Shown here: positions 1 to 49,989 of the stretch, in pieces
Layout of the letters: each line of letters opens with the position of its first letter
Numbering within the stretch: position 1 is the first letter of the stretch
Source: a virus
Virus record (IMG/VR): IMGVR_UViG_3300017719_000015
Coordinates: 1 to 49,989 of that record
DNA: 49,989 nt
Direction: 5' to 3' (one strand)
Made by a program: the position numbers and the translations under genes
Notes under the pieces: generated by a model
What the model saw: the letters and a program-made list of their open reading frames with translations, nothing else
What the model was told of the DNA's origin: nothing
Database searches by the model: none

Positions 1-552
1 CACGAGAAGTTTACCCTTCTCATGGAGGCATGTGGTTTTACAATGGAAGAACCCGATGGTTTGGAAATGGCCACACCACCACTCGACCCTAATGCTCAAG
101 CAGAAATGCAGTTCCAAGCAAAACAAGAACTTGCACAAACATGGGCTTGTGAATGTGGATACCCACTTGCTAACAATGACTTTGAGAAATCAAAGGCCGA
201 GTACATCGAAACAGTAGATGCAGAAACATCGAATGGAAAGACTGTGCCTATTGATTTGTGGAGAATCATCCTCGGTTGTAACTCTTGTGGCTTAGACATA
301 AATGTTGACCCCGATGATTTCCACCTACTTGCTGGTGACGAAATCTTCATGCAGTGGAAATCAACCACCCATAAGTACACAGCACAAACACGAGAACAAC
401 TTGTTGAGTACGCAGAAAACGGTGCGTTCGATGAAGGTGTAGGTGGAATGTTTGTTATCCTCGGCAAAGAGCGTAACGGAGAAAGAGTGCCTCCTTGGAT
501 GTGGGGCATCACTTCGATAAAGACGAACTTACCAACCAGTGAAGAAGAGTGA
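1..552 (+). CDS. Zinc-ribbon-like protein of unknown function, possibly 5'-partial
   Basis: The frame is open to the left edge of the window, so the gene may start upstream. The first ATG inside is at position 22, giving 176 residues; there is no stop before it. Counting from that ATG, C43-E-C45 and C86-N-S-C89 form a plausible zinc-binding knuckle pair around a beta-rich middle. The C-terminus is acidic. It is the first visible gene of the plus-strand replication block, and its stop lies 4 bases before the ATG of the next gene. I do not recognise the family. The reading frame is convincing because it is long and continuous in a tightly packed operon, but a function cannot be assigned. Confidence 0.75.
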   Translation, partial: HEKFTLLMEACGFTMEEPDGLEMATPPLDPNAQAEMQFQAKQELAQTWACECGYPLANNDFEKSKAEYIETVDAETSNGKTVPIDLWRIILGCNSCGLDINVDPDDFHLLAGDEIFMQWKSTTHKYTAQTREQLVEYAENGAFDEGVGGMFVILGKERNGERVPPWMWGITSIKTNLPTSEEE

Positions 553-556
553 GTAC

Positions 557-1768
557 ATGCTTACTTTGGCGAGGTTGGCCGAACTCATCAACCGAATGCC
601 AAATAAATTACTGGTGAAAGAAATCACGAAAAAAGAATGTCGTGAGATTTGGGACTTTGTACATACTACGAATAGGCTTTCAGTGTCCTTGCATAGATTG
701 AAAACGCAACTTGCAAAAGAGTGCGGCGTGATGCTTGAGCGCATCTTAGAGGTTGCAGATGATAGACCGTTTGTGGAAATCTTAACATGGGAATCGGGGG
801 ATGTACCAAGCACATTCACACTTAAGGAAGTGGTGGACCTAATGAGGAACGCACACACGAATGACGAATGGGTGCTTTCTTTTGCCAACAGCATCAGCGT
901 GAAAGAAGCCGCACTGATATGGAGGTGGGCGTTGGACTACCGTTGGTATTCTAAACGAAACCGATTCAAGAACTGGTTATACAAGCACAGTAATTTAAAC
1001 GCTGGTCATTCTTTTGATATACATCTTTCGGTAATTTATGATGGGCTTGAAGTGAAAGAACATCACACCCCCTTCAAGAAACTTGAATCGTGGGACGGTG
1101 AAGAGGTACCGGAAGAGTGGTGGTTCGTTACCGACTGTGCTACCTTGAAGTATGTGGGTGACGGGATAGTCCGAAATCGAAACGGTACACTGAACACTAC
1201 CTTCACACCAATGCTTGATAGCAACGCTGTGTGTTGGATGTGGGAGAACCCTACGGGTACAAGCCACTGGCATTCATACAACACCCCCCTTCCTTTCTCT
1301 AAACCGAAACAGGCGATGAACCATGAGTGGCACGAGTCACAGGTCTTGCTTGATTCATATGCGAAGGGTGGTTTTTTAATTCACCATAAAACAAACTACT
1401 ACCTAAAGTCCAACGGGACGAATACATTGTACTCACAGATACTTACCATACAAAATTTAAACAAAGGAGGTTATGAAATTGTTATCGGTTTTAGTGATGC
1501 TGGTGAAGTTGTGGATACGACTACGCTCACAATAGACACACTACCATTCTCACTTGACAACGCATTGAAGCGTCGTGGTGTGAATGCAAACATACGACAC
1601 ACCTTCCACAATGTGGATGAGTGTTTGGTTGGTAAGTTCAATTACACATGGTCGCCGGATGACGGTTGGCATCTCAAATTCATTGAAGTGGAAGACACGA
1701 TGGGTGTCGATAGCGTTGACGATATACTCGACTACTACGCTATTACTGGTGGTGAAGATGAATCTTGA
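557..1768 (+). CDS. Unrecognised 403-residue protein; very weak resemblance to ATP-dependent DNA ligases
   Basis: I chose the ATG at 557, just after a GTGAG element. A GTG at 539 is possible and would add six residues. The N-terminal third is helical with many Lys and Arg residues; the rest is beta-rich and Trp-rich. A stretch reading LKYVGDG followed closely by RNRNG vaguely recalls ligase motifs I (KxDG) and Ia (SRxG). The C-terminal DSVDDILDYY recalls the end of a ligase OB domain. Canonical motifs III, IV and V are not recognisable, so I treat the ligase idea as speculation. A ligase would fit the neighbouring replication genes. The last 11 bases overlap the next gene, which suggests translational coupling. 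Confidence 0.75.
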   Translation: MLTLARLAELINRMPNKLLVKEITKKECREIWDFVHTTNRLSVSLHRLKTQLAKECGVMLERILEVADDRPFVEILTWESGDVPSTFTLKEVVDLMRNAHTNDEWVLSFANSISVKEAALIWRWALDYRWYSKRNRFKNWLYKHSNLNAGHSFDIHLSVIYDGLEVKEHHTPFKKLESWDGEEVPEEWWFVTDCATLKYVGDGIVRNRNGTLNTTFTPMLDSNAVCWMWENPTGTSHWHSYNTPLPFSKPKQAMNHEWHESQVLLDSYAKGGFLIHHKTNYYLKSNGTNTLYSQILTIQNLNKGGYEIVIGFSDAGEVVDTTTLTIDTLPFSLDNALKRRGVNANIRHTFHNVDECLVGKFNYTWSPDDGWHLKFIEVEDTMGVDSVDDILDYYAITGGEDES

Positions 1769-2198
1769 AAACATAGGTTTGGGCATGGCATTGATGAAAA
1801 TCAAGTATGTCGTTTCCACTCATCGCTCACCATACTCATACGGAATCAAAGTTGAATCGTATATTTGCATCAAGAAGTCCTGTACGGAAGAGCAGAAGAA
1901 GTGCATCGAAGTGTGGGCTAACTCCAAAGGACTCTCCGTAATGGAAACTAAGAGGATATATGGTGACAAGATGATGCGCTTCATTGATGAGTTGGAACCG
2001 TTTCAATCATTGATGTGTGTGCAGGATGTAAAGAACATCAAGAAGATATTGTGGATGCGTGCTAACCCTATACCCAAAGTCAACTACAAAGACAACGAGG
2101 ATGGTACACGCACACGGCGCAGTAAGAAGATAGGAAAGAACTGGAAGAAGTTCATGTACTGGGTTGAGGCGTGGGACTCATTCTGTGATTCACTATGA
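1758..2198 (+). CDS. Hypothetical protein, 146 residues
   Basis: The start is the ATG at 1758, which overlaps the end of the preceding gene by 11 bases and follows a GGTGAAG ribosome binding site. The frame is open further upstream, but that part lies inside the previous gene and reads as nonsense. The protein is basic, especially from residue 100 onward, with a Lys/Arg patch near TRTRRSKKIGKNWKK. The pattern in the middle (a short beta segment, then a helix ending in DELEPFQSL) loosely recalls one half of a LAGLIDADG-type fold, but the diagnostic acidic helix is not visible. No function is assigned. It is the last gene before the promoter of the clamp loader. Confidence 0.7.
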   Translation: MNLENIGLGMALMKIKYVVSTHRSPYSYGIKVESYICIKKSCTEEQKKCIEVWANSKGLSVMETKRIYGDKMMRFIDELEPFQSLMCVQDVKNIKKILWMRANPIPKVNYKDNEDGTRTRRSKKIGKNWKKFMYWVEAWDSFCDSL

Positions 2199-2221
2199 TA
2201 GTCACCGATTTTGGTGAATAG

Positions 2222-2258
2222 TATATAAACCAATTAAGATGAAAGAGGTTGAGTCGAA
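2222..2258 (+). promoter_or_regulatory. Archaeal promoter with TATA box and ribosome binding site, copy 1
   Basis: A TATA box reading TATATAAAC lies at 2222-2230, about 36 bases before the ATG of the clamp loader, in a 60-base gap between genes. A GAGGTTGA ribosome binding site sits six bases before the ATG. The 31 bases from 2222 to 2252 match 14062-14092 at 29 of 31 positions. The match includes the stretch between TATA box and ribosome binding site that would normally drift, so this is probably a conserved regulatory cassette and not just a generic promoter. Confidence 0.8.
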
Positions 2259-3188
2259 ATGAATTGGAATGAGCAACTACGACCTGTCCACCCATCTCAA
2301 GTGGTTGGAAACGCACAGTTTGTTCGGGACGCAGAAGGTTGGGAGAGCACAGGGGAATACCCTGCGGCTGTTCTACTGGTAGGTGAACCGGGCACAGGTA
2401 AGACGAGTGCCGCCAATGCTCTCGCTCGCACCCTGCTTGGTAGTGCCTACAACGACATGAACATCTTGTGGACAAACGCCAGTGATGATAGGGGAATCAA
2501 CTACATTCGTGATGAGGTCAAAAACTTCGTCCGTCTAAGTGGTATTGGTGCAAAGCGTAAGGTAGTGGTATGGGATGAGGCTGATGGTCTTACCCCCGCC
2601 GCACAGGACGCTTGCCGTGGTATTATGGAGAAGTACGCCAACAAGGTGTTGTTTATCCTAACTGCGAACTATGCTGATAAGATTCGTCCTGCCATCAAGA
2701 GTCGATGCACGCTTTATTCTTTTTCCCGTGTATCGCCTCAGCAGGGTGCACTCCATCTCAATCGCATTGAAGGAGTACCTGCTAAGTGGTCGATGTACTA
2801 CGAAGATGTAGTGGAGTACCACGGCGGTGACCTTCGTGCATCAGTGGCCGCTTTGCAAGGCTGTCCTAAAACAGATGATGCCATCAAGCAATTCATCGTT
2901 AAACAAAATGATGAGGACTGGTGGGAGTACACCACTACACACAAATTCAATGACCTTCGTGAGAACCTTCTCACACTCTTAGATTCTTCGGGCGATAAAT
3001 TGTCATTCATGAACAAATTTCATCGTAACATCCGTAAGCATTTCGATATGGATGCTGACACCACCTTTGTGATTATGGAGGTGTGGGGTGATATGATGAA
3101 GTATGTGTATGAATGGGGTGGTTCCAGTGAATCCTATGTGGATGTACTGGTCGCTCGATTGAAAAACAAAATGGAAGTGAAAACATGA
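2259..3188 (+). CDS. Clamp loader ATPase, RFC small-subunit-like
   Basis: A 309-residue AAA+ protein of the replication factor C small-subunit type, which opens the sliding clamp and loads it on primed DNA. Walker A is GEPGTGKT (residues 42-49). Walker B is VVWDEAD (about 103-109). Sensor 1 Asn lies in the TANY stretch near residue 137. The SRC arginine-finger motif is at 148-150. The length is close to archaeal RFC-S. The C-terminal collar region is divergent. No RFC large subunit is visible in the window, so this subunit may form a homo-oligomer or borrow the host large subunit. It has its own TATA promoter and overlaps the next gene by four bases (ATGA). Confidence 0.92.
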   Translation: MNWNEQLRPVHPSQVVGNAQFVRDAEGWESTGEYPAAVLLVGEPGTGKTSAANALARTLLGSAYNDMNILWTNASDDRGINYIRDEVKNFVRLSGIGAKRKVVVWDEADGLTPAAQDACRGIMEKYANKVLFILTANYADKIRPAIKSRCTLYSFSRVSPQQGALHLNRIEGVPAKWSMYYEDVVEYHGGDLRASVAALQGCPKTDDAIKQFIVKQNDEDWWEYTTTHKFNDLRENLLTLLDSSGDKLSFMNKFHRNIRKHFDMDADTTFVIMEVWGDMMKYVYEWGGSSESYVDVLVARLKNKMEVKT

Positions 3189-4534
3189 GCACATGGGATA
3201 ACCAAGATGAATACGGCGATATTGAGGATGAATCCTCCGGTAATGGCTTTGGAAGCATGACTGATACTACGAACTCGTCCAGTGGGCTACCGTCTTCGGT
3301 GACGAGTCGTTTGCACGCATATGCAAAGCGTATTGGACAATCGAATGAAGTAGTGGTCAATTCTTTTATTGAACTGTGTAAGACACAACACAACTCACTT
3401 GACCCGATGGCAGAAGATGAAGACTTGCTCGTTGATTGGGCTGAATCATTGATTGTTGAAACTCGCCGACAAAGCAGTGGCGGTAATGGTAAATTGCAGA
3501 CATGGGTAGGCAGTTTCCTTGGCGTTGCTGACAAGAAGCGTGACCGACTTGCTAACATTGTTCGTGCGAACATTAAGCGGTACAAAGAAGACCCTGCTGG
3601 TTGCATTAGTGACGGGCGACTTGGTTTGTATGAGAAGGAAGATGGAGTGTGGACACTCACCACAAAGGACGGTACAGCAAACACAGGTGTGGCTGTAGAG
3701 GGTAACCCCGTTCCACCACATGGATTCAAGGCTGGTAACGATTGGGTGTGCCTAACCACATACAACAACGAAGCATCACCCGAAAAGAACATGGGTCGAT
3801 ACGCATATTTCTTGGGTGGAGAAGAGCAAGACTTCGTAAAGAATGGTAGCGTTAGCCTTTGGCGCATTGACTTGAAGGGTGACAACCTGTACAAGTCATT
3901 GGATATTGGGCGACCTTGTAAGGTACAGGTTGTACCTCCGAAGGAAGGCGGTAACGAGAACTTCAAAGATGTGCTCAATACATACAGCGAGTTTACAATC
4001 AACTACACAGATGAGTTCCAAGGACTTGACCCCAACCTCAAACCCTTCCTACAACCTCCTAAGTTTTGGACAATGGAAGACTTTCATGACTTCTATGTGT
4101 CCATTGATTCACTTGAGCAAGCATACGAAAGCCGTAAGCAGTTCATGACCATCGGTGGTGACAAGCGTGCATACGGTCCTCTTGTGGTTACAAAGGGAAC
4201 CATCACTCGCATGTCCACTGAACCTCGTGAAAGCGAGTATGACGATGAAGGACACAACTACAACATGACACTCTCAAGCAGTATTGCCGGTGACATTGAT
4301 TGCTGGATTCCGGGTGCTGTTGGTAAGTGTACACAACCTTTCACATCCCATTGGGGTGAAGAGGCGTTCCCGTATGCAGAACGCTCTACTGTCTTTGTCT
4401 TTGGCCGCATTGGTATGAAGACACGAGATGGACTCACGACTCCTAAGTTGACGGTGTTCGGCGTTTATGCCGACCCACGCCGTGCACGCCGCCGCATGAC
4501 TGGTGGCGATACAGGAGTTGGTCAATTTGATTAA
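3185..4534 (+). CDS. Probable single-stranded DNA-binding protein, RPA-like
   Basis: 449 residues. The N-terminus is acidic and Ser-rich (about 1-40), then a helical segment, then a long beta-rich body. Around residues 335-435 the strand pattern (VVTKGTITRM, then DIDCWIPGAV, then VFVFGRIGM, TVFGVYAD) resembles an OB fold of the replication protein A kind, which would coat single-stranded DNA at the fork. The position between clamp loader and RadA-like ATPase supports this. I see no clear zinc ribbon. The start ATG overlaps the clamp-loader stop (ATGA). The CDS is certain; the RPA assignment rests on fold pattern and context, so a different OB-fold replication protein remains possible. Confidence 0.85.
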   Translation: MSTWDNQDEYGDIEDESSGNGFGSMTDTTNSSSGLPSSVTSRLHAYAKRIGQSNEVVVNSFIELCKTQHNSLDPMAEDEDLLVDWAESLIVETRRQSSGGNGKLQTWVGSFLGVADKKRDRLANIVRANIKRYKEDPAGCISDGRLGLYEKEDGVWTLTTKDGTANTGVAVEGNPVPPHGFKAGNDWVCLTTYNNEASPEKNMGRYAYFLGGEEQDFVKNGSVSLWRIDLKGDNLYKSLDIGRPCKVQVVPPKEGGNENFKDVLNTYSEFTINYTDEFQGLDPNLKPFLQPPKFWTMEDFHDFYVSIDSLEQAYESRKQFMTIGGDKRAYGPLVVTKGTITRMSTEPRESEYDDEGHNYNMTLSSSIAGDIDCWIPGAVGKCTQPFTSHWGEEAFPYAERSTVFVFGRIGMKTRDGLTTPKLTVFGVYADPRRARRRMTGGDTGVGQFD

Positions 4535-4676
4535 AGGTGAAGTACCAACCCACATAACTATCGAAGGTGATGCATGGAGAATTACATTTGATGAGTTCAG
4601 CAAAGAAATTGTCGAATCCCCAAATGGGGATAAGTACATTCAAATCAATGCAGTAGTAATGAAAAAGGTGGAATAA
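4527..4676 (+). CDS. Small hypothetical protein with TTG start, 49 residues
   Basis: A 49-codon frame fills the otherwise empty gap between the RPA-like and RadA-like genes. It would begin with TTG at 4527, overlapping the previous stop by eight bases, or with TTG at 4518. The product alternates hydrophobic and charged residues (THITIEGDAWRITFDEF), as in a small beta protein, and ends two bases before the next ATG. No family is recognised. The unusual start codon keeps confidence moderate. Confidence 0.45.
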   Translation: MIKGEVPTHITIEGDAWRITFDEFSKEIVESPNGDKYIQINAVVMKKVE

Positions 4677-4678
4677 AT

Positions 4679-5635
4679 ATGGCAGGATTTGGACAGACAG
4701 TGAAAGCAGAAGCGAAGAAGGAAGAGAGCAAGAAGGTCGCCCCTAAGAAGGGCAACGACCCTTTCGCCCACCTTCGGATTGAAGAAGAGAAGATGGCAGA
4801 CCAAGACATGACTCACATGTTCATTGGGCTTGCTGGTTTCGACGGGACAGGTAAATCGGGTATGGTAACACATGCCTTTGGTGAGTATGTCAAAGAGCAT
4901 CCCGATGCTTTGCTACACGCTGTTGACTTCGATATGGGTGTTGCCATGCTTAATTCAGCAGTAAACAAGAATACGAACATCAAGTCATGGAAGCCATGGC
5001 AGATGGGTGTGAGTGACCGTACAGCATACGACTATCCCGGCACGCATCAGCGTGTGATGGACATTATGAAGTACATTCTTCATCAAGTACAAAGCGGCGA
5101 ACAAGAAGTGTGGGGTGTGCTCGTAAGCGGCCTCGACTCTTGGTTGGAGATTTGTACCAACAACATGCGTATCATTGACTTGGGACTGGCCAAGGATGGT
5201 ATCGAAGCGGCAGACAACCGTGGTGCTGGTGATGCAAAGCGAGTGGAGCGACAGTCCGATTGGGCTATCCGAAACACTCGGTTCCACCAACTCACGGCTC
5301 TCTCCCGTAGCCTTGTGCGTGCTGGTGTGAGGGTCTTTTGGGAAACTCACCTACGCAATACAAACTTCTCCTTCTCGGACGACCAATCAAAAGCGAAATG
5401 GTCACCCGAATGGGAGAAGAAGACAAACAATTACCTTCCAACAATCATTTGGATGGAGCAAGAAGATGAGTACGACGACGATGGTAAATTGACCAAGACG
5501 GAGTACAAGGCTCGCTTCAAGAAGTGCAAGACAAATCCAGCACTTCAAGACCAAACACGCACTGTGTTTGTGACACGACCAAATGGTGAACCGCAATGGT
5601 TCGGACTACCCGAACTGTATGATGGGAGTTTGTGA
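4679..5635 (+). CDS. RadA/RecA-fold ATPase
   Basis: 318 residues. After a Lys/Glu-rich N-terminal tail (1-28), a RecA-type ATPase core carries Walker A GFDGTGKS (53-60) and a hydrophobic Walker B strand WGVLVSGLD ending near residue 153. A DFDMG turn follows the second strand. The protein is shorter than cellular RadA and lacks the N-terminal helix-hairpin-helix domain. It therefore resembles the minimal phage recombinases of the Sak4/RadA-like group, which promote strand annealing and recombination-dependent replication. The neighbours, an RPA-like protein and a sliding clamp, fit that role. The C-terminus (NPALQDQTRTVF onward) is beta-rich. The ATPase call is firm; the recombinase role is inferred. 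Confidence 0.85.
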   Translation: MAGFGQTVKAEAKKEESKKVAPKKGNDPFAHLRIEEEKMADQDMTHMFIGLAGFDGTGKSGMVTHAFGEYVKEHPDALLHAVDFDMGVAMLNSAVNKNTNIKSWKPWQMGVSDRTAYDYPGTHQRVMDIMKYILHQVQSGEQEVWGVLVSGLDSWLEICTNNMRIIDLGLAKDGIEAADNRGAGDAKRVERQSDWAIRNTRFHQLTALSRSLVRAGVRVFWETHLRNTNFSFSDDQSKAKWSPEWEKKTNNYLPTIIWMEQEDEYDDDGKLTKTEYKARFKKCKTNPALQDQTRTVFVTRPNGEPQWFGLPELYDGSL

Positions 5636-5676
5636 TACTCTACTCAAGCACAACTGAGAAGGGTTTTGGTGAAGTA

Positions 5677-5799
5677 ATGAATGGGTGGAAGAACAAGCGT
5701 GGGGCTATGTTCAACCAGCAAAAGTGTTTCCGACTTACACTACAAGGGGTCTTGGTTTTCCTCTTCCTATTCCCCCTTCTCACTGAGGTGATATTATGA
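5677..5799 (+). CDS. Candidate small membrane peptide, 40 residues
   Basis: This frame lies in the 160-base gap before the sliding clamp. It starts with ATG at 5677 after a GGTGA ribosome binding site, and its TGA overlaps the clamp ATG (ATGA), as real neighbours do here. The N-terminal half is basic (NGWKNKRG). The C-terminal half is a run of hydrophobic residues, GVLVFLFLFPLL, long enough for one membrane helix. It may act at the membrane or merely as a leader peptide that couples translation of the clamp. Nothing else in the gap looks like a promoter with a clear TATA box. Confidence 0.4.
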   Translation: MNGWKNKRGAMFNQQKCFRLTLQGVLVFLFLFPLLTEVIL

Positions 5800-6548
5800 C
5801 AAAGATAACTGTTGAAAGAAAAGACTTGTTGACCTTCCTTACATCTTTTGGTAAGGGTGTCACCGATGCTCGTATGAGTTGTAGTGGTAACCGACTTACC
5901 ATCGAGGTAGGGTTTGCCAACTACTACCTGCGTAAGCAAATGACAGGTGCTACAGTGGACGAAGAAGGATTCATTCACATCGCTTTGCTTGAGAAGGCTA
6001 TTGCTTATCTCAAAGCAAGCAAGCAAGACAAGGTGAGTCTTAGACAGGCGGCTGAAACTAAACCATTGCACATCGAAGCAGGTGGAAACAAGTTACAACT
6101 TCCAAGCACTGATGATATTCTTTCAGCGGCAAAGACAGTGGTGGTACGCAAGTTACTTGAGAACTCATCATCAAGTGGATGGTCTTCATTCGCAGGTGAT
6201 GAGTTGAATGTGCATGGTGATGTGATGACAACAGATTTGATTTCCCTCGCAGGTATGAAAGGTGTCCTTGCTAAAGATTCACAGTTCAAGTTACGAGCGC
6301 ATTGTGGTGAAGGTGAGTTTGGTATTGTGGCTGGTAAAGCGGCTACGGGCAGACTCTTCACGACATTACCGTTCATGGACAACGATGGACCGAGTGCTAC
6401 TATCTCGACCCACTTTGGTGACTGGCTCCCTGTATGCTTGCAGTACCTCGACATAGGTAAGGCTCGTGTGCACATGGGTGATGAAACACTTGTTATCTTT
6501 GAACAACAGAATACTTTACTGATGATTGTAAACGAGAGTGATGTTTGA
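5796..6548 (+). CDS. Sliding clamp, PCNA-like
   Basis: 250 residues, the usual PCNA length. The order of strands and helices matches two PCNA domains: an N-terminal ITVERKDLLTFLTSFGKG segment, a central linker near residue 120, and a C-terminal repeat ending in strands LVIFEQQNTLLMIV. It is strongly diverged from cellular PCNA, so the call rests on length, pattern and position between clamp loader and polymerase. It would encircle DNA as a trimer and tether PolB and nucleases. The start follows GAGGTGA with good spacing. The stop overlaps the PolB start (TGATG), indicating coupled translation. Confidence 0.82.
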   Translation: MTKITVERKDLLTFLTSFGKGVTDARMSCSGNRLTIEVGFANYYLRKQMTGATVDEEGFIHIALLEKAIAYLKASKQDKVSLRQAAETKPLHIEAGGNKLQLPSTDDILSAAKTVVVRKLLENSSSSGWSSFAGDELNVHGDVMTTDLISLAGMKGVLAKDSQFKLRAHCGEGEFGIVAGKAATGRLFTTLPFMDNDGPSATISTHFGDWLPVCLQYLDIGKARVHMGDETLVIFEQQNTLLMIVNESDV

Positions 6549-8944
6549 TGATTATCGAATACACCTCGGATGACCCCTACGACCCACCCACAATATATGT
6601 GCGTACTCGTGGAGCCGATGGTGTACTGAAAGAGCGTTACATCTCACACGAAGATGATGACTTTGTATATCCCTTTTGTTGGTTAAGACAAGAAGCACCT
6701 TCGTTTGTATTAAGGCGACTAAAGAACATGCACGCCCGTGTTACCGAAGAGGTTTCAGTTTCACTCAACGGGGGTAAGTTGTGGAAGGTAGAAGTCAATC
6801 ATCCAAATGTTTTATGGGAAATTAAAGATGCTGTAGGCAAGTGGACTTGTGAGGCTGATTTGAATTACCTTGACCAAATTCTTCTCACGAACTACCCGGA
6901 CAAGATACCGGAGTTCCATCCCCGTAAATGGTATTACGATTTAGAATGGCAGACTACAGGTGATGGTGAAATCACTGTCATGGCTGTAGCAGACTCACAC
7001 GCTGAACACAATGTTGTGTTCGCATGGAGTGAGGTTTCCATTCGTGATACGATTACAAAGACTGAGTGGATTGATAGATATGATGGGTACGAACTCCGTA
7101 CTTATCCAAACGAAGATGCAATGCTTACAGGATTCTTGGAACACTTGAGAGAGTGTGACCCCGACATGCTCATCGCTCACGCTGGTGGTTGGGCTGACTT
7201 ACCTAAACTACACACAAGGCTTGGTGCACTGCGACATGATATGTCGCCTCTTGGTATCTTCCTTCCACCTAAGAAAGACGGTTCGGGATACAAGACCACA
7301 GCACAACCAATCAAAGGTCGGCTTGTCTTTGACACAGCGGCTATGGCAGAAGAAGGAAGTGGGTTTGAAGGTGTGTGGCAGAAGAGTGGTCGTGGTAAGG
7401 CACAGCAACGAAAGTTGAATTGGTTCGCTACTGAACTTGGGCTTGGTCACAAACTCACCGATGACATTGAGGGTATGACAGTCTTCAATGGTTGGAAAGA
7501 ATACTACGATGACTTCGTTGATTACTGTTTAGTCGATACAACTCTCCTTCGTGATATTGATGAGAAGTTACACTGTACTGATTTCCACCTTGCACTACAA
7601 CAGGTCGCTGGTGTACAGTTCGGTAGTACACACAATGTGAGTCGATACTTCCGTGGTTTAATTGGTCGTAAAACAAACATGAAAGCACCTACTTCTTGGG
7701 TAGAGGAAAGGGCACCACTACAAGCGGCGTGGGTGATGAACACCGTACCGGGGCGACATGAGAATGTTGCACTGGTTGACTTTGCTTCGCTATACCCAAA
7801 CATCATTCTCTCGGCTAACCTATGCCACACTACACTCACTGACAAGCCCGGACCCAACACTCTCACACTCAACATTCCACCGAAGATGGATGATGATGGT
7901 TCATACATCCCCGGTACAGGTGGTACATTCCATTGGCTACAGGACAAGGAAGGCATTCTTCCGAAGGTGGTCAAAGATATGCTTGCACTTCGTAAGCACT
8001 ACAAGGGTCTTATGAAGGCCGCTACAGACCCGGACGAACAGTTGGGATATGATATGCTACAGATGGCTGTGAAGGTTGCTGTGAACGCCATATACGGTAT
8101 GCTCGGAAGTAAGAAGATTCGTGGGCAATGGAGCAGTTATGAAATCGCTCAGTCGATTACCTATCTTGGTCGTGAGTCAATCAGTATGCTGGTTGACAAG
8201 AGTGAAGATATGGGGTACCGTGGGCTTGCAGGACACACTGACTCTTGTTACATTCAAGTACCGTTTGATGAAGCAGAAGTGGTGGCGAATGAATTAACTC
8301 GCATCGCTCAAGAAGAAATGAATCTCAAGTACCTCGATGTAGAACTTGAGGCTTTCTTCCCATACTGGTTTACAGCGAGGGTGAAGAACATGAACTTCGG
8401 TGTGAAGTCTTTCCCTCCTAACGAAGCAGGGAAGATGAAAGTTACAGGTTTCTCTATCAAAGCATCGAGCGCACCTGTGATGACAAAAGAAATACTGGGT
8501 AAAGTATTCACCTTGATTTCCACTGGAAAGTCGGAGGAAGATATTTTCAATGAGGTACGACCACTCATCCGTTCAGCATACAACGGTGAACTCTCGGTCA
8601 CAGAAGCATCCTCCTATGGTGGTATCAAGAAGAACATCGAAGACTACCATCCAAGTCACACTCCTAACGCTATCAAAGCGGCAAAGTATTCAAACGAATA
8701 CATAGGCACACAGTACAGGAAAAGCGACAGTGCACAATGGGTGTTTGTCGATGAGGTACCGGAAGGTCAACCCTACTGTAATGTGGTAGCCTTTGAGCAT
8801 GAAGAACAGTTGCAAGGCTACGGAGTAGATTGGACAACAACTGTTGACAGATGGATTCATCGTAAATTAAAATCAGTGTACGACGCACTTGAATGGGATT
8901 TAGATGGACTCACGGCACGACGGGTGCCAAGAAAATTATGGTGA
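6548..8944 (+). CDS. Family B DNA polymerase
   Basis: 798 residues, replicative polymerase with a 3'-5' exonuclease domain. Exo I is YDLEW (D131, E133). Exo III is YCLVD (Y326, D330). Polymerase motif A is DFASLYPNII (D411). Motif B is KVAVNAIYG (K509 to G517). Motif C reads GHTDS (D565). Two oddities: motif C has His where YGDTDS has its first Asp, and the Exo II region, AHAGGWADLP, keeps the Asp (D217) but lacks the usual Asn. I see no clear PCNA-interacting peptide at the C-terminus. I chose the ATG at 6548, which overlaps the clamp stop by one base; a TTG codon just before is less likely. Confidence 0.95.
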   Translation: MIIEYTSDDPYDPPTIYVRTRGADGVLKERYISHEDDDFVYPFCWLRQEAPSFVLRRLKNMHARVTEEVSVSLNGGKLWKVEVNHPNVLWEIKDAVGKWTCEADLNYLDQILLTNYPDKIPEFHPRKWYYDLEWQTTGDGEITVMAVADSHAEHNVVFAWSEVSIRDTITKTEWIDRYDGYELRTYPNEDAMLTGFLEHLRECDPDMLIAHAGGWADLPKLHTRLGALRHDMSPLGIFLPPKKDGSGYKTTAQPIKGRLVFDTAAMAEEGSGFEGVWQKSGRGKAQQRKLNWFATELGLGHKLTDDIEGMTVFNGWKEYYDDFVDYCLVDTTLLRDIDEKLHCTDFHLALQQVAGVQFGSTHNVSRYFRGLIGRKTNMKAPTSWVEERAPLQAAWVMNTVPGRHENVALVDFASLYPNIILSANLCHTTLTDKPGPNTLTLNIPPKMDDDGSYIPGTGGTFHWLQDKEGILPKVVKDMLALRKHYKGLMKAATDPDEQLGYDMLQMAVKVAVNAIYGMLGSKKIRGQWSSYEIAQSITYLGRESISMLVDKSEDMGYRGLAGHTDSCYIQVPFDEAEVVANELTRIAQEEMNLKYLDVELEAFFPYWFTARVKNMNFGVKSFPPNEAGKMKVTGFSIKASSAPVMTKEILGKVFTLISTGKSEEDIFNEVRPLIRSAYNGELSVTEASSYGGIKKNIEDYHPSHTPNAIKAAKYSNEYIGTQYRKSDSAQWVFVDEVPEGQPYCNVVAFEHEEQLQGYGVDWTTTVDRWIHRKLKSVYDALEWDLDGLTARRVPRKLW

Positions 8945-8948
8945 TACA

Positions 8949-10400
8949 ATGGTAAAGAAGATAATAAAAATGGAAAGTAACAACGAACTGATGGCAAACA
9001 CAATGTCCAAGAGTGGATTTACATTCACTTCGGCATTACACGAACTGGTGGACAACGCCATCGTGACAGCCAAGAACATTTCAATCAATTTATTGGTTGA
9101 AAATCATGGACAAAGAAACATTAAGAAAATATCTGTTGTGGATGACGGTGACGGTATTTCACTCTCCGAAGCGGCTGTTGCTTTGAGTGTTGGTGCAAGA
9201 ACCAATAAAGGCATACATGAACATGGTGTAGGTATGAAAAGTGCTATTGCATACTTTGGTGATACAGATATTTCACAAGGACTTGACATTATACGCTCGT
9301 ATGACGGGGTGGACTCGTATGCGATAAGCGGATATGAAGGTAATGACCTTCACATTGATGACGGGTTACCTATCCCTACTACCACTGGAACAAAAATCGT
9401 GATGAATGTGTTACTGAATGTGTTTGCAGTTAAGCGGGTCAATAACCTACGAGATTCTTTGGGCATTCGTTATGCTAACTTCATCAATCAAGGTGGTAGT
9501 ATTGTGATTAACGAAGTAGATATGAAAGATGGGCAAGTTATTCAAGATGCAAAAGGGAATCCTACAACGGTAACAGTGAAGGCTATTTTTCCTCCATACT
9601 TCCACCCTACAACACTTACAAATGTACACCTTCTTAAAACAGAAATAACAACTCAAAACATTGTTGCTGAACTTACTATCGGGATGAGTCCCGAAGAACA
9701 TGAAGGTGTATGGGCGAGGCATAGTTATGGTGGTGGTATTGATGTGGTACAAAACGACCGAGTAATCATGCACCGAGTGTATGAACCATTGACAGTATGG
9801 AGAGCGAAAAATCACACCTCACTTAACGGACTTGTCGGGCAACTGGTAGTGAAGGAGGGGCACTTGGCTACAACTCCAAAGAAAGATAACATACAGCAAA
9901 CAGATGAATGGTATGAGATGAAGAAGGTAATTTCCGAAGCAATTAAGGAAGCCAAAATCACATCTTTCTTCAACCCACCCGAAAACGATGATGATTACGA
10001 CAGTCTTAGTGAATCACTTATTCGTGATGGACTCGCAGATTATCTCAAGGCTCAAGTGCTACCAAACGGTGATGCAATTTGGAACGATGTTAAGACAGAA
10101 GAATCCACTGATACCAACCTTAGCATGGATGTGACCGCTAACAGTGGCGATGCCTTCTATGTGTTTGAGGTTAAGAAAGGAAACTTCAATGCTCAAGACA
10201 TGAATCAACTCGTGGGCTACATGGTAACGGTGGGTGCTACTCATGGCGTGGTCTTTGCAAAGAATGTATTGGCTAACGCTAAGAAACAATTTGATGAACA
10301 TTGGAAGCCTTTGCTTAAAGATTTCAACATACAGTATTGGGAAGAGTCAAGCGCACAACACAAAACTGTACTAACAACATATGTTGATGTGGGGAATTGA
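8949..10400 (+). CDS. GHKL ATPase fused to a PD-(D/E)XK nuclease-like domain
   Basis: 483 residues from the ATG at 8949, which follows GGTGATACA. The N-terminal domain has the Bergerat ATP-binding motifs of gyrase B, Hsp90, MutL and MORC proteins: N-box HELVDNA (E32, N36), G1 DDGDG (65-69) and G2 GVGMKS (93-98). A middle domain ends near TTPKKDNIQQTD, where the transducer lysine of this superfamily is expected. The C-terminal 100 residues carry D394 and E407-V-K409 (FEVKKG), the spacing of a PD-(D/E)XK nuclease core, followed by a helix and strand (THGVVFAK). ATP-driven clamping of DNA with cleavage would be one reading; the biological role is unknown. It lies between PolB and the Cas4-like nuclease. 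The GHKL call is firm; the nuclease call is likely. Confidence 0.88.
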   Translation: MVKKIIKMESNNELMANTMSKSGFTFTSALHELVDNAIVTAKNISINLLVENHGQRNIKKISVVDDGDGISLSEAAVALSVGARTNKGIHEHGVGMKSAIAYFGDTDISQGLDIIRSYDGVDSYAISGYEGNDLHIDDGLPIPTTTGTKIVMNVLLNVFAVKRVNNLRDSLGIRYANFINQGGSIVINEVDMKDGQVIQDAKGNPTTVTVKAIFPPYFHPTTLTNVHLLKTEITTQNIVAELTIGMSPEEHEGVWARHSYGGGIDVVQNDRVIMHRVYEPLTVWRAKNHTSLNGLVGQLVVKEGHLATTPKKDNIQQTDEWYEMKKVISEAIKEAKITSFFNPPENDDDYDSLSESLIRDGLADYLKAQVLPNGDAIWNDVKTEESTDTNLSMDVTANSGDAFYVFEVKKGNFNAQDMNQLVGYMVTVGATHGVVFAKNVLANAKKQFDEHWKPLLKDFNIQYWEESSAQHKTVLTTYVDVGN

Positions 10401-10401
10401 A

Positions 10402-10524
10402 ATGGTAGAAAAAATGAAGTGCGTGAAACCAATGATACACAGGCCCGAATTTGAAAGTAGTCGTCACTGTAAGTTATGCGAAGCAGAACGAATCATTAAG
10501 GAAATTACAGGTGAAGAAGAATGA
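10402..10524 (+). CDS. Small Cys-containing protein, 40 residues
   Basis: An ATG at 10402, two bases after the GHKL stop, opens a 40-codon frame whose TGA overlaps the next ATG (ATGA). The peptide holds C7, H13, C23 and C26 (HCKLC), enough ligands for one zinc site, and an acidic C-terminus. It exactly fills the gap between two well-supported genes. Function unknown. Confidence 0.55.
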   Translation: MVEKMKCVKPMIHRPEFESSRHCKLCEAERIIKEITGEEE

Positions 10525-10709
10525 GCAGAATCGAAGACGAAGTATGCAAGAAGATTGCACAGCGAGCAGAAGTAGGCAAGAACAAGTACGGGGTCACTAT
10601 GGAAACCGCACCACTCTCCCGCCTTGAATGGCTCATCCACGCACAGGAAGAAGCGATGGACTTAGCCGTGTACTTACAGAAGTTGATTGAGATGGAGGTG
10701 GAAGAATGA
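10521..10709 (+). CDS. MazG-like small protein (NTP pyrophosphohydrolase fold candidate)
   Basis: 62 residues, all helical. The order RAEVGKNKYG, then LSRLEWL, then HAQEEAMDLAVYL is typical of short phage proteins with a MazG-like helix pair. E43, E44 and D47 form the EExxD metal-binding motif of that fold. Full MazG-type enzymes hydrolyse nucleoside triphosphates and can shape the nucleotide pool. This copy contains only about one helical unit, so activity would need an oligomer and is not certain. It overlaps both neighbours by four bases, indicating translation within the replication operon. Confidence 0.75.
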   Translation: MSRIEDEVCKKIAQRAEVGKNKYGVTMETAPLSRLEWLIHAQEEAMDLAVYLQKLIEMEVEE

Positions 10710-11740
10710 GGTTCCTTGTCAACGGTCCCGAAGTCCGTCCCGAAATACAGGACTACCTCGATGCTACAGGCAACGAGAAAGAAGTGGAGTCATACAGACG
10801 AAGTGTGTACAATTGGAATCCAATCACCACACCCGACAAAATCTTGCGACTCACCAAGTCAAGCCTCGGTACCTTCGGTTGGTGCAGAAGGCAATACTTC
10901 CATGAAAAGTTTGATGGGTTGAGAGGTGAAGAGAATGCCGACCACATCCGAGGTAAGAATGTACACGATATGGTCGAATGGTTTTGGAACAACTTCACAG
11001 AAGAACAAGAACAGCAAGCAATTCATTTACTGGTGAAAGGAAAGATGGATGAGGCTCGACAATTATTTTTTGACGCAGTACCACAACCACCTTCGCCGTA
11101 CATGTACGGTGAGGAAGAGCAAATCCATCAGTGGTTAGAATGGCAGTTACGCCGATTAGAATATACTGGTGGGGATGAGTGGCGACCCGCAGGGGTCGAG
11201 GCTAACATTCACGCTACCCGGTTCGTTGAGGTAGATGGTGAAGCAATCCCTATCCACATGAGAGGGTTCATCGACTCCTTGTTTCGAGATGGTGAAGGCT
11301 ATGCTCTTATGGAATTGAAGACTGGTAAGTACAAGAAGCGAGGTAAAGTACCTTCCATGCGTGCTGAGATGCAATTTTACAAGATGATGCTTGAGCACAG
11401 CCCACACGCTGAGTTCCTTCCTATCACCCATTGGGGATGGGAGTTTCCGGGTGGGGGCATCAAAGACGGTGAGGGACCGACCATACACTACGAGCCTACT
11501 ACAGCGGCAAAGAGAATTGAAACCACTGTAGAAAACAAAATTAAGAAACTCATCAAAGCCCATATTGAAATGGACTTCCCTACAGACCCGTGGTTGGGTA
11601 AGCCACCAAAGGGTATGCCCCTTGAAGAATTGCGTGACAGTGGGAAGATGAAATGCCATTGGTGTTCACATGTTGATGCGTGTGAATTTTGGTCGCTTAC
11701 AGATGATGCACTCGACAAAATGTTGGAGGAATTAAAATGA
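10706..11740 (+). CDS. Cas4-like PD-(D/E)XK nuclease with predicted 4Fe-4S cluster
   Basis: 344 residues. C60 (GWCRR) and C317, C320 and C326 (CHWC then C) match the four cluster ligands of Cas4/AddB-type nucleases. The active site is complete: H87 (NVHDM), D190 (RGFID), E203-L-K205 (MELKTGK) and the Q223/Y225 motif (MQFYKMM). Such enzymes resect DNA ends to give single strands; in this virus it probably works with the RadA-like ATPase and primase in recombination or replication. No Cas1, Cas2 or CRISPR array is present, so a role in spacer acquisition is not supported. A GGAGGTG ribosome binding site precedes the ATG. Overlaps the next gene by four bases. Confidence 0.9.
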   Translation: MRFLVNGPEVRPEIQDYLDATGNEKEVESYRRSVYNWNPITTPDKILRLTKSSLGTFGWCRRQYFHEKFDGLRGEENADHIRGKNVHDMVEWFWNNFTEEQEQQAIHLLVKGKMDEARQLFFDAVPQPPSPYMYGEEEQIHQWLEWQLRRLEYTGGDEWRPAGVEANIHATRFVEVDGEAIPIHMRGFIDSLFRDGEGYALMELKTGKYKKRGKVPSMRAEMQFYKMMLEHSPHAEFLPITHWGWEFPGGGIKDGEGPTIHYEPTTAAKRIETTVENKIKKLIKAHIEMDFPTDPWLGKPPKGMPLEELRDSGKMKCHWCSHVDACEFWSLTDDALDKMLEELK

Positions 11741-12045
11741 GAAGTACAATAAAATTGATAGAAATAATGTTGAAAGAAAAAATAGGAAAGGCGAACTTCA
11801 CGGTTAGGTTACACTCATCAAAGAGTGGCAACTTACCCGGTAGGAAGTTGTTCACTCGTTCGGTGTACAGACAGACCTCGTTAAGAGAATTTATGGATGA
11901 TGGTATTGGTAGCGTTGCGCCACTGCCATTACCTCAAGACATTGTGTACACTGTGTCTGCTCGATATATGAAGGAAGACAAAGTAGAAGAATTACTTCAT
12001 GCACTCGTTAAAGATTTGAACATGTTCTTGTATTCTCAAAGGTGA
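11737..12045 (+). CDS. Hypothetical protein, 102 residues
   Basis: The start ATG overlaps the Cas4-like stop (ATGA) and follows GGAGG. The protein begins with a basic amphipathic helix (IKLIEIMLKEKIGKA), has a short beta middle with several Arg residues, and ends with a helix (KVEELLHALVKDLNMFL). No motif or family is recognised. Its place between nuclease and primase suggests a replication or repair accessory, but this is only context. Confidence 0.75.
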   Translation: MRSTIKLIEIMLKEKIGKANFTVRLHSSKSGNLPGRKLFTRSVYRQTSLREFMDDGIGSVAPLPLPQDIVYTVSARYMKEDKVEELLHALVKDLNMFLYSQR

Positions 12046-12049
12046 TTAC

Positions 12050-13141
12050 ATGCCATTCGTACCAATTGATTATCCTCGTGAAGTGCTTGAGTTATCAAGC
12101 AATGGGGAAAAAGGCTGGCGGCGCATGGTAAGAAACGCTGATGAATTAGAATCATACTGGCGTGGTAAAAACGGTAGTGGTAATGTGTACTTCACAGCGT
12201 ATGGGTACACAGACACACAGGCACCAAAGCATCATCGAGTAGACTACAACACGCCGTTGATACATCACTTTGTGATGGACTTCGATTGTAAAGATTTCAA
12301 CAACCGTGGTGCTGATGTACCATTCGATGTGCCACAAGAAGAAGTACAAAGACTCCACAAATACTTGATGGGTAAGAACTTGTTACACTATGTGTGGTTT
12401 AGCGGTGGTGGATACCATGTATGGGTACCGCTTTCCGATACTCTCAAACCCGAAACCGGAAGTGAAGTATCTCGAATTAAACAATCGGGAAGGGTGCAGA
12501 TTAAAACATGGGAGAAAGAAATAGGCCCACTCAATTGCAATGACCCTACTGTGATGTTTGATACTTCGGGTATGATACGCATACCTAATTCATACAATGC
12601 CAAGAGGGGTGCATGGTCTATTCCATTAACCAGTAAACAAATAATGTCACTCGACTATGAAGACTTGATGGACTTAGGTTTGAAGGCACACACTGGATAC
12701 ATCCCCCTCGGTGAAAATAAATTACTCATGAAAATAATTGAGAATAAGTTTTCACAGAACTTTAATCAAAAACCCATTGACTTACCTACGGTATCATTAA
12801 ACGATATTCATATTCTCCCTTGCTTGTCCCAAGCCGCAATGGGAGGTGGTAACCCACCTCACAGGGCACGGTACCATTTTGCCTCTTACTTGGCAGACAG
12901 GTTTCGTATGTTCTATCCAGCGTGGCGTGTGGGTAACAAGGAGAAAGAAGAGCATATCAAAAGCATAGTGAGTATATGCCAATCACAAGAGTGGGTTGAC
13001 TACCGTTACGAAAAAACGGAAGAACAAGTACGCAGTGTTGTGATGACAGGATACTCTCATGCTACTTGCTCGACTCTCTACATGGAAGGATTTTGCATGG
13101 GGAAATGTAAGTATTACGATGGAACAGGAGTGGATATTTAA
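12050..13141 (+). CDS. Archaeo-eukaryotic primase, PriS-like with PriL-like Fe-S domain fused
   Basis: 363 residues. The catalytic part has the three AEP motifs: DFD (D77, D79), SGGGYH (S118 to H123) and FDTSGMIRIP (D171, R177). The C-terminal part has C258 in a PCLSQA context and C340, C349 and C353 near GYSHATCSTLYMEGFCMGKC. These are the four ligands and surroundings of the 4Fe-4S domain of the large primase subunit PriL. The gene therefore appears to join PriS and the PriL C-terminal domain in one chain, able to start primers without a partner. AGGTGATTAC precedes the ATG. The stop overlaps the next start (TAATG). Confidence 0.9.
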   Translation: MPFVPIDYPREVLELSSNGEKGWRRMVRNADELESYWRGKNGSGNVYFTAYGYTDTQAPKHHRVDYNTPLIHHFVMDFDCKDFNNRGADVPFDVPQEEVQRLHKYLMGKNLLHYVWFSGGGYHVWVPLSDTLKPETGSEVSRIKQSGRVQIKTWEKEIGPLNCNDPTVMFDTSGMIRIPNSYNAKRGAWSIPLTSKQIMSLDYEDLMDLGLKAHTGYIPLGENKLLMKIIENKFSQNFNQKPIDLPTVSLNDIHILPCLSQAAMGGGNPPHRARYHFASYLADRFRMFYPAWRVGNKEKEEHIKSIVSICQSQEWVDYRYEKTEEQVRSVVMTGYSHATCSTLYMEGFCMGKCKYYDGTGVDI

Positions 13142-13365
13142 TGCATAACTTAAGATGTATTTTCTGTAATTGCAGACCATCAAGCAGTAAGAAAATGAAT
13201 GACAAGCCCGATGATTACACTTTCATATGCCACACCTGTAGGAAACAAGAAGCACCCGATGAATACAGATGTGAATATGTCAATAAGAAAGGTAAGCGTT
13301 GTGGACATTGGAAAGGATACAAATCCGAGCGTTGTAAATTTCATGATGGGGGGGAGTTCAAATGA
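13141..13365 (+). CDS. Small zinc-finger protein, 74 residues
   Basis: Cys-rich and basic. C6, C9, C30 and C33 form one zinc ribbon (CIFC then CHTC; C11 is extra). C44, C54, C65 and H68 form a second knuckle of the kind C-x9-C-x10-C-x2-H followed by Asp-Gly-Gly, a pattern seen in phage DNA-binding and HNH-associated zinc fingers. The start overlaps the primase stop. The last four bases overlap the ERCC4 nuclease start. It may be a nucleic-acid-binding accessory of either neighbour; no enzyme motif is visible. Confidence 0.8.
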   Translation: MHNLRCIFCNCRPSSSKKMNDKPDDYTFICHTCRKQEAPDEYRCEYVNKKGKRCGHWKGYKSERCKFHDGGEFK

Positions 13366-14060
13366 AACCTCAACTTTACATTGACAGTAACGAGCGTGGT
13401 TTACTTTGCGAATCTATAGAACGCAAGGCTAAGAAGGTAGGTCTTGTAGTAGCAAGGAAACCTTTGGTTGTTGGTGACTACCTATTGGGTGGTGCGTGTG
13501 TCGAAGCCAAGAGTGTTGGTGACCTGTTTCAATCAAGTCACAGTGGACACCTGTGGCGACAACTCGACAACATGGATGCAAACTATGAGCGTTTCTTTAT
13601 CGTTGTACATGGTACGGTTGAGAAGTATCTTGCGATGGCACGCAACAACGGGCGAACCAAACTCACATATTCCAAGGTGCAGAACGAACTGATTGGTACA
13701 ATCGCTCGCCTTATGTCCGACTTTGATTGCCAAGTGTTTTACTGTAACAATGTAAGTGAAGCCGCTTCCTTTATCGTTCGCTTGCATGGTAAGTTGCACA
13801 AACCTGCCAGCAAACACGGAGCGCAATCCATACGCCGTGTGGCAAGTAATGACTTGCGCCTCGACATGATTATGACAGTCCCCGGCATTGGTCAAGAAAC
13901 CGCTGAGAAGTTGCTTGAGAAGTGTGGTAGCATAGAAGAAATGTGTTTCCCCGAATCCATCAAGAAAGTCAAAGGACTTGGTGATGTAAGAAGGAAAATG
14001 CTTGTCGATATACTCACAAGTGAAGAACCTGTACGACAAGAACGAAAGGTTCGTCGTTGA
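13362..14060 (+). CDS. ERCC4-type (XPF/Mus81/Hef) structure-specific nuclease
   Basis: 232 residues: an ERCC4 nuclease domain followed by a tandem helix-hairpin-helix (HhH2) domain. Nuclease residues are D8 and E11 in IDSNERG, G38-D39-Y40, and E48-A-K50 in place of the usual ERK. The HhH hairpins are VPGIG (173-177) and KGLGDVRR (204-211). Family members cut branched DNA such as flaps, forks and recombination intermediates, often held by PCNA. The Arg-to-Ala change inside ERK is notable, but E and K are kept, so activity is plausible. A basic tail ends the protein. It is the last gene before the second promoter cassette. Confidence 0.92.
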   Translation: MKPQLYIDSNERGLLCESIERKAKKVGLVVARKPLVVGDYLLGGACVEAKSVGDLFQSSHSGHLWRQLDNMDANYERFFIVVHGTVEKYLAMARNNGRTKLTYSKVQNELIGTIARLMSDFDCQVFYCNNVSEAASFIVRLHGKLHKPASKHGAQSIRRVASNDLRLDMIMTVPGIGQETAEKLLEKCGSIEEMCFPESIKKVKGLGDVRRKMLVDILTSEEPVRQERKVRR

Positions 14061-14061
14061 A

Positions 14062-14097
14062 TATATAAACCAATTAAGATGAAAAGGGTTGATTCTA
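14062..14097 (+). promoter_or_regulatory. Archaeal promoter with TATA box and ribosome binding site, copy 2
   Basis: TATATAAAC at 14062-14070 starts almost directly after the ERCC4 stop, about 36 bases before the ATG at 14098. GGGTTGA serves as ribosome binding site. The segment 14062-14092 matches 2222-2252 at 29 of 31 positions. The two changes are an adjacent GA/AG swap just before the ribosome binding site. See copy 1. Confidence 0.8.
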
Positions 14098-15489
14098 ATG
14101 AATGAGTACACTGCCGTTAAAAAATTTCCAATCTTGAAAGCATACCTTGAACACTTTTCATTAACTTCAATGAAGAATGAAATGCCCGCTTTACTTTCCT
14201 TCTTTTTTATTCAAGGACAAACCACTCTTCCTTACATTCGCCTTCCTACAGGCGACTCACATCTTGACTTGAGAGTGCATGTGTTTTGGATTCAACCATC
14301 TCGTACAGGTAAGTCAATTGCTTGGAACTTCATTAGCGACATTATGGAAAACGCTAACATTCCCTTTGAACTATTCGCATCCGGTACTGATGCCGGAATG
14401 ATTGGTTCTACGAATGCTATACTGGATGACAACAATAAACCAACAGGAGAGTATGAAACCGTGGAAGGTCTTCTTGCTGGTCGTAAAGCAATCAATTTTG
14501 ATGAGGGTTCTATCTTACTCACTCCAAATAAACACAATCAAGAAACCGTGTTGTATTTACAAACAGCCTGTAACCCTGTTGGGAGTGGAAACAACACTCT
14601 CGTGAAACACATGAAGGGTAATAAGATTGAGTGCCCCTCACTTGTGTCTTTGTGGATTACCACATACCCACCAAAAGGAGTCAAAGACTATGTGTTGACG
14701 AAAGGTATCTTCCAGCGTGTCTTGTTGTACTACAAGCATTGGGACATGGACGATAGGCAAGAAGTAAGTAATCGTAGACTTGGCACTTTCATGAAGAAGC
14801 CTGTTGAGAAAGACATTACTAAAGATGACCTTTACGAATACTTTAGGAACACAGAAAAGCGTATTCGTGACCGCTTGCTTAACATGGCTGAGGTTAGTTT
14901 CACTTCGTGGGAAGAAAGCAGTAATGAAGAGAAGGAAGATATTGTGCAAGAGTACATGTGGGAAATGTTTACTCCATCAGTAAATTATTCAAACGCTTTA
15001 CTCGATAAATCGGACCAAATATATGAATTACTTCACACGATGAGTCCTTCAATGAGTGAAATCGTAGCATCTTTTACTCCTGCTGTTGAAAACTACTTGG
15101 GTATCTTTTCAATTCACATGGCCATACTCGATGAGTCGTGGGAAGTAAATGAACATCACATCGACATGGCGTTTGAAATTCTTAAGGACTTATTCGCTAA
15201 CCTCATTGCGTGGCTTGAAGACTCAGTTGAAGTGGGTAGTAACAAACAAAAGCAAATCAAAGCCCAAGAAGCAATGGTAACATGTTATCATGAACTCACT
15301 GGACAAGAAATTGATTCACATGGAGATGGTTGGAGATTGAAGAACATCTTCATCGGTACTTACATGGAGAAGACAAAGGTATCGAAGAGCACAGCCGACA
15401 GGCATTTCAAGGACTATGGTGCCTCCCTATTCAAGAGCCGCAAGAGCGGTGGCCGGGTTTACATCCGAAAGATTGGTGATACACAATGA
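14098..15489 (+). CDS. AAA+/P-loop ATPase, candidate replicative helicase
   Basis: 463 residues from the ATG at 14098, set by the promoter cassette. Walker A is PSRTGKS (67-73), lacking the usual first Gly. Walker B is INFDEG (D135, E136). A possible arginine finger lies in GIFQRVLLYY. The C-terminal about 90 residues look like a winged helix (WRLKNIF, then STADRHFKDYG, then GGRVYIRK). The layout resembles DUF3987-type primase-associated helicases and distantly MCM. No other helicase is visible here, and the gene shares its promoter type with the clamp loader, so it is the best candidate for the replicative helicase; this role is inferred. The stop overlaps the next ATG by four bases. Confidence 0.85.
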   Translation: MNEYTAVKKFPILKAYLEHFSLTSMKNEMPALLSFFFIQGQTTLPYIRLPTGDSHLDLRVHVFWIQPSRTGKSIAWNFISDIMENANIPFELFASGTDAGMIGSTNAILDDNNKPTGEYETVEGLLAGRKAINFDEGSILLTPNKHNQETVLYLQTACNPVGSGNNTLVKHMKGNKIECPSLVSLWITTYPPKGVKDYVLTKGIFQRVLLYYKHWDMDDRQEVSNRRLGTFMKKPVEKDITKDDLYEYFRNTEKRIRDRLLNMAEVSFTSWEESSNEEKEDIVQEYMWEMFTPSVNYSNALLDKSDQIYELLHTMSPSMSEIVASFTPAVENYLGIFSIHMAILDESWEVNEHHIDMAFEILKDLFANLIAWLEDSVEVGSNKQKQIKAQEAMVTCYHELTGQEIDSHGDGWRLKNIFIGTYMEKTKVSKSTADRHFKDYGASLFKSRKSGGRVYIRKIGDTQ

Positions 15490-16088
15490 GCGACATAATG
15501 GCACTGGACATTGAAACATCGAACTTCTCACATGAGATAGGAGGGTGGAAGAACACTCACTTGTTTGAGCCATCAGTAGTGGCCACATGGGATGGAAGTG
15601 ATGGTACGATATACTGTAACAAAGGACTCAACAGTGACAGCACTGTAAAGGCACTACACCCAAAGACATTGGGTGATGACTTGGCTGACCATGTAGCAAA
15701 GGGTGGACAGATACTTGGTCATAATATCAAAGGTTTTGACCTACCTGTACTGCGTGATGCTCTTGATTGCTGGACAGCCAGCGACTTGATGAAATCCGAT
15801 TCAGTAATCGACACACGACACTTGGTGAGTAAGGCGGCTTTGTCTGCCTCAAAAGTGGACACATCCCTTGGAATGCTCACTAAACATTCTCTCGGTACCA
15901 GTAAACTTATGAACAGTGCTGATGCCCCTATCGCTTGGAGAGAAGGCAAGTATGACGAGGTTGCGAAGTATTGCTTAAGCGATGCTAAACTGACCTACGA
16001 CTTGTATCAATTTGGAAAAAGCGAAGGTTACATTTCCTCACGAAGCCTCGAAACAGGAGAGGTCGTGGAGATAGAAGTGGAATGGTGA
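15486..16088 (+). CDS. DEDDy 3'-5' exonuclease, RNase H-like fold
   Basis: 200 residues. All three exonuclease motifs are canonical: Exo I LDIET (D8, E10), Exo II GHNIKGFDLP (N80, D85) and Exo III YCLSD (Y162, D166). The fold is that of the proofreading domain of family B polymerases, here as a free-standing protein. It could proofread in trans, trim primers or recycle RNA. The Exo II motif of the PolB in this window is degenerate, so the two may complement each other (inference). The start overlaps the helicase stop (ATGA). Confidence 0.92.
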   Translation: MSDIMALDIETSNFSHEIGGWKNTHLFEPSVVATWDGSDGTIYCNKGLNSDSTVKALHPKTLGDDLADHVAKGGQILGHNIKGFDLPVLRDALDCWTASDLMKSDSVIDTRHLVSKAALSASKVDTSLGMLTKHSLGTSKLMNSADAPIAWREGKYDEVAKYCLSDAKLTYDLYQFGKSEGYISSRSLETGEVVEIEVEW

Positions 16089-16094
16089 AGATAC

Positions 16095-17600
16095 ATGAAT
16101 AAGAAAGAAGCAGGAAAATCGGAGAAAGCACAAGTGCACAACATTCGGGCGGCTAAGACTGTAGCAGAAACAGTCAAGAGCACGCTCGGACCTATGGGTA
16201 TGGATAAGATGATGGTTGATGGTGGCGGTAATGTCATCGTCACCAATGATGGAGCAACCATCCTACGAGAGTTGGATGTATCACACCCCGGTGGGAAGAT
16301 GATTGCAGAAGTCGCTCGTACCCAAGAGGCATTGTGTTATGACGGAACTACAAGCACAGTCGTACTGGCTGGTCAATTGCTTGGGAACAGCGAGATGTTG
16401 TTTGAGAAGGGTTTGCACCCGAATGTGATTTGTCGTGGTTATCACGAGGCATCACAGATGGCCGTTAAGTTCCTTGAGAATGATGTGGCTATGACGAGTG
16501 ACGAGCGTAGCGCACTCATCAATGTGGCTAAGACGGCAATCACGGGCAAGACCCTTGAAAGTGCGTTGGACGCTGTATCGGAACTGTGCGTGAGCGCAGT
16601 GGAGAAGGCTGGCGATGCTGAAAGCGTCAAGGTGGTTTCTTTTCCCGGTGGCTCGCTTGAAGATTCGTACTTGTATGAAGGTGTGATTGTCAACAAGGAC
16701 TTTGTGCTTGAAGGTGAAAACACATACGGAAGAATGGTGCTTATCAACAACGGTCTTGAAACTGAAAAGACTGATGATAATGTACAGGTTCAACTTGATG
16801 CTAAGTCGTATCAATCTTTCAAGGGTTCAAGCAAGGCTGATTTAATTGACAGTGCAAAACACATTGTGAATGAAATGCCCCATGGTGGAGTAGCCTTTGT
16901 TCGTGATGGTGTGAGTGACATGGTATGCACATACCTCAAGAAGAACGGTATCATGGTTGTACGCCGTATGCCGGAATCATCCATGCGTGCACTTAGTCGA
17001 ATGAGCGGCGTGGAAATCGCACAGACTCCCGAAGACATTGAGGAAGCCGCCGAGGTTTCAATTACTCGTGAAAGAAAAGATGGTGTTTGGTATCTTTTTG
17101 TTGGTGATGGTGTTGAAAGCAACGAAGCAACACTGGTGTTGCGTGGTGCTACATCACACACACTTGAAGAAGTCGAGCGTGGGTTTGATGATGCACTCGG
17201 TGTTGTTTCCCTTGTGATGAGTGGAAAGAAGTATGTGATTGGTGGGGGTAACTCATTCGTTCGCATGGCTATGCACTTGCGTCAGCACGCCGCACAAATC
17301 GGCGGTCGGGCACAGATGGCCATCGAGTCGTTTGCCGATGCCTTAGAGGTCATCCCTGCCACCATTGCGGAGAATGCTGGTCATGACCCGCTTGACACTA
17401 TCCTCGCTATGCGACACGGTATCCTACAAGGTGATGTGCACCTTGGCCCCGATGTAACCGAAGGAGGTGTCAAGGACTTGCTCAAGGAGCCTGTCTTTGA
17501 GCCATTTGAATTGGTACGCCAAGCAGTGCTTAGTGCGAGTGAAGTGACCAATGCTATCCTTCGTATTGACGATATTGTTGCTCGTCGTCCAAATCAGTGA
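16095..17600 (+). CDS. Thermosome subunit (group II chaperonin)
   Basis: 501 residues, slightly shorter than cellular thermosome subunits. The equatorial ATP-site motifs are clear: GPMGMDKM (32-39), NDGATIL (51-57) and DGTTS (83-87, where cells usually have GDGTT). Intermediate and apical domains follow, and the C-terminal equatorial half ends with ILRIDDIVARRP. The Gly/Met-rich tail of cellular copies is missing. Two stacked rings would fold large proteins in an ATP-driven cage. A virus with very large virion proteins could use its own chaperonin for assembly (inference). It is probably captured from an archaeal host. GGTGAAGATAC precedes the ATG. Confidence 0.95.
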   Translation: MNKKEAGKSEKAQVHNIRAAKTVAETVKSTLGPMGMDKMMVDGGGNVIVTNDGATILRELDVSHPGGKMIAEVARTQEALCYDGTTSTVVLAGQLLGNSEMLFEKGLHPNVICRGYHEASQMAVKFLENDVAMTSDERSALINVAKTAITGKTLESALDAVSELCVSAVEKAGDAESVKVVSFPGGSLEDSYLYEGVIVNKDFVLEGENTYGRMVLINNGLETEKTDDNVQVQLDAKSYQSFKGSSKADLIDSAKHIVNEMPHGGVAFVRDGVSDMVCTYLKKNGIMVVRRMPESSMRALSRMSGVEIAQTPEDIEEAAEVSITRERKDGVWYLFVGDGVESNEATLVLRGATSHTLEEVERGFDDALGVVSLVMSGKKYVIGGGNSFVRMAMHLRQHAAQIGGRAQMAIESFADALEVIPATIAENAGHDPLDTILAMRHGILQGDVHLGPDVTEGGVKDLLKEPVFEPFELVRQAVLSASEVTNAILRIDDIVARRPNQ

Positions 17601-17716
17601 TGAGTATGCTTGTCTGTGCATTGTGTAACGAACCTTGTATGGTTTTAATTGATGGTGATTTTTGCGAGGCGTGTTGGAATGGGCCGGTTGATGGACAGGT
17701 TGAAGCAGAAGTGTAA
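17600..17716 (+). CDS. Tiny zinc-ribbon protein, 38 residues
   Basis: ATG at 17600 overlaps the thermosome stop by one base (TGATG), the same junction used between clamp and PolB. The peptide has C6, C9 and C13 and then C22 and C25 (CALC and CEAC), a compact zinc-ribbon arrangement, and an acidic tail. Its end overlaps the next small gene. Function unknown; possibly a regulator or a nucleic-acid-binding peptide. Confidence 0.55.
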   Translation: MSMLVCALCNEPCMVLIDGDFCEACWNGPVDGQVEAEV

Positions 17717-17903
17717 GATATGCGGGGCGCATGATATACCCCGTCGCCTTACAGGTCGCTTCATCGACTACGATAGTGAACGAGTGTACTTGTTACACTG
17801 TAAGGTATGTGGGGTATTTTGGTTAGACCCTGCTATCAAGAAGTTGAAGCCGTACCGTTTAAAAAATGTGTATCTTCACCCTTCAATGAATGAAGAAGAA
17901 TGA
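17691..17903 (+). CDS. Small zinc-ribbon protein, 70 residues
   Basis: C8, C11, C37 and C40 (CKICG and CKVCG) form a classic four-Cys zinc ribbon around a basic hairpin; a Lys/Arg-rich helix and an acidic end follow. I chose the ATG at 17691; an ATG at 17679 would add four residues. It overlaps the previous frame by 26 bases. It is the last gene of the plus-strand block, before a T-run. Zinc ribbons of this size occur in archaeal transcription and translation factors, but no specific family is recognised. Confidence 0.65.
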   Translation: MDRLKQKCKICGAHDIPRRLTGRFIDYDSERVYLLHCKVCGVFWLDPAIKKLKPYRLKNVYLHPSMNEEE

Positions 17904-17917
17904 GTATTTTTTTGTTA
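17904..17917 (+). terminator. T-run between convergent operons
   Basis: Seven consecutive T residues (17907-17913) follow the last plus-strand stop by three bases. Archaeal RNA polymerase commonly terminates at T-rich stretches without a hairpin. The 14 bases are the whole gap between the convergent arms. I see no matching signal for the minus strand, so its transcripts may run into the left arm. Confidence 0.5.
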
Positions 17918-18913
17918 TCATTGTACTCTAAACTCAATAACTGGCATAGTGTTGGTTCGTGTGCCGCCATCTCCGGTAACAGTTGAAGGATTAACAGTTC
18001 CACTAACTTTAGATTGTTTAGTCATACCCCATAATGAACTGACATATAATTTACTTCCATCATCATTCCAAGATATACCGGTAATCCAAGGTGTTGTTCC
18101 CTTATTACTACTTGGTCGCCAAGGGGATGTACCCTCAATACCATAGAAAGAAGTTAAATTAAGAGTAGTAATGAGATTTCCGCTTGTAATATCGTAAGCA
18201 TCCTGTAAGCCGTATTCGTAAATATATCCAGTATGTTGAGAAAGATACATCTTAGTGCCATCGGAATTAAAAATTAAGTCTGAGATGATGTCATGTGGTA
18301 AATCAACGCTTTCCAATTGTTCGTCGTCGCTTCGTACCACATAGTTTGTTTGTGTGGCATATTGTTTAATTTTCGATGTACCGTTGGCCGGACTAGTATT
18401 TTGGTAGCCGAAGTAATACTTAGAACCATCATTGTTCCAGCGAGCGTATCTAATTCCACCACCTGCGGATAAAGAACTACCATTGAGAGTTACTGTTAAA
18501 CTACTGCCACTTTGAGAAAGGGTTCCACTTCTTACGGCATTTGCGCCAAAGTCAGCAATAATCATTTTTGTTTCAGTGCTATCAAAACCAAAACCATCAC
18601 AACTGTTTATGCTTAATCCCGTAGGGTTTTGCCTTACAACTGCTCCGTTTCCAGTAGAACTAATTGGTAACTTTGAAAATAACACATGTGTACTATCAAA
18701 AGAGTTGTTATTCCCTCTATTTGAAATATACATGTCTGTACCTATTACTTGGATACCAGTCATCCAAGCCGAATCAGCCGCATCAGCGTTAAAGTTAATT
18801 CCCACTGCATTGTTTCCGGCAGTTTCATGTATGGCTTTAACAGAAGCCAAATTATAGAGATTAGTATTAACCGCCGCTACTTGATTAAGCACACCACTAA
18901 CAACAGGAAACAA
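17918..18913 (-). CDS. Beta-propeller-like tail adhesin; TTG start or read-through of upstream fibre
   Basis: 331 residues. Blade-like repeats recur as NDGSKYYFG, NSDGTKMYLS and NDDGSKLYVSS, each an Asp-Gly-Ser/Thr-Lys turn followed by a strand, as in lactonase or NHL-type propellers. Being last in the virion operon and next to the fibre, it is probably a receptor-binding protein on the outside of the tail. The first codon, TTG, directly follows the TGA of the fibre gene in the same frame; a GTG seven codons later is an alternative start. GGTGGG lies upstream of the TTG at ribosome-binding distance. Either restarted translation or TGA read-through is possible. No signal peptide or membrane helix is seen. 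Confidence 0.8.
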   Translation of the reverse strand: MFPVVSGVLNQVAAVNTNLYNLASVKAIHETAGNNAVGINFNADAADSAWMTGIQVIGTDMYISNRGNNNSFDSTHVLFSKLPISSTGNGAVVRQNPTGLSINSCDGFGFDSTETKMIIADFGANAVRSGTLSQSGSSLTVTLNGSSLSAGGGIRYARWNNDGSKYYFGYQNTSPANGTSKIKQYATQTNYVVRSDDEQLESVDLPHDIISDLIFNSDGTKMYLSQHTGYIYEYGLQDAYDITSGNLITTLNLTSFYGIEGTSPWRPSSNKGTTPWITGISWNDDGSKLYVSSLWGMTKQSKVSGTVNPSTVTGDGGTRTNTMPVIEFRVQ

Positions 18914-21433
18914 TCAAATCCCACCGAATACTAACCATTCACCACTGCTACCTGCTACTACACATACTATTGAAGTTGCGGCATAAGCGGTAGTATTGGT
19001 GACAGTAGAAGAAGTGGAGCCGTTAATTTTATAATTGCTATTGGGTCTTGTAATAACAATATCTTGACCATCACCATTAACTAAAACATATTGAACACCT
19101 ACGGTTGGGCTTGCAGGTAAAGTAAAAGTTCCTGCTGAACCTTTGGTAAATTGATATATTGTACCCGAATCAGCAATTGCTGGAGTTGGGTCGCTAGTTA
19201 CTACTCCAACATCAGCACGAAAATTAACTTGTCCTGCTAACGCTAAATCTGCTTCTCCTTCAACTGCCGATATTGCATCCGAATCGGCATAGGCAGTAGC
19301 ACTTGAGGCAATACCGTTCAACTTACTGTGGTCTGCGTCTGTAAATACATTTGAATCAGTAGCCGCTTCAACAGCCGCTCGGATTTCAGCATCGGTTTGG
19401 TCTGCGGTTGCACTTGCTTCGATACCATCTAATTTGTTTTTGAGAGTGGTAGTGAAGTTCTTTTGAGTAAGCCCACCATCTCCAACTGTATATTCAGTGT
19501 TGGTGTCGGTTGCATTGATTGTACCATCACCTGCAATAGTCACATTCGTTCCCGCAGTTAAGGCGGCAACAACATTTGCTGTATCAGTTACATCTGCACT
19601 ACCTTCAATACCATCTAATTTGTTTTTAAGTGTGGTAGTAAAGTTCTTTTGAGTAAGCCCACCATCTCCAACTGTATATTCAGTGTTGGTGTCGGTTGCA
19701 CTAATTGTACCATCAACCGCAATCGCCACATTGGTTCCTGCTGTTAGAGCGGCGACAACATTCGCTGTGTCTGTTACATCTGCTGATGCCTCAATACCAT
19801 TCAATTTTGTATGGTCGCTGTCTGTGAAGACATTGGAATCAGTAGCCGCCTCAACTGCGGCACGAATCTCAGCATTAGATTGGTCACCAGTTGCCCCTGT
19901 TTCAATGCCTGTTAATTTGTTTCGCTCGGCAGTAGTAATGATAGAACCACTACCTACAGCACTCACATCAGTAAGTTCGGTTACACTATCGGTGGCATGT
20001 ATTACCTTCTTATCAGTACCAGCGTCGTCAGTGAAATACAGTCTGTTTGGTGTATCACTCTTGACCCACAGCAAGCCTTTACCTGCGGCTGTGGTGTGAC
20101 CTGTGGCCGCAATATCCACCTTCTCGTCAATGACAAGTCCCGGCGGGTCGATTAAACCTGTTACTGTGAGTTTACCATCAACGACCAATTCGGGTGTACC
20201 ACTGTTCCAACTAAGTTTGGTGTCGCTGGTGAACCCACCACCACCATCGGAGAGTTGTAAGAGTCCATTTGCTCCGTGACCATTAGGAGAAACCGCCCCG
20301 CTTGCAAGCATGACATTTTTCCAAGCACTACCAGTATAAACAAAGAAGCCCGATTCTTTACCTTTCAACACCATGCCAATTCCAGCGTTGTCGAAAGTGA
20401 TGGCGTTAGTATCGTGAGCCGCATCGTTTGTTACATACACTGTATGACCAGCAGGGAATGTTCCCGTAGGATTGAATTGCACTGCTGTGGATGGGTTGAG
20501 AACAAAGACTTGTCCTTCATTGAAGGTGAATGTACTGGTACCGCTTGGAGAGGCTGTAACATAGCCTGTAGGACCAAGAACATGAGTATGGCGTGTACCA
20601 CCCGAATCCTTTGCTGAGTAATACAATACAGCGTCACCGTCAGTATTGTATGATTGCCATAGAGCACCAAAGCGACTTGCGGTTAAATCACCAGTATCTT
20701 GATTGTAAGCATCAAGAGCAGTGTGTGATGCAACTGCTGTAGTAGCACCTACTACACCGCTGGTTACTGGTGACATGTACATCGGGGTTGGGCGTACAAA
20801 CACACGCTTGTCATTGCTCTCAGTGATTGACAAATTGAGGTCACCACCCGATGCTGAATACACGGCACGAACAACAGCGAGCACAACACTTTGCTTCACA
20901 TCAAGCCCACTTGATTTTGGATTACTGAGGAAAGCAGAAGGTGTGGTAGGATATGTGTTCGATGCCGTGGTGACTGGTGTGCCCATTTCCCATGTGATGC
21001 ATTGATTCGTTGTGTCGCTTGAAATGTACACAACAATCAATACTTCTTGGCCGCTACTAAGAGCACTGTATGTAGCACGCTTGTGTGCACTACCTGTGGT
21101 GAATGCAACATCTTGAGATGAACCCGGCCCACCTGCGAACTTGTACAATACACCATCAAGCACAGCGTGTCCACCTACGATGCGTACAGTGTGAGTGTTA
21201 GTTACCTGCTCACAGACACCGGGTAAATCTTCGGGATTGTCACGAATGCTCGCTGTACCTGCTGTGTCTTCTTCCAGCATAATACCGTTACCATGCACAC
21301 CCTCAAGCATGTTAGTGAGCGAAGGGCTGGTAATGTGTTCACCATCTTCTAAACTGTCTGTAAAGACCCCGCTACCAGTCATTGCTGATGCGTGGTTTGC
21401 CGCTGTATGCCCCGATAATGGATTGCCTGTCAT
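18914..21433 (-). CDS. Tail fibre protein with internal tandem repeats
   Basis: 839 residues, low in Cys and rich in Thr, Ala, Gly, Asp and Ser. The N-terminal half has a hydrophobic-strand pattern of a virion-attached fibre. The middle holds two near-identical 62-residue repeats (TDTANVVAALTAGTN, then YTVGDGGLTQKNF, then LKNKLDGIE) and two copies of an AAVEAATDSNVFTD segment, typical of trimeric beta-helical phage fibres. The C-terminus (SSGEWLVFGGI) resembles the end of a small beta-sandwich. It would project from the baseplate toward the host surface. The start overlaps the previous stop by four bases (ATGA). The following gene is in the same frame after one TGA. Confidence 0.9.
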   Translation of the reverse strand: MTGNPLSGHTAANHASAMTGSGVFTDSLEDGEHITSPSLTNMLEGVHGNGIMLEEDTAGTASIRDNPEDLPGVCEQVTNTHTVRIVGGHAVLDGVLYKFAGGPGSSQDVAFTTGSAHKRATYSALSSGQEVLIVVYISSDTTNQCITWEMGTPVTTASNTYPTTPSAFLSNPKSSGLDVKQSVVLAVVRAVYSASGGDLNLSITESNDKRVFVRPTPMYMSPVTSGVVGATTAVASHTALDAYNQDTGDLTASRFGALWQSYNTDGDAVLYYSAKDSGGTRHTHVLGPTGYVTASPSGTSTFTFNEGQVFVLNPSTAVQFNPTGTFPAGHTVYVTNDAAHDTNAITFDNAGIGMVLKGKESGFFVYTGSAWKNVMLASGAVSPNGHGANGLLQLSDGGGGFTSDTKLSWNSGTPELVVDGKLTVTGLIDPPGLVIDEKVDIAATGHTTAAGKGLLWVKSDTPNRLYFTDDAGTDKKVIHATDSVTELTDVSAVGSGSIITTAERNKLTGIETGATGDQSNAEIRAAVEAATDSNVFTDSDHTKLNGIEASADVTDTANVVAALTAGTNVAIAVDGTISATDTNTEYTVGDGGLTQKNFTTTLKNKLDGIEGSADVTDTANVVAALTAGTNVTIAGDGTINATDTNTEYTVGDGGLTQKNFTTTLKNKLDGIEASATADQTDAEIRAAVEAATDSNVFTDADHSKLNGIASSATAYADSDAISAVEGEADLALAGQVNFRADVGVVTSDPTPAIADSGTIYQFTKGSAGTFTLPASPTVGVQYVLVNGDGQDIVITRPNSNYKINGSTSSTVTNTTAYAATSIVCVVAGSSGEWLVFGGI
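19428..19799 (-). repeat. Two tandem 186-bp repeats inside the fibre gene
   Basis: Two adjacent, nearly identical 186-bp units; the same points (for example the AAGTTCTTTTGAG block) recur at 19455 and 19641. The period equals 62 codons, so the frame is kept. A shorter duplicated segment flanks them (about 19327-19409 and 19810-19894). Such repeats can expand or contract by recombination and change fibre length. They lie in a coding region and have no spacer variety. Confidence 0.85.
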
Positions 21434-22218
21434 TGCCCTCTCCCCAATTGTTCTAACATGTTATTGTATTGTTGCGTGTTTTCTCCAAACCCTTCATGCT
21501 GAAATAATTTAGTTTGCTGTGGGTCTTGGTTTAATGAATTAAGATAAGCGAGTGTGTCCCTTGTTGTAGTATAATCACCCATACCTTCCTTCCATTCCCT
21601 TGCATTACCCCTGTCTTCCCACACATCAAATTGAGGTCTGTATTCCTTAACTTGTTGTGCAAGTTCCGCTAATTCATCGGCAGGTACATTATTGAAATTT
21701 TCTTTTATGTTAGACATAACTGTACCTTCTTGAAAATCAAGTGGTTTTCCGTATTGTCCAATCTTATGTCCTCTAAAAGTACGGAAGGCGGGGTCAAACA
21801 CCTTTACTCTATTGTCTTGCATACCTATGTTTTGGCCTTTCAAGTCAGCCAAACCGAGCATTTGCATCAGTGGAAGTTGCCTTATTCTTTGAACATCCAT
21901 TTCATTATGCATACCACCATAGTCACTTCGGCCTCTCCTTCCAAACACTTCATCCATTTGGCGTTGCTCTACCCCACCACCACGAATAGGTGTTTCGGGT
22001 ACTATGTCTTCACCCATATCAGCAAGAGCCTGTGATAAAGCAAGCGTAGCAAAGCGATTTGCAAACGGGTGTTGTTGGTATCTGTGTTCCCGCGAACCAA
22101 AAAATCTTGGAATTTTAGTCACAGGTTTTCTTTTATCATCGGGTATAGTGGCTTCCCGATAATACCCTTGTTCCTTTCGCTCTTTAAGAATGAGCCAAGC
22201 ATCATCCATAATGCTCAT
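21430..22218 (-). CDS. Kinase-like-fold candidate in the tail gene cluster
   Basis: 262 residues. After an N-terminal peptide DDAWLILK (5-12), the segment GLADLKGQNIGM (D125, N130) followed by VKVFDPAF (D142) copies the spacing of the catalytic loop and metal-binding Asp of protein and small-molecule kinases (HxDLKxxN then DFG). A preceding helix pair ending in IVPETPI also fits. I cannot identify a nucleotide-binding Lys or a Gly-rich loop, and the space for an N-lobe is small, so it may be a pseudokinase or a structural relative. The C-terminal 90 residues are helical and charged. It lies between a small tail protein and the fibre. The CDS is certain; the fold is a hypothesis. Confidence 0.8.
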   Translation of the reverse strand: MSIMDDAWLILKERKEQGYYREATIPDDKRKPVTKIPRFFGSREHRYQQHPFANRFATLALSQALADMGEDIVPETPIRGGGVEQRQMDEVFGRRGRSDYGGMHNEMDVQRIRQLPLMQMLGLADLKGQNIGMQDNRVKVFDPAFRTFRGHKIGQYGKPLDFQEGTVMSNIKENFNNVPADELAELAQQVKEYRPQFDVWEDRGNAREWKEGMGDYTTTRDTLAYLNSLNQDPQQTKLFQHEGFGENTQQYNNMLEQLGRGQ

Positions 22219-22544
22219 TATGCCACCTCAATTGCGATTTGAATTTTTAATTCATTTGCTGTTGATTTAGTAATTGGTGTGATGGTGTATCGACCCACTG
22301 GTGTAAAATCGGTACTGTCACGAAATTGAATGTACACTTCTTTTATTTGCTCAGTAAATGAAGTATCATATGGAAGTTTTGCTTCTACCAATAAAGATGT
22401 ATCATCAACAATCGTCACTGTAGGTGTGAGAATGATGGCAGGTCTACCAGCAGAACCATCATCAGCGGTTGCTGGTGTGCCATCAAAACCTAAGATTACC
22501 TCGTTGATGTTGCTTGCAAGGGTGTCAAGCAAAAGACGACGCAT
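22218..22544 (-). CDS. Small tail or baseplate protein
   Basis: 108 residues. An N-terminal helix (LLLDTLASNINEVILG) leads into a Gly/Thr/Asp loop (GFDGTPATADDGSAG) and a series of beta strands with a conserved-looking IKEVYIQFRD and GRYTITPITK. This layout recalls phage tail proteins that sit between hub and fibre, where the loop marks a fibre-attachment domain. No enzyme motif. It follows the baseplate hub by seven bases and overlaps the next gene by one base. Confidence 0.75.
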   Translation of the reverse strand: MRRLLLDTLASNINEVILGFDGTPATADDGSAGRPAIILTPTVTIVDDTSLLVEAKLPYDTSFTEQIKEVYIQFRDSTDFTPVGRYTITPITKSTANELKIQIAIEVA

Positions 22545-22551
22545 ATAATCA

Positions 22552-23967
22552 CTAACTGGAATATATATTCCTCCTTGTTCTTGTCTTGTTCACACCAATC
22601 GGTAGCCCGTTTCCACCAATAAGCCCACGATTGTGTGTTCCCTTCACTCCACCGATGAGGTATGCTGTATTAAATACCCCTCTTTCTGTTACCGCTGATA
22701 CGATTCTTAATTCTACTTTACCAAACATTGCTAAGTTTTGCTCAACAACTTGTACATAGGTAGCAGGATTATTCTCGTTAGCACTTACTGTTGTCCCTTC
22801 GGAAATACCCTGCAATACCCCTTCAATACCACTTTCAAAGTTCATCATGGTAAGGTCACTCATGTTCCGCATAGGCATGTGTTTAACCTCGGTGACTACC
22901 TTGTTGACCCCATCATACTTTACTGTCATACCGGGGCGCAGTGTAAGTAAGTTCATGTGACCTGCACTTGAGAGGCTACCACGAACAAGTGAGCGTGATT
23001 TAAGCATCTGTCGTGCTACACGCCGAGCGGCGTTGGTGGTACGAACTGTATTGTCTACCACAGGCGCAGTGTCTTCTCGCACCTCTTCGACCTGCCCTTC
23101 AACATCGTCTACAGTTACAATAACCAAGTCGTTAAGAGCCAATGGATGACCTTGTACGGTTACACGGTTTGAAATGTTTTCAATTGGATTGTCTTGTTTT
23201 GGACCGAAGCGGAAGTTTTTGTCTACAGTGTAGGTTGCTTCACTAAAAGTGATGGGTATATACAATAAATTGCCGAAGCGGTCGAGTAAGAGCATACGAC
23301 TGTCATGACGACCTAAGAAGCGAAGGGCCGTCATAAGATTCATGTTATTGAAATCTTGACCAATAAAGCGTGTGCTGTGTTTGCGTGCAGAAGATGATGT
23401 AACACTCTTCGGGCGTGAGATGTTCACGCTTGTAGCACCACTGTTAATTGATTCTCCAAGTCGAATAGCCAAGTCAGTGCTACGCAATCCTACATCGACT
23501 GGTTGGCCGAGTTTGACTGTACGCCCTGTAAACCCTATACCATCCAGCGTCTTACCCTTCATGTTGCGTAGGTTCATCAACACACCAAATGACGATGATT
23601 CGATATTGTGAGGTAACAACCGTTGGGCGGGTGTGTCAGCGTTGTAGATGAGCATGGGGCTGTTGGTGCTGGAAATTAAATCATCAGCAAAGAAAGGGGC
23701 TGTATTGAGCGAGTGGCCGGGGGTGTTGTTATGCGACAATTGGATGTACGATTCGCCCTCAAGGATGCGATAGTTGCGTTGCGGCATCACTTGTAAATTA
23801 CGAGTGTTTTTCTTCTCCACCGTGACTTTAGCCTTGTTTGCCTTCTGCACGCTGATGCGACCGTGATGAATGGCGTTGTCCACGAACACGGGCTTACGCA
23901 CATGGGTCATGACCTCATCTGCGTCAGTGTTGTACCGACCAGTCCTTGTATTCTTGAGGACGGTCAT
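22552..23967 (-). CDS. Baseplate hub protein, gp27/gpD-like
   Basis: 471 residues, beta-rich. The region from about 205 (MNLMTALRFLGRH, LLLDRFGNLLYIP) through ISNRVTVQGH, then VRTTNAARRVARQML and LRPGMTVKYDG, follows the order in hub proteins of contractile and long-tailed phages (T4 gp27, P2 gpD, related tail proteins). In these a four-domain ring closes the tail tube. The Arg-rich helix near the middle corresponds to the repeated shift helix of such hubs. It follows the giant gene and a small basic gene. GAGGTTGA precedes the ATG. The assignment is by pattern; I did not find a lysozyme domain. Confidence 0.8.
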   Translation of the reverse strand: MTVLKNTRTGRYNTDADEVMTHVRKPVFVDNAIHHGRISVQKANKAKVTVEKKNTRNLQVMPQRNYRILEGESYIQLSHNNTPGHSLNTAPFFADDLISSTNSPMLIYNADTPAQRLLPHNIESSSFGVLMNLRNMKGKTLDGIGFTGRTVKLGQPVDVGLRSTDLAIRLGESINSGATSVNISRPKSVTSSSARKHSTRFIGQDFNNMNLMTALRFLGRHDSRMLLLDRFGNLLYIPITFSEATYTVDKNFRFGPKQDNPIENISNRVTVQGHPLALNDLVIVTVDDVEGQVEEVREDTAPVVDNTVRTTNAARRVARQMLKSRSLVRGSLSSAGHMNLLTLRPGMTVKYDGVNKVVTEVKHMPMRNMSDLTMMNFESGIEGVLQGISEGTTVSANENNPATYVQVVEQNLAMFGKVELRIVSAVTERGVFNTAYLIGGVKGTHNRGLIGGNGLPIGVNKTRTRRNIYSS

Positions 23968-23976
23968 GATTCAACC

Positions 23977-24312
23977 TCAACAGTTCCATCGCTTCAAGGA
24001 TGCTCCCTTTGGTGTCAATTTACCACCTTTGCTGGTCGGGCCTTTGACACCCGACATGCGAGCGCAAAACGACTTACGACGCTTCGCCTTCTTTGAACCG
24101 GGCTTGAGTTTGCTTGGCTTGGTTGTCACAGGAGGTTTGAGGTTTGCACCACTCTTACGCTTGGCGGCGGCACGACCCTTAGCGTTCAGTCCACCTTTCT
24201 TACTGTGCTTATTTGGGTTATAACCATGAAATGGTTTACTTTTTTTGGCCTTCATTACAGCGAAAGCAAGGTCAGCAGGTGAGCAACAATCACAAAAGTC
24301 AAAGTCCGTCAT
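23977..24312 (-). CDS. DUF6321-like basic protein
   Basis: 111 residues, very basic (Lys/Arg more than a quarter). The C-terminal half reads GGLNAKGR, then SFCARMSGVKG, then SLKRWNC, the hallmark of the small phage family I know as DUF6321, whose role is not established. C7, C9 and C10 near the start may add a metal site. Such proteins often sit among virion genes and may bind DNA or act in packaging. The start overlaps the stop of the giant gene by four bases (ATGA). Confidence 0.85.
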   Translation of the reverse strand: MTDFDFCDCCSPADLAFAVMKAKKSKPFHGYNPNKHSKKGGLNAKGRAAAKRKSGANLKPPVTTKPSKLKPGSKKAKRRKSFCARMSGVKGPTSKGGKLTPKGASLKRWNC

Positions 24313-27300
24313 GCTCCATCACCACTGTGGTCTGTAGAATTGTAGTCTACATCTCCTTTATGTCCTTTTGGATGAAGGGATTGAGAGAAGCGTGGCTGGA
24401 CGCTGTAATCCATCCTTTCTTCCTTTGTTTCGCCTTCTTTATGTGCACGCCTACGAGGTGCATCAGCACGATAGTGCTGTAGTGTATTTTCACTCATCAC
24501 AACACGAGTCACTTCGTTGTCCAATTTTGTCGAGTCGAATCCACTGGCACTTGTTCCGATAATCTTTGGTCCTTTACTTACAGGTGTGGCATCATTACTG
24601 GATATATCCATAACATACAACGGGGCGTATGGTGGGTTACTGTCGGGGTTTGTAGCACGAATGTAATTTCCACTTGCCGCTCGACCGTTAAGAATCTCGT
24701 AAATGTACATACCGTATTTACCTCCACCAGTAGCGGAGAAGTAATTACTACCAAATTGTGGGCTTGAAGAGTGAAGACTGTTGTTAGGACGGAACATCTC
24801 AATGTGTTGTTTATCGAGCAAACGAACAGGGCGCATCATGTATGTTACACTCTTATCAGTAAGATTTGTTTGTTGTGATGATGCGTCGAATGTACTCGTT
24901 TCGTATGGATTAGATGTTTTGTTAGAGCCGGTGATACCGCCCCAATCTTTGTCGTTAATTGGTTTGACGAAATTACGAGATTCAGCAACATATGTACCAC
25001 CAAGTGGACTGAAATTAGAAGTGTGACTAAGGCGCATTGCACCACCTTGGGGTTGTCCAGCGAAGTTAATTCCTGTTAAGTCGTAGTGACCGATGGTTTG
25101 TGAACCTGCTTGCATACCACCTTGTAGTACCACACGCTGTCCTACACCACGGTCAGTGTGTAGGCTGTGTGCCTCAGTGTTAATGGCGATAAGGTTGTCA
25201 TCAACTCCCTCTATGTTTTCAGTATCGAGTCCGATACGAGGGCTACTACGGCTTACAGCATCTTTGTGTGGTGAGTCGCCACTTACTGTTTCAACACGGT
25301 CACTTACTACCGCTTCGGGTTTGAGCAATCCATCTTCGGCAATGTTGAGGCGTGCACTGATACCACGAGGTACTTCATCGGGTTGTAGCACATCATTGCG
25401 TGCACGAATAAATCCGTCATTCATGTTAGGCTCGGAGGTATGATGTGAAAGAACAACACCAGTAGCGTGATATGGCTCGTCAAGTGCTGTAAGTACATCT
25501 TCATTGAATGCTGTTGGGTATCGTAGACCACGCCCGTGCCCATCATCACCAACTCGGTGAGCGTTGGTAGGGAAGTACACATCGACTAACTCATTAGCAT
25601 TGTTTGTGTTCACATCATTCTTACGACCACCAAAGCGTGGAATGGTGGAATACGGCGAACCGCTTAAATTACCACTTAAGCCAGCAACCAACAATCCTTT
25701 CATGTTTACAACCGGCTTACCACCGTTGAATAGACGCTGATATGGTGTAGCGTCGTTTGTTCTATCATATTCATACACATCTGCCGCATCCCAAGCAGGT
25801 CGAATACCGAAACCACGAACAGGGTGACGGCGAACCTCTTCTCCACGAGTGTTACCCCACCAATCTACCAAATAATATCCCACCGCTTCATCAATCTTAG
25901 CGATGTTTTTAGCATTTATGTCACCCCACCAATCACGAAGTACGGTTTCTTTGTTGCGTAGTGTACGCACAGGGCAACCAAATGGTCGTGCAATACGCAT
26001 ACCATCGCTATATCGCACTTGGAACTCCGGTTTATCCACTCCAAGCATACCACTGAAATTAGTTTGCCGCTCCATAATACCAATTTGAGTATTAGGGTAT
26101 GTACCGTTAGTAAGACCACTACCACCAGCGTATGTCCATGTTTCAGTTTCACCTTGTACCAATGGTCCGTGTGGATAACCACTGCTAATGTCAGTTACAG
26201 TTGTTCCACCAAGTACCGCTTGTTCACGGAATGCACGCATACCATACAACGACCACTGTGGTTTGTTGTATGGTTGGCGCAAGCCAATACGATACCCAAA
26301 CGGACGGGTGCGTGTAGGATTACTAATCCCGTCATAGGATGTTTTGGTAATACCGTTAGTTACAACATAAGAGCCATCATCATCAGCATCAGTCCAAACA
26401 GGTCCATCAAAGGTGTATTCTCTCGGATAATCCCATGCGGCGGATACATATCCGTACCCGTCAAGGCGACTAACTAACGGCCCGCCACGACTACCACACG
26501 GCCAAAAGTGATTAAGCATGGTTTTGGTTGAGGCATCACTGCCATCATATTGACCACCTTGTGGGGCGAAACTACGCACACCCACAGCATGAACAGTATC
26601 TAATTGTTGAGCACTTGCCATCCCACCCGTACCATCTACTTTGATGGTGGAACCAATGGCAATAGGATTCACTATGTCTTGTGATACATTTAAGACACCA
26701 CTCAAGATATTGTCACCCGCAACATCAAATGTTATTCCGTTCACTGATATTTGGTATCCAAAAAGAGAAGCAGTACGCCGAGTTGTAGTGATGGTTTTTG
26801 CAACTGGGTCAACTGCTGTCACGGTAGCCGCCACATCTGTACCTACAGTAGCATGTGCGATTACATCAAACGGAGGTGATAGGGTCTTTCGGTGGAAAGC
26901 GAATGGACCCATGCTGGCATAATATGTAGCATCGTGGTAGTGAACAGTTTCAAAGTGTTCGGGCATACTGTTAAGTGGTTTTTGTGCTACTGCCCTGTCC
27001 AATAGTGGATTTAACCATGTGCGACTGGAATCCGAATAGAAGGTGTGGGGGCGACCAAGATTTGGATGCCATAGGCAAAGGAACGCATCGGCCATGTGTA
27101 GGCTATTTGTATCACGACTTCCTTGCAACATTTGTGGTAAAATTCGAGTAACCATACTCGACAAGGAATCAGTGAAGATAGCACCTGCGGGACGGAAATC
27201 ATACGCACGGGTAAGCCGCAATTTTGTACCTACTTCTATATTGTCGGTGAAATCAGCATTTGCAACAACGGTGAATTGTTTTGGCTTATTCATGTTAGTT

Positions 27301-30300
27301 GAGTCGTACCCACTACGCTCAGTGTAAGTGTGAGTGCGGCGCACGCCGTTTGCATCTATGTATTCCAACTTGTTGCCGTAGTACGGTTTCTGTGGGAAAC
27401 CACGAGCATCATCTACAGTGATAGTCGTGGCACTCGAAGCAGGGTTCACGGTAACAGTACACACAGGGTTGAGGCTAATGTTCTCAAGCACTTCGTGATA
27501 TATGTCGGGATGGATACTTGGGTATCCTGCGAGTGTGATTTGGCAAGCAATACTACCTGCACTTGCACGAATAAATTCGTAGTAATTGTCAAGACGATGA
27601 TGATTGAGATGGCGGAAGCCAGTAGCATCAACATGGTCGGGTCCATCTTTGTGTACAATACTCCACCAAGGTATGTTAGTTGTCATACCCGGTGAGGATT
27701 TAACAAACATCTGTGGGTGATATGGTAATGACCGCTTAACAAACGCAGGGCTTTCAGTCGCTTGAACACCAAGCGGGTTATACAACATCAAAGGTGGTAT
27801 GTTGGTAAATTGACTACCGTGGTCGGGGTCGTGGTCAATGATAAGTTCGTTGATAAACACTTCACAACCTCTCACATCTGCTGATGTAGCCTCAGCCAAA
27901 ACCAATCCTACACCACCAGTAGCGGAATCGGGTTCACGCAAACCGACCACTAAAGCAACTTGTTGACCCGTCAGTTCATCAGCACCAGTATTTTCATGGA
28001 AACCAATTAACTGTGATTTGAACACATTCGGTTGAATGACAATTTGATACGCACCTACTTCGGAAGGGTCGGGGAAGTGCTCTCGTAGTGTGTATGTACC
28101 AGCGGCTTCAAGCACAATTGTGTGTCCACCAGCGGCGTTTACTACACCTGCTTGGCCTTCGGACGCAAGAACGCCGTAACCGTCACTGCGAATCTTAGAT
28201 TCAAACATCAATGTGAACGCCCCACCGTGAATGTCACTTGGGCCACTTGGAGTGGCAGTAAGTGACCCGAATGTATGTTGTGTGTCATAACCGTACAAGT
28301 TATCTGTAAGAGTGGATGAAATATCACTCATCAAATCATCCATATCTTGCTCTTCCATAAGCAACCTTTCATGGTGTTTAACAGTAGCAGAACGAATTGC
28401 TTGGTGTTTATTGTATAACCCTTGATATGCAGGGTGGGCAAAATGACCGGGTAGTACAGCCATAGTAGGTGTAACGAAGTGATGACCCATACGAGGTAGA
28501 GCCAATGGACTCATCTTAGGCACTTCATACATTGCGTGAGCAAGCAACGCATTGAGTGTATGATTATCTTTGTACAGTGTATGTGCCATGTCGGGGCTGT
28601 TGCCACTCACTTCTGCATGGTCACGCAATCTGCGTGAAGCAAAGAATCGAGTGCTACCAGCAGGAATATAATACGATGGTACCACCTTAAGTGCTGTTAT
28701 ATCACCAGCAATCAATTCAGCGAAATCAGTGTCACCTACACATCCTGTAAAGGTAGAACCAGCGATACCTGTGAATGATGCTACACCACCCTTGTCTGTT
28801 GTTGGATTGTAAAGTCGTAAGAACTTTCGTCCATCACGAATTGATTCGTTATACAGTGTAGCGTTGGGTGCGGTGTTTACTGTAAGAGTGGTACCGCTGT
28901 ATGACACACCTGTTAGTTCGTTGTTAGTCACACCATCATTATGAGTATAGTAGGTTGGGTGGCGATGGCTGTGCGTGTTACCATTCTTAGTCACATGGAA
29001 GAATAGCGTGCGGTCATGTAATTCGTATGATGTTTCAAGCGGTGCGTGACCTGTAGCGTTTTCCCAACCCGAATGGGTGGGGTCGGGGAATTGGCTTTGA
29101 CTGATGTGTTCCCAATTGTGGTCACCAAATGTTCCGCCGAGTCTTGGCCCCTTTGTTTCATCAGTAAATAGATGTTTTAGGCTGTCCTTTGAAAGTGGTC
29201 GAGTCATACCACCTGTGCCCATTGTTTCGTTTTGATATGCTTGTAATCTGTCAAATCCACTACGAATGATTAGATTACCGGGAATAGAGTCGGGGTGTGG
29301 GAGCCTTACCTTCATGTTAGGCTCAATGCCACTACCTGCGATTGCTGGTGCTAATCCTTCCGCACTACGGTCGGAAACTGTGTTAAATGTACGGATAACG
29401 GTACCAAATGGTGAACCACCTTCGATAACATGCATTTGTCCTGTATCATCCTCTACCTGCATTTCCTCAAATTGTAATTCCTCGTTTGGTATTGACAACA
29501 CATTTCGCAACTCATCGGGATGACTTGCGGCAAGTTGAGGATGAGAAAGTTCCTGTGCTTGTATGATTGGGAACATAGCACTGTTAGTGGTTTCAAAGGA
29601 GAAGCGATTGATACCGTACAGTTTTTCTCCTGTAGTGTAACCTGTTGCACCTGTTACTCTCGTGATGAACGGTACAGCACCTAAACCACGAGCGTTGACA
29701 GCAGGAAGGCTGAGGTTTCCACCATCCATACGCTTCCAAACAATATGTTCGACTGTGAAGTTTTTAGCAGGTGAGCGTTGATTCATCTTGAAAGCATTTG
29801 TGTCACCAAGCCAATAGTTTGCATCATCGCCGTATCTGTCAAGTTCTGCGCTTGTGCTTGTTTTCTTATCATTAATGATGTTTCTCTCAATGTCAGTTGT
29901 GCTTTCCAAGAAGAAACTACCCGGACTTTTATCCAAATCGAAGAACAAATCACCAGTCATTGCAAGACACGGTTCCGCATTGTTCAATTCAACATCACCA
30001 CCTATCGCTCCATTGAAAGTAAAAGCACTGCTTGGAATATCATCTGTAGGCTTTGTTGTATCCGTAACAAGTGCTTCGATGTTAGGACCACCGTGTGCTG
30101 GTGCAACAAACCTGTCAACCCCATGCATACGCTCATCCCATTGCGTGGTGCCCGCAAAGGTGATTGCTGTCGATGCGGCGACTGATGCGCCTGTTTTCGA
30201 TACTACAGCCAACCAATCTCCCGTAGCCGTAATACCATCACGGTCACGCTTTGCTACGAGAGCCATTTCACCTTCGTATGATACTACGAGGAAACCACGG

Positions 30301-33300
30301 GAAAAGACACCTTGTTGATGATGAAGTGTTCTTGGAACAGCATCAGCATCAGCGATGTGAAGTGGGTTGGCAAAGTATGTAGAATCTTCCGCATCAGTAT
30401 ATGCCGCCGCCGCAGTGGTTGTGTAATCCCAAGAATAAGGAGTAGTAAGAATACTATCGGAGTTTGCTCTATTGTTCAATACACCACTCGCTTCGGGCGA
30501 ATTTTGCATTGGAGTGAAGTGAGGTAGGTGACCGAAGGTACTCATAACACTTGAAGCAGGGCCGTATGGGGAGAAGCCCAACATAGGGTGCCATGCACCA
30601 AGACCTGCCCCATACCCTTCTGTACCCACCCTTAGCGAGTTAAGATACGAATAACGCTCTCCTGCCCACCCTACGGCTCCTGTAGGGCGTGTGCGGTCTA
30701 TCGCATCCACAACACCGCTAAAGTGTACACGAGTCATGTGGTTGCGTGTAGCATCATTGTAGTTGTTGAAGTAGTTCACACCCGACTTACTCCAAATGTA
30801 CAACTTAGTTGGTGCTGGTGAACTGAACGCAGGTACAGTTATTGTTGTTGCACTTTCGCTTTTATTGTGCCAAGTTGTCATATCTTCAAACTGTGCTAAT
30901 CCAGTGATTCTGTTTGGAGCAAGCCAAAATCGTACAGTCCATGTACCGCTGTTATCATACACTTCACGAGAATGATACGGAGCGAATGCAGGACAGTCGC
31001 CCGACCCATGCACTGGTCGCCCACCCGCATCGGTACGAATCCAACCACACGCAGGTAACTGTTCAAGCAAGTCTTGTGTACCACCTGTCATGGTTGCTTC
31101 AATGAAAGATTTAGAGGATGAAGCGGTGTCGTTTGTGTATGTCGTATAATTTAATTCAACCCAACCATATCGGTCTTGTCGCATAGCATTACCCATCGAC
31201 GGCATGAATGTACCACCCATGGCTTTGAGTGCACCTTTGCCGGGGTTTTCGTTGATGGCTTGACCTATGATAGTCGCCAGTTCCTCACCGTTTTGACAGC
31301 GTGTAGCGTCAATAGCAATTATCTCACGATTGAAATTTGTACTCTCTTCGTTAAGTGTACCATCAAGTACAATCTTAGCCAACGGACCCGATACACGGAA
31401 AGCGGTTGGTTGCATAACATTGTTCAGTTTAACAACCTTGTAATCTCCACTTTGCATTGGTGGATTGAATGACAACTGGTTGTCCATCCAAGAACCACCG
31501 GGGTGATAACCACCGTCCATGTGGAAAGTCATATCAGCACTCATGGCTATACCGTAGTACCCAATAGCACAATGTTGGTACGGGTGCGCCTTTCTGTAGT
31601 CAGCATCGTTGTTGGCCACTACTTTACCAGCAATCGGATTGATGAAGTGTTCACCGTAATGATGACCGTGTTCGGGTCGTTGATGTATCCCGTAGCCTGT
31701 GGATGTACCCGCACCGATGTTTGGAATTCCTTGAGGCGGCGACCAATTCAAAGTGGTATTCCAATGGAATCGTTGACGGCGAGATTGATAATTTGCATCG
31801 GGTGGCCCGTAATCACCATCATTATTGGTGATTTCATTAGGAAGATTCTTGTTGACAGGAACCTTACTCCAAGTATTCCCTGTAGTCACGACATATCCGG
31901 GGTGTGGTTCTACATCACCAAGTGTACCAGTTGCGGTTTCGTAGAATGGGAATGCTTGCCCCGGTCCATAAACAAGGTAAGAAGTAAAATAGTCAGTGTT
32001 TGTTTTATGGTCAACATATCTTGCTGTTTGATGTGGCATACGAATGACCAATGGAACAGGTCGTTGCCTCACAATACCGTTTGTGTAGCGAGCAGTAACA
32101 TGTGACGGTTGACCCGATGCCAAGTTTGGTAGTGTACCAGCGTCAATGTCCGGTGAGAGAATGTTATCTTGATTGTAAGCAGGTGGGTTGATACTACCAC
32201 GATGTTGATTGAGATAAGGTGTACCGGGGAAGAACGCCAACAAAGCGTTACAATCCATTAATGCGTATGCAGTGCTAATTTCATTGGCGTTTTGAATACC
32301 TGCTGTACCTGTAGGTCCGGTCGAGTATGGATGTGTGTAGAATGACGAGTAATCGTTTTGTGAACCATCGTTTACATCTAACACCACACCACTAAATCCA
32401 CCACCGAAATACAGTGGTACACTGTGGTCGTTACTATCTCTTCCTCCTTTGAAGTAGGTGATAGGCTCGCTCTCTACACTACCGTACAAACGATAACCGC
32501 TAAAGGCCTTGTCAGCGTGAAGCATTAAGAGAACATCTGCCCTATCCGTATCAGCGGTGGGTCTAAAGTGAGTATCCCAAACTTCGTTATACATTTCGGG
32601 GTCGGGTTCTCCCACAAGTTCAAGTTTGGTTGCTGAATTAGCACCTTGAACAGAAGTTACAGTAGCGAATCTATTACTTCCCGACCAAATGACTTTCGCA
32701 TCTCCAAACGAAACGAGTTTGTTTTTGAGGTTGAATGTTGCGCTTTCTTCACCTGCTGATACAAGGATGTGTGTTATCAGTTCATTTGAATTAGTTGTAA
32801 ACTCTTTGTTACCCCAATCATAGTCAGCAGTTATCAAAGCGTTATCAAGGGCAGGTAAAATGTGGTCGCCCATCTTTGAAGTGTAATTCAACCCCTTGAG
32901 GTTATTTGCCCATGAATTAGTTGGCACTGGGTCGTTGTACGAATCAACAAGAATAGGGGTGGGAGTATTTGCGTGATAACCACGAGCCTTAGTACGAATT
33001 TGTAAAACAGTACGAGGTATATATCCACAATCTGCTTTACGATGGTTATCTTCTATGTCTGCATCACTTACGGGATAAAGTTCCGTCTTATCACTTATCG
33101 TTACGACGAATGTGGTATCCACCTTTTGGTACTCACCGAACTCAAGATGTGGGGCTTCTATACCCAAATCGTGATGTAGGGACGCTTCAAACATAGTAGA
33201 GAGTGGGCGAGCACCACGCTGTGGATTATGTGCACGAATCTTGATAGCGTCAGCAGTAACACCCCATTCACCAAATGTTCGACCATCAGCCGCATACATG

Positions 33301-36300
33301 TGTCGGCAATCGAAAGATACACCGTCGTCTATGTTCGGGTTTACAAGGTTGATTGCCTCGGTAGTAACCGCCGCAAGTAACTCATCGGTCACCAGTGTAG
33401 TCCAATTAATTCGTGGTGAAATAAGTGCCTTGATGATGCGGTCTGTAGACGCATTGAACATAGAAACTGCTGTGTCAGTGAGTGATGCGGCACCAAGGGT
33501 TGCTAAAGAGTGTGAGGCTGTGAATTGGCTTCCTCGCACTCCGTAAAAGATGTGAGTGCCCGCACCGTCTAATTGAGTACGACTTTCGTATGAGATGACA
33601 TTTCCCACGCTACCTACATCGGATGTGGTGGTGAAGGGGTCGGTGATTTGTATAACTCCATTTTGACGAGGGAAACCAAGATAACCAAGGATGTCGGGGT
33701 GGTAGCCAAGTTCCGCTAACAAACTGTCGAATGGCGCACCGAGTTGAACGGTTAATGTGGTTTCGCTGGCATCCCACGATATATCGCAATCAATACCAGC
33801 AGAAGGAGCATACACACCTCGCCATTGGTTACCTCGCCAACTGTTCTTGGTTACTGTTGAAACATCAAGACGACCTGTAGCGTCACCAAATCCAAGCATG
33901 TGTTGACCGATGGTAAAACCACCCTTAGCCACATCTCCGTCATTAAAGTACACACAAATTTCGTCTTCTATGGTTGAAGGGATGGTGGTTAAGTCATTAG
34001 CAAATGACTCATTCATTTTACGATATACAAATCGTACACCGTATCCTTGCCCTCGATGGTCTGTGAAGCGGAAACCGTATAGAGGCGTATCTCCTACAGC
34101 GTCATCAATCACATCTGTGGTTTTCACATGCCCGCTATAATTGTTGATTGGGGTTGGTGAAGCACCACCGACTGATGTACCTTCATTGTATAACACATCA
34201 AACTGAGTATCACCCTTACGACCAAGACCGTGCTTACCCGCTAAAGGTGAAAAGCCGGGTACACCCGATGCTACAAGACCACCGAAGTTGATTCGACCAA
34301 CTGCCTTCTTACCAACTCTCAATCCTTTTACAAGGGCCGTTGAAGGGCTTTGAGTTTCAAACGATTCATCGTTGATACTGTTGTGTGAAATGCCTCCAAG
34401 ATGTGCTGAGATATTACGACCCTTTGGGTTACTCACATCATTGAGCCTAACTGTAATATCGTGATTACTGGTGAACGCTTCATCCGGCTCTTCCTGTGAA
34501 ACAAACTCTCGTAGTGTTGTCACTGGTGCGAATGGGCGACCATCTTTGTTGAGCGGCATAGGAGCAGGGTGCATGTTTTCACCCAACATTTCATCGGGTT
34601 GTGCCCAAAAGTTTCGGAATCGCCCACCGTGACCAATAAGGAATTGTGGTTGATAAGCCGATTGACCCTTACTGTTATCAAGCCACACACAGAAGTTACG
34701 GCCCGATGCGCCCGGAATAGTCGAGTGAATGATGATAGAGTACCCTTCGTTACCGTTAATGTCTTCTACAACCCTTCCAAGATGCGCTCGTACATATCCC
34801 ATGTGGGAACCACGGTCATGTGAATCAAACGCAATGTCACCATACCAAAACGGTGCGGGGTCGTAAGTAGAACCTGTGGCTGAGAAATCAGCATTGATGT
34901 GGGCTGATGTTGGGTCTTTGTTGGGGTCAGCAATATCTTGCCTCACACCAATACGAGTAAGGTCAAGTCGCTCGCTTTCACCGGGGTATTGACCCGAAGG
35001 GCGACGGGCGTGAGTTCGACCGTTGGGTGCACCGCCTTGATTGACAAGACGCACTACTTCTTTCGCCGCCGCCTCAATATCTGTAACACCTTCTTTGACC
35101 CCAACTTCTCCTAAATCAAGACTCATACGACGCACGAAATCCATCTCAGTCCAGTGTTTTAGGTGTTGTAGTCGAGTTTCCTCATGGTTTCCGAGGTCGA
35201 GGGTCGTATTCCTCTTCCCTTTTAATGAGAGGAAAGCCGAAATGACACGAGTACCATCCGGTGTATCAAAGAGCGTACTTGCGTCCTTGAGTGAGTGAGT
35301 AGCAGGGTTTTGTTGCGCTCTATGTAATTTGAGTTTACTTAACAAAGCGTTTCCTTCTTTTTCTTTGCGAATCAATTTATGCGCTTCATTAGCATAGTAA
35401 ATAGATGCAACTGCTGGTTGAACTCTTGGAAGTGAAGAATCGCCCACGGTATGTGTGTTGCTGGTTTCTTCATGATACAGTCCAGTATGAACAAAGTGTC
35501 CGTGTCCTTTACCTCGCAAAAGAGGATTATGCCCAAGGTCTACACTTGGGTCTTCTAAAGTGTATTTAGTATGAGAAGAAGTTGAGTTACCAAGTAGGTC
35601 TTGAGAACCTGTGTTTGGTACATTGTGTGCGTATGCGCTTTCAATGAATTTAGATTGCTGAGTTGAGCGTAGGTACTTGTTTTCCGAAGGGAAACCGTTC
35701 GCTACATCGAGTTGAGTTGTAAAGTAGTGAGGTGCCCCACCGTTGATACTAACAAGGTGTTTGTCAAGTTTGAGTGTACCACCCTCATACGCAATATCTC
35801 GACCGAATCCTACACCGGGTGTAGCGGCACTTGATTGAACTTGCATATGTAAATCATGGAAAGCGATGAACTCACGGTCATGCCCAACATCAAAGAGTAA
35901 GACACGGGCATTACCATCAGTTGAGAGGTATGGGTCGATATAGGCCACGGTAGGTGCTTGAGTGGCATCCAATCCCATAGCCTCGTAATTCATCTCAACT
36001 GTCTTGTTGACATGTTGTGCAAAGTTTTGTGCTGTTTCAAGACACGAGTTCCCAATAAGGAAGTTTTCAAGTGGAATCGAATCTCTTGGTCGATTAGCCA
36101 ACACCCCTTGACCACCGTTGAAACCCCTCCATACAGCCGCTTCATTAAACACGCCGCGACTCTTTGCAAACAAACCTTCTATGGCGTGTGGGTTGTTCAA
36201 TGTCATGTTCATCCATACAGTGTCACCGTTGCGTAACCCACCTTGAGCGTAAGGGTACAACCAACTACGGTTGAGAATTGCATCATAGTCTTCTTCTATG

Positions 36301-39300
36301 ACCGTACCAACCCCGATACGAACCTTGTCGTTATTGCTAATTGCTACAATGTTGTTCGCTGTGAGAGTAATTTTTGTATTTGTTCCTGTTATGAGGTCCG
36401 ATTGTACAGCACTCACGGTACCCACATAAAGTGTATTAAGAGGACTTGAGCCTGTTTGCTTGAACAACTTATCACCCTTGCGTATATTCACACCAATAGT
36501 ATTAGCGTGAGCAAAACGATTGCTTGAACTTGTCAAGGTAATATCAAGAACTGTAGTAGAATCAGCGGCAACCGTACCACCATTTGTGAATTTCCATTGT
36601 TCGGCTGATGTAACTGGATAGAAGGTATTGAGTTCTTTTTCCACAAAAGTCATATCAGTTGGATTATCTACAGCGTCCAGCATTCGTCCTGCTCTTTTTA
36701 ATCTAAAATCTACATCAACTAAATCGCTAAGTGTGAAAGATAAATTAGGTCGAGTAATCACTTGAATGGAATTAGAACCACTGTTAGCATCAAATTTACC
36801 ATAATACAACACTTCGATAGGTGTTGTTAGCATGATTTCTCCTACAAACATCAAGTCACCAAGTATAGGGTCAAGAAGTCCCGTTGAACTACGAGTCCAA
36901 GGTACATCGGGGAATAGACTTGTATCTTCTAACACAATATTCAATAAATATCCCGTTGATGCACTACCGCTAAATTCCTGTACTTGTAGAATTTTTGAGA
37001 TAGGACGCTTTGTTACAGTGCGTGGTGCGTGAGGATTAGCGAGTGGTCCTGCCTTGAACTCCACCGCACTTACATATTGACGCAAACCGTAGTCAAGGTT
37101 ACCACCTTGTGTTTTTACATTCGCCATATCATAATAATAAGGTGAGCGACCTTCAATATCCGAAGAAGGTAATTCTACATCGGATGCCACAGGAACAAGT
37201 GTTTCGTTACGGAATCCTGCCGCTGTGTAAATTTTAGTACCCACTATTGCGTTTTGGAAGAAAGTTTCGGAATGACCATCGTGATAACCGCCTGTAGCGT
37301 TTTTGGGGATTCGCAGGTATCCATTTGTAGGTGCATCATTGTTGTAAACACCCCATTCACCATTAGATAAAAACACCCTGCGTAATCGTTGGATGCCTTG
37401 TAAATTACCTATCTCATCAACTGATGTGGATGCGGGGAACATCTTAGGATGTGAAACATATACATCAGCATAGTTTGTGCTTTGAATTATCTGTAAAATA
37501 GTAGCCGACTCAACATGCTTTTTGTTGTTAATACTGTACGAATATGCCGAATTAGCACTTTTATCGGATACTCCAATGTCATCAGCACGACGACCAACGG
37601 GTGATGCATTCCATGTGTGAGCCGTATATGTAGCATCAATATGCAATTTCATACTGTTATCGGGACCGGGGAAGACCCCTGCTTCGGTATGGTCAAAAAA
37701 TTGCTGTGGGAATACAGGAATTTCAACCATAGAACGGGTGCTTGCGAACTGCGAGCCGAGTTGGTAATCATGAGTAACCGTATCCAGCGATTGGAACAAA
37801 CGGTCATTGACAGTGCTACCGTCTTGTGCTAAGGAATCATTATCAAAATCACCATCATTGTACACATACACCGATGTGGTGTATGTCCCAAGAATACCTT
37901 GAGTGTACAAACCAGTAGCGTTTGCCCATTCGTGGAATGAAGAATATGCGGTACCCGCCGCATCCAAATATGTTCGATTAGCGACGGCATCAGTACCAAC
38001 GAAAAGGAAACCCGTACCAGTTTTTGATGTATAAGCGGCACTCGCTCCATCATCAAGGTAAATTCGCCCTACCTTTGGGAAACAAATAGTACCCCATGAT
38101 TTTGTGTCGGGAGAATCGTTGTTAAGTGGTCGAACACTGAGCGTTCCATTATTACCTGCTGATTGTGCTACTGTTGCTTGTACTGCACAATTACGGCGTG
38201 TAGAACCCGGCAAACGCATCAATGGGCTTGGGTCAAAGGTAGGCTTTGTGTTGATGCCACCTTGTCCGGGGCCACCAAGCGTCACTGTGACAACAGGAGC
38301 GTTAGGCTCAATCTCTTTCACCACATGAGAATCGGGTGAGCCGCTACCTACTACCGACACATTTTCGTTGACGAAACTCTCGGCTATACCTGTAGCAGTG
38401 ACGACCACTGTTGACATGTTGCTTTCGGGGCTTTCTTGCTTTGATACTCCACGAATACGACACCTGCTCATAAGGAACATGATGCTTGCGATATTAGGGT
38501 TCCCACCACCAAATGTGGTACGAACTAAGGATAATTGGTTTACTCGTGATTTAACGGATGGTTGAACAAATATTCTTGCCATTACACCTGCTTGGTTAGT
38601 AACCATCACATTGTCAATTATATTGAACATTTCAAAGACACGAGATGATTGAGTAGTAGTACCGAGGTCAAACACACCCGTACCTGTATTTGTTGTAGAA
38701 GGTTGAAGTCTTTTTGTCCTTGCTCCAATGTCTTGCATTGAATCCTTTGATGATATACTCATGGCTTCAATAGCGAGTCTGTGGTACACTGATTCGTGAG
38801 TGCCCGTGTTATGTGAACGCTTAACCGCTGTAGGAGGCGATGCTGGTTCTGCATTTACATCGTTCACAGGAGTGTACAAAGCAGGTGTACGACTGTAATC
38901 CAATTCCGTTTCACTGTCTTGCCCACCAGCGTTATCACCAATCAGTGTGTGTGACTCTTGCATAAGGCTTCCATAACCACTAACAGCATTGGAGATTGAA
39001 ATAATCCCGCCGGGTGAGTATAGTGTGGTATTAGCAAGGTCGGAGTTTATCACATCCAATACTCTTGTACCACTACCCAAATCAAACGACCCTGCTGGCA
39101 CAGTCTTAGTAACCATGAGCATAGGTTTGGTCTGCCCCATGCTCGCCCCTGTAAGGTCTATGGCGTTATAATGCACTTCGACATACGGAGCAAGGTTATG
39201 TGATGTACGCAGTGCAGGTACATGAAGAAGGGCAACTCGACTTTCTGTTTCGGGTGTGAGATGAAACAAGCGATTGTTTTCATTAATATTGTCTACATCG

Positions 39301-41048
39301 ACCACTGGACCCTTAAGGAAGAATGGTAAATAATCGAATCCAGCACCACCAATTGCGATGAGTTCTTTTTTACTCACTGGCATACCATTATCTACAACAG
39401 TAGCAACAGGAGATGAATTATTTATACGAACTATGGGTGCTTCAAGCGTTTCACTGTAAAAATCCACCAGTGAGTTCATTGTAAACATCTCATCTAAATT
39501 ACGAGTGTTTGAATCATAGGCCATTTGCACTACATCGGCGGAACCGTCTGCTTGCTGGTCAAGCGTGAGTTCAGTAGGTTTGGGGTATCGACGCATGTAT
39601 TCATGTCCCACAATGTGAGAGAATGTGTGTCTACCACTGTGACCGACTTGGAAGAGAGTGTCAAGTGTGGTTGGCCATGTAACAGCAAATGGGTTGGTTG
39701 TTGTATCTGTAGCCATTTGTGAGGAATAAACTAAACCGTGGTTTTGGTATGCGCTTTCATCAAGCACCATTTGGCCTGTCTTATCAAAAATTTGTGTGCC
39801 GTAATGTGGCGGTTGGTATGGTTTACCAGTCCCGTTGTCAATCAATGAATCAGCCCCAATAACAACGAAGTAGTTGTCAATGTTGGCTGTACGAGAGTGA
39901 AGAGCACCACGGAGGCCATTCGTTCCGTTAATGAAGTCAATGTGTATGCTGTTGAAAGTGACAACACCAGTGCTCCCATTGATGCTTTCAAGTCGCACCC
40001 GTTCGGGTGGGGATTGGTTGGGCTTCTGTGTATTACGATTAATTGCACCGGGGTTAATGAGAAGGTTGTATGGGGTGTGTGGAACAGCAATCGTCGCCGC
40101 AGTACCACTGTTTGTATAGTAATCCACCACCTTGTAATTACCCATACTATACGGTGTGGTTGTGAAATCGACAGTTGGAGAAGAAGCATCGTAGGCTTTA
40201 CCTGTTAATCGTGCGATGAGTGCTTGAGCATCAGTCGCCGTCATTGTAAGCGTTGTAGTATTCGCAGTAAACGCTGAAAACTCATATGTACCATCAATCA
40301 CATCTATTGGTTCTTCAAATCGGAAAAGCGCAGAAGTAGTGTTTCCTTTCACAGCCATCGACGGTTGAATCATATTTTCATCAAATTCATTTGAGAAATG
40401 TATGGCTTCTATAGCACCACGAAACTCACCACCCTTACCGCCAAGATACACATGTTCTGTAGAGCGTGCAAGTCGAGTTTCTTTTGGTGTTTCCTGCTGT
40501 GAAACGATTTGTCCGTTGACGGCAAGGAACACCTTATTTTTGGTGATACCTGCGACAATATGATACAGCGGTCGGTTGTTGAAATTCAAATTTGTAGCAT
40601 CGTTGTAGTTCGATGTATCATACCTGTTGTATGAGTCATGCATACCACCGTGAGTTTGTTGTGGATAAACAGTCCCATCCCATCTCGTAGTGGCATCAGT
40701 AGCAGTGGTTAATTCAAAGTATGATGAGCCGTGTATTGATTCAACTTGTACAGTAAATTTTGCTGGACCGGGGGTGTCAATTGTACCCATTTCCAAAGTG
40801 AATTGCCCTTCACGATGTGCTACTACGCCACCACAATCGGGAACAACCCACGCTTCGATTACAAAGTCAGTAATCGTTTTACCATTAATTGAAACAATTT
40901 CACCACTACCCTGTAGTGTCTTTGTCATAACTTTGTTTCCACTACCGTCTTCAACACCAGTACCAGTGAATTGCCCTTGCGGGATAATTACAGAATCGCT
41001 CACGCCATCGAAGAAGAAAGCGTGACTACTACGACCAATTGCAACCAT
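24309..41048 (-). CDS. Giant tail protein, 5,579 residues, with N-terminal LamG-like domain
   Basis: One uninterrupted 16,740-base frame, about 600 kDa assuming 110 Da per residue. The first about 230 residues look like a LamG/concanavalin-like beta sandwich: FFFDGVSDSVIIP (11-23), a WVVPD strand, and near the end VYLGGKGGEFRGAIEAIHFSN. Such domains bind sugars. The rest is a long series of beta-rich, Gly/Asn/Thr/His-rich segments without obvious enzyme motifs, and with strands like TVTVNPASSATTITVDD. The gene lies between the distal-tail protein and the baseplate hub, where phages encode the central fibre or tip. It probably forms a large host-contact or tail-tip structure. GAGGTGA lies before the ATG. 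It ends in a hydrophilic tail rich in His, Asp and Lys. Confidence 0.95.
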   Translation of the reverse strand: MVAIGRSSHAFFFDGVSDSVIIPQGQFTGTGVEDGSGNKVMTKTLQGSGEIVSINGKTITDFVIEAWVVPDCGGVVAHREGQFTLEMGTIDTPGPAKFTVQVESIHGSSYFELTTATDATTRWDGTVYPQQTHGGMHDSYNRYDTSNYNDATNLNFNNRPLYHIVAGITKNKVFLAVNGQIVSQQETPKETRLARSTEHVYLGGKGGEFRGAIEAIHFSNEFDENMIQPSMAVKGNTTSALFRFEEPIDVIDGTYEFSAFTANTTTLTMTATDAQALIARLTGKAYDASSPTVDFTTTPYSMGNYKVVDYYTNSGTAATIAVPHTPYNLLINPGAINRNTQKPNQSPPERVRLESINGSTGVVTFNSIHIDFINGTNGLRGALHSRTANIDNYFVVIGADSLIDNGTGKPYQPPHYGTQIFDKTGQMVLDESAYQNHGLVYSSQMATDTTTNPFAVTWPTTLDTLFQVGHSGRHTFSHIVGHEYMRRYPKPTELTLDQQADGSADVVQMAYDSNTRNLDEMFTMNSLVDFYSETLEAPIVRINNSSPVATVVDNGMPVSKKELIAIGGAGFDYLPFFLKGPVVDVDNINENNRLFHLTPETESRVALLHVPALRTSHNLAPYVEVHYNAIDLTGASMGQTKPMLMVTKTVPAGSFDLGSGTRVLDVINSDLANTTLYSPGGIISISNAVSGYGSLMQESHTLIGDNAGGQDSETELDYSRTPALYTPVNDVNAEPASPPTAVKRSHNTGTHESVYHRLAIEAMSISSKDSMQDIGARTKRLQPSTTNTGTGVFDLGTTTQSSRVFEMFNIIDNVMVTNQAGVMARIFVQPSVKSRVNQLSLVRTTFGGGNPNIASIMFLMSRCRIRGVSKQESPESNMSTVVVTATGIAESFVNENVSVVGSGSPDSHVVKEIEPNAPVVTVTLGGPGQGGINTKPTFDPSPLMRLPGSTRRNCAVQATVAQSAGNNGTLSVRPLNNDSPDTKSWGTICFPKVGRIYLDDGASAAYTSKTGTGFLFVGTDAVANRTYLDAAGTAYSSFHEWANATGLYTQGILGTYTTSVYVYNDGDFDNDSLAQDGSTVNDRLFQSLDTVTHDYQLGSQFASTRSMVEIPVFPQQFFDHTEAGVFPGPDNSMKLHIDATYTAHTWNASPVGRRADDIGVSDKSANSAYSYSINNKKHVESATILQIIQSTNYADVYVSHPKMFPASTSVDEIGNLQGIQRLRRVFLSNGEWGVYNNDAPTNGYLRIPKNATGGYHDGHSETFFQNAIVGTKIYTAAGFRNETLVPVASDVELPSSDIEGRSPYYYDMANVKTQGGNLDYGLRQYVSAVEFKAGPLANPHAPRTVTKRPISKILQVQEFSGSASTGYLLNIVLEDTSLFPDVPWTRSSTGLLDPILGDLMFVGEIMLTTPIEVLYYGKFDANSGSNSIQVITRPNLSFTLSDLVDVDFRLKRAGRMLDAVDNPTDMTFVEKELNTFYPVTSAEQWKFTNGGTVAADSTTVLDITLTSSSNRFAHANTIGVNIRKGDKLFKQTGSSPLNTLYVGTVSAVQSDLITGTNTKITLTANNIVAISNNDKVRIGVGTVIEEDYDAILNRSWLYPYAQGGLRNGDTVWMNMTLNNPHAIEGLFAKSRGVFNEAAVWRGFNGGQGVLANRPRDSIPLENFLIGNSCLETAQNFAQHVNKTVEMNYEAMGLDATQAPTVAYIDPYLSTDGNARVLLFDVGHDREFIAFHDLHMQVQSSAATPGVGFGRDIAYEGGTLKLDKHLVSINGGAPHYFTTQLDVANGFPSENKYLRSTQQSKFIESAYAHNVPNTGSQDLLGNSTSSHTKYTLEDPSVDLGHNPLLRGKGHGHFVHTGLYHEETSNTHTVGDSSLPRVQPAVASIYYANEAHKLIRKEKEGNALLSKLKLHRAQQNPATHSLKDASTLFDTPDGTRVISAFLSLKGKRNTTLDLGNHEETRLQHLKHWTEMDFVRRMSLDLGEVGVKEGVTDIEAAAKEVVRLVNQGGAPNGRTHARRPSGQYPGESERLDLTRIGVRQDIADPNKDPTSAHINADFSATGSTYDPAPFWYGDIAFDSHDRGSHMGYVRAHLGRVVEDINGNEGYSIIIHSTIPGASGRNFCVWLDNSKGQSAYQPQFLIGHGGRFRNFWAQPDEMLGENMHPAPMPLNKDGRPFAPVTTLREFVSQEEPDEAFTSNHDITVRLNDVSNPKGRNISAHLGGISHNSINDESFETQSPSTALVKGLRVGKKAVGRINFGGLVASGVPGFSPLAGKHGLGRKGDTQFDVLYNEGTSVGGASPTPINNYSGHVKTTDVIDDAVGDTPLYGFRFTDHRGQGYGVRFVYRKMNESFANDLTTIPSTIEDEICVYFNDGDVAKGGFTIGQHMLGFGDATGRLDVSTVTKNSWRGNQWRGVYAPSAGIDCDISWDASETTLTVQLGAPFDSLLAELGYHPDILGYLGFPRQNGVIQITDPFTTTSDVGSVGNVISYESRTQLDGAGTHIFYGVRGSQFTASHSLATLGAASLTDTAVSMFNASTDRIIKALISPRINWTTLVTDELLAAVTTEAINLVNPNIDDGVSFDCRHMYAADGRTFGEWGVTADAIKIRAHNPQRGARPLSTMFEASLHHDLGIEAPHLEFGEYQKVDTTFVVTISDKTELYPVSDADIEDNHRKADCGYIPRTVLQIRTKARGYHANTPTPILVDSYNDPVPTNSWANNLKGLNYTSKMGDHILPALDNALITADYDWGNKEFTTNSNELITHILVSAGEESATFNLKNKLVSFGDAKVIWSGSNRFATVTSVQGANSATKLELVGEPDPEMYNEVWDTHFRPTADTDRADVLLMLHADKAFSGYRLYGSVESEPITYFKGGRDSNDHSVPLYFGGGFSGVVLDVNDGSQNDYSSFYTHPYSTGPTGTAGIQNANEISTAYALMDCNALLAFFPGTPYLNQHRGSINPPAYNQDNILSPDIDAGTLPNLASGQPSHVTARYTNGIVRQRPVPLVIRMPHQTARYVDHKTNTDYFTSYLVYGPGQAFPFYETATGTLGDVEPHPGYVVTTGNTWSKVPVNKNLPNEITNNDGDYGPPDANYQSRRQRFHWNTTLNWSPPQGIPNIGAGTSTGYGIHQRPEHGHHYGEHFINPIAGKVVANNDADYRKAHPYQHCAIGYYGIAMSADMTFHMDGGYHPGGSWMDNQLSFNPPMQSGDYKVVKLNNVMQPTAFRVSGPLAKIVLDGTLNEESTNFNREIIAIDATRCQNGEELATIIGQAINENPGKGALKAMGGTFMPSMGNAMRQDRYGWVELNYTTYTNDTASSSKSFIEATMTGGTQDLLEQLPACGWIRTDAGGRPVHGSGDCPAFAPYHSREVYDNSGTWTVRFWLAPNRITGLAQFEDMTTWHNKSESATTITVPAFSSPAPTKLYIWSKSGVNYFNNYNDATRNHMTRVHFSGVVDAIDRTRPTGAVGWAGERYSYLNSLRVGTEGYGAGLGAWHPMLGFSPYGPASSVMSTFGHLPHFTPMQNSPEASGVLNNRANSDSILTTPYSWDYTTTAAAAYTDAEDSTYFANPLHIADADAVPRTLHHQQGVFSRGFLVVSYEGEMALVAKRDRDGITATGDWLAVVSKTGASVAASTAITFAGTTQWDERMHGVDRFVAPAHGGPNIEALVTDTTKPTDDIPSSAFTFNGAIGGDVELNNAEPCLAMTGDLFFDLDKSPGSFFLESTTDIERNIINDKKTSTSAELDRYGDDANYWLGDTNAFKMNQRSPAKNFTVEHIVWKRMDGGNLSLPAVNARGLGAVPFITRVTGATGYTTGEKLYGINRFSFETTNSAMFPIIQAQELSHPQLAASHPDELRNVLSIPNEELQFEEMQVEDDTGQMHVIEGGSPFGTVIRTFNTVSDRSAEGLAPAIAGSGIEPNMKVRLPHPDSIPGNLIIRSGFDRLQAYQNETMGTGGMTRPLSKDSLKHLFTDETKGPRLGGTFGDHNWEHISQSQFPDPTHSGWENATGHAPLETSYELHDRTLFFHVTKNGNTHSHRHPTYYTHNDGVTNNELTGVSYSGTTLTVNTAPNATLYNESIRDGRKFLRLYNPTTDKGGVASFTGIAGSTFTGCVGDTDFAELIAGDITALKVVPSYYIPAGSTRFFASRRLRDHAEVSGNSPDMAHTLYKDNHTLNALLAHAMYEVPKMSPLALPRMGHHFVTPTMAVLPGHFAHPAYQGLYNKHQAIRSATVKHHERLLMEEQDMDDLMSDISSTLTDNLYGYDTQHTFGSLTATPSGPSDIHGGAFTLMFESKIRSDGYGVLASEGQAGVVNAAGGHTIVLEAAGTYTLREHFPDPSEVGAYQIVIQPNVFKSQLIGFHENTGADELTGQQVALVVGLREPDSATGGVGLVLAEATSADVRGCEVFINELIIDHDPDHGSQFTNIPPLMLYNPLGVQATESPAFVKRSLPYHPQMFVKSSPGMTTNIPWWSIVHKDGPDHVDATGFRHLNHHRLDNYYEFIRASAGSIACQITLAGYPSIHPDIYHEVLENISLNPVCTVTVNPASSATTITVDDARGFPQKPYYGNKLEYIDANGVRRTHTYTERSGYDSTNMNKPKQFTVVANADFTDNIEVGTKLRLTRAYDFRPAGAIFTDSLSSMVTRILPQMLQGSRDTNSLHMADAFLCLWHPNLGRPHTFYSDSSRTWLNPLLDRAVAQKPLNSMPEHFETVHYHDATYYASMGPFAFHRKTLSPPFDVIAHATVGTDVAATVTAVDPVAKTITTTRRTASLFGYQISVNGITFDVAGDNILSGVLNVSQDIVNPIAIGSTIKVDGTGGMASAQQLDTVHAVGVRSFAPQGGQYDGSDASTKTMLNHFWPCGSRGGPLVSRLDGYGYVSAAWDYPREYTFDGPVWTDADDDGSYVVTNGITKTSYDGISNPTRTRPFGYRIGLRQPYNKPQWSLYGMRAFREQAVLGGTTVTDISSGYPHGPLVQGETETWTYAGGSGLTNGTYPNTQIGIMERQTNFSGMLGVDKPEFQVRYSDGMRIARPFGCPVRTLRNKETVLRDWWGDINAKNIAKIDEAVGYYLVDWWGNTRGEEVRRHPVRGFGIRPAWDAADVYEYDRTNDATPYQRLFNGGKPVVNMKGLLVAGLSGNLSGSPYSTIPRFGGRKNDVNTNNANELVDVYFPTNAHRVGDDGHGRGLRYPTAFNEDVLTALDEPYHATGVVLSHHTSEPNMNDGFIRARNDVLQPDEVPRGISARLNIAEDGLLKPEAVVSDRVETVSGDSPHKDAVSRSSPRIGLDTENIEGVDDNLIAINTEAHSLHTDRGVGQRVVLQGGMQAGSQTIGHYDLTGINFAGQPQGGAMRLSHTSNFSPLGGTYVAESRNFVKPINDKDWGGITGSNKTSNPYETSTFDASSQQTNLTDKSVTYMMRPVRLLDKQHIEMFRPNNSLHSSSPQFGSNYFSATGGGKYGMYIYEILNGRAASGNYIRATNPDSNPPYAPLYVMDISSNDATPVSKGPKIIGTSASGFDSTKLDNEVTRVVMSENTLQHYRADAPRRRAHKEGETKEERMDYSVQPRFSQSLHPKGHKGDVDYNSTDHSGDGA

Positions 41049-41057
41049 ATATTCACC

Positions 41058-42233
41058 TCAAAATATCCAGTCAATCGGTGCAAAGTTAATGGTGAAAGAG
41101 TATATCGGTTCACCGCCAAGTTGCACAAATGTGGCGTTGGCCACAGTGCCTTTAATTCCTGTGTAGTGTCTTTCACTTGAATCAAATTCTGTACCTGTTG
41201 CTAAAGCATTATCAACGGTTTTATCAGTTGTTTGTTTAAAACTACCAGTAGGCATGTAAAAAATAGATTCACGGTTATTTACATTTGAAGAAAAAGGAAT
41301 TTGAATTGCAGTGATATAATCACCATATTTGGTATCGTAATTCGCTTGATTGATGCCACCAGCGACACCAACTCCTGCACCTGCGAGCAACAAACCTATT
41401 CCACCAGTTGCTATACCCGCACCAATCGCACCACCAGCAACAGCCGCCGTCGCAACCATCGCTCCCATTCCGCCGTTGTTGCTGTTGTTAAGCACTGCGA
41501 AAAGTTCAGCAACTTTGTCACCTGCGCTTTTGTTAGTGACTTGAGAACTATTTCTTCCACCAGCAAACTGCACATGTTTTGGTTGGTATGGGAAAATTGT
41601 TAAATCAACAAAACCATCGTTCAAATTCATAATGTCGTTTCCATTTAAATTTAGGTCAATTGTCGTCATTGTGACAACGCTACCATTTCTTATGCTTTGA
41701 AATTTCCAAGTGTTTTTGTTTGTAGCAATCAATTGATGTAGACTTTCTGCAATTTCATCAGCGGTACGGTACGCACTACCCGTAAAGACCGAAATGTAAT
41801 GTCTACCACCTACAAAACCTCGGTCACTACTATGTTGTGTAAGGTAAATCTTAACGGTGTTTATTTCAATAAATGTTTTAGCGTGTGCAACTCCCGCATC
41901 ATCAGCCGATGGAACTGGTGCTATAATTGCATCAATGTTGGCACTGCTTACCCATGTTTGAACATGAAAACCGGGGTCTTGCACCTTTGCAAAATCAATC
42001 GAACCTACAGCGTCTTGTGCAATACTATTCATATTTAGAATGTCATCATCAGTCATAACCCCCTCAATAGTGATGAGCGACTTGGGTAGGTTGAGGTCAA
42101 AGGCAAAGCGATTGCCACCTGCAAACGGCATAGCGAGGGGTGACACACCCCTATCAACATTCATGGTGAGGGTGGTAGCCATGAGTTCGATGATACCACC
42201 ATCATTGCGTACAAGGCGTATTGGCGTACCCAT
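41058..42233 (-). CDS. Distal tail protein with glycine-rich hydrophobic segment
   Basis: 391 residues, coded directly after the tape measure. The N-terminal part (IRLVRNDGGIIELMATTLTM) and C-terminal part (IYSFTINFAPIDWIF) are beta-rich, as in distal tail proteins that join the tube to the tip. Between them, residues 254-294 form a Gly/Ala/Val stretch (AVAGGAIGAGIATGGIG, LLLAGAGVGVAGG). It resembles a glycine zipper or fusion-peptide helix hairpin able to enter a membrane. The segment may be hidden until the tail meets the host membrane, or it may simply pack in the tube. The start overlaps the tape measure stop by one base (TGATG). Confidence 0.8.
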   Translation of the reverse strand: MGTPIRLVRNDGGIIELMATTLTMNVDRGVSPLAMPFAGGNRFAFDLNLPKSLITIEGVMTDDDILNMNSIAQDAVGSIDFAKVQDPGFHVQTWVSSANIDAIIAPVPSADDAGVAHAKTFIEINTVKIYLTQHSSDRGFVGGRHYISVFTGSAYRTADEIAESLHQLIATNKNTWKFQSIRNGSVVTMTTIDLNLNGNDIMNLNDGFVDLTIFPYQPKHVQFAGGRNSSQVTNKSAGDKVAELFAVLNNSNNGGMGAMVATAAVAGGAIGAGIATGGIGLLLAGAGVGVAGGINQANYDTKYGDYITAIQIPFSSNVNNRESIFYMPTGSFKQTTDKTVDNALATGTEFDSSERHYTGIKGTVANATFVQLGGEPIYSFTINFAPIDWIF

Positions 42234-43480
42234 CAGTACCGCCCCCTCATGGTTGAGCCGCCAATGTTACGGGCCATTTCTTGTTGAATCATATTACCAA
42301 TCTCACGGGCCAGCGCACGCTTGTCAGTGCGGTCTGTGATGCCCGATGCGTTCACGGTGACATTGACTGTACCGCCGCCCATACCAGCACCGCTTGGGTT
42401 ATTACGCTGGCTTAGAGGTACAACGGCTTCGGGGCCGTCCTCACCAATCATGGCAAGTGTAGGTTTATTCACGATACCACCCTTAGCCAATTGAGGTATT
42501 TTCCAATCCGAAAGGTTGACATTATAACTTTCCCCACCAACCACAGGTACCCAATCGGGTATTGAAATGCTGAAATCCACAGCACTGAACGCCGCATTGA
42601 TACCGGAAATCAACAAGTTGAAGGGTGCCTTAACAATATCTCCAAGAGTCAAACCTTCAAACAATTCAGTAATTCCTGTTCCTACATCTGTAAATGTACC
42701 AATTGGGTCGTCAATCAATTTCTTAATGAAATCCCAAGCATCGCCCGCAAGTTCAATACCAAAATCAATGTAATCTCCAATGGAAATGCCGAATACACCT
42801 TGGAATAAATCAGCGATGAATTTGAATGGTTGAGGCAACGCCCCAATAGCCAAATCCAATCGGTCACCGATACTGAATCCAGCAAACGCTCCGTCACCAG
42901 TCATAAAGTCGATAGTTGTGGTAAGCCAATCGGGAAGGTCGAAGGCGAAATCAAGCCGCTCGGAGAGGGAGAAGCCCGCAAACGCACCGTTGCCAAGAAT
43001 GAAATCAACTGTAGTCAACAACCAATCGGGTAAAGCGAACTCAAAAATTTCACCCCAACTCGGCATTTCAAAGTCAAACAAATCAACCCAGTATTGCTTG
43101 GTAAACACATCGGGTGCATCGGGTACTAAGTCCCATACAGCCACAAGCCACCCAACAACAGTTTCACCTATACTCGTGAACAATCCTGTCCAAAAGTCAA
43201 TTGTAAAAATTGGTGGAGGGTTTGGTAGTAAATCGAAGAAGGTGCTAAAAATACCACCAACAAACTCCATAAGGGCAGTGAAAGCATTTGTGGCTGATGT
43301 TGTCACGCTATCCCAAGAAAGGTTGTCAATAAAATCTCTCATCGGTTGAATTAAGTTAGAGTTAAACCATTTCATTAAATCTGTAAATGCGTTGATTGCC
43401 ATTGTGCCAGCGGCTTTGAAGCCCGGACCAATCTGTGACACCATGCTGGACATGGAAGAAATCATTGAAATTAACGACAT
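42233..43480 (-). CDS. Tail tape measure protein (short)
   Basis: 415 residues. The C-terminal LAKGGIVNKPTLAMIGEDG followed by PEAVVPL is a strong signature of tape measure proteins. The N-terminal part is helical and hydrophobic (MISSMSSMVSQIG, FTALMEFVGGIF). Residues 150-213 hold two 32-residue repeats built on LPDWL.TT.DF and GAFAGFS. With about 1.5 angstrom of tail per residue, a common rule for siphovirus tails, the tail tube would be about 60 nm, assuming no other gene contributes. GGGAGTGA precedes the ATG. Upstream are the two chaperone genes usual at this spot. Confidence 0.88.
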   Translation of the reverse strand: MSLISMISSMSSMVSQIGPGFKAAGTMAINAFTDLMKWFNSNLIQPMRDFIDNLSWDSVTTSATNAFTALMEFVGGIFSTFFDLLPNPPPIFTIDFWTGLFTSIGETVVGWLVAVWDLVPDAPDVFTKQYWVDLFDFEMPSWGEIFEFALPDWLLTTVDFILGNGAFAGFSLSERLDFAFDLPDWLTTTIDFMTGDGAFAGFSIGDRLDLAIGALPQPFKFIADLFQGVFGISIGDYIDFGIELAGDAWDFIKKLIDDPIGTFTDVGTGITELFEGLTLGDIVKAPFNLLISGINAAFSAVDFSISIPDWVPVVGGESYNVNLSDWKIPQLAKGGIVNKPTLAMIGEDGPEAVVPLSQRNNPSGAGMGGGTVNVTVNASGITDRTDKRALAREIGNMIQQEMARNIGGSTMRGRY

Positions 43481-43484
43481 TTTT

Positions 43485-43760
43485 TCACTCCCAATCTAAA
43501 AACGAATAATCCAGTCCGACTACTTCTCTATCTCCACTCTTCGCCTGTTGTTTCTTACGCTCAATTTCCTTATTATTCTCTTCGGTTGATGCCATCGCCC
43601 ATACGAGGGATTGTTTGAACAATTGAGGGGGCATAGAATACACTTCCAAGAGGGATATACTGAAATGTTTTGCGATGATATAAGCCCAAAGTTCTATTTG
43701 AGTTGCTATGTCTTCAACACTATCGTACTTGTCCTTCTTGAGAAATTTATCGACCCTCAT
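43485..43760 (-). CDS. Tail assembly chaperone, second (frameshift) part
   Basis: 91 residues, just before the tape measure gene, the position of gpT/TAC2 in phages. The sequence is helical (IATQIELWAYIIAKHF, LVWAMASTEENNKEIERKKQQA). Its ATG overlaps the stop of the preceding gene by four bases. Its frame is -1 relative to that gene and is open upstream past a G6 run at 43,778-43,783. It can thus be made alone or as the C-terminal extension of the first chaperone. Confidence 0.78.
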   Translation of the reverse strand: MRVDKFLKKDKYDSVEDIATQIELWAYIIAKHFSISLLEVYSMPPQLFKQSLVWAMASTEENNKEIERKKQQAKSGDREVVGLDYSFLDWE

Positions 43761-44122
43761 TCGGTCGGCTTCATAAACCCCCCTTGCAAAGCCTCCGCCA
43801 ACTCTTGTGGTTGTGGTAGCACTTTACAGACCTGTTCTCCAACATGGCCTTTAAGGGAAAGTAATTCATCGGTGTTTAATTGTGGATTTGTTTTGGTAAT
43901 CCAATTGGAGAAGGCAAACTTCCAATATCCTGCTAAGTCGAGTGTCACATCACCCTTTTCAACACGGAGCATGTGTTGTGCCGCCGCTTGAATGTCAAGG
44001 AAAGATATGTCACGAACCCATACTTCAATCGCCTGTGATTCATCAATCGGAATCACATGCTTTGTAGTATCATCATTCTTCAATAACAGGCTCTTGTTCG
44101 TCACTATCGTTTGTTTCTTCAT
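43757..44122 (-). CDS. Tail assembly chaperone, first part
   Basis: 121 residues. Size, mixed helix and strand pattern (IEVWVRDISFLDIQAAAQHML, GYWKFAFSNWI) and position between tail tube and tape measure fit the gpG-type chaperone that holds the tape measure during tail assembly. Near its end the codons CAA GGG GGG TTT give a run of six G, where a -1 slip would continue into the second gene. It overlaps the upstream SAP-domain gene by 50 bases. GGAGAGGA before its ATG supports this start. Confidence 0.78.
   Translation of the reverse strand: MKKQTIVTNKSLLLKNDDTTKHVIPIDESQAIEVWVRDISFLDIQAAAQHMLRVEKGDVTLDLAGYWKFAFSNWITKTNPQLNTDELLSLKGHVGEQVCKVLPQPQELAEALQGGFMKPTE
43778..43783 (-). promoter_or_regulatory. 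Candidate -1 frameshift site (G6 run)
   Basis: Six G residues on the minus strand, followed by TTT, seven codons before the stop of the first chaperone gene. A -1 slip would give V-Y-E-A-D-R and then the start of the second chaperone, with no stop between. This is the layout of lambda G/GT, although the A-site codon pairs imperfectly after the slip. Slippage was inferred from sequence only. Confidence 0.5.
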
Positions 44123-44561
44123 TTAGTTCCTCTCCAATGGATGCGGCTACCTCTTCGGTAGGGGCTTCCGAGTCACCTTCAAGGGCCGTTTCTACAACGG
44201 GGCTTTCGGGTTCCTCTTCGGGAATGATACCCTCATCGTCTTGCTTCAATCGCAAAACAATTTGGGCTTTTGTGCCGTACACTGGTAGTCCACGCTCTTT
44301 GCAAAGCGCACGCAGTTCAGCGACGGTTAGTGAATCGTATTGTTGTAGGTCTTCGGGGAAGGGGTTAATTGGCTCTTCGTTCAACAGTGGTGCAGGGGCG
44401 TCTTCAACAGGCGTGAGAAGACTCTCAACATGTGCATGAATAGCATGGTTATCCATGAGGGTAATCATATCTTCTGTAAACTCAACACCATTTGCTTGAC
44501 AAACCCATCGAGCATATCCAAGTGCTCCAAGACGACCATACTTTTGCAATGATTTTTTCAT
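44073..44561 (-). CDS. SAP-domain protein in the tail cluster
   Basis: 162 residues from the ATG at 44,561. The frame extends eight codons upstream to a TTG, but a GAGGTGA ribosome binding site lies inside that extension, six bases before the ATG, which decides the start. Residues 75-108 (YDSLTVAELRALCKERGL, then GTKAQIVLRL) form a SAP helix-extended loop-helix, usually a DNA-binding motif. The C-terminal about 50 residues are very acidic. A SAP domain among tail genes is unexpected; it might bind DNA in the virion or be an assembly factor. Overlaps the first chaperone by 50 bases. Confidence 0.85.
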   Translation of the reverse strand: MKKSLQKYGRLGALGYARWVCQANGVEFTEDMITLMDNHAIHAHVESLLTPVEDAPAPLLNEEPINPFPEDLQQYDSLTVAELRALCKERGLPVYGTKAQIVLRLKQDDEGIIPEEEPESPVVETALEGDSEAPTEEVAASIGEELNEETNDSDEQEPVIEE

Positions 44562-44571
44562 GCGTTTCACC

Positions 44572-46446
44572 TCAGTATTTGACAATGGTATCTCGTGCTA
44601 TGACCTTAATGGTTTTAGGCATAATTTTGAGTGTTGACTTAACCATTCCCTTATCTTCGGGAATTTGTAGTGGTGCTTCGATGATGTAATAATCATCAAT
44701 AATAATCATCATACGCTCAGTGGTACCAGTTGTGGTATTTTTCTCAAAGTTGATACGGATTTGATTTCCAACAGTTCCATCAGTAGTTCCAACAAATTCA
44801 GTAGCCGAGCGCATTTTGTGATAAAAGAGTGGGTCGTCAACACCAATTTCCATAGTCATCTCGTAGGATGTTTGCCCTTCGACCATAAGAGTAGTGTTCC
44901 GTGAACCACCGAAAGGCACCTGTTCAGTAGCAGTGTTAATGCTACTTTGTCCACCGATAGTGTGGAAGGCTTGCATTCCTGTTTGTCCTGTGAGTGAGAA
45001 GTTCAAAACTTGTGCCGCTTGTACACCAGCAATGTTGATTGTACCGTTGTAAAACATGAAAGGCTTCTGTGTCTTAGGCCCAATACCACTTTGGAATCTT
45101 TTTTCATCGGTATTTGCTGTATCATTAAACATACGATGTGAGGAATACTTTGAGGCCGCACCACTCAAACGAGCAGTGTCAGTGTAACACAAAGCCGAAT
45201 TGAAATTTACAGCCAAACGAAGAGCGGCATCGTTATCGGTTGTGAGAGTGAAATCAGTTACCTTACATCCACGGAACACACGAGTCAATTCCTTAGAATC
45301 TGTTTGGCTACCATCCACAGTTCCCTCGTCGGAATCCATATCTCGTCGGCGTTGTGAAACTTCAAGGCTGAAAGATGGTTGATGAGTGTGGTTGAAGAGC
45401 AAGTGAGTTTGTGCATCTGCCACAACACCAGTTGTTGATACTGTAGGTGGATTTGTATTTGTGGGGTCATTAAAGTCGATGAACTGTACTGCCTTATTAT
45501 CTGCATGAGGGAAGAGAAGTGGCTCGTCTAAATACACTTTTTTTCCATCAATACCAATTACACGGCGAACTTCACTACGCAACGCACTATCAAAACGACT
45601 GTCACTGAATGTACCCGCCCATCTTAGGTCTGTATCGGACACATCCACATCATGAGTTGTAGTCACAGGGATATATTCTGTATCCACAATAAGTACATAA
45701 TGCTTAACAGCCAAATTAGTTTCATCGTCAGTAATAGTGATAAACGACTGTCCTGCGTTTGTCGCACCATCAAGTGTCGTAAGGTGGCTTGTTTCGGGGT
45801 CCGACACAGGGTGAACCACTTCGCCACCAAGACAGTATTTGAGCCAGCGGGCACTATGCATAGCAACCTCAAAGGAACCACCTTCGGTAGTCATCTTACC
45901 GGGTACCTGCACACTTGTATCTCGACCAAGACCGACAACATGGAATCGCTTCAAGTCAACCTTGGTTTCGGGAACAGTAAGAGCATTAGTGATACCGAGG
46001 AATTGGTCAGTAAGAACTCTTTCGCTACCTGCTCCTTGACTCATAGTGGAGTCAAAAGGTGGGGTTTTGTACGGAAGAATATGAAGAGTCACATTCGCAT
46101 CGTTAATCGTGCCCGCTCCTGTAAGCATCTTGGGAGAAAGAAACAAATTTGGGCCGTCGTTGCCAACAATAGTAAACAATACATTCAAATCTGCGTCAAC
46201 GATTGTCGTGCCACTACTTCGTGTAAATTTCAATTGAGAACCAACTAACATTCCATCGGGGTATTTTAAATTATTAGTGTCAAAAATTTGTGTGTTAGCA
46301 CCAGTAAGAACTAATTTTGAATGGTCATCGGAAGGGTGTGAAAGGACAAATGTGCAATCATTACCCGCCGCACAAATTAACGATACACCCACTTCGGGTG
46401 CGAATGAAACTTCTGCTAAGTCGCCCTTGTACACTGTTGATGGCAT
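44572..46446 (-). CDS. Major tail tube protein (large variant)
   Basis: 624 residues, beta-rich. Features such as LNFSLTGQTG, then SYEMTMEIGVDDPLFYHK and the final strands APLQIPEDKGMVKSTLKIMP fit the tube-protein sandwich fold, and the gene lies between the tail terminator and the chaperones. Typical tube proteins have 150-300 residues; the extra middle part (about 200-400) may form an outward domain decorating the tail. AGGTGA precedes the ATG. I cannot exclude another tail shaft protein, but the position favours the tube. Confidence 0.78.
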   Translation of the reverse strand: MPSTVYKGDLAEVSFAPEVGVSLICAAGNDCTFVLSHPSDDHSKLVLTGANTQIFDTNNLKYPDGMLVGSQLKFTRSSGTTIVDADLNVLFTIVGNDGPNLFLSPKMLTGAGTINDANVTLHILPYKTPPFDSTMSQGAGSERVLTDQFLGITNALTVPETKVDLKRFHVVGLGRDTSVQVPGKMTTEGGSFEVAMHSARWLKYCLGGEVVHPVSDPETSHLTTLDGATNAGQSFITITDDETNLAVKHYVLIVDTEYIPVTTTHDVDVSDTDLRWAGTFSDSRFDSALRSEVRRVIGIDGKKVYLDEPLLFPHADNKAVQFIDFNDPTNTNPPTVSTTGVVADAQTHLLFNHTHQPSFSLEVSQRRRDMDSDEGTVDGSQTDSKELTRVFRGCKVTDFTLTTDNDAALRLAVNFNSALCYTDTARLSGAASKYSSHRMFNDTANTDEKRFQSGIGPKTQKPFMFYNGTINIAGVQAAQVLNFSLTGQTGMQAFHTIGGQSSINTATEQVPFGGSRNTTLMVEGQTSYEMTMEIGVDDPLFYHKMRSATEFVGTTDGTVGNQIRINFEKNTTTGTTERMMIIIDDYYIIEAPLQIPEDKGMVKSTLKIMPKTIKVIARDTIVKY

Positions 46447-46456
46447 GTTTTTTCAC

Positions 46457-46906
46457 CTATGGTATTAGTTCTGCAAGTATTACGACTTCGATTTGAAAAG
46501 TCATACGGAAAAGAAATTTGCTTCGGTCACTCAAATCAGTGCGGGTTTTGAACACCAGCCTGTCAAAGTTTGTACCGTCACCTTTTCTTTTTGAATGCAC
46601 CACTCTCCGAACTTCATTCTCAAGGGCTTGTAAATGCTTGCGCCCCTTAATTGTTCTCACATCGACTGTGATATTTATGCGTGTCGTTACAAAGTCGTAA
46701 AAAAGTTCGGGTGCTTCTTCGTTGTGAGCGGTTTCGTACACCAACACATAATCGTGCTTGTCTAAGTCAAGACGCTTACCATGTTCAGCCGTAGTGTCTG
46801 CAATATCGACTACCACAGGACGATAATTACTGGTGTTACCACGGTTCCATTCCGTCTTGAATAGTCCAATGATAACATCTAAACCCTCAATCCATGTGGC
46901 TACCAT
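46457..46906 (-). CDS. Tail terminator-like protein
   Basis: 149 residues from ATG at 46,906 (a GTG one codon earlier is possible). A helix-strand pattern with ITVDVRTIKG, then LQALENEVRRVV, and a final beta meander (FRMTFQIEVVIL) resembles tail terminators or completion proteins of long-tailed phages, which form a ring closing the tube at the head side. It directly precedes the tail tube gene, as expected. No catalytic motif. The start codon overlaps the preceding stop. Confidence 0.75.
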   Translation of the reverse strand: MVATWIEGLDVIIGLFKTEWNRGNTSNYRPVVVDIADTTAEHGKRLDLDKHDYVLVYETAHNEEAPELFYDFVTTRINITVDVRTIKGRKHLQALENEVRRVVHSKRKGDGTNFDRLVFKTRTDLSDRSKFLFRMTFQIEVVILAELIP

Positions 46907-47274
46907 CACATTCCCTCCTTTTCGATGATTTTCTTAAAGTCAATAGGAATAATGAAACCGTTATCATAGCGCATGTTACTGCGCTCAAGGTCGGGATTTT
47001 GGCGTAGCATAGCATCATCCGTTTTATCTTGAATTGATTTGTATTCAATCTCGCTGGCTGGCTGTCCACTCTTGTTGTTGATGGCTACACCGTCTTGCAT
47101 AGTAAAACCCTTAGCACCCGCTTCAATACGCTCCATTTGCTCACGAAAAGCGGCAGGTAATGTCGTGAATTGCTCACGAAATTGCTGTTGCATTTGTTTA
47201 TCTTTCTTGAAAATTTCTTCAATCATACGCTGATGAATTGTTTCACCTTGCTTGAGAAAATCACGCTGATTCAT
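46906..47274 (-). CDS. Neck or minor head-tail protein
   Basis: 122 residues, helical, with many Gln, Lys and Glu in the first half (FKKDKQMQQQFREQF) and a mixed second half ending in IPIDFKKIIEKEG. Its position between connector and terminator fits a head-closure or neck protein, or an HK97 gp10-like minor tail protein. No family is recognised. It overlaps the upstream stop by four bases. Confidence 0.7.
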   Translation of the reverse strand: MNQRDFLKQGETIHQRMIEEIFKKDKQMQQQFREQFTTLPAAFREQMERIEAGAKGFTMQDGVAINNKSGQPASEIEYKSIQDKTDDAMLRQNPDLERSNMRYDNGFIIPIDFKKIIEKEGM

Positions 47275-48857
47275 TCAAACACCACTAATTCAATATACTT
47301 TGGTAGAGTTCTTTCAATTTCTGCTTGATACAACTGTACCTTGCTTGCGAGGTCAATGTTCTGTGTGCCTTCGGGGATAAGCACGCTACGGTCGTCAGCC
47401 ATCAGTAATTCAATAGCCACCATCTTCGTGCATATGTCTTCGATGGCTTTCTCAACATATCGCTCACCGTAGATGTAAGCCACCTTGATAGCGTTCCATT
47501 CAAAGAACGGATAAGAGTTGTTGAAGTAAATGATACCCATTTCGTAATCAATCCACCAGTCACGAAGACGACCCACATCGCCACTACCACTACCACCCTG
47601 TAGGTCAACGAGGAAAGACTTCTGTGTAATAGCACCAGCAATGTCGCTCAATGCTTTACCTACTGAAACTATCACACACCCTGTGAAGGATGTAGCGGTC
47701 TTTCCTGTGTAGCGGAACACATCACCGCTTGCATCAATAGCAACACCAGCGTTTACGAATCCTTCTGTGGATGCTACATTGATAGTTGTGCTGTCAAGGC
47801 TTGTGAATGTAGTGCTGTTATTCTGTACTTGGTCAAGTTCAATGTCACTTGAAGTGGTGACGATACTACACACCTCACCAGCCTTAACAGGGCGCATGGA
47901 AGTAACCTTCACTACACCAGTACCAAGGTCACTGTTGGCTGATGCCAAAAACTCATTGTGAACTGCCACATTAGAAGATGAACCCTCCAAAATAAATGCT
48001 GGTGAAAATTCCACAGCGACTTTATTCACCCTGTCCTCTTTGTTGATGAGGTCTGCGAGATTTTGTGCTACGGTTGTTGCTTCAAAGTCATCACGCCACT
48101 GGCCTGTACCAGTACCCTGTGCAAGTGTGGCTACTGTTCCATTACCCGGAGAGAGAAAAATACTTGCTGATGAAAGGTTTGACACATCATTCAATTTGAT
48201 GCGACATTCAGCGGCACCAATTTCACGATAATCATCACCTTGCCACAATTCGAGGCGAAGGATTTGTTGAATGTTACGGAATAGAAGGGGGCTGGTACCG
48301 ACATAATCAGTATAGTATCGTCGTCGGTATGGTTTGTATGTATCGAAATTGATGTATTCAGCGGCCACTAAGTACGGTCGCCATGCGTTGCGTGTCATGT
48401 TGTCAATACGGTCTTGCATCTTGAGAATAACATGCTCAACCTTTGCTTTGGTCATACCACGAGTACGACCATTAGTGAATGATGCTTGGTTCTGTACATA
48501 GCCGTTATCAGCCACTTGGTAATCTGTGGCTGTCAGTGTCGCACCAGTGAATGTAACCTTAACATGTCCAGCCTTTCCTCCCGTACCCTTGGTTATCGAG
48601 GCTATTGTCAAATCTTCTTCGCCCAATGGGTCAGCATCGCTGTACACACGAATTTTGTCACCTTCACTAAAGCCGACTTGTCGTAGTTCGTTTCCTGTGA
48701 TATATACAGCGTCAGCGTCAGCGTCAGCACTCATCAAGATAGCATCTTGCGGCCCAATATCCAGTAGGTCAGCGACTTGTTGAGCGGTACAATATACAAC
48801 AGCAGACGGGTCAAGTGGTCGGGTTTCCGGCTCGCCGGGACTGAACACTACTGGCAT
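47271..48857 (-). CDS. Head-tail connector (adaptor) protein with large insert
   Basis: 528 residues. The first segment has TAQQVADLLDIG (24-35). A helix near residue 135 (TKAKVEHVILKMQDRIDNMT) and the last 70 residues (VEKAIEDICTKMVAIELLM, then LYQAEIERTLPKYIE) form a helical bundle like that of gp6/gp15-type adaptors joining portal and tail. Between them lie long beta-rich regions (about 180-430) that look like inserted Ig-like domains. GGAGGG precedes the ATG. The connector role is likely; the inserted domains may decorate the neck. Confidence 0.78.
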   Translation of the reverse strand: MPVVFSPGEPETRPLDPSAVVYCTAQQVADLLDIGPQDAILMSADADADAVYITGNELRQVGFSEGDKIRVYSDADPLGEEDLTIASITKGTGGKAGHVKVTFTGATLTATDYQVADNGYVQNQASFTNGRTRGMTKAKVEHVILKMQDRIDNMTRNAWRPYLVAAEYINFDTYKPYRRRYYTDYVGTSPLLFRNIQQILRLELWQGDDYREIGAAECRIKLNDVSNLSSASIFLSPGNGTVATLAQGTGTGQWRDDFEATTVAQNLADLINKEDRVNKVAVEFSPAFILEGSSSNVAVHNEFLASANSDLGTGVVKVTSMRPVKAGEVCSIVTTSSDIELDQVQNNSTTFTSLDSTTINVASTEGFVNAGVAIDASGDVFRYTGKTATSFTGCVIVSVGKALSDIAGAITQKSFLVDLQGGSGSGDVGRLRDWWIDYEMGIIYFNNSYPFFEWNAIKVAYIYGERYVEKAIEDICTKMVAIELLMADDRSVLIPEGTQNIDLASKVQLYQAEIERTLPKYIELVVFE

Positions 48858-48870
48858 ACATTACCCTCCC

Positions 48871-49548
48871 TCACGCCATCATACAATCAGTACACATACC
48901 AGCATTTTGTATCATAAACAAATCATCTTCGTCTTGACGGTATATTCCTTTTCGACATTTTGGACAATGTGTATCGTATTCTTGCCCCTGCCAATCATAC
49001 GGGTCATTTTTCAAGATACTCCAAGCATCACGCATAGGAACTTGGCGAGAGGTCATGATACGGCGCATGTGTTCAGCCTCGGCATCGGGGTTGAACTCTT
49101 CTTCTTCGGGCGGCATACCATCACGGAGTTTACCTTCACTGTCAAACAAATTAGGCATTCGTTTTTTATCAGCATCTATGTCTTCTTGACTTTCATTAGG
49201 CGTTGTACCTTCTTTCATAGCCTGTTCTAATTCTTCTTGTCTTAGTGCGAAGTCTGCCTCCGCTTCACCGCTGTAATCGGGTTCACTCAACGAACTTTCC
49301 AAGTTTTGCCCCTCAAAGGGTAGTCTTTCGTTCATGAATTTGAGTCCGTGTTCCTCCGGGTTCTCTACAGCGTCCCTCATGAGCATATCACGGGCTTGAG
49401 TAAATTGTTCTCCGCTCGCATCCCCACCAGCAGTTCGCAAACTTTCAGCGGCTTTTTTGTTCGCCCACTTTTGAAGGCGAACTTCTTCACCATCTGCGGT
49501 AAGCACTCTTTGACGGTGCGGCTTCATTGATTTAATTAATACCTTCAT
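48871..49548 (-). CDS. Zinc-ribbon protein with DAWxILK peptide
   Basis: 225 residues, highly charged and probably largely disordered in the middle (ALRQEELEQAMKEG, MPPEEEEFNPDAE). The C-terminus has a zinc ribbon, C195/C198 and C219/C222. Just before it lies the peptide DAWSILKND (from D174), nearly the same as that at the N-terminus of the kinase-like tail gene. It lies between the likely capsid gene and connector, where scaffolds, proteases or head-stabilising proteins occur, but no protease motif is visible. GAGGTTG precedes the ATG. Confidence 0.75.
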   Translation of the reverse strand: MKVLIKSMKPHRQRVLTADGEEVRLQKWANKKAAESLRTAGGDASGEQFTQARDMLMRDAVENPEEHGLKFMNERLPFEGQNLESSLSEPDYSGEAEADFALRQEELEQAMKEGTTPNESQEDIDADKKRMPNLFDSEGKLRDGMPPEEEEFNPDAEAEHMRRIMTSRQVPMRDAWSILKNDPYDWQGQEYDTHCPKCRKGIYRQDEDDLFMIQNAGMCTDCMMA

Positions 49549-49550
49549 AT

Positions 49551-49850
49551 CTACAACCTCTTTGTTTCGTCACGATGACCCATATTGTATTCCATTGGTT
49601 TGTCACAAGCACCACATGTGGCTCTCCACATAAAGTGAAGGAAACCGCAATGGGTACAGCGTGTACCTGCTCCAATGTTAAGCACATCACCTATTTCTTG
49701 ATTACGCTTGCGCTGTTGCGCTGTAATACCCTCAAGTGGTTTTTGAGGCTTGGAAACCACATCACTTCCGTACTGGAAATCAGCCTTGCGGTCTTGCTTT
49801 CCAGCACGAACAATGTCGCTTAAGTCAATGTTTCGTACATCGAATCCCAT
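49551..49850 (-). CDS. Zinc-ribbon protein, 99 residues
   Basis: C65, C68, C79 and C82 (CTHCG and CGAC) form a ribbon near the C-terminal third. The N-terminus is charged with repeated Asp, Lys and Arg residues. A GAGGTGA ribosome binding site precedes the ATG. The gene lies between the partial upstream virion gene and another zinc-ribbon gene, so both may be head-completion or assembly factors. No family is recognised. Confidence 0.75.
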   Translation of the reverse strand: MGFDVRNIDLSDIVRAGKQDRKADFQYGSDVVSKPQKPLEGITAQQRKRNQEIGDVLNIGAGTRCTHCGFLHFMWRATCGACDKPMEYNMGHRDETKRL

Positions 49851-49861
49851 ACCTACTCACC

Positions 49862-49989
49862 TCAAGCGAGTTGGTATGTCACCATGACAAAGATGTTACC
49901 CAAAACAGGGAACACTTCGGTGTCAATCACAGAACTCGTACTGCTTGAATCAGCAACCGCTTGGATGAGGTCTTCAACTGCCGCCGCCC
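49862..49989 (-). CDS. C-terminal fragment of a virion protein (possibly major capsid protein)
   Basis: The frame runs open from the right edge to a TGA at 49,862-49,864, giving 41 residues: an N-terminal helix (AVEDLIQAVADSS), then strands FPVLGNIFVMVTYQLA. The gene begins beyond the window. A final beta strand pair at this place in the gene order is consistent with the C-terminus of an HK97-type capsid protein, but the fragment is too short to decide. It ends 11 bases before the next ATG. Confidence 0.55.
   Translation of the reverse strand, partial: AAAVEDLIQAVADSSSTSSVIDTEVFPVLGNIFVMVTYQLA

Follow-up and report, generated by a model that had tools for sequence, protein, structure and literature searches.

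The window analysed here, a stretch of 49,989 nucleotides, is a complete IMG/VR virus record (IMGVR_UViG_3300017719_000015) whose minus strand carries the tail genes and whose plus strand carries a family B DNA polymerase, a clamp-loader-like AAA protein, and a Cpn60/TCP-1 chaperonin. This gene content agrees with how magroviruses are described in PMC10768690, in PMC12999244, and in an excerpt of PMC10160649, and we use the label "archaeal" because of it. Magroviruses are known solely from metagenomes (PMC12999244). The polymerase matched 516 records in a collection of named phages, all below 60% identity, and the ten listed of these matches are Halorubrum viruses with identities of 23–25%.

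An open reading frame on the minus strand (41058–42233) encodes a protein of 391 residues, which, based on fold matches and gene order, we describe as a tail-tip ring protein of the Dit or baseplate-to-tube adapter type. Directly upstream of it lies the gene for a tape measure protein of 415 residues (42233–43480, minus strand; PHROG 1535, E 7.1e-22), whose hydropathy peaks at 1.59 and which has no membrane-grade segment. Directly downstream, a single open reading frame (24309–41048, minus strand) encodes a giant protein of 5579 residues and takes up about a third of the window; just past it, a protein of 111 residues (23977–24312, minus strand) matches DUF6321 (E 2e-16). Hub or fibre genes commonly sit directly downstream of a Dit-type gene. 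The position next to a tape measure gene is shared by the family: an open reading frame of at least 60 residues was found upstream of the ring gene for 89 of 90 unique proteins, and 82 of these 89 carry a TDxTDK-type motif like that in the tape measure protein of the window. The structural genes searched included none recognisable as a sheath gene.

Sequence searches gave no convincing PHROG, Pfam, or PDB match for the ring protein. One PDB sequence search returned two matches (E 0.37 and 0.8) and another none; searching PHROGs with the family produced three weak matches, each to a single-member group; tblastn of the window protein and the homologue L036 against named phages had no match; and a pattern scan of genome contigs yielded 52 hits with no relative among them. 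We examined the fold with two models, an AlphaFold2 model of the window protein built from 35 family members (model 1, mean pLDDT 73) and a model of the homologue L017, which has a shorter loop (model 2, pLDDT 69). Foldseek alone found zero matches of model 1 in the PDB at E ≤0.001 and seven among predicted viral proteins at the same threshold, one of them named as a major tail protein. The VIA-align lists of both models consist mostly of baseplate, tail-tube, Dit, and Hcp structures, as judged by entry title. Model 1 aligned to 8fqc_U1 with a Z-score of 9.1, to the 80alpha baseplate chain 6v8i_AA with 7.3, and to 9fkb_BA, which is HFTV1 gp41, the "baseplate to tube adapter", with 6.7 (121 residues, 2.2 Å). 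The corresponding scores of model 2 were 9.5, 7.5, and 7.0 (for 9fkb_BA, 121 residues, 2.1 Å), and it also aligned to SPP1 Dit (2x8k; Z 6.2, 120 residues, 4.2 Å). The core of the tail-tube fold was found in both models, with best Z-scores of 9.1 and 9.5; scores of 6–9 are middling by VIA-align's own note.

The single tube domain detected is divided into a conserved N-terminal part (residues 1–82, 41988–42233), defined by the family alignments and by strands in the model, and a conserved C-terminal part (residues 305–391, 41061–41321), which begins with the strand DYITAIQIPF in the alignments and the model. It is interrupted by a variable module, insert 1 (approximately residues 83–224, 41562–41987), recognised from pair identities; parts of the model are of low confidence. 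The modelled insert aligned to the tail-sheath chain 8kee_A over 89 residues with 2.3 Å, and sheath chains also appear in the list of model 2. A conserved helix (residues 237–249, 41487–41525), seen in the 35-member alignment and in the model, precedes a second variable element, the loop discussed below. The tube-fold alignments reach residues 388–391 of 391, so no further domain follows the tube domain, and the C-terminal galectin or OB domain of classical siphophage Dit is absent from the 391-residue protein. Because we find one tube domain with a sheath-like insert, we name the type of the protein, Dit or baseplate-to-tube adapter, with orthology unproven. In the tail tip, such a protein would form a hexameric or pseudo-hexameric ring. 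With middling confidence, the gene product is probably the ring protein through which tail tube and tail tip are joined; the tool results support the gene order and, at that middling confidence, the fold. The preliminary description of the locus had called the product a distal tail protein, which agrees with the tube- and Dit-type fold matches and with the position of the gene, next to and downstream of that for the tape measure protein.

Among the closest known counterparts is gp41 of the archaeal siphovirus HFTV1 (PDB 9fkb), which shares the tube fold over 121 residues (2.1–2.2 Å) and whose gene lies directly behind gp40, the one for the tape measure protein, an order also seen in the window. 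According to an excerpt of PMC12494034, HFTV1 gp41 is a trimer with two homologous domains per subunit that is touched by three folded-back ends of the tape measure protein; in the window protein, by contrast, we found one such domain, with insert 1 and the long variable loop. Siphophage Dit proteins, including SPP1 gp19.1 and the "evolved Dits" described in passages of PMC7291167, are alike in the tube-type ring domain, in being encoded after the tape measure protein, and in having added modules. The window protein differs from them, as far as those passages go, in lacking the C-terminal galectin or OB domain and in carrying its insert inside the ring domain. An evolved Dit has an inserted carbohydrate-binding module; insert 1 of the window protein is present and variable but aligned to tail-sheath chains.

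Within the ring protein, residues 254–294 (41352–41474) form a Gly/Ala-rich hydrophobic stretch, identified by composition and hydropathy. It consists of 15 Gly, 11 Ala, 4 Val, 4 Ile, 3 Leu, 2 Met, and 2 Thr and has no charge, so that the near-exclusive use of Gly, Ala, Val, Ile, and Leu reported earlier holds for 37 of its 41 residues. Among the 32 window genes scored, it is the longest run free of D, E, K, R, N, Q, H, and P (41 residues; the next is 19) and has the highest Kyte-Doolittle mean over 19 residues, 1.73, compared with a peak of 0.83 in the remainder of the ring protein. The stretch is thus an unusual hydrophobic insertion in a distal-tail-type protein of an archaeal-type tailed virus, as had been noticed. 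By convention, an uncharged stretch whose hydropathy over 19 residues reaches 1.6 or more is taken as a transmembrane segment. The hydropathy of 1.73 lies above that value, but the best 19-mer has a crude biological-scale sum of +2.4 kcal/mol.

The glycine-zipper-like hairpin suggested for this stretch is not supported by the analysis. The segment contains four GxxxG pairs against 4.76 expected from composition shuffles, and 12 hydrophobic loops of the family together contain 29 against 39.4 expected; GxxxG is therefore at or below chance, and we rejected the zipper. The looser [GA]xxx[GA] spacing occurs 130 times in the 12 loops against 121.5 expected, a count reached by 9.6% of shuffles. Ten of the 12 loops were scanned with the Pfam glycine-zipper profile, which matched one, that of L037, at E 0.015 and 15.5 bits, short of the cut-off of 27, and a tandem-repeat check gave nothing of use. 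The segment is rich in Gly, and the spacing of its Gly residues is not special. As for the hairpin, the window model places helices at residues 256–275 and 296–303, nearly all below a pLDDT of 50.

The hydrophobic stretch is the version, in this virus, of a hypervariable loop (residues 254–303, 41325–41474) that links the conserved helix to the next strand, as judged from close comparisons and from the hydropathy states of 90 proteins. In the 35-member alignment, it lies between a helix motif, AGDK...N, and a strand motif, DYI..IQIP, both of which are invariant, including A237, G238, D239, K240, and N250. In the wider set, each motif is slightly variable, and the stretch between them is mostly variable in sequence and length. 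The wider set comes from five scans of viral contigs, which gave 135 loci including the window; some contigs were fetched twice, and all counts are therefore made on the 90 unique proteins. One scan took in 80 of 114 stretches, and the counts refer to the loci fetched. We called a loop hydrophobic when its 19-residue hydropathy mean was at least 1.6, a cut applied after a table of 44 sequences had been seen; across the 90 proteins, no value falls between 1.26 and 1.60.

By this measure, the loop is hydrophobic in 27 of the 90 proteins (median length 52) and non-hydrophobic in 63 (median length 34), with lengths from 22 to 70 residues overall. A hydrophobic loop at the same site in other members, the window being one of the 27, means that the stretch is no chance oddity; its absence at that site, which had been named as the observation that would speak against a role in entry, holds for most of the family and not for all. 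The net charge of the non-hydrophobic loops is +3 or more in 31 of 63 and −3 or less in 14 of 63, and these acidic loops are ill suited to gripping a membrane; in the proteins with non-hydrophobic loops, the median net charge outside the loop is −9.5. The case for amphipathic helices in non-hydrophobic loops is weak: 7 of 31 fall below p 0.05, five of them in the related group L049–L057, and the median p is 0.40. On a 90-row tree of the conserved parts, built by a quick method, the loop state changes seven times, at least six of which are forced by supported branches, and a 43-row tree also has seven changes, at least five forced. When we simulated neutral change 300 times, polar residues were as few as observed in 0 to 0.7% of simulations for the pair L027/L033 and the three pairs among L036, L037, and L047; the pairs were chosen because both loops are hydrophobic, and four further pairs, all at 0%, are of unsure common descent. 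From these comparisons, the hydrophobic versions look maintained as hydrophobic. A search of viral contigs with the loop peptide (599 stretches) returned only the L001 contig among the matches listed, and no description of such a loop was found in the open-licence literature searched.

We then compared ten hand-picked close pairs of metagenome contigs in bins of 90 bases, dropping the first and last bin. The loop changes locally and repeatedly and, in some pairs, is almost completely replaced within the same surroundings. It is the lowest bin in three of the ten comparisons, two of them independent. L012 and L020 have a median identity of 98% over 141 bins (about 12.7 kb); their lowest bin is that of the loop, at 40%, the two flanking bins, which also overlap the loop, are at 71%, and the remaining bins are at 88% or above (the last bin, when end bins are kept, is at 70%). 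The L012 loop is a Gly/Ala hydrophobic one, and that of L020 is not. For L097/L099, the median is 99% and the loop bin, at 62%, is the lowest of 141; the cores are identical, the inserts 96% and the loops 45% alike. The pair L102/L099 gives the same picture over 76 bins, with the loop bin again lowest. In each of the seven remaining pairs, including L069/L070, L074/L077, and L052/L053, some other bin falls below that of the loop; it ranks third lowest in L097/L098 and L117/L119 and fifth in L072/L073, and in L065/L070 it is one of 16 bins under 70%. The loops are identical within L017/L025 and within L043/L044. Between the window and L001, the loop is kept (bins at 93–99%) with differences elsewhere. 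Insert 1 varies independently of the loop: window and L001 share 28% amino-acid identity in the insert and 94% in the loop, whereas L012 and L020 have the opposite pattern, with 97% in the insert and 28% in the loop.

A sharp break inside the ring gene was observed in L003/L014, which are identical over about 5.5 kb upstream; this might be due to recombination or to chimeric assembly. Their 1200 bases upstream of the gene, most of the tape measure gene, are identical, their loops are 18% alike, and most of the ring gene differs. Chimeric assembly may underlie differences between contigs.

On these sequence comparisons, the segment is not a conserved machine part, because it is non-hydrophobic in 63 of 90 proteins and because L012 and L020 differ strongly only there. 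The reading we prefer, to which we give an even chance, is that it belongs to a hypervariable, host-facing loop of the tail-tip adapter, with hydrophobic versions that may make contact with the membrane or enter it. The loop, almost wholly below a pLDDT of 50 in the model, would face outward at the tail tip and be tuned to the host envelope, either a surface molecule or the membrane. About 30% of the family carry a long, mostly Gly/Ala-rich hydrophobic loop that could rest on or insert into a membrane; in other members, the loop is shorter on average, often basic, and sometimes acidic. It might help the virus attach to the envelope ahead of tube opening. Since the loop can be replaced without other strongly changed bins among the nearby tail genes, a fit to one nearby partner in the virion is unlikely, and a host-facing role is the simplest inference. 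A more specific form of this reading, which we regard as unlikely, is that the exchangeable versions provide different grips on the archaeal membrane or surface, either Gly/Ala-rich and inserting or short and basic, so that marine archaeal tailed viruses would make membrane contact through the adapter and not the tape measure protein and exchange it to match the host.

A rather unlikely alternative is that the loop packs within the virion against the tape measure protein, the hub, the giant protein, or the next ring, its hydrophobicity serving protein contact. Hydrophobic stretches are usually buried, as this would require. Passages of PMC7291167 describe loops of the 80alpha Dit, one involved in binding the receptor-binding protein and another touching the major tail protein, and an excerpt of PMC8718954 describes an added "alpha-loop" in the tail tube proteins of T4, PVC, and AFP, named for the helix of the tube fold, that bridges sheath and tube neighbours. 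Its equivalence to the loop described here is our inference; in the window family, by contrast with that excerpt, the loop is hypervariable and often hydrophobic. Against packing, the loop of L012/L020 is replaced with no other strongly changed bin in about 12.7 kb, and this speaks for a partner that is either external to the virion or encoded further away; a partner encoded past the compared stretch may have changed together with it. The L003/L014 pair, in which 1200 identical upstream bases accompany dissimilar loops, points the same way, with the possibility that these contigs are chimeric.

We consider it decidedly improbable that the Gly/Ala segment serves DNA entry through the archaeal membrane, as the preliminary description had proposed, with multiple inserted copies making up or lining the passage. 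The membrane-grade hydropathy and lack of charge agree with such a device, as does a tape measure protein that peaks at 1.59, unlike that of T5, where, in an excerpt of PMC10038345, 46 hydrophobic residues of the tape measure protein pb2 are proposed as a channel and the hairpin tip of pb3 is proposed to enter the membrane. T5 is thus similar in having tail-tip parts with hydrophobic residues proposed for membrane entry, but by the same excerpt these are other proteins in other places, and refolding triggered by the receptor has been seen in T5. A GxxxG motif is needed for membrane permeabilisation by the type VI secretion effector Tde1 (excerpt of PMC10240207), which is similar at its N-terminus to certain tape measure proteins, has a glycine-zipper region in common with some of them, and shares with the window a Gly-rich segment and a phage-tail-like delivery context; Tde1, however, has continuous GxxxG copies, one of them shown to matter in that excerpt, and in the window loop GxxxG is not enriched. 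The unfavourable biological-scale sum, the absence of the segment from 63 of 90 proteins, and its absence from L020, a close relative of L012, also oppose the proposal. We also considered whether a hydrophobic loop compensates for a tape measure protein without a membrane segment: a first hint (0 of 12 versus 5 of 31; Fisher p 0.30) became 2 of 27 cases with hydrophobic loops versus 6 of 62 others having a membrane-grade tape measure protein, and we rejected this inverse relation. In the clade of the window, 7 of 13 members lack both a hydrophobic loop and a membrane-grade tape measure protein. A general DNA-entry pore does not fit, since the segment is missing from most relatives without compensation by the tape measure protein; what is left of the proposal is that a host-tuned membrane contact might exist in those viruses that carry the segment. 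Least probable is a weakly constrained, drifting filler whose hydrophobic versions have no function, a very unlikely reading that suits the wide variation in loop length and sequence but not the gap in hydropathy, the scarcity of polar residues relative to neutral simulations in related pairs (chosen as hydrophobic), or the near-complete replacement at 98–99% identity elsewhere, which would be hard to reach by drift alone.

How tailed archaeal viruses cross the host membrane is poorly known. A loop swapped in some pairs amid about 12.7 kb at 98–99% identity would indicate which part of the tail meets the host, and it is a small peptide whose binding to membranes or receptors can be tested. A hydrophobic stretch of one genome should not be read as a conserved entry device.

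The tape measure genes of the family also vary. In L003, L005, L007, and L015, the gene (about 4775–5998) contains repeated units like PDELTYDHYFGEGGVFDWDI; the middle of that of the window differs. A distant group, L049–L057, combines an enlarged ring protein of 575–851 residues with a tape-measure-like gene of just 140–159 residues. In the related group of L039, L041, L043, and L044, the tape measure proteins contain eight to ten strongly hydrophobic segments, the L039 gene being cut by the end of the locus.
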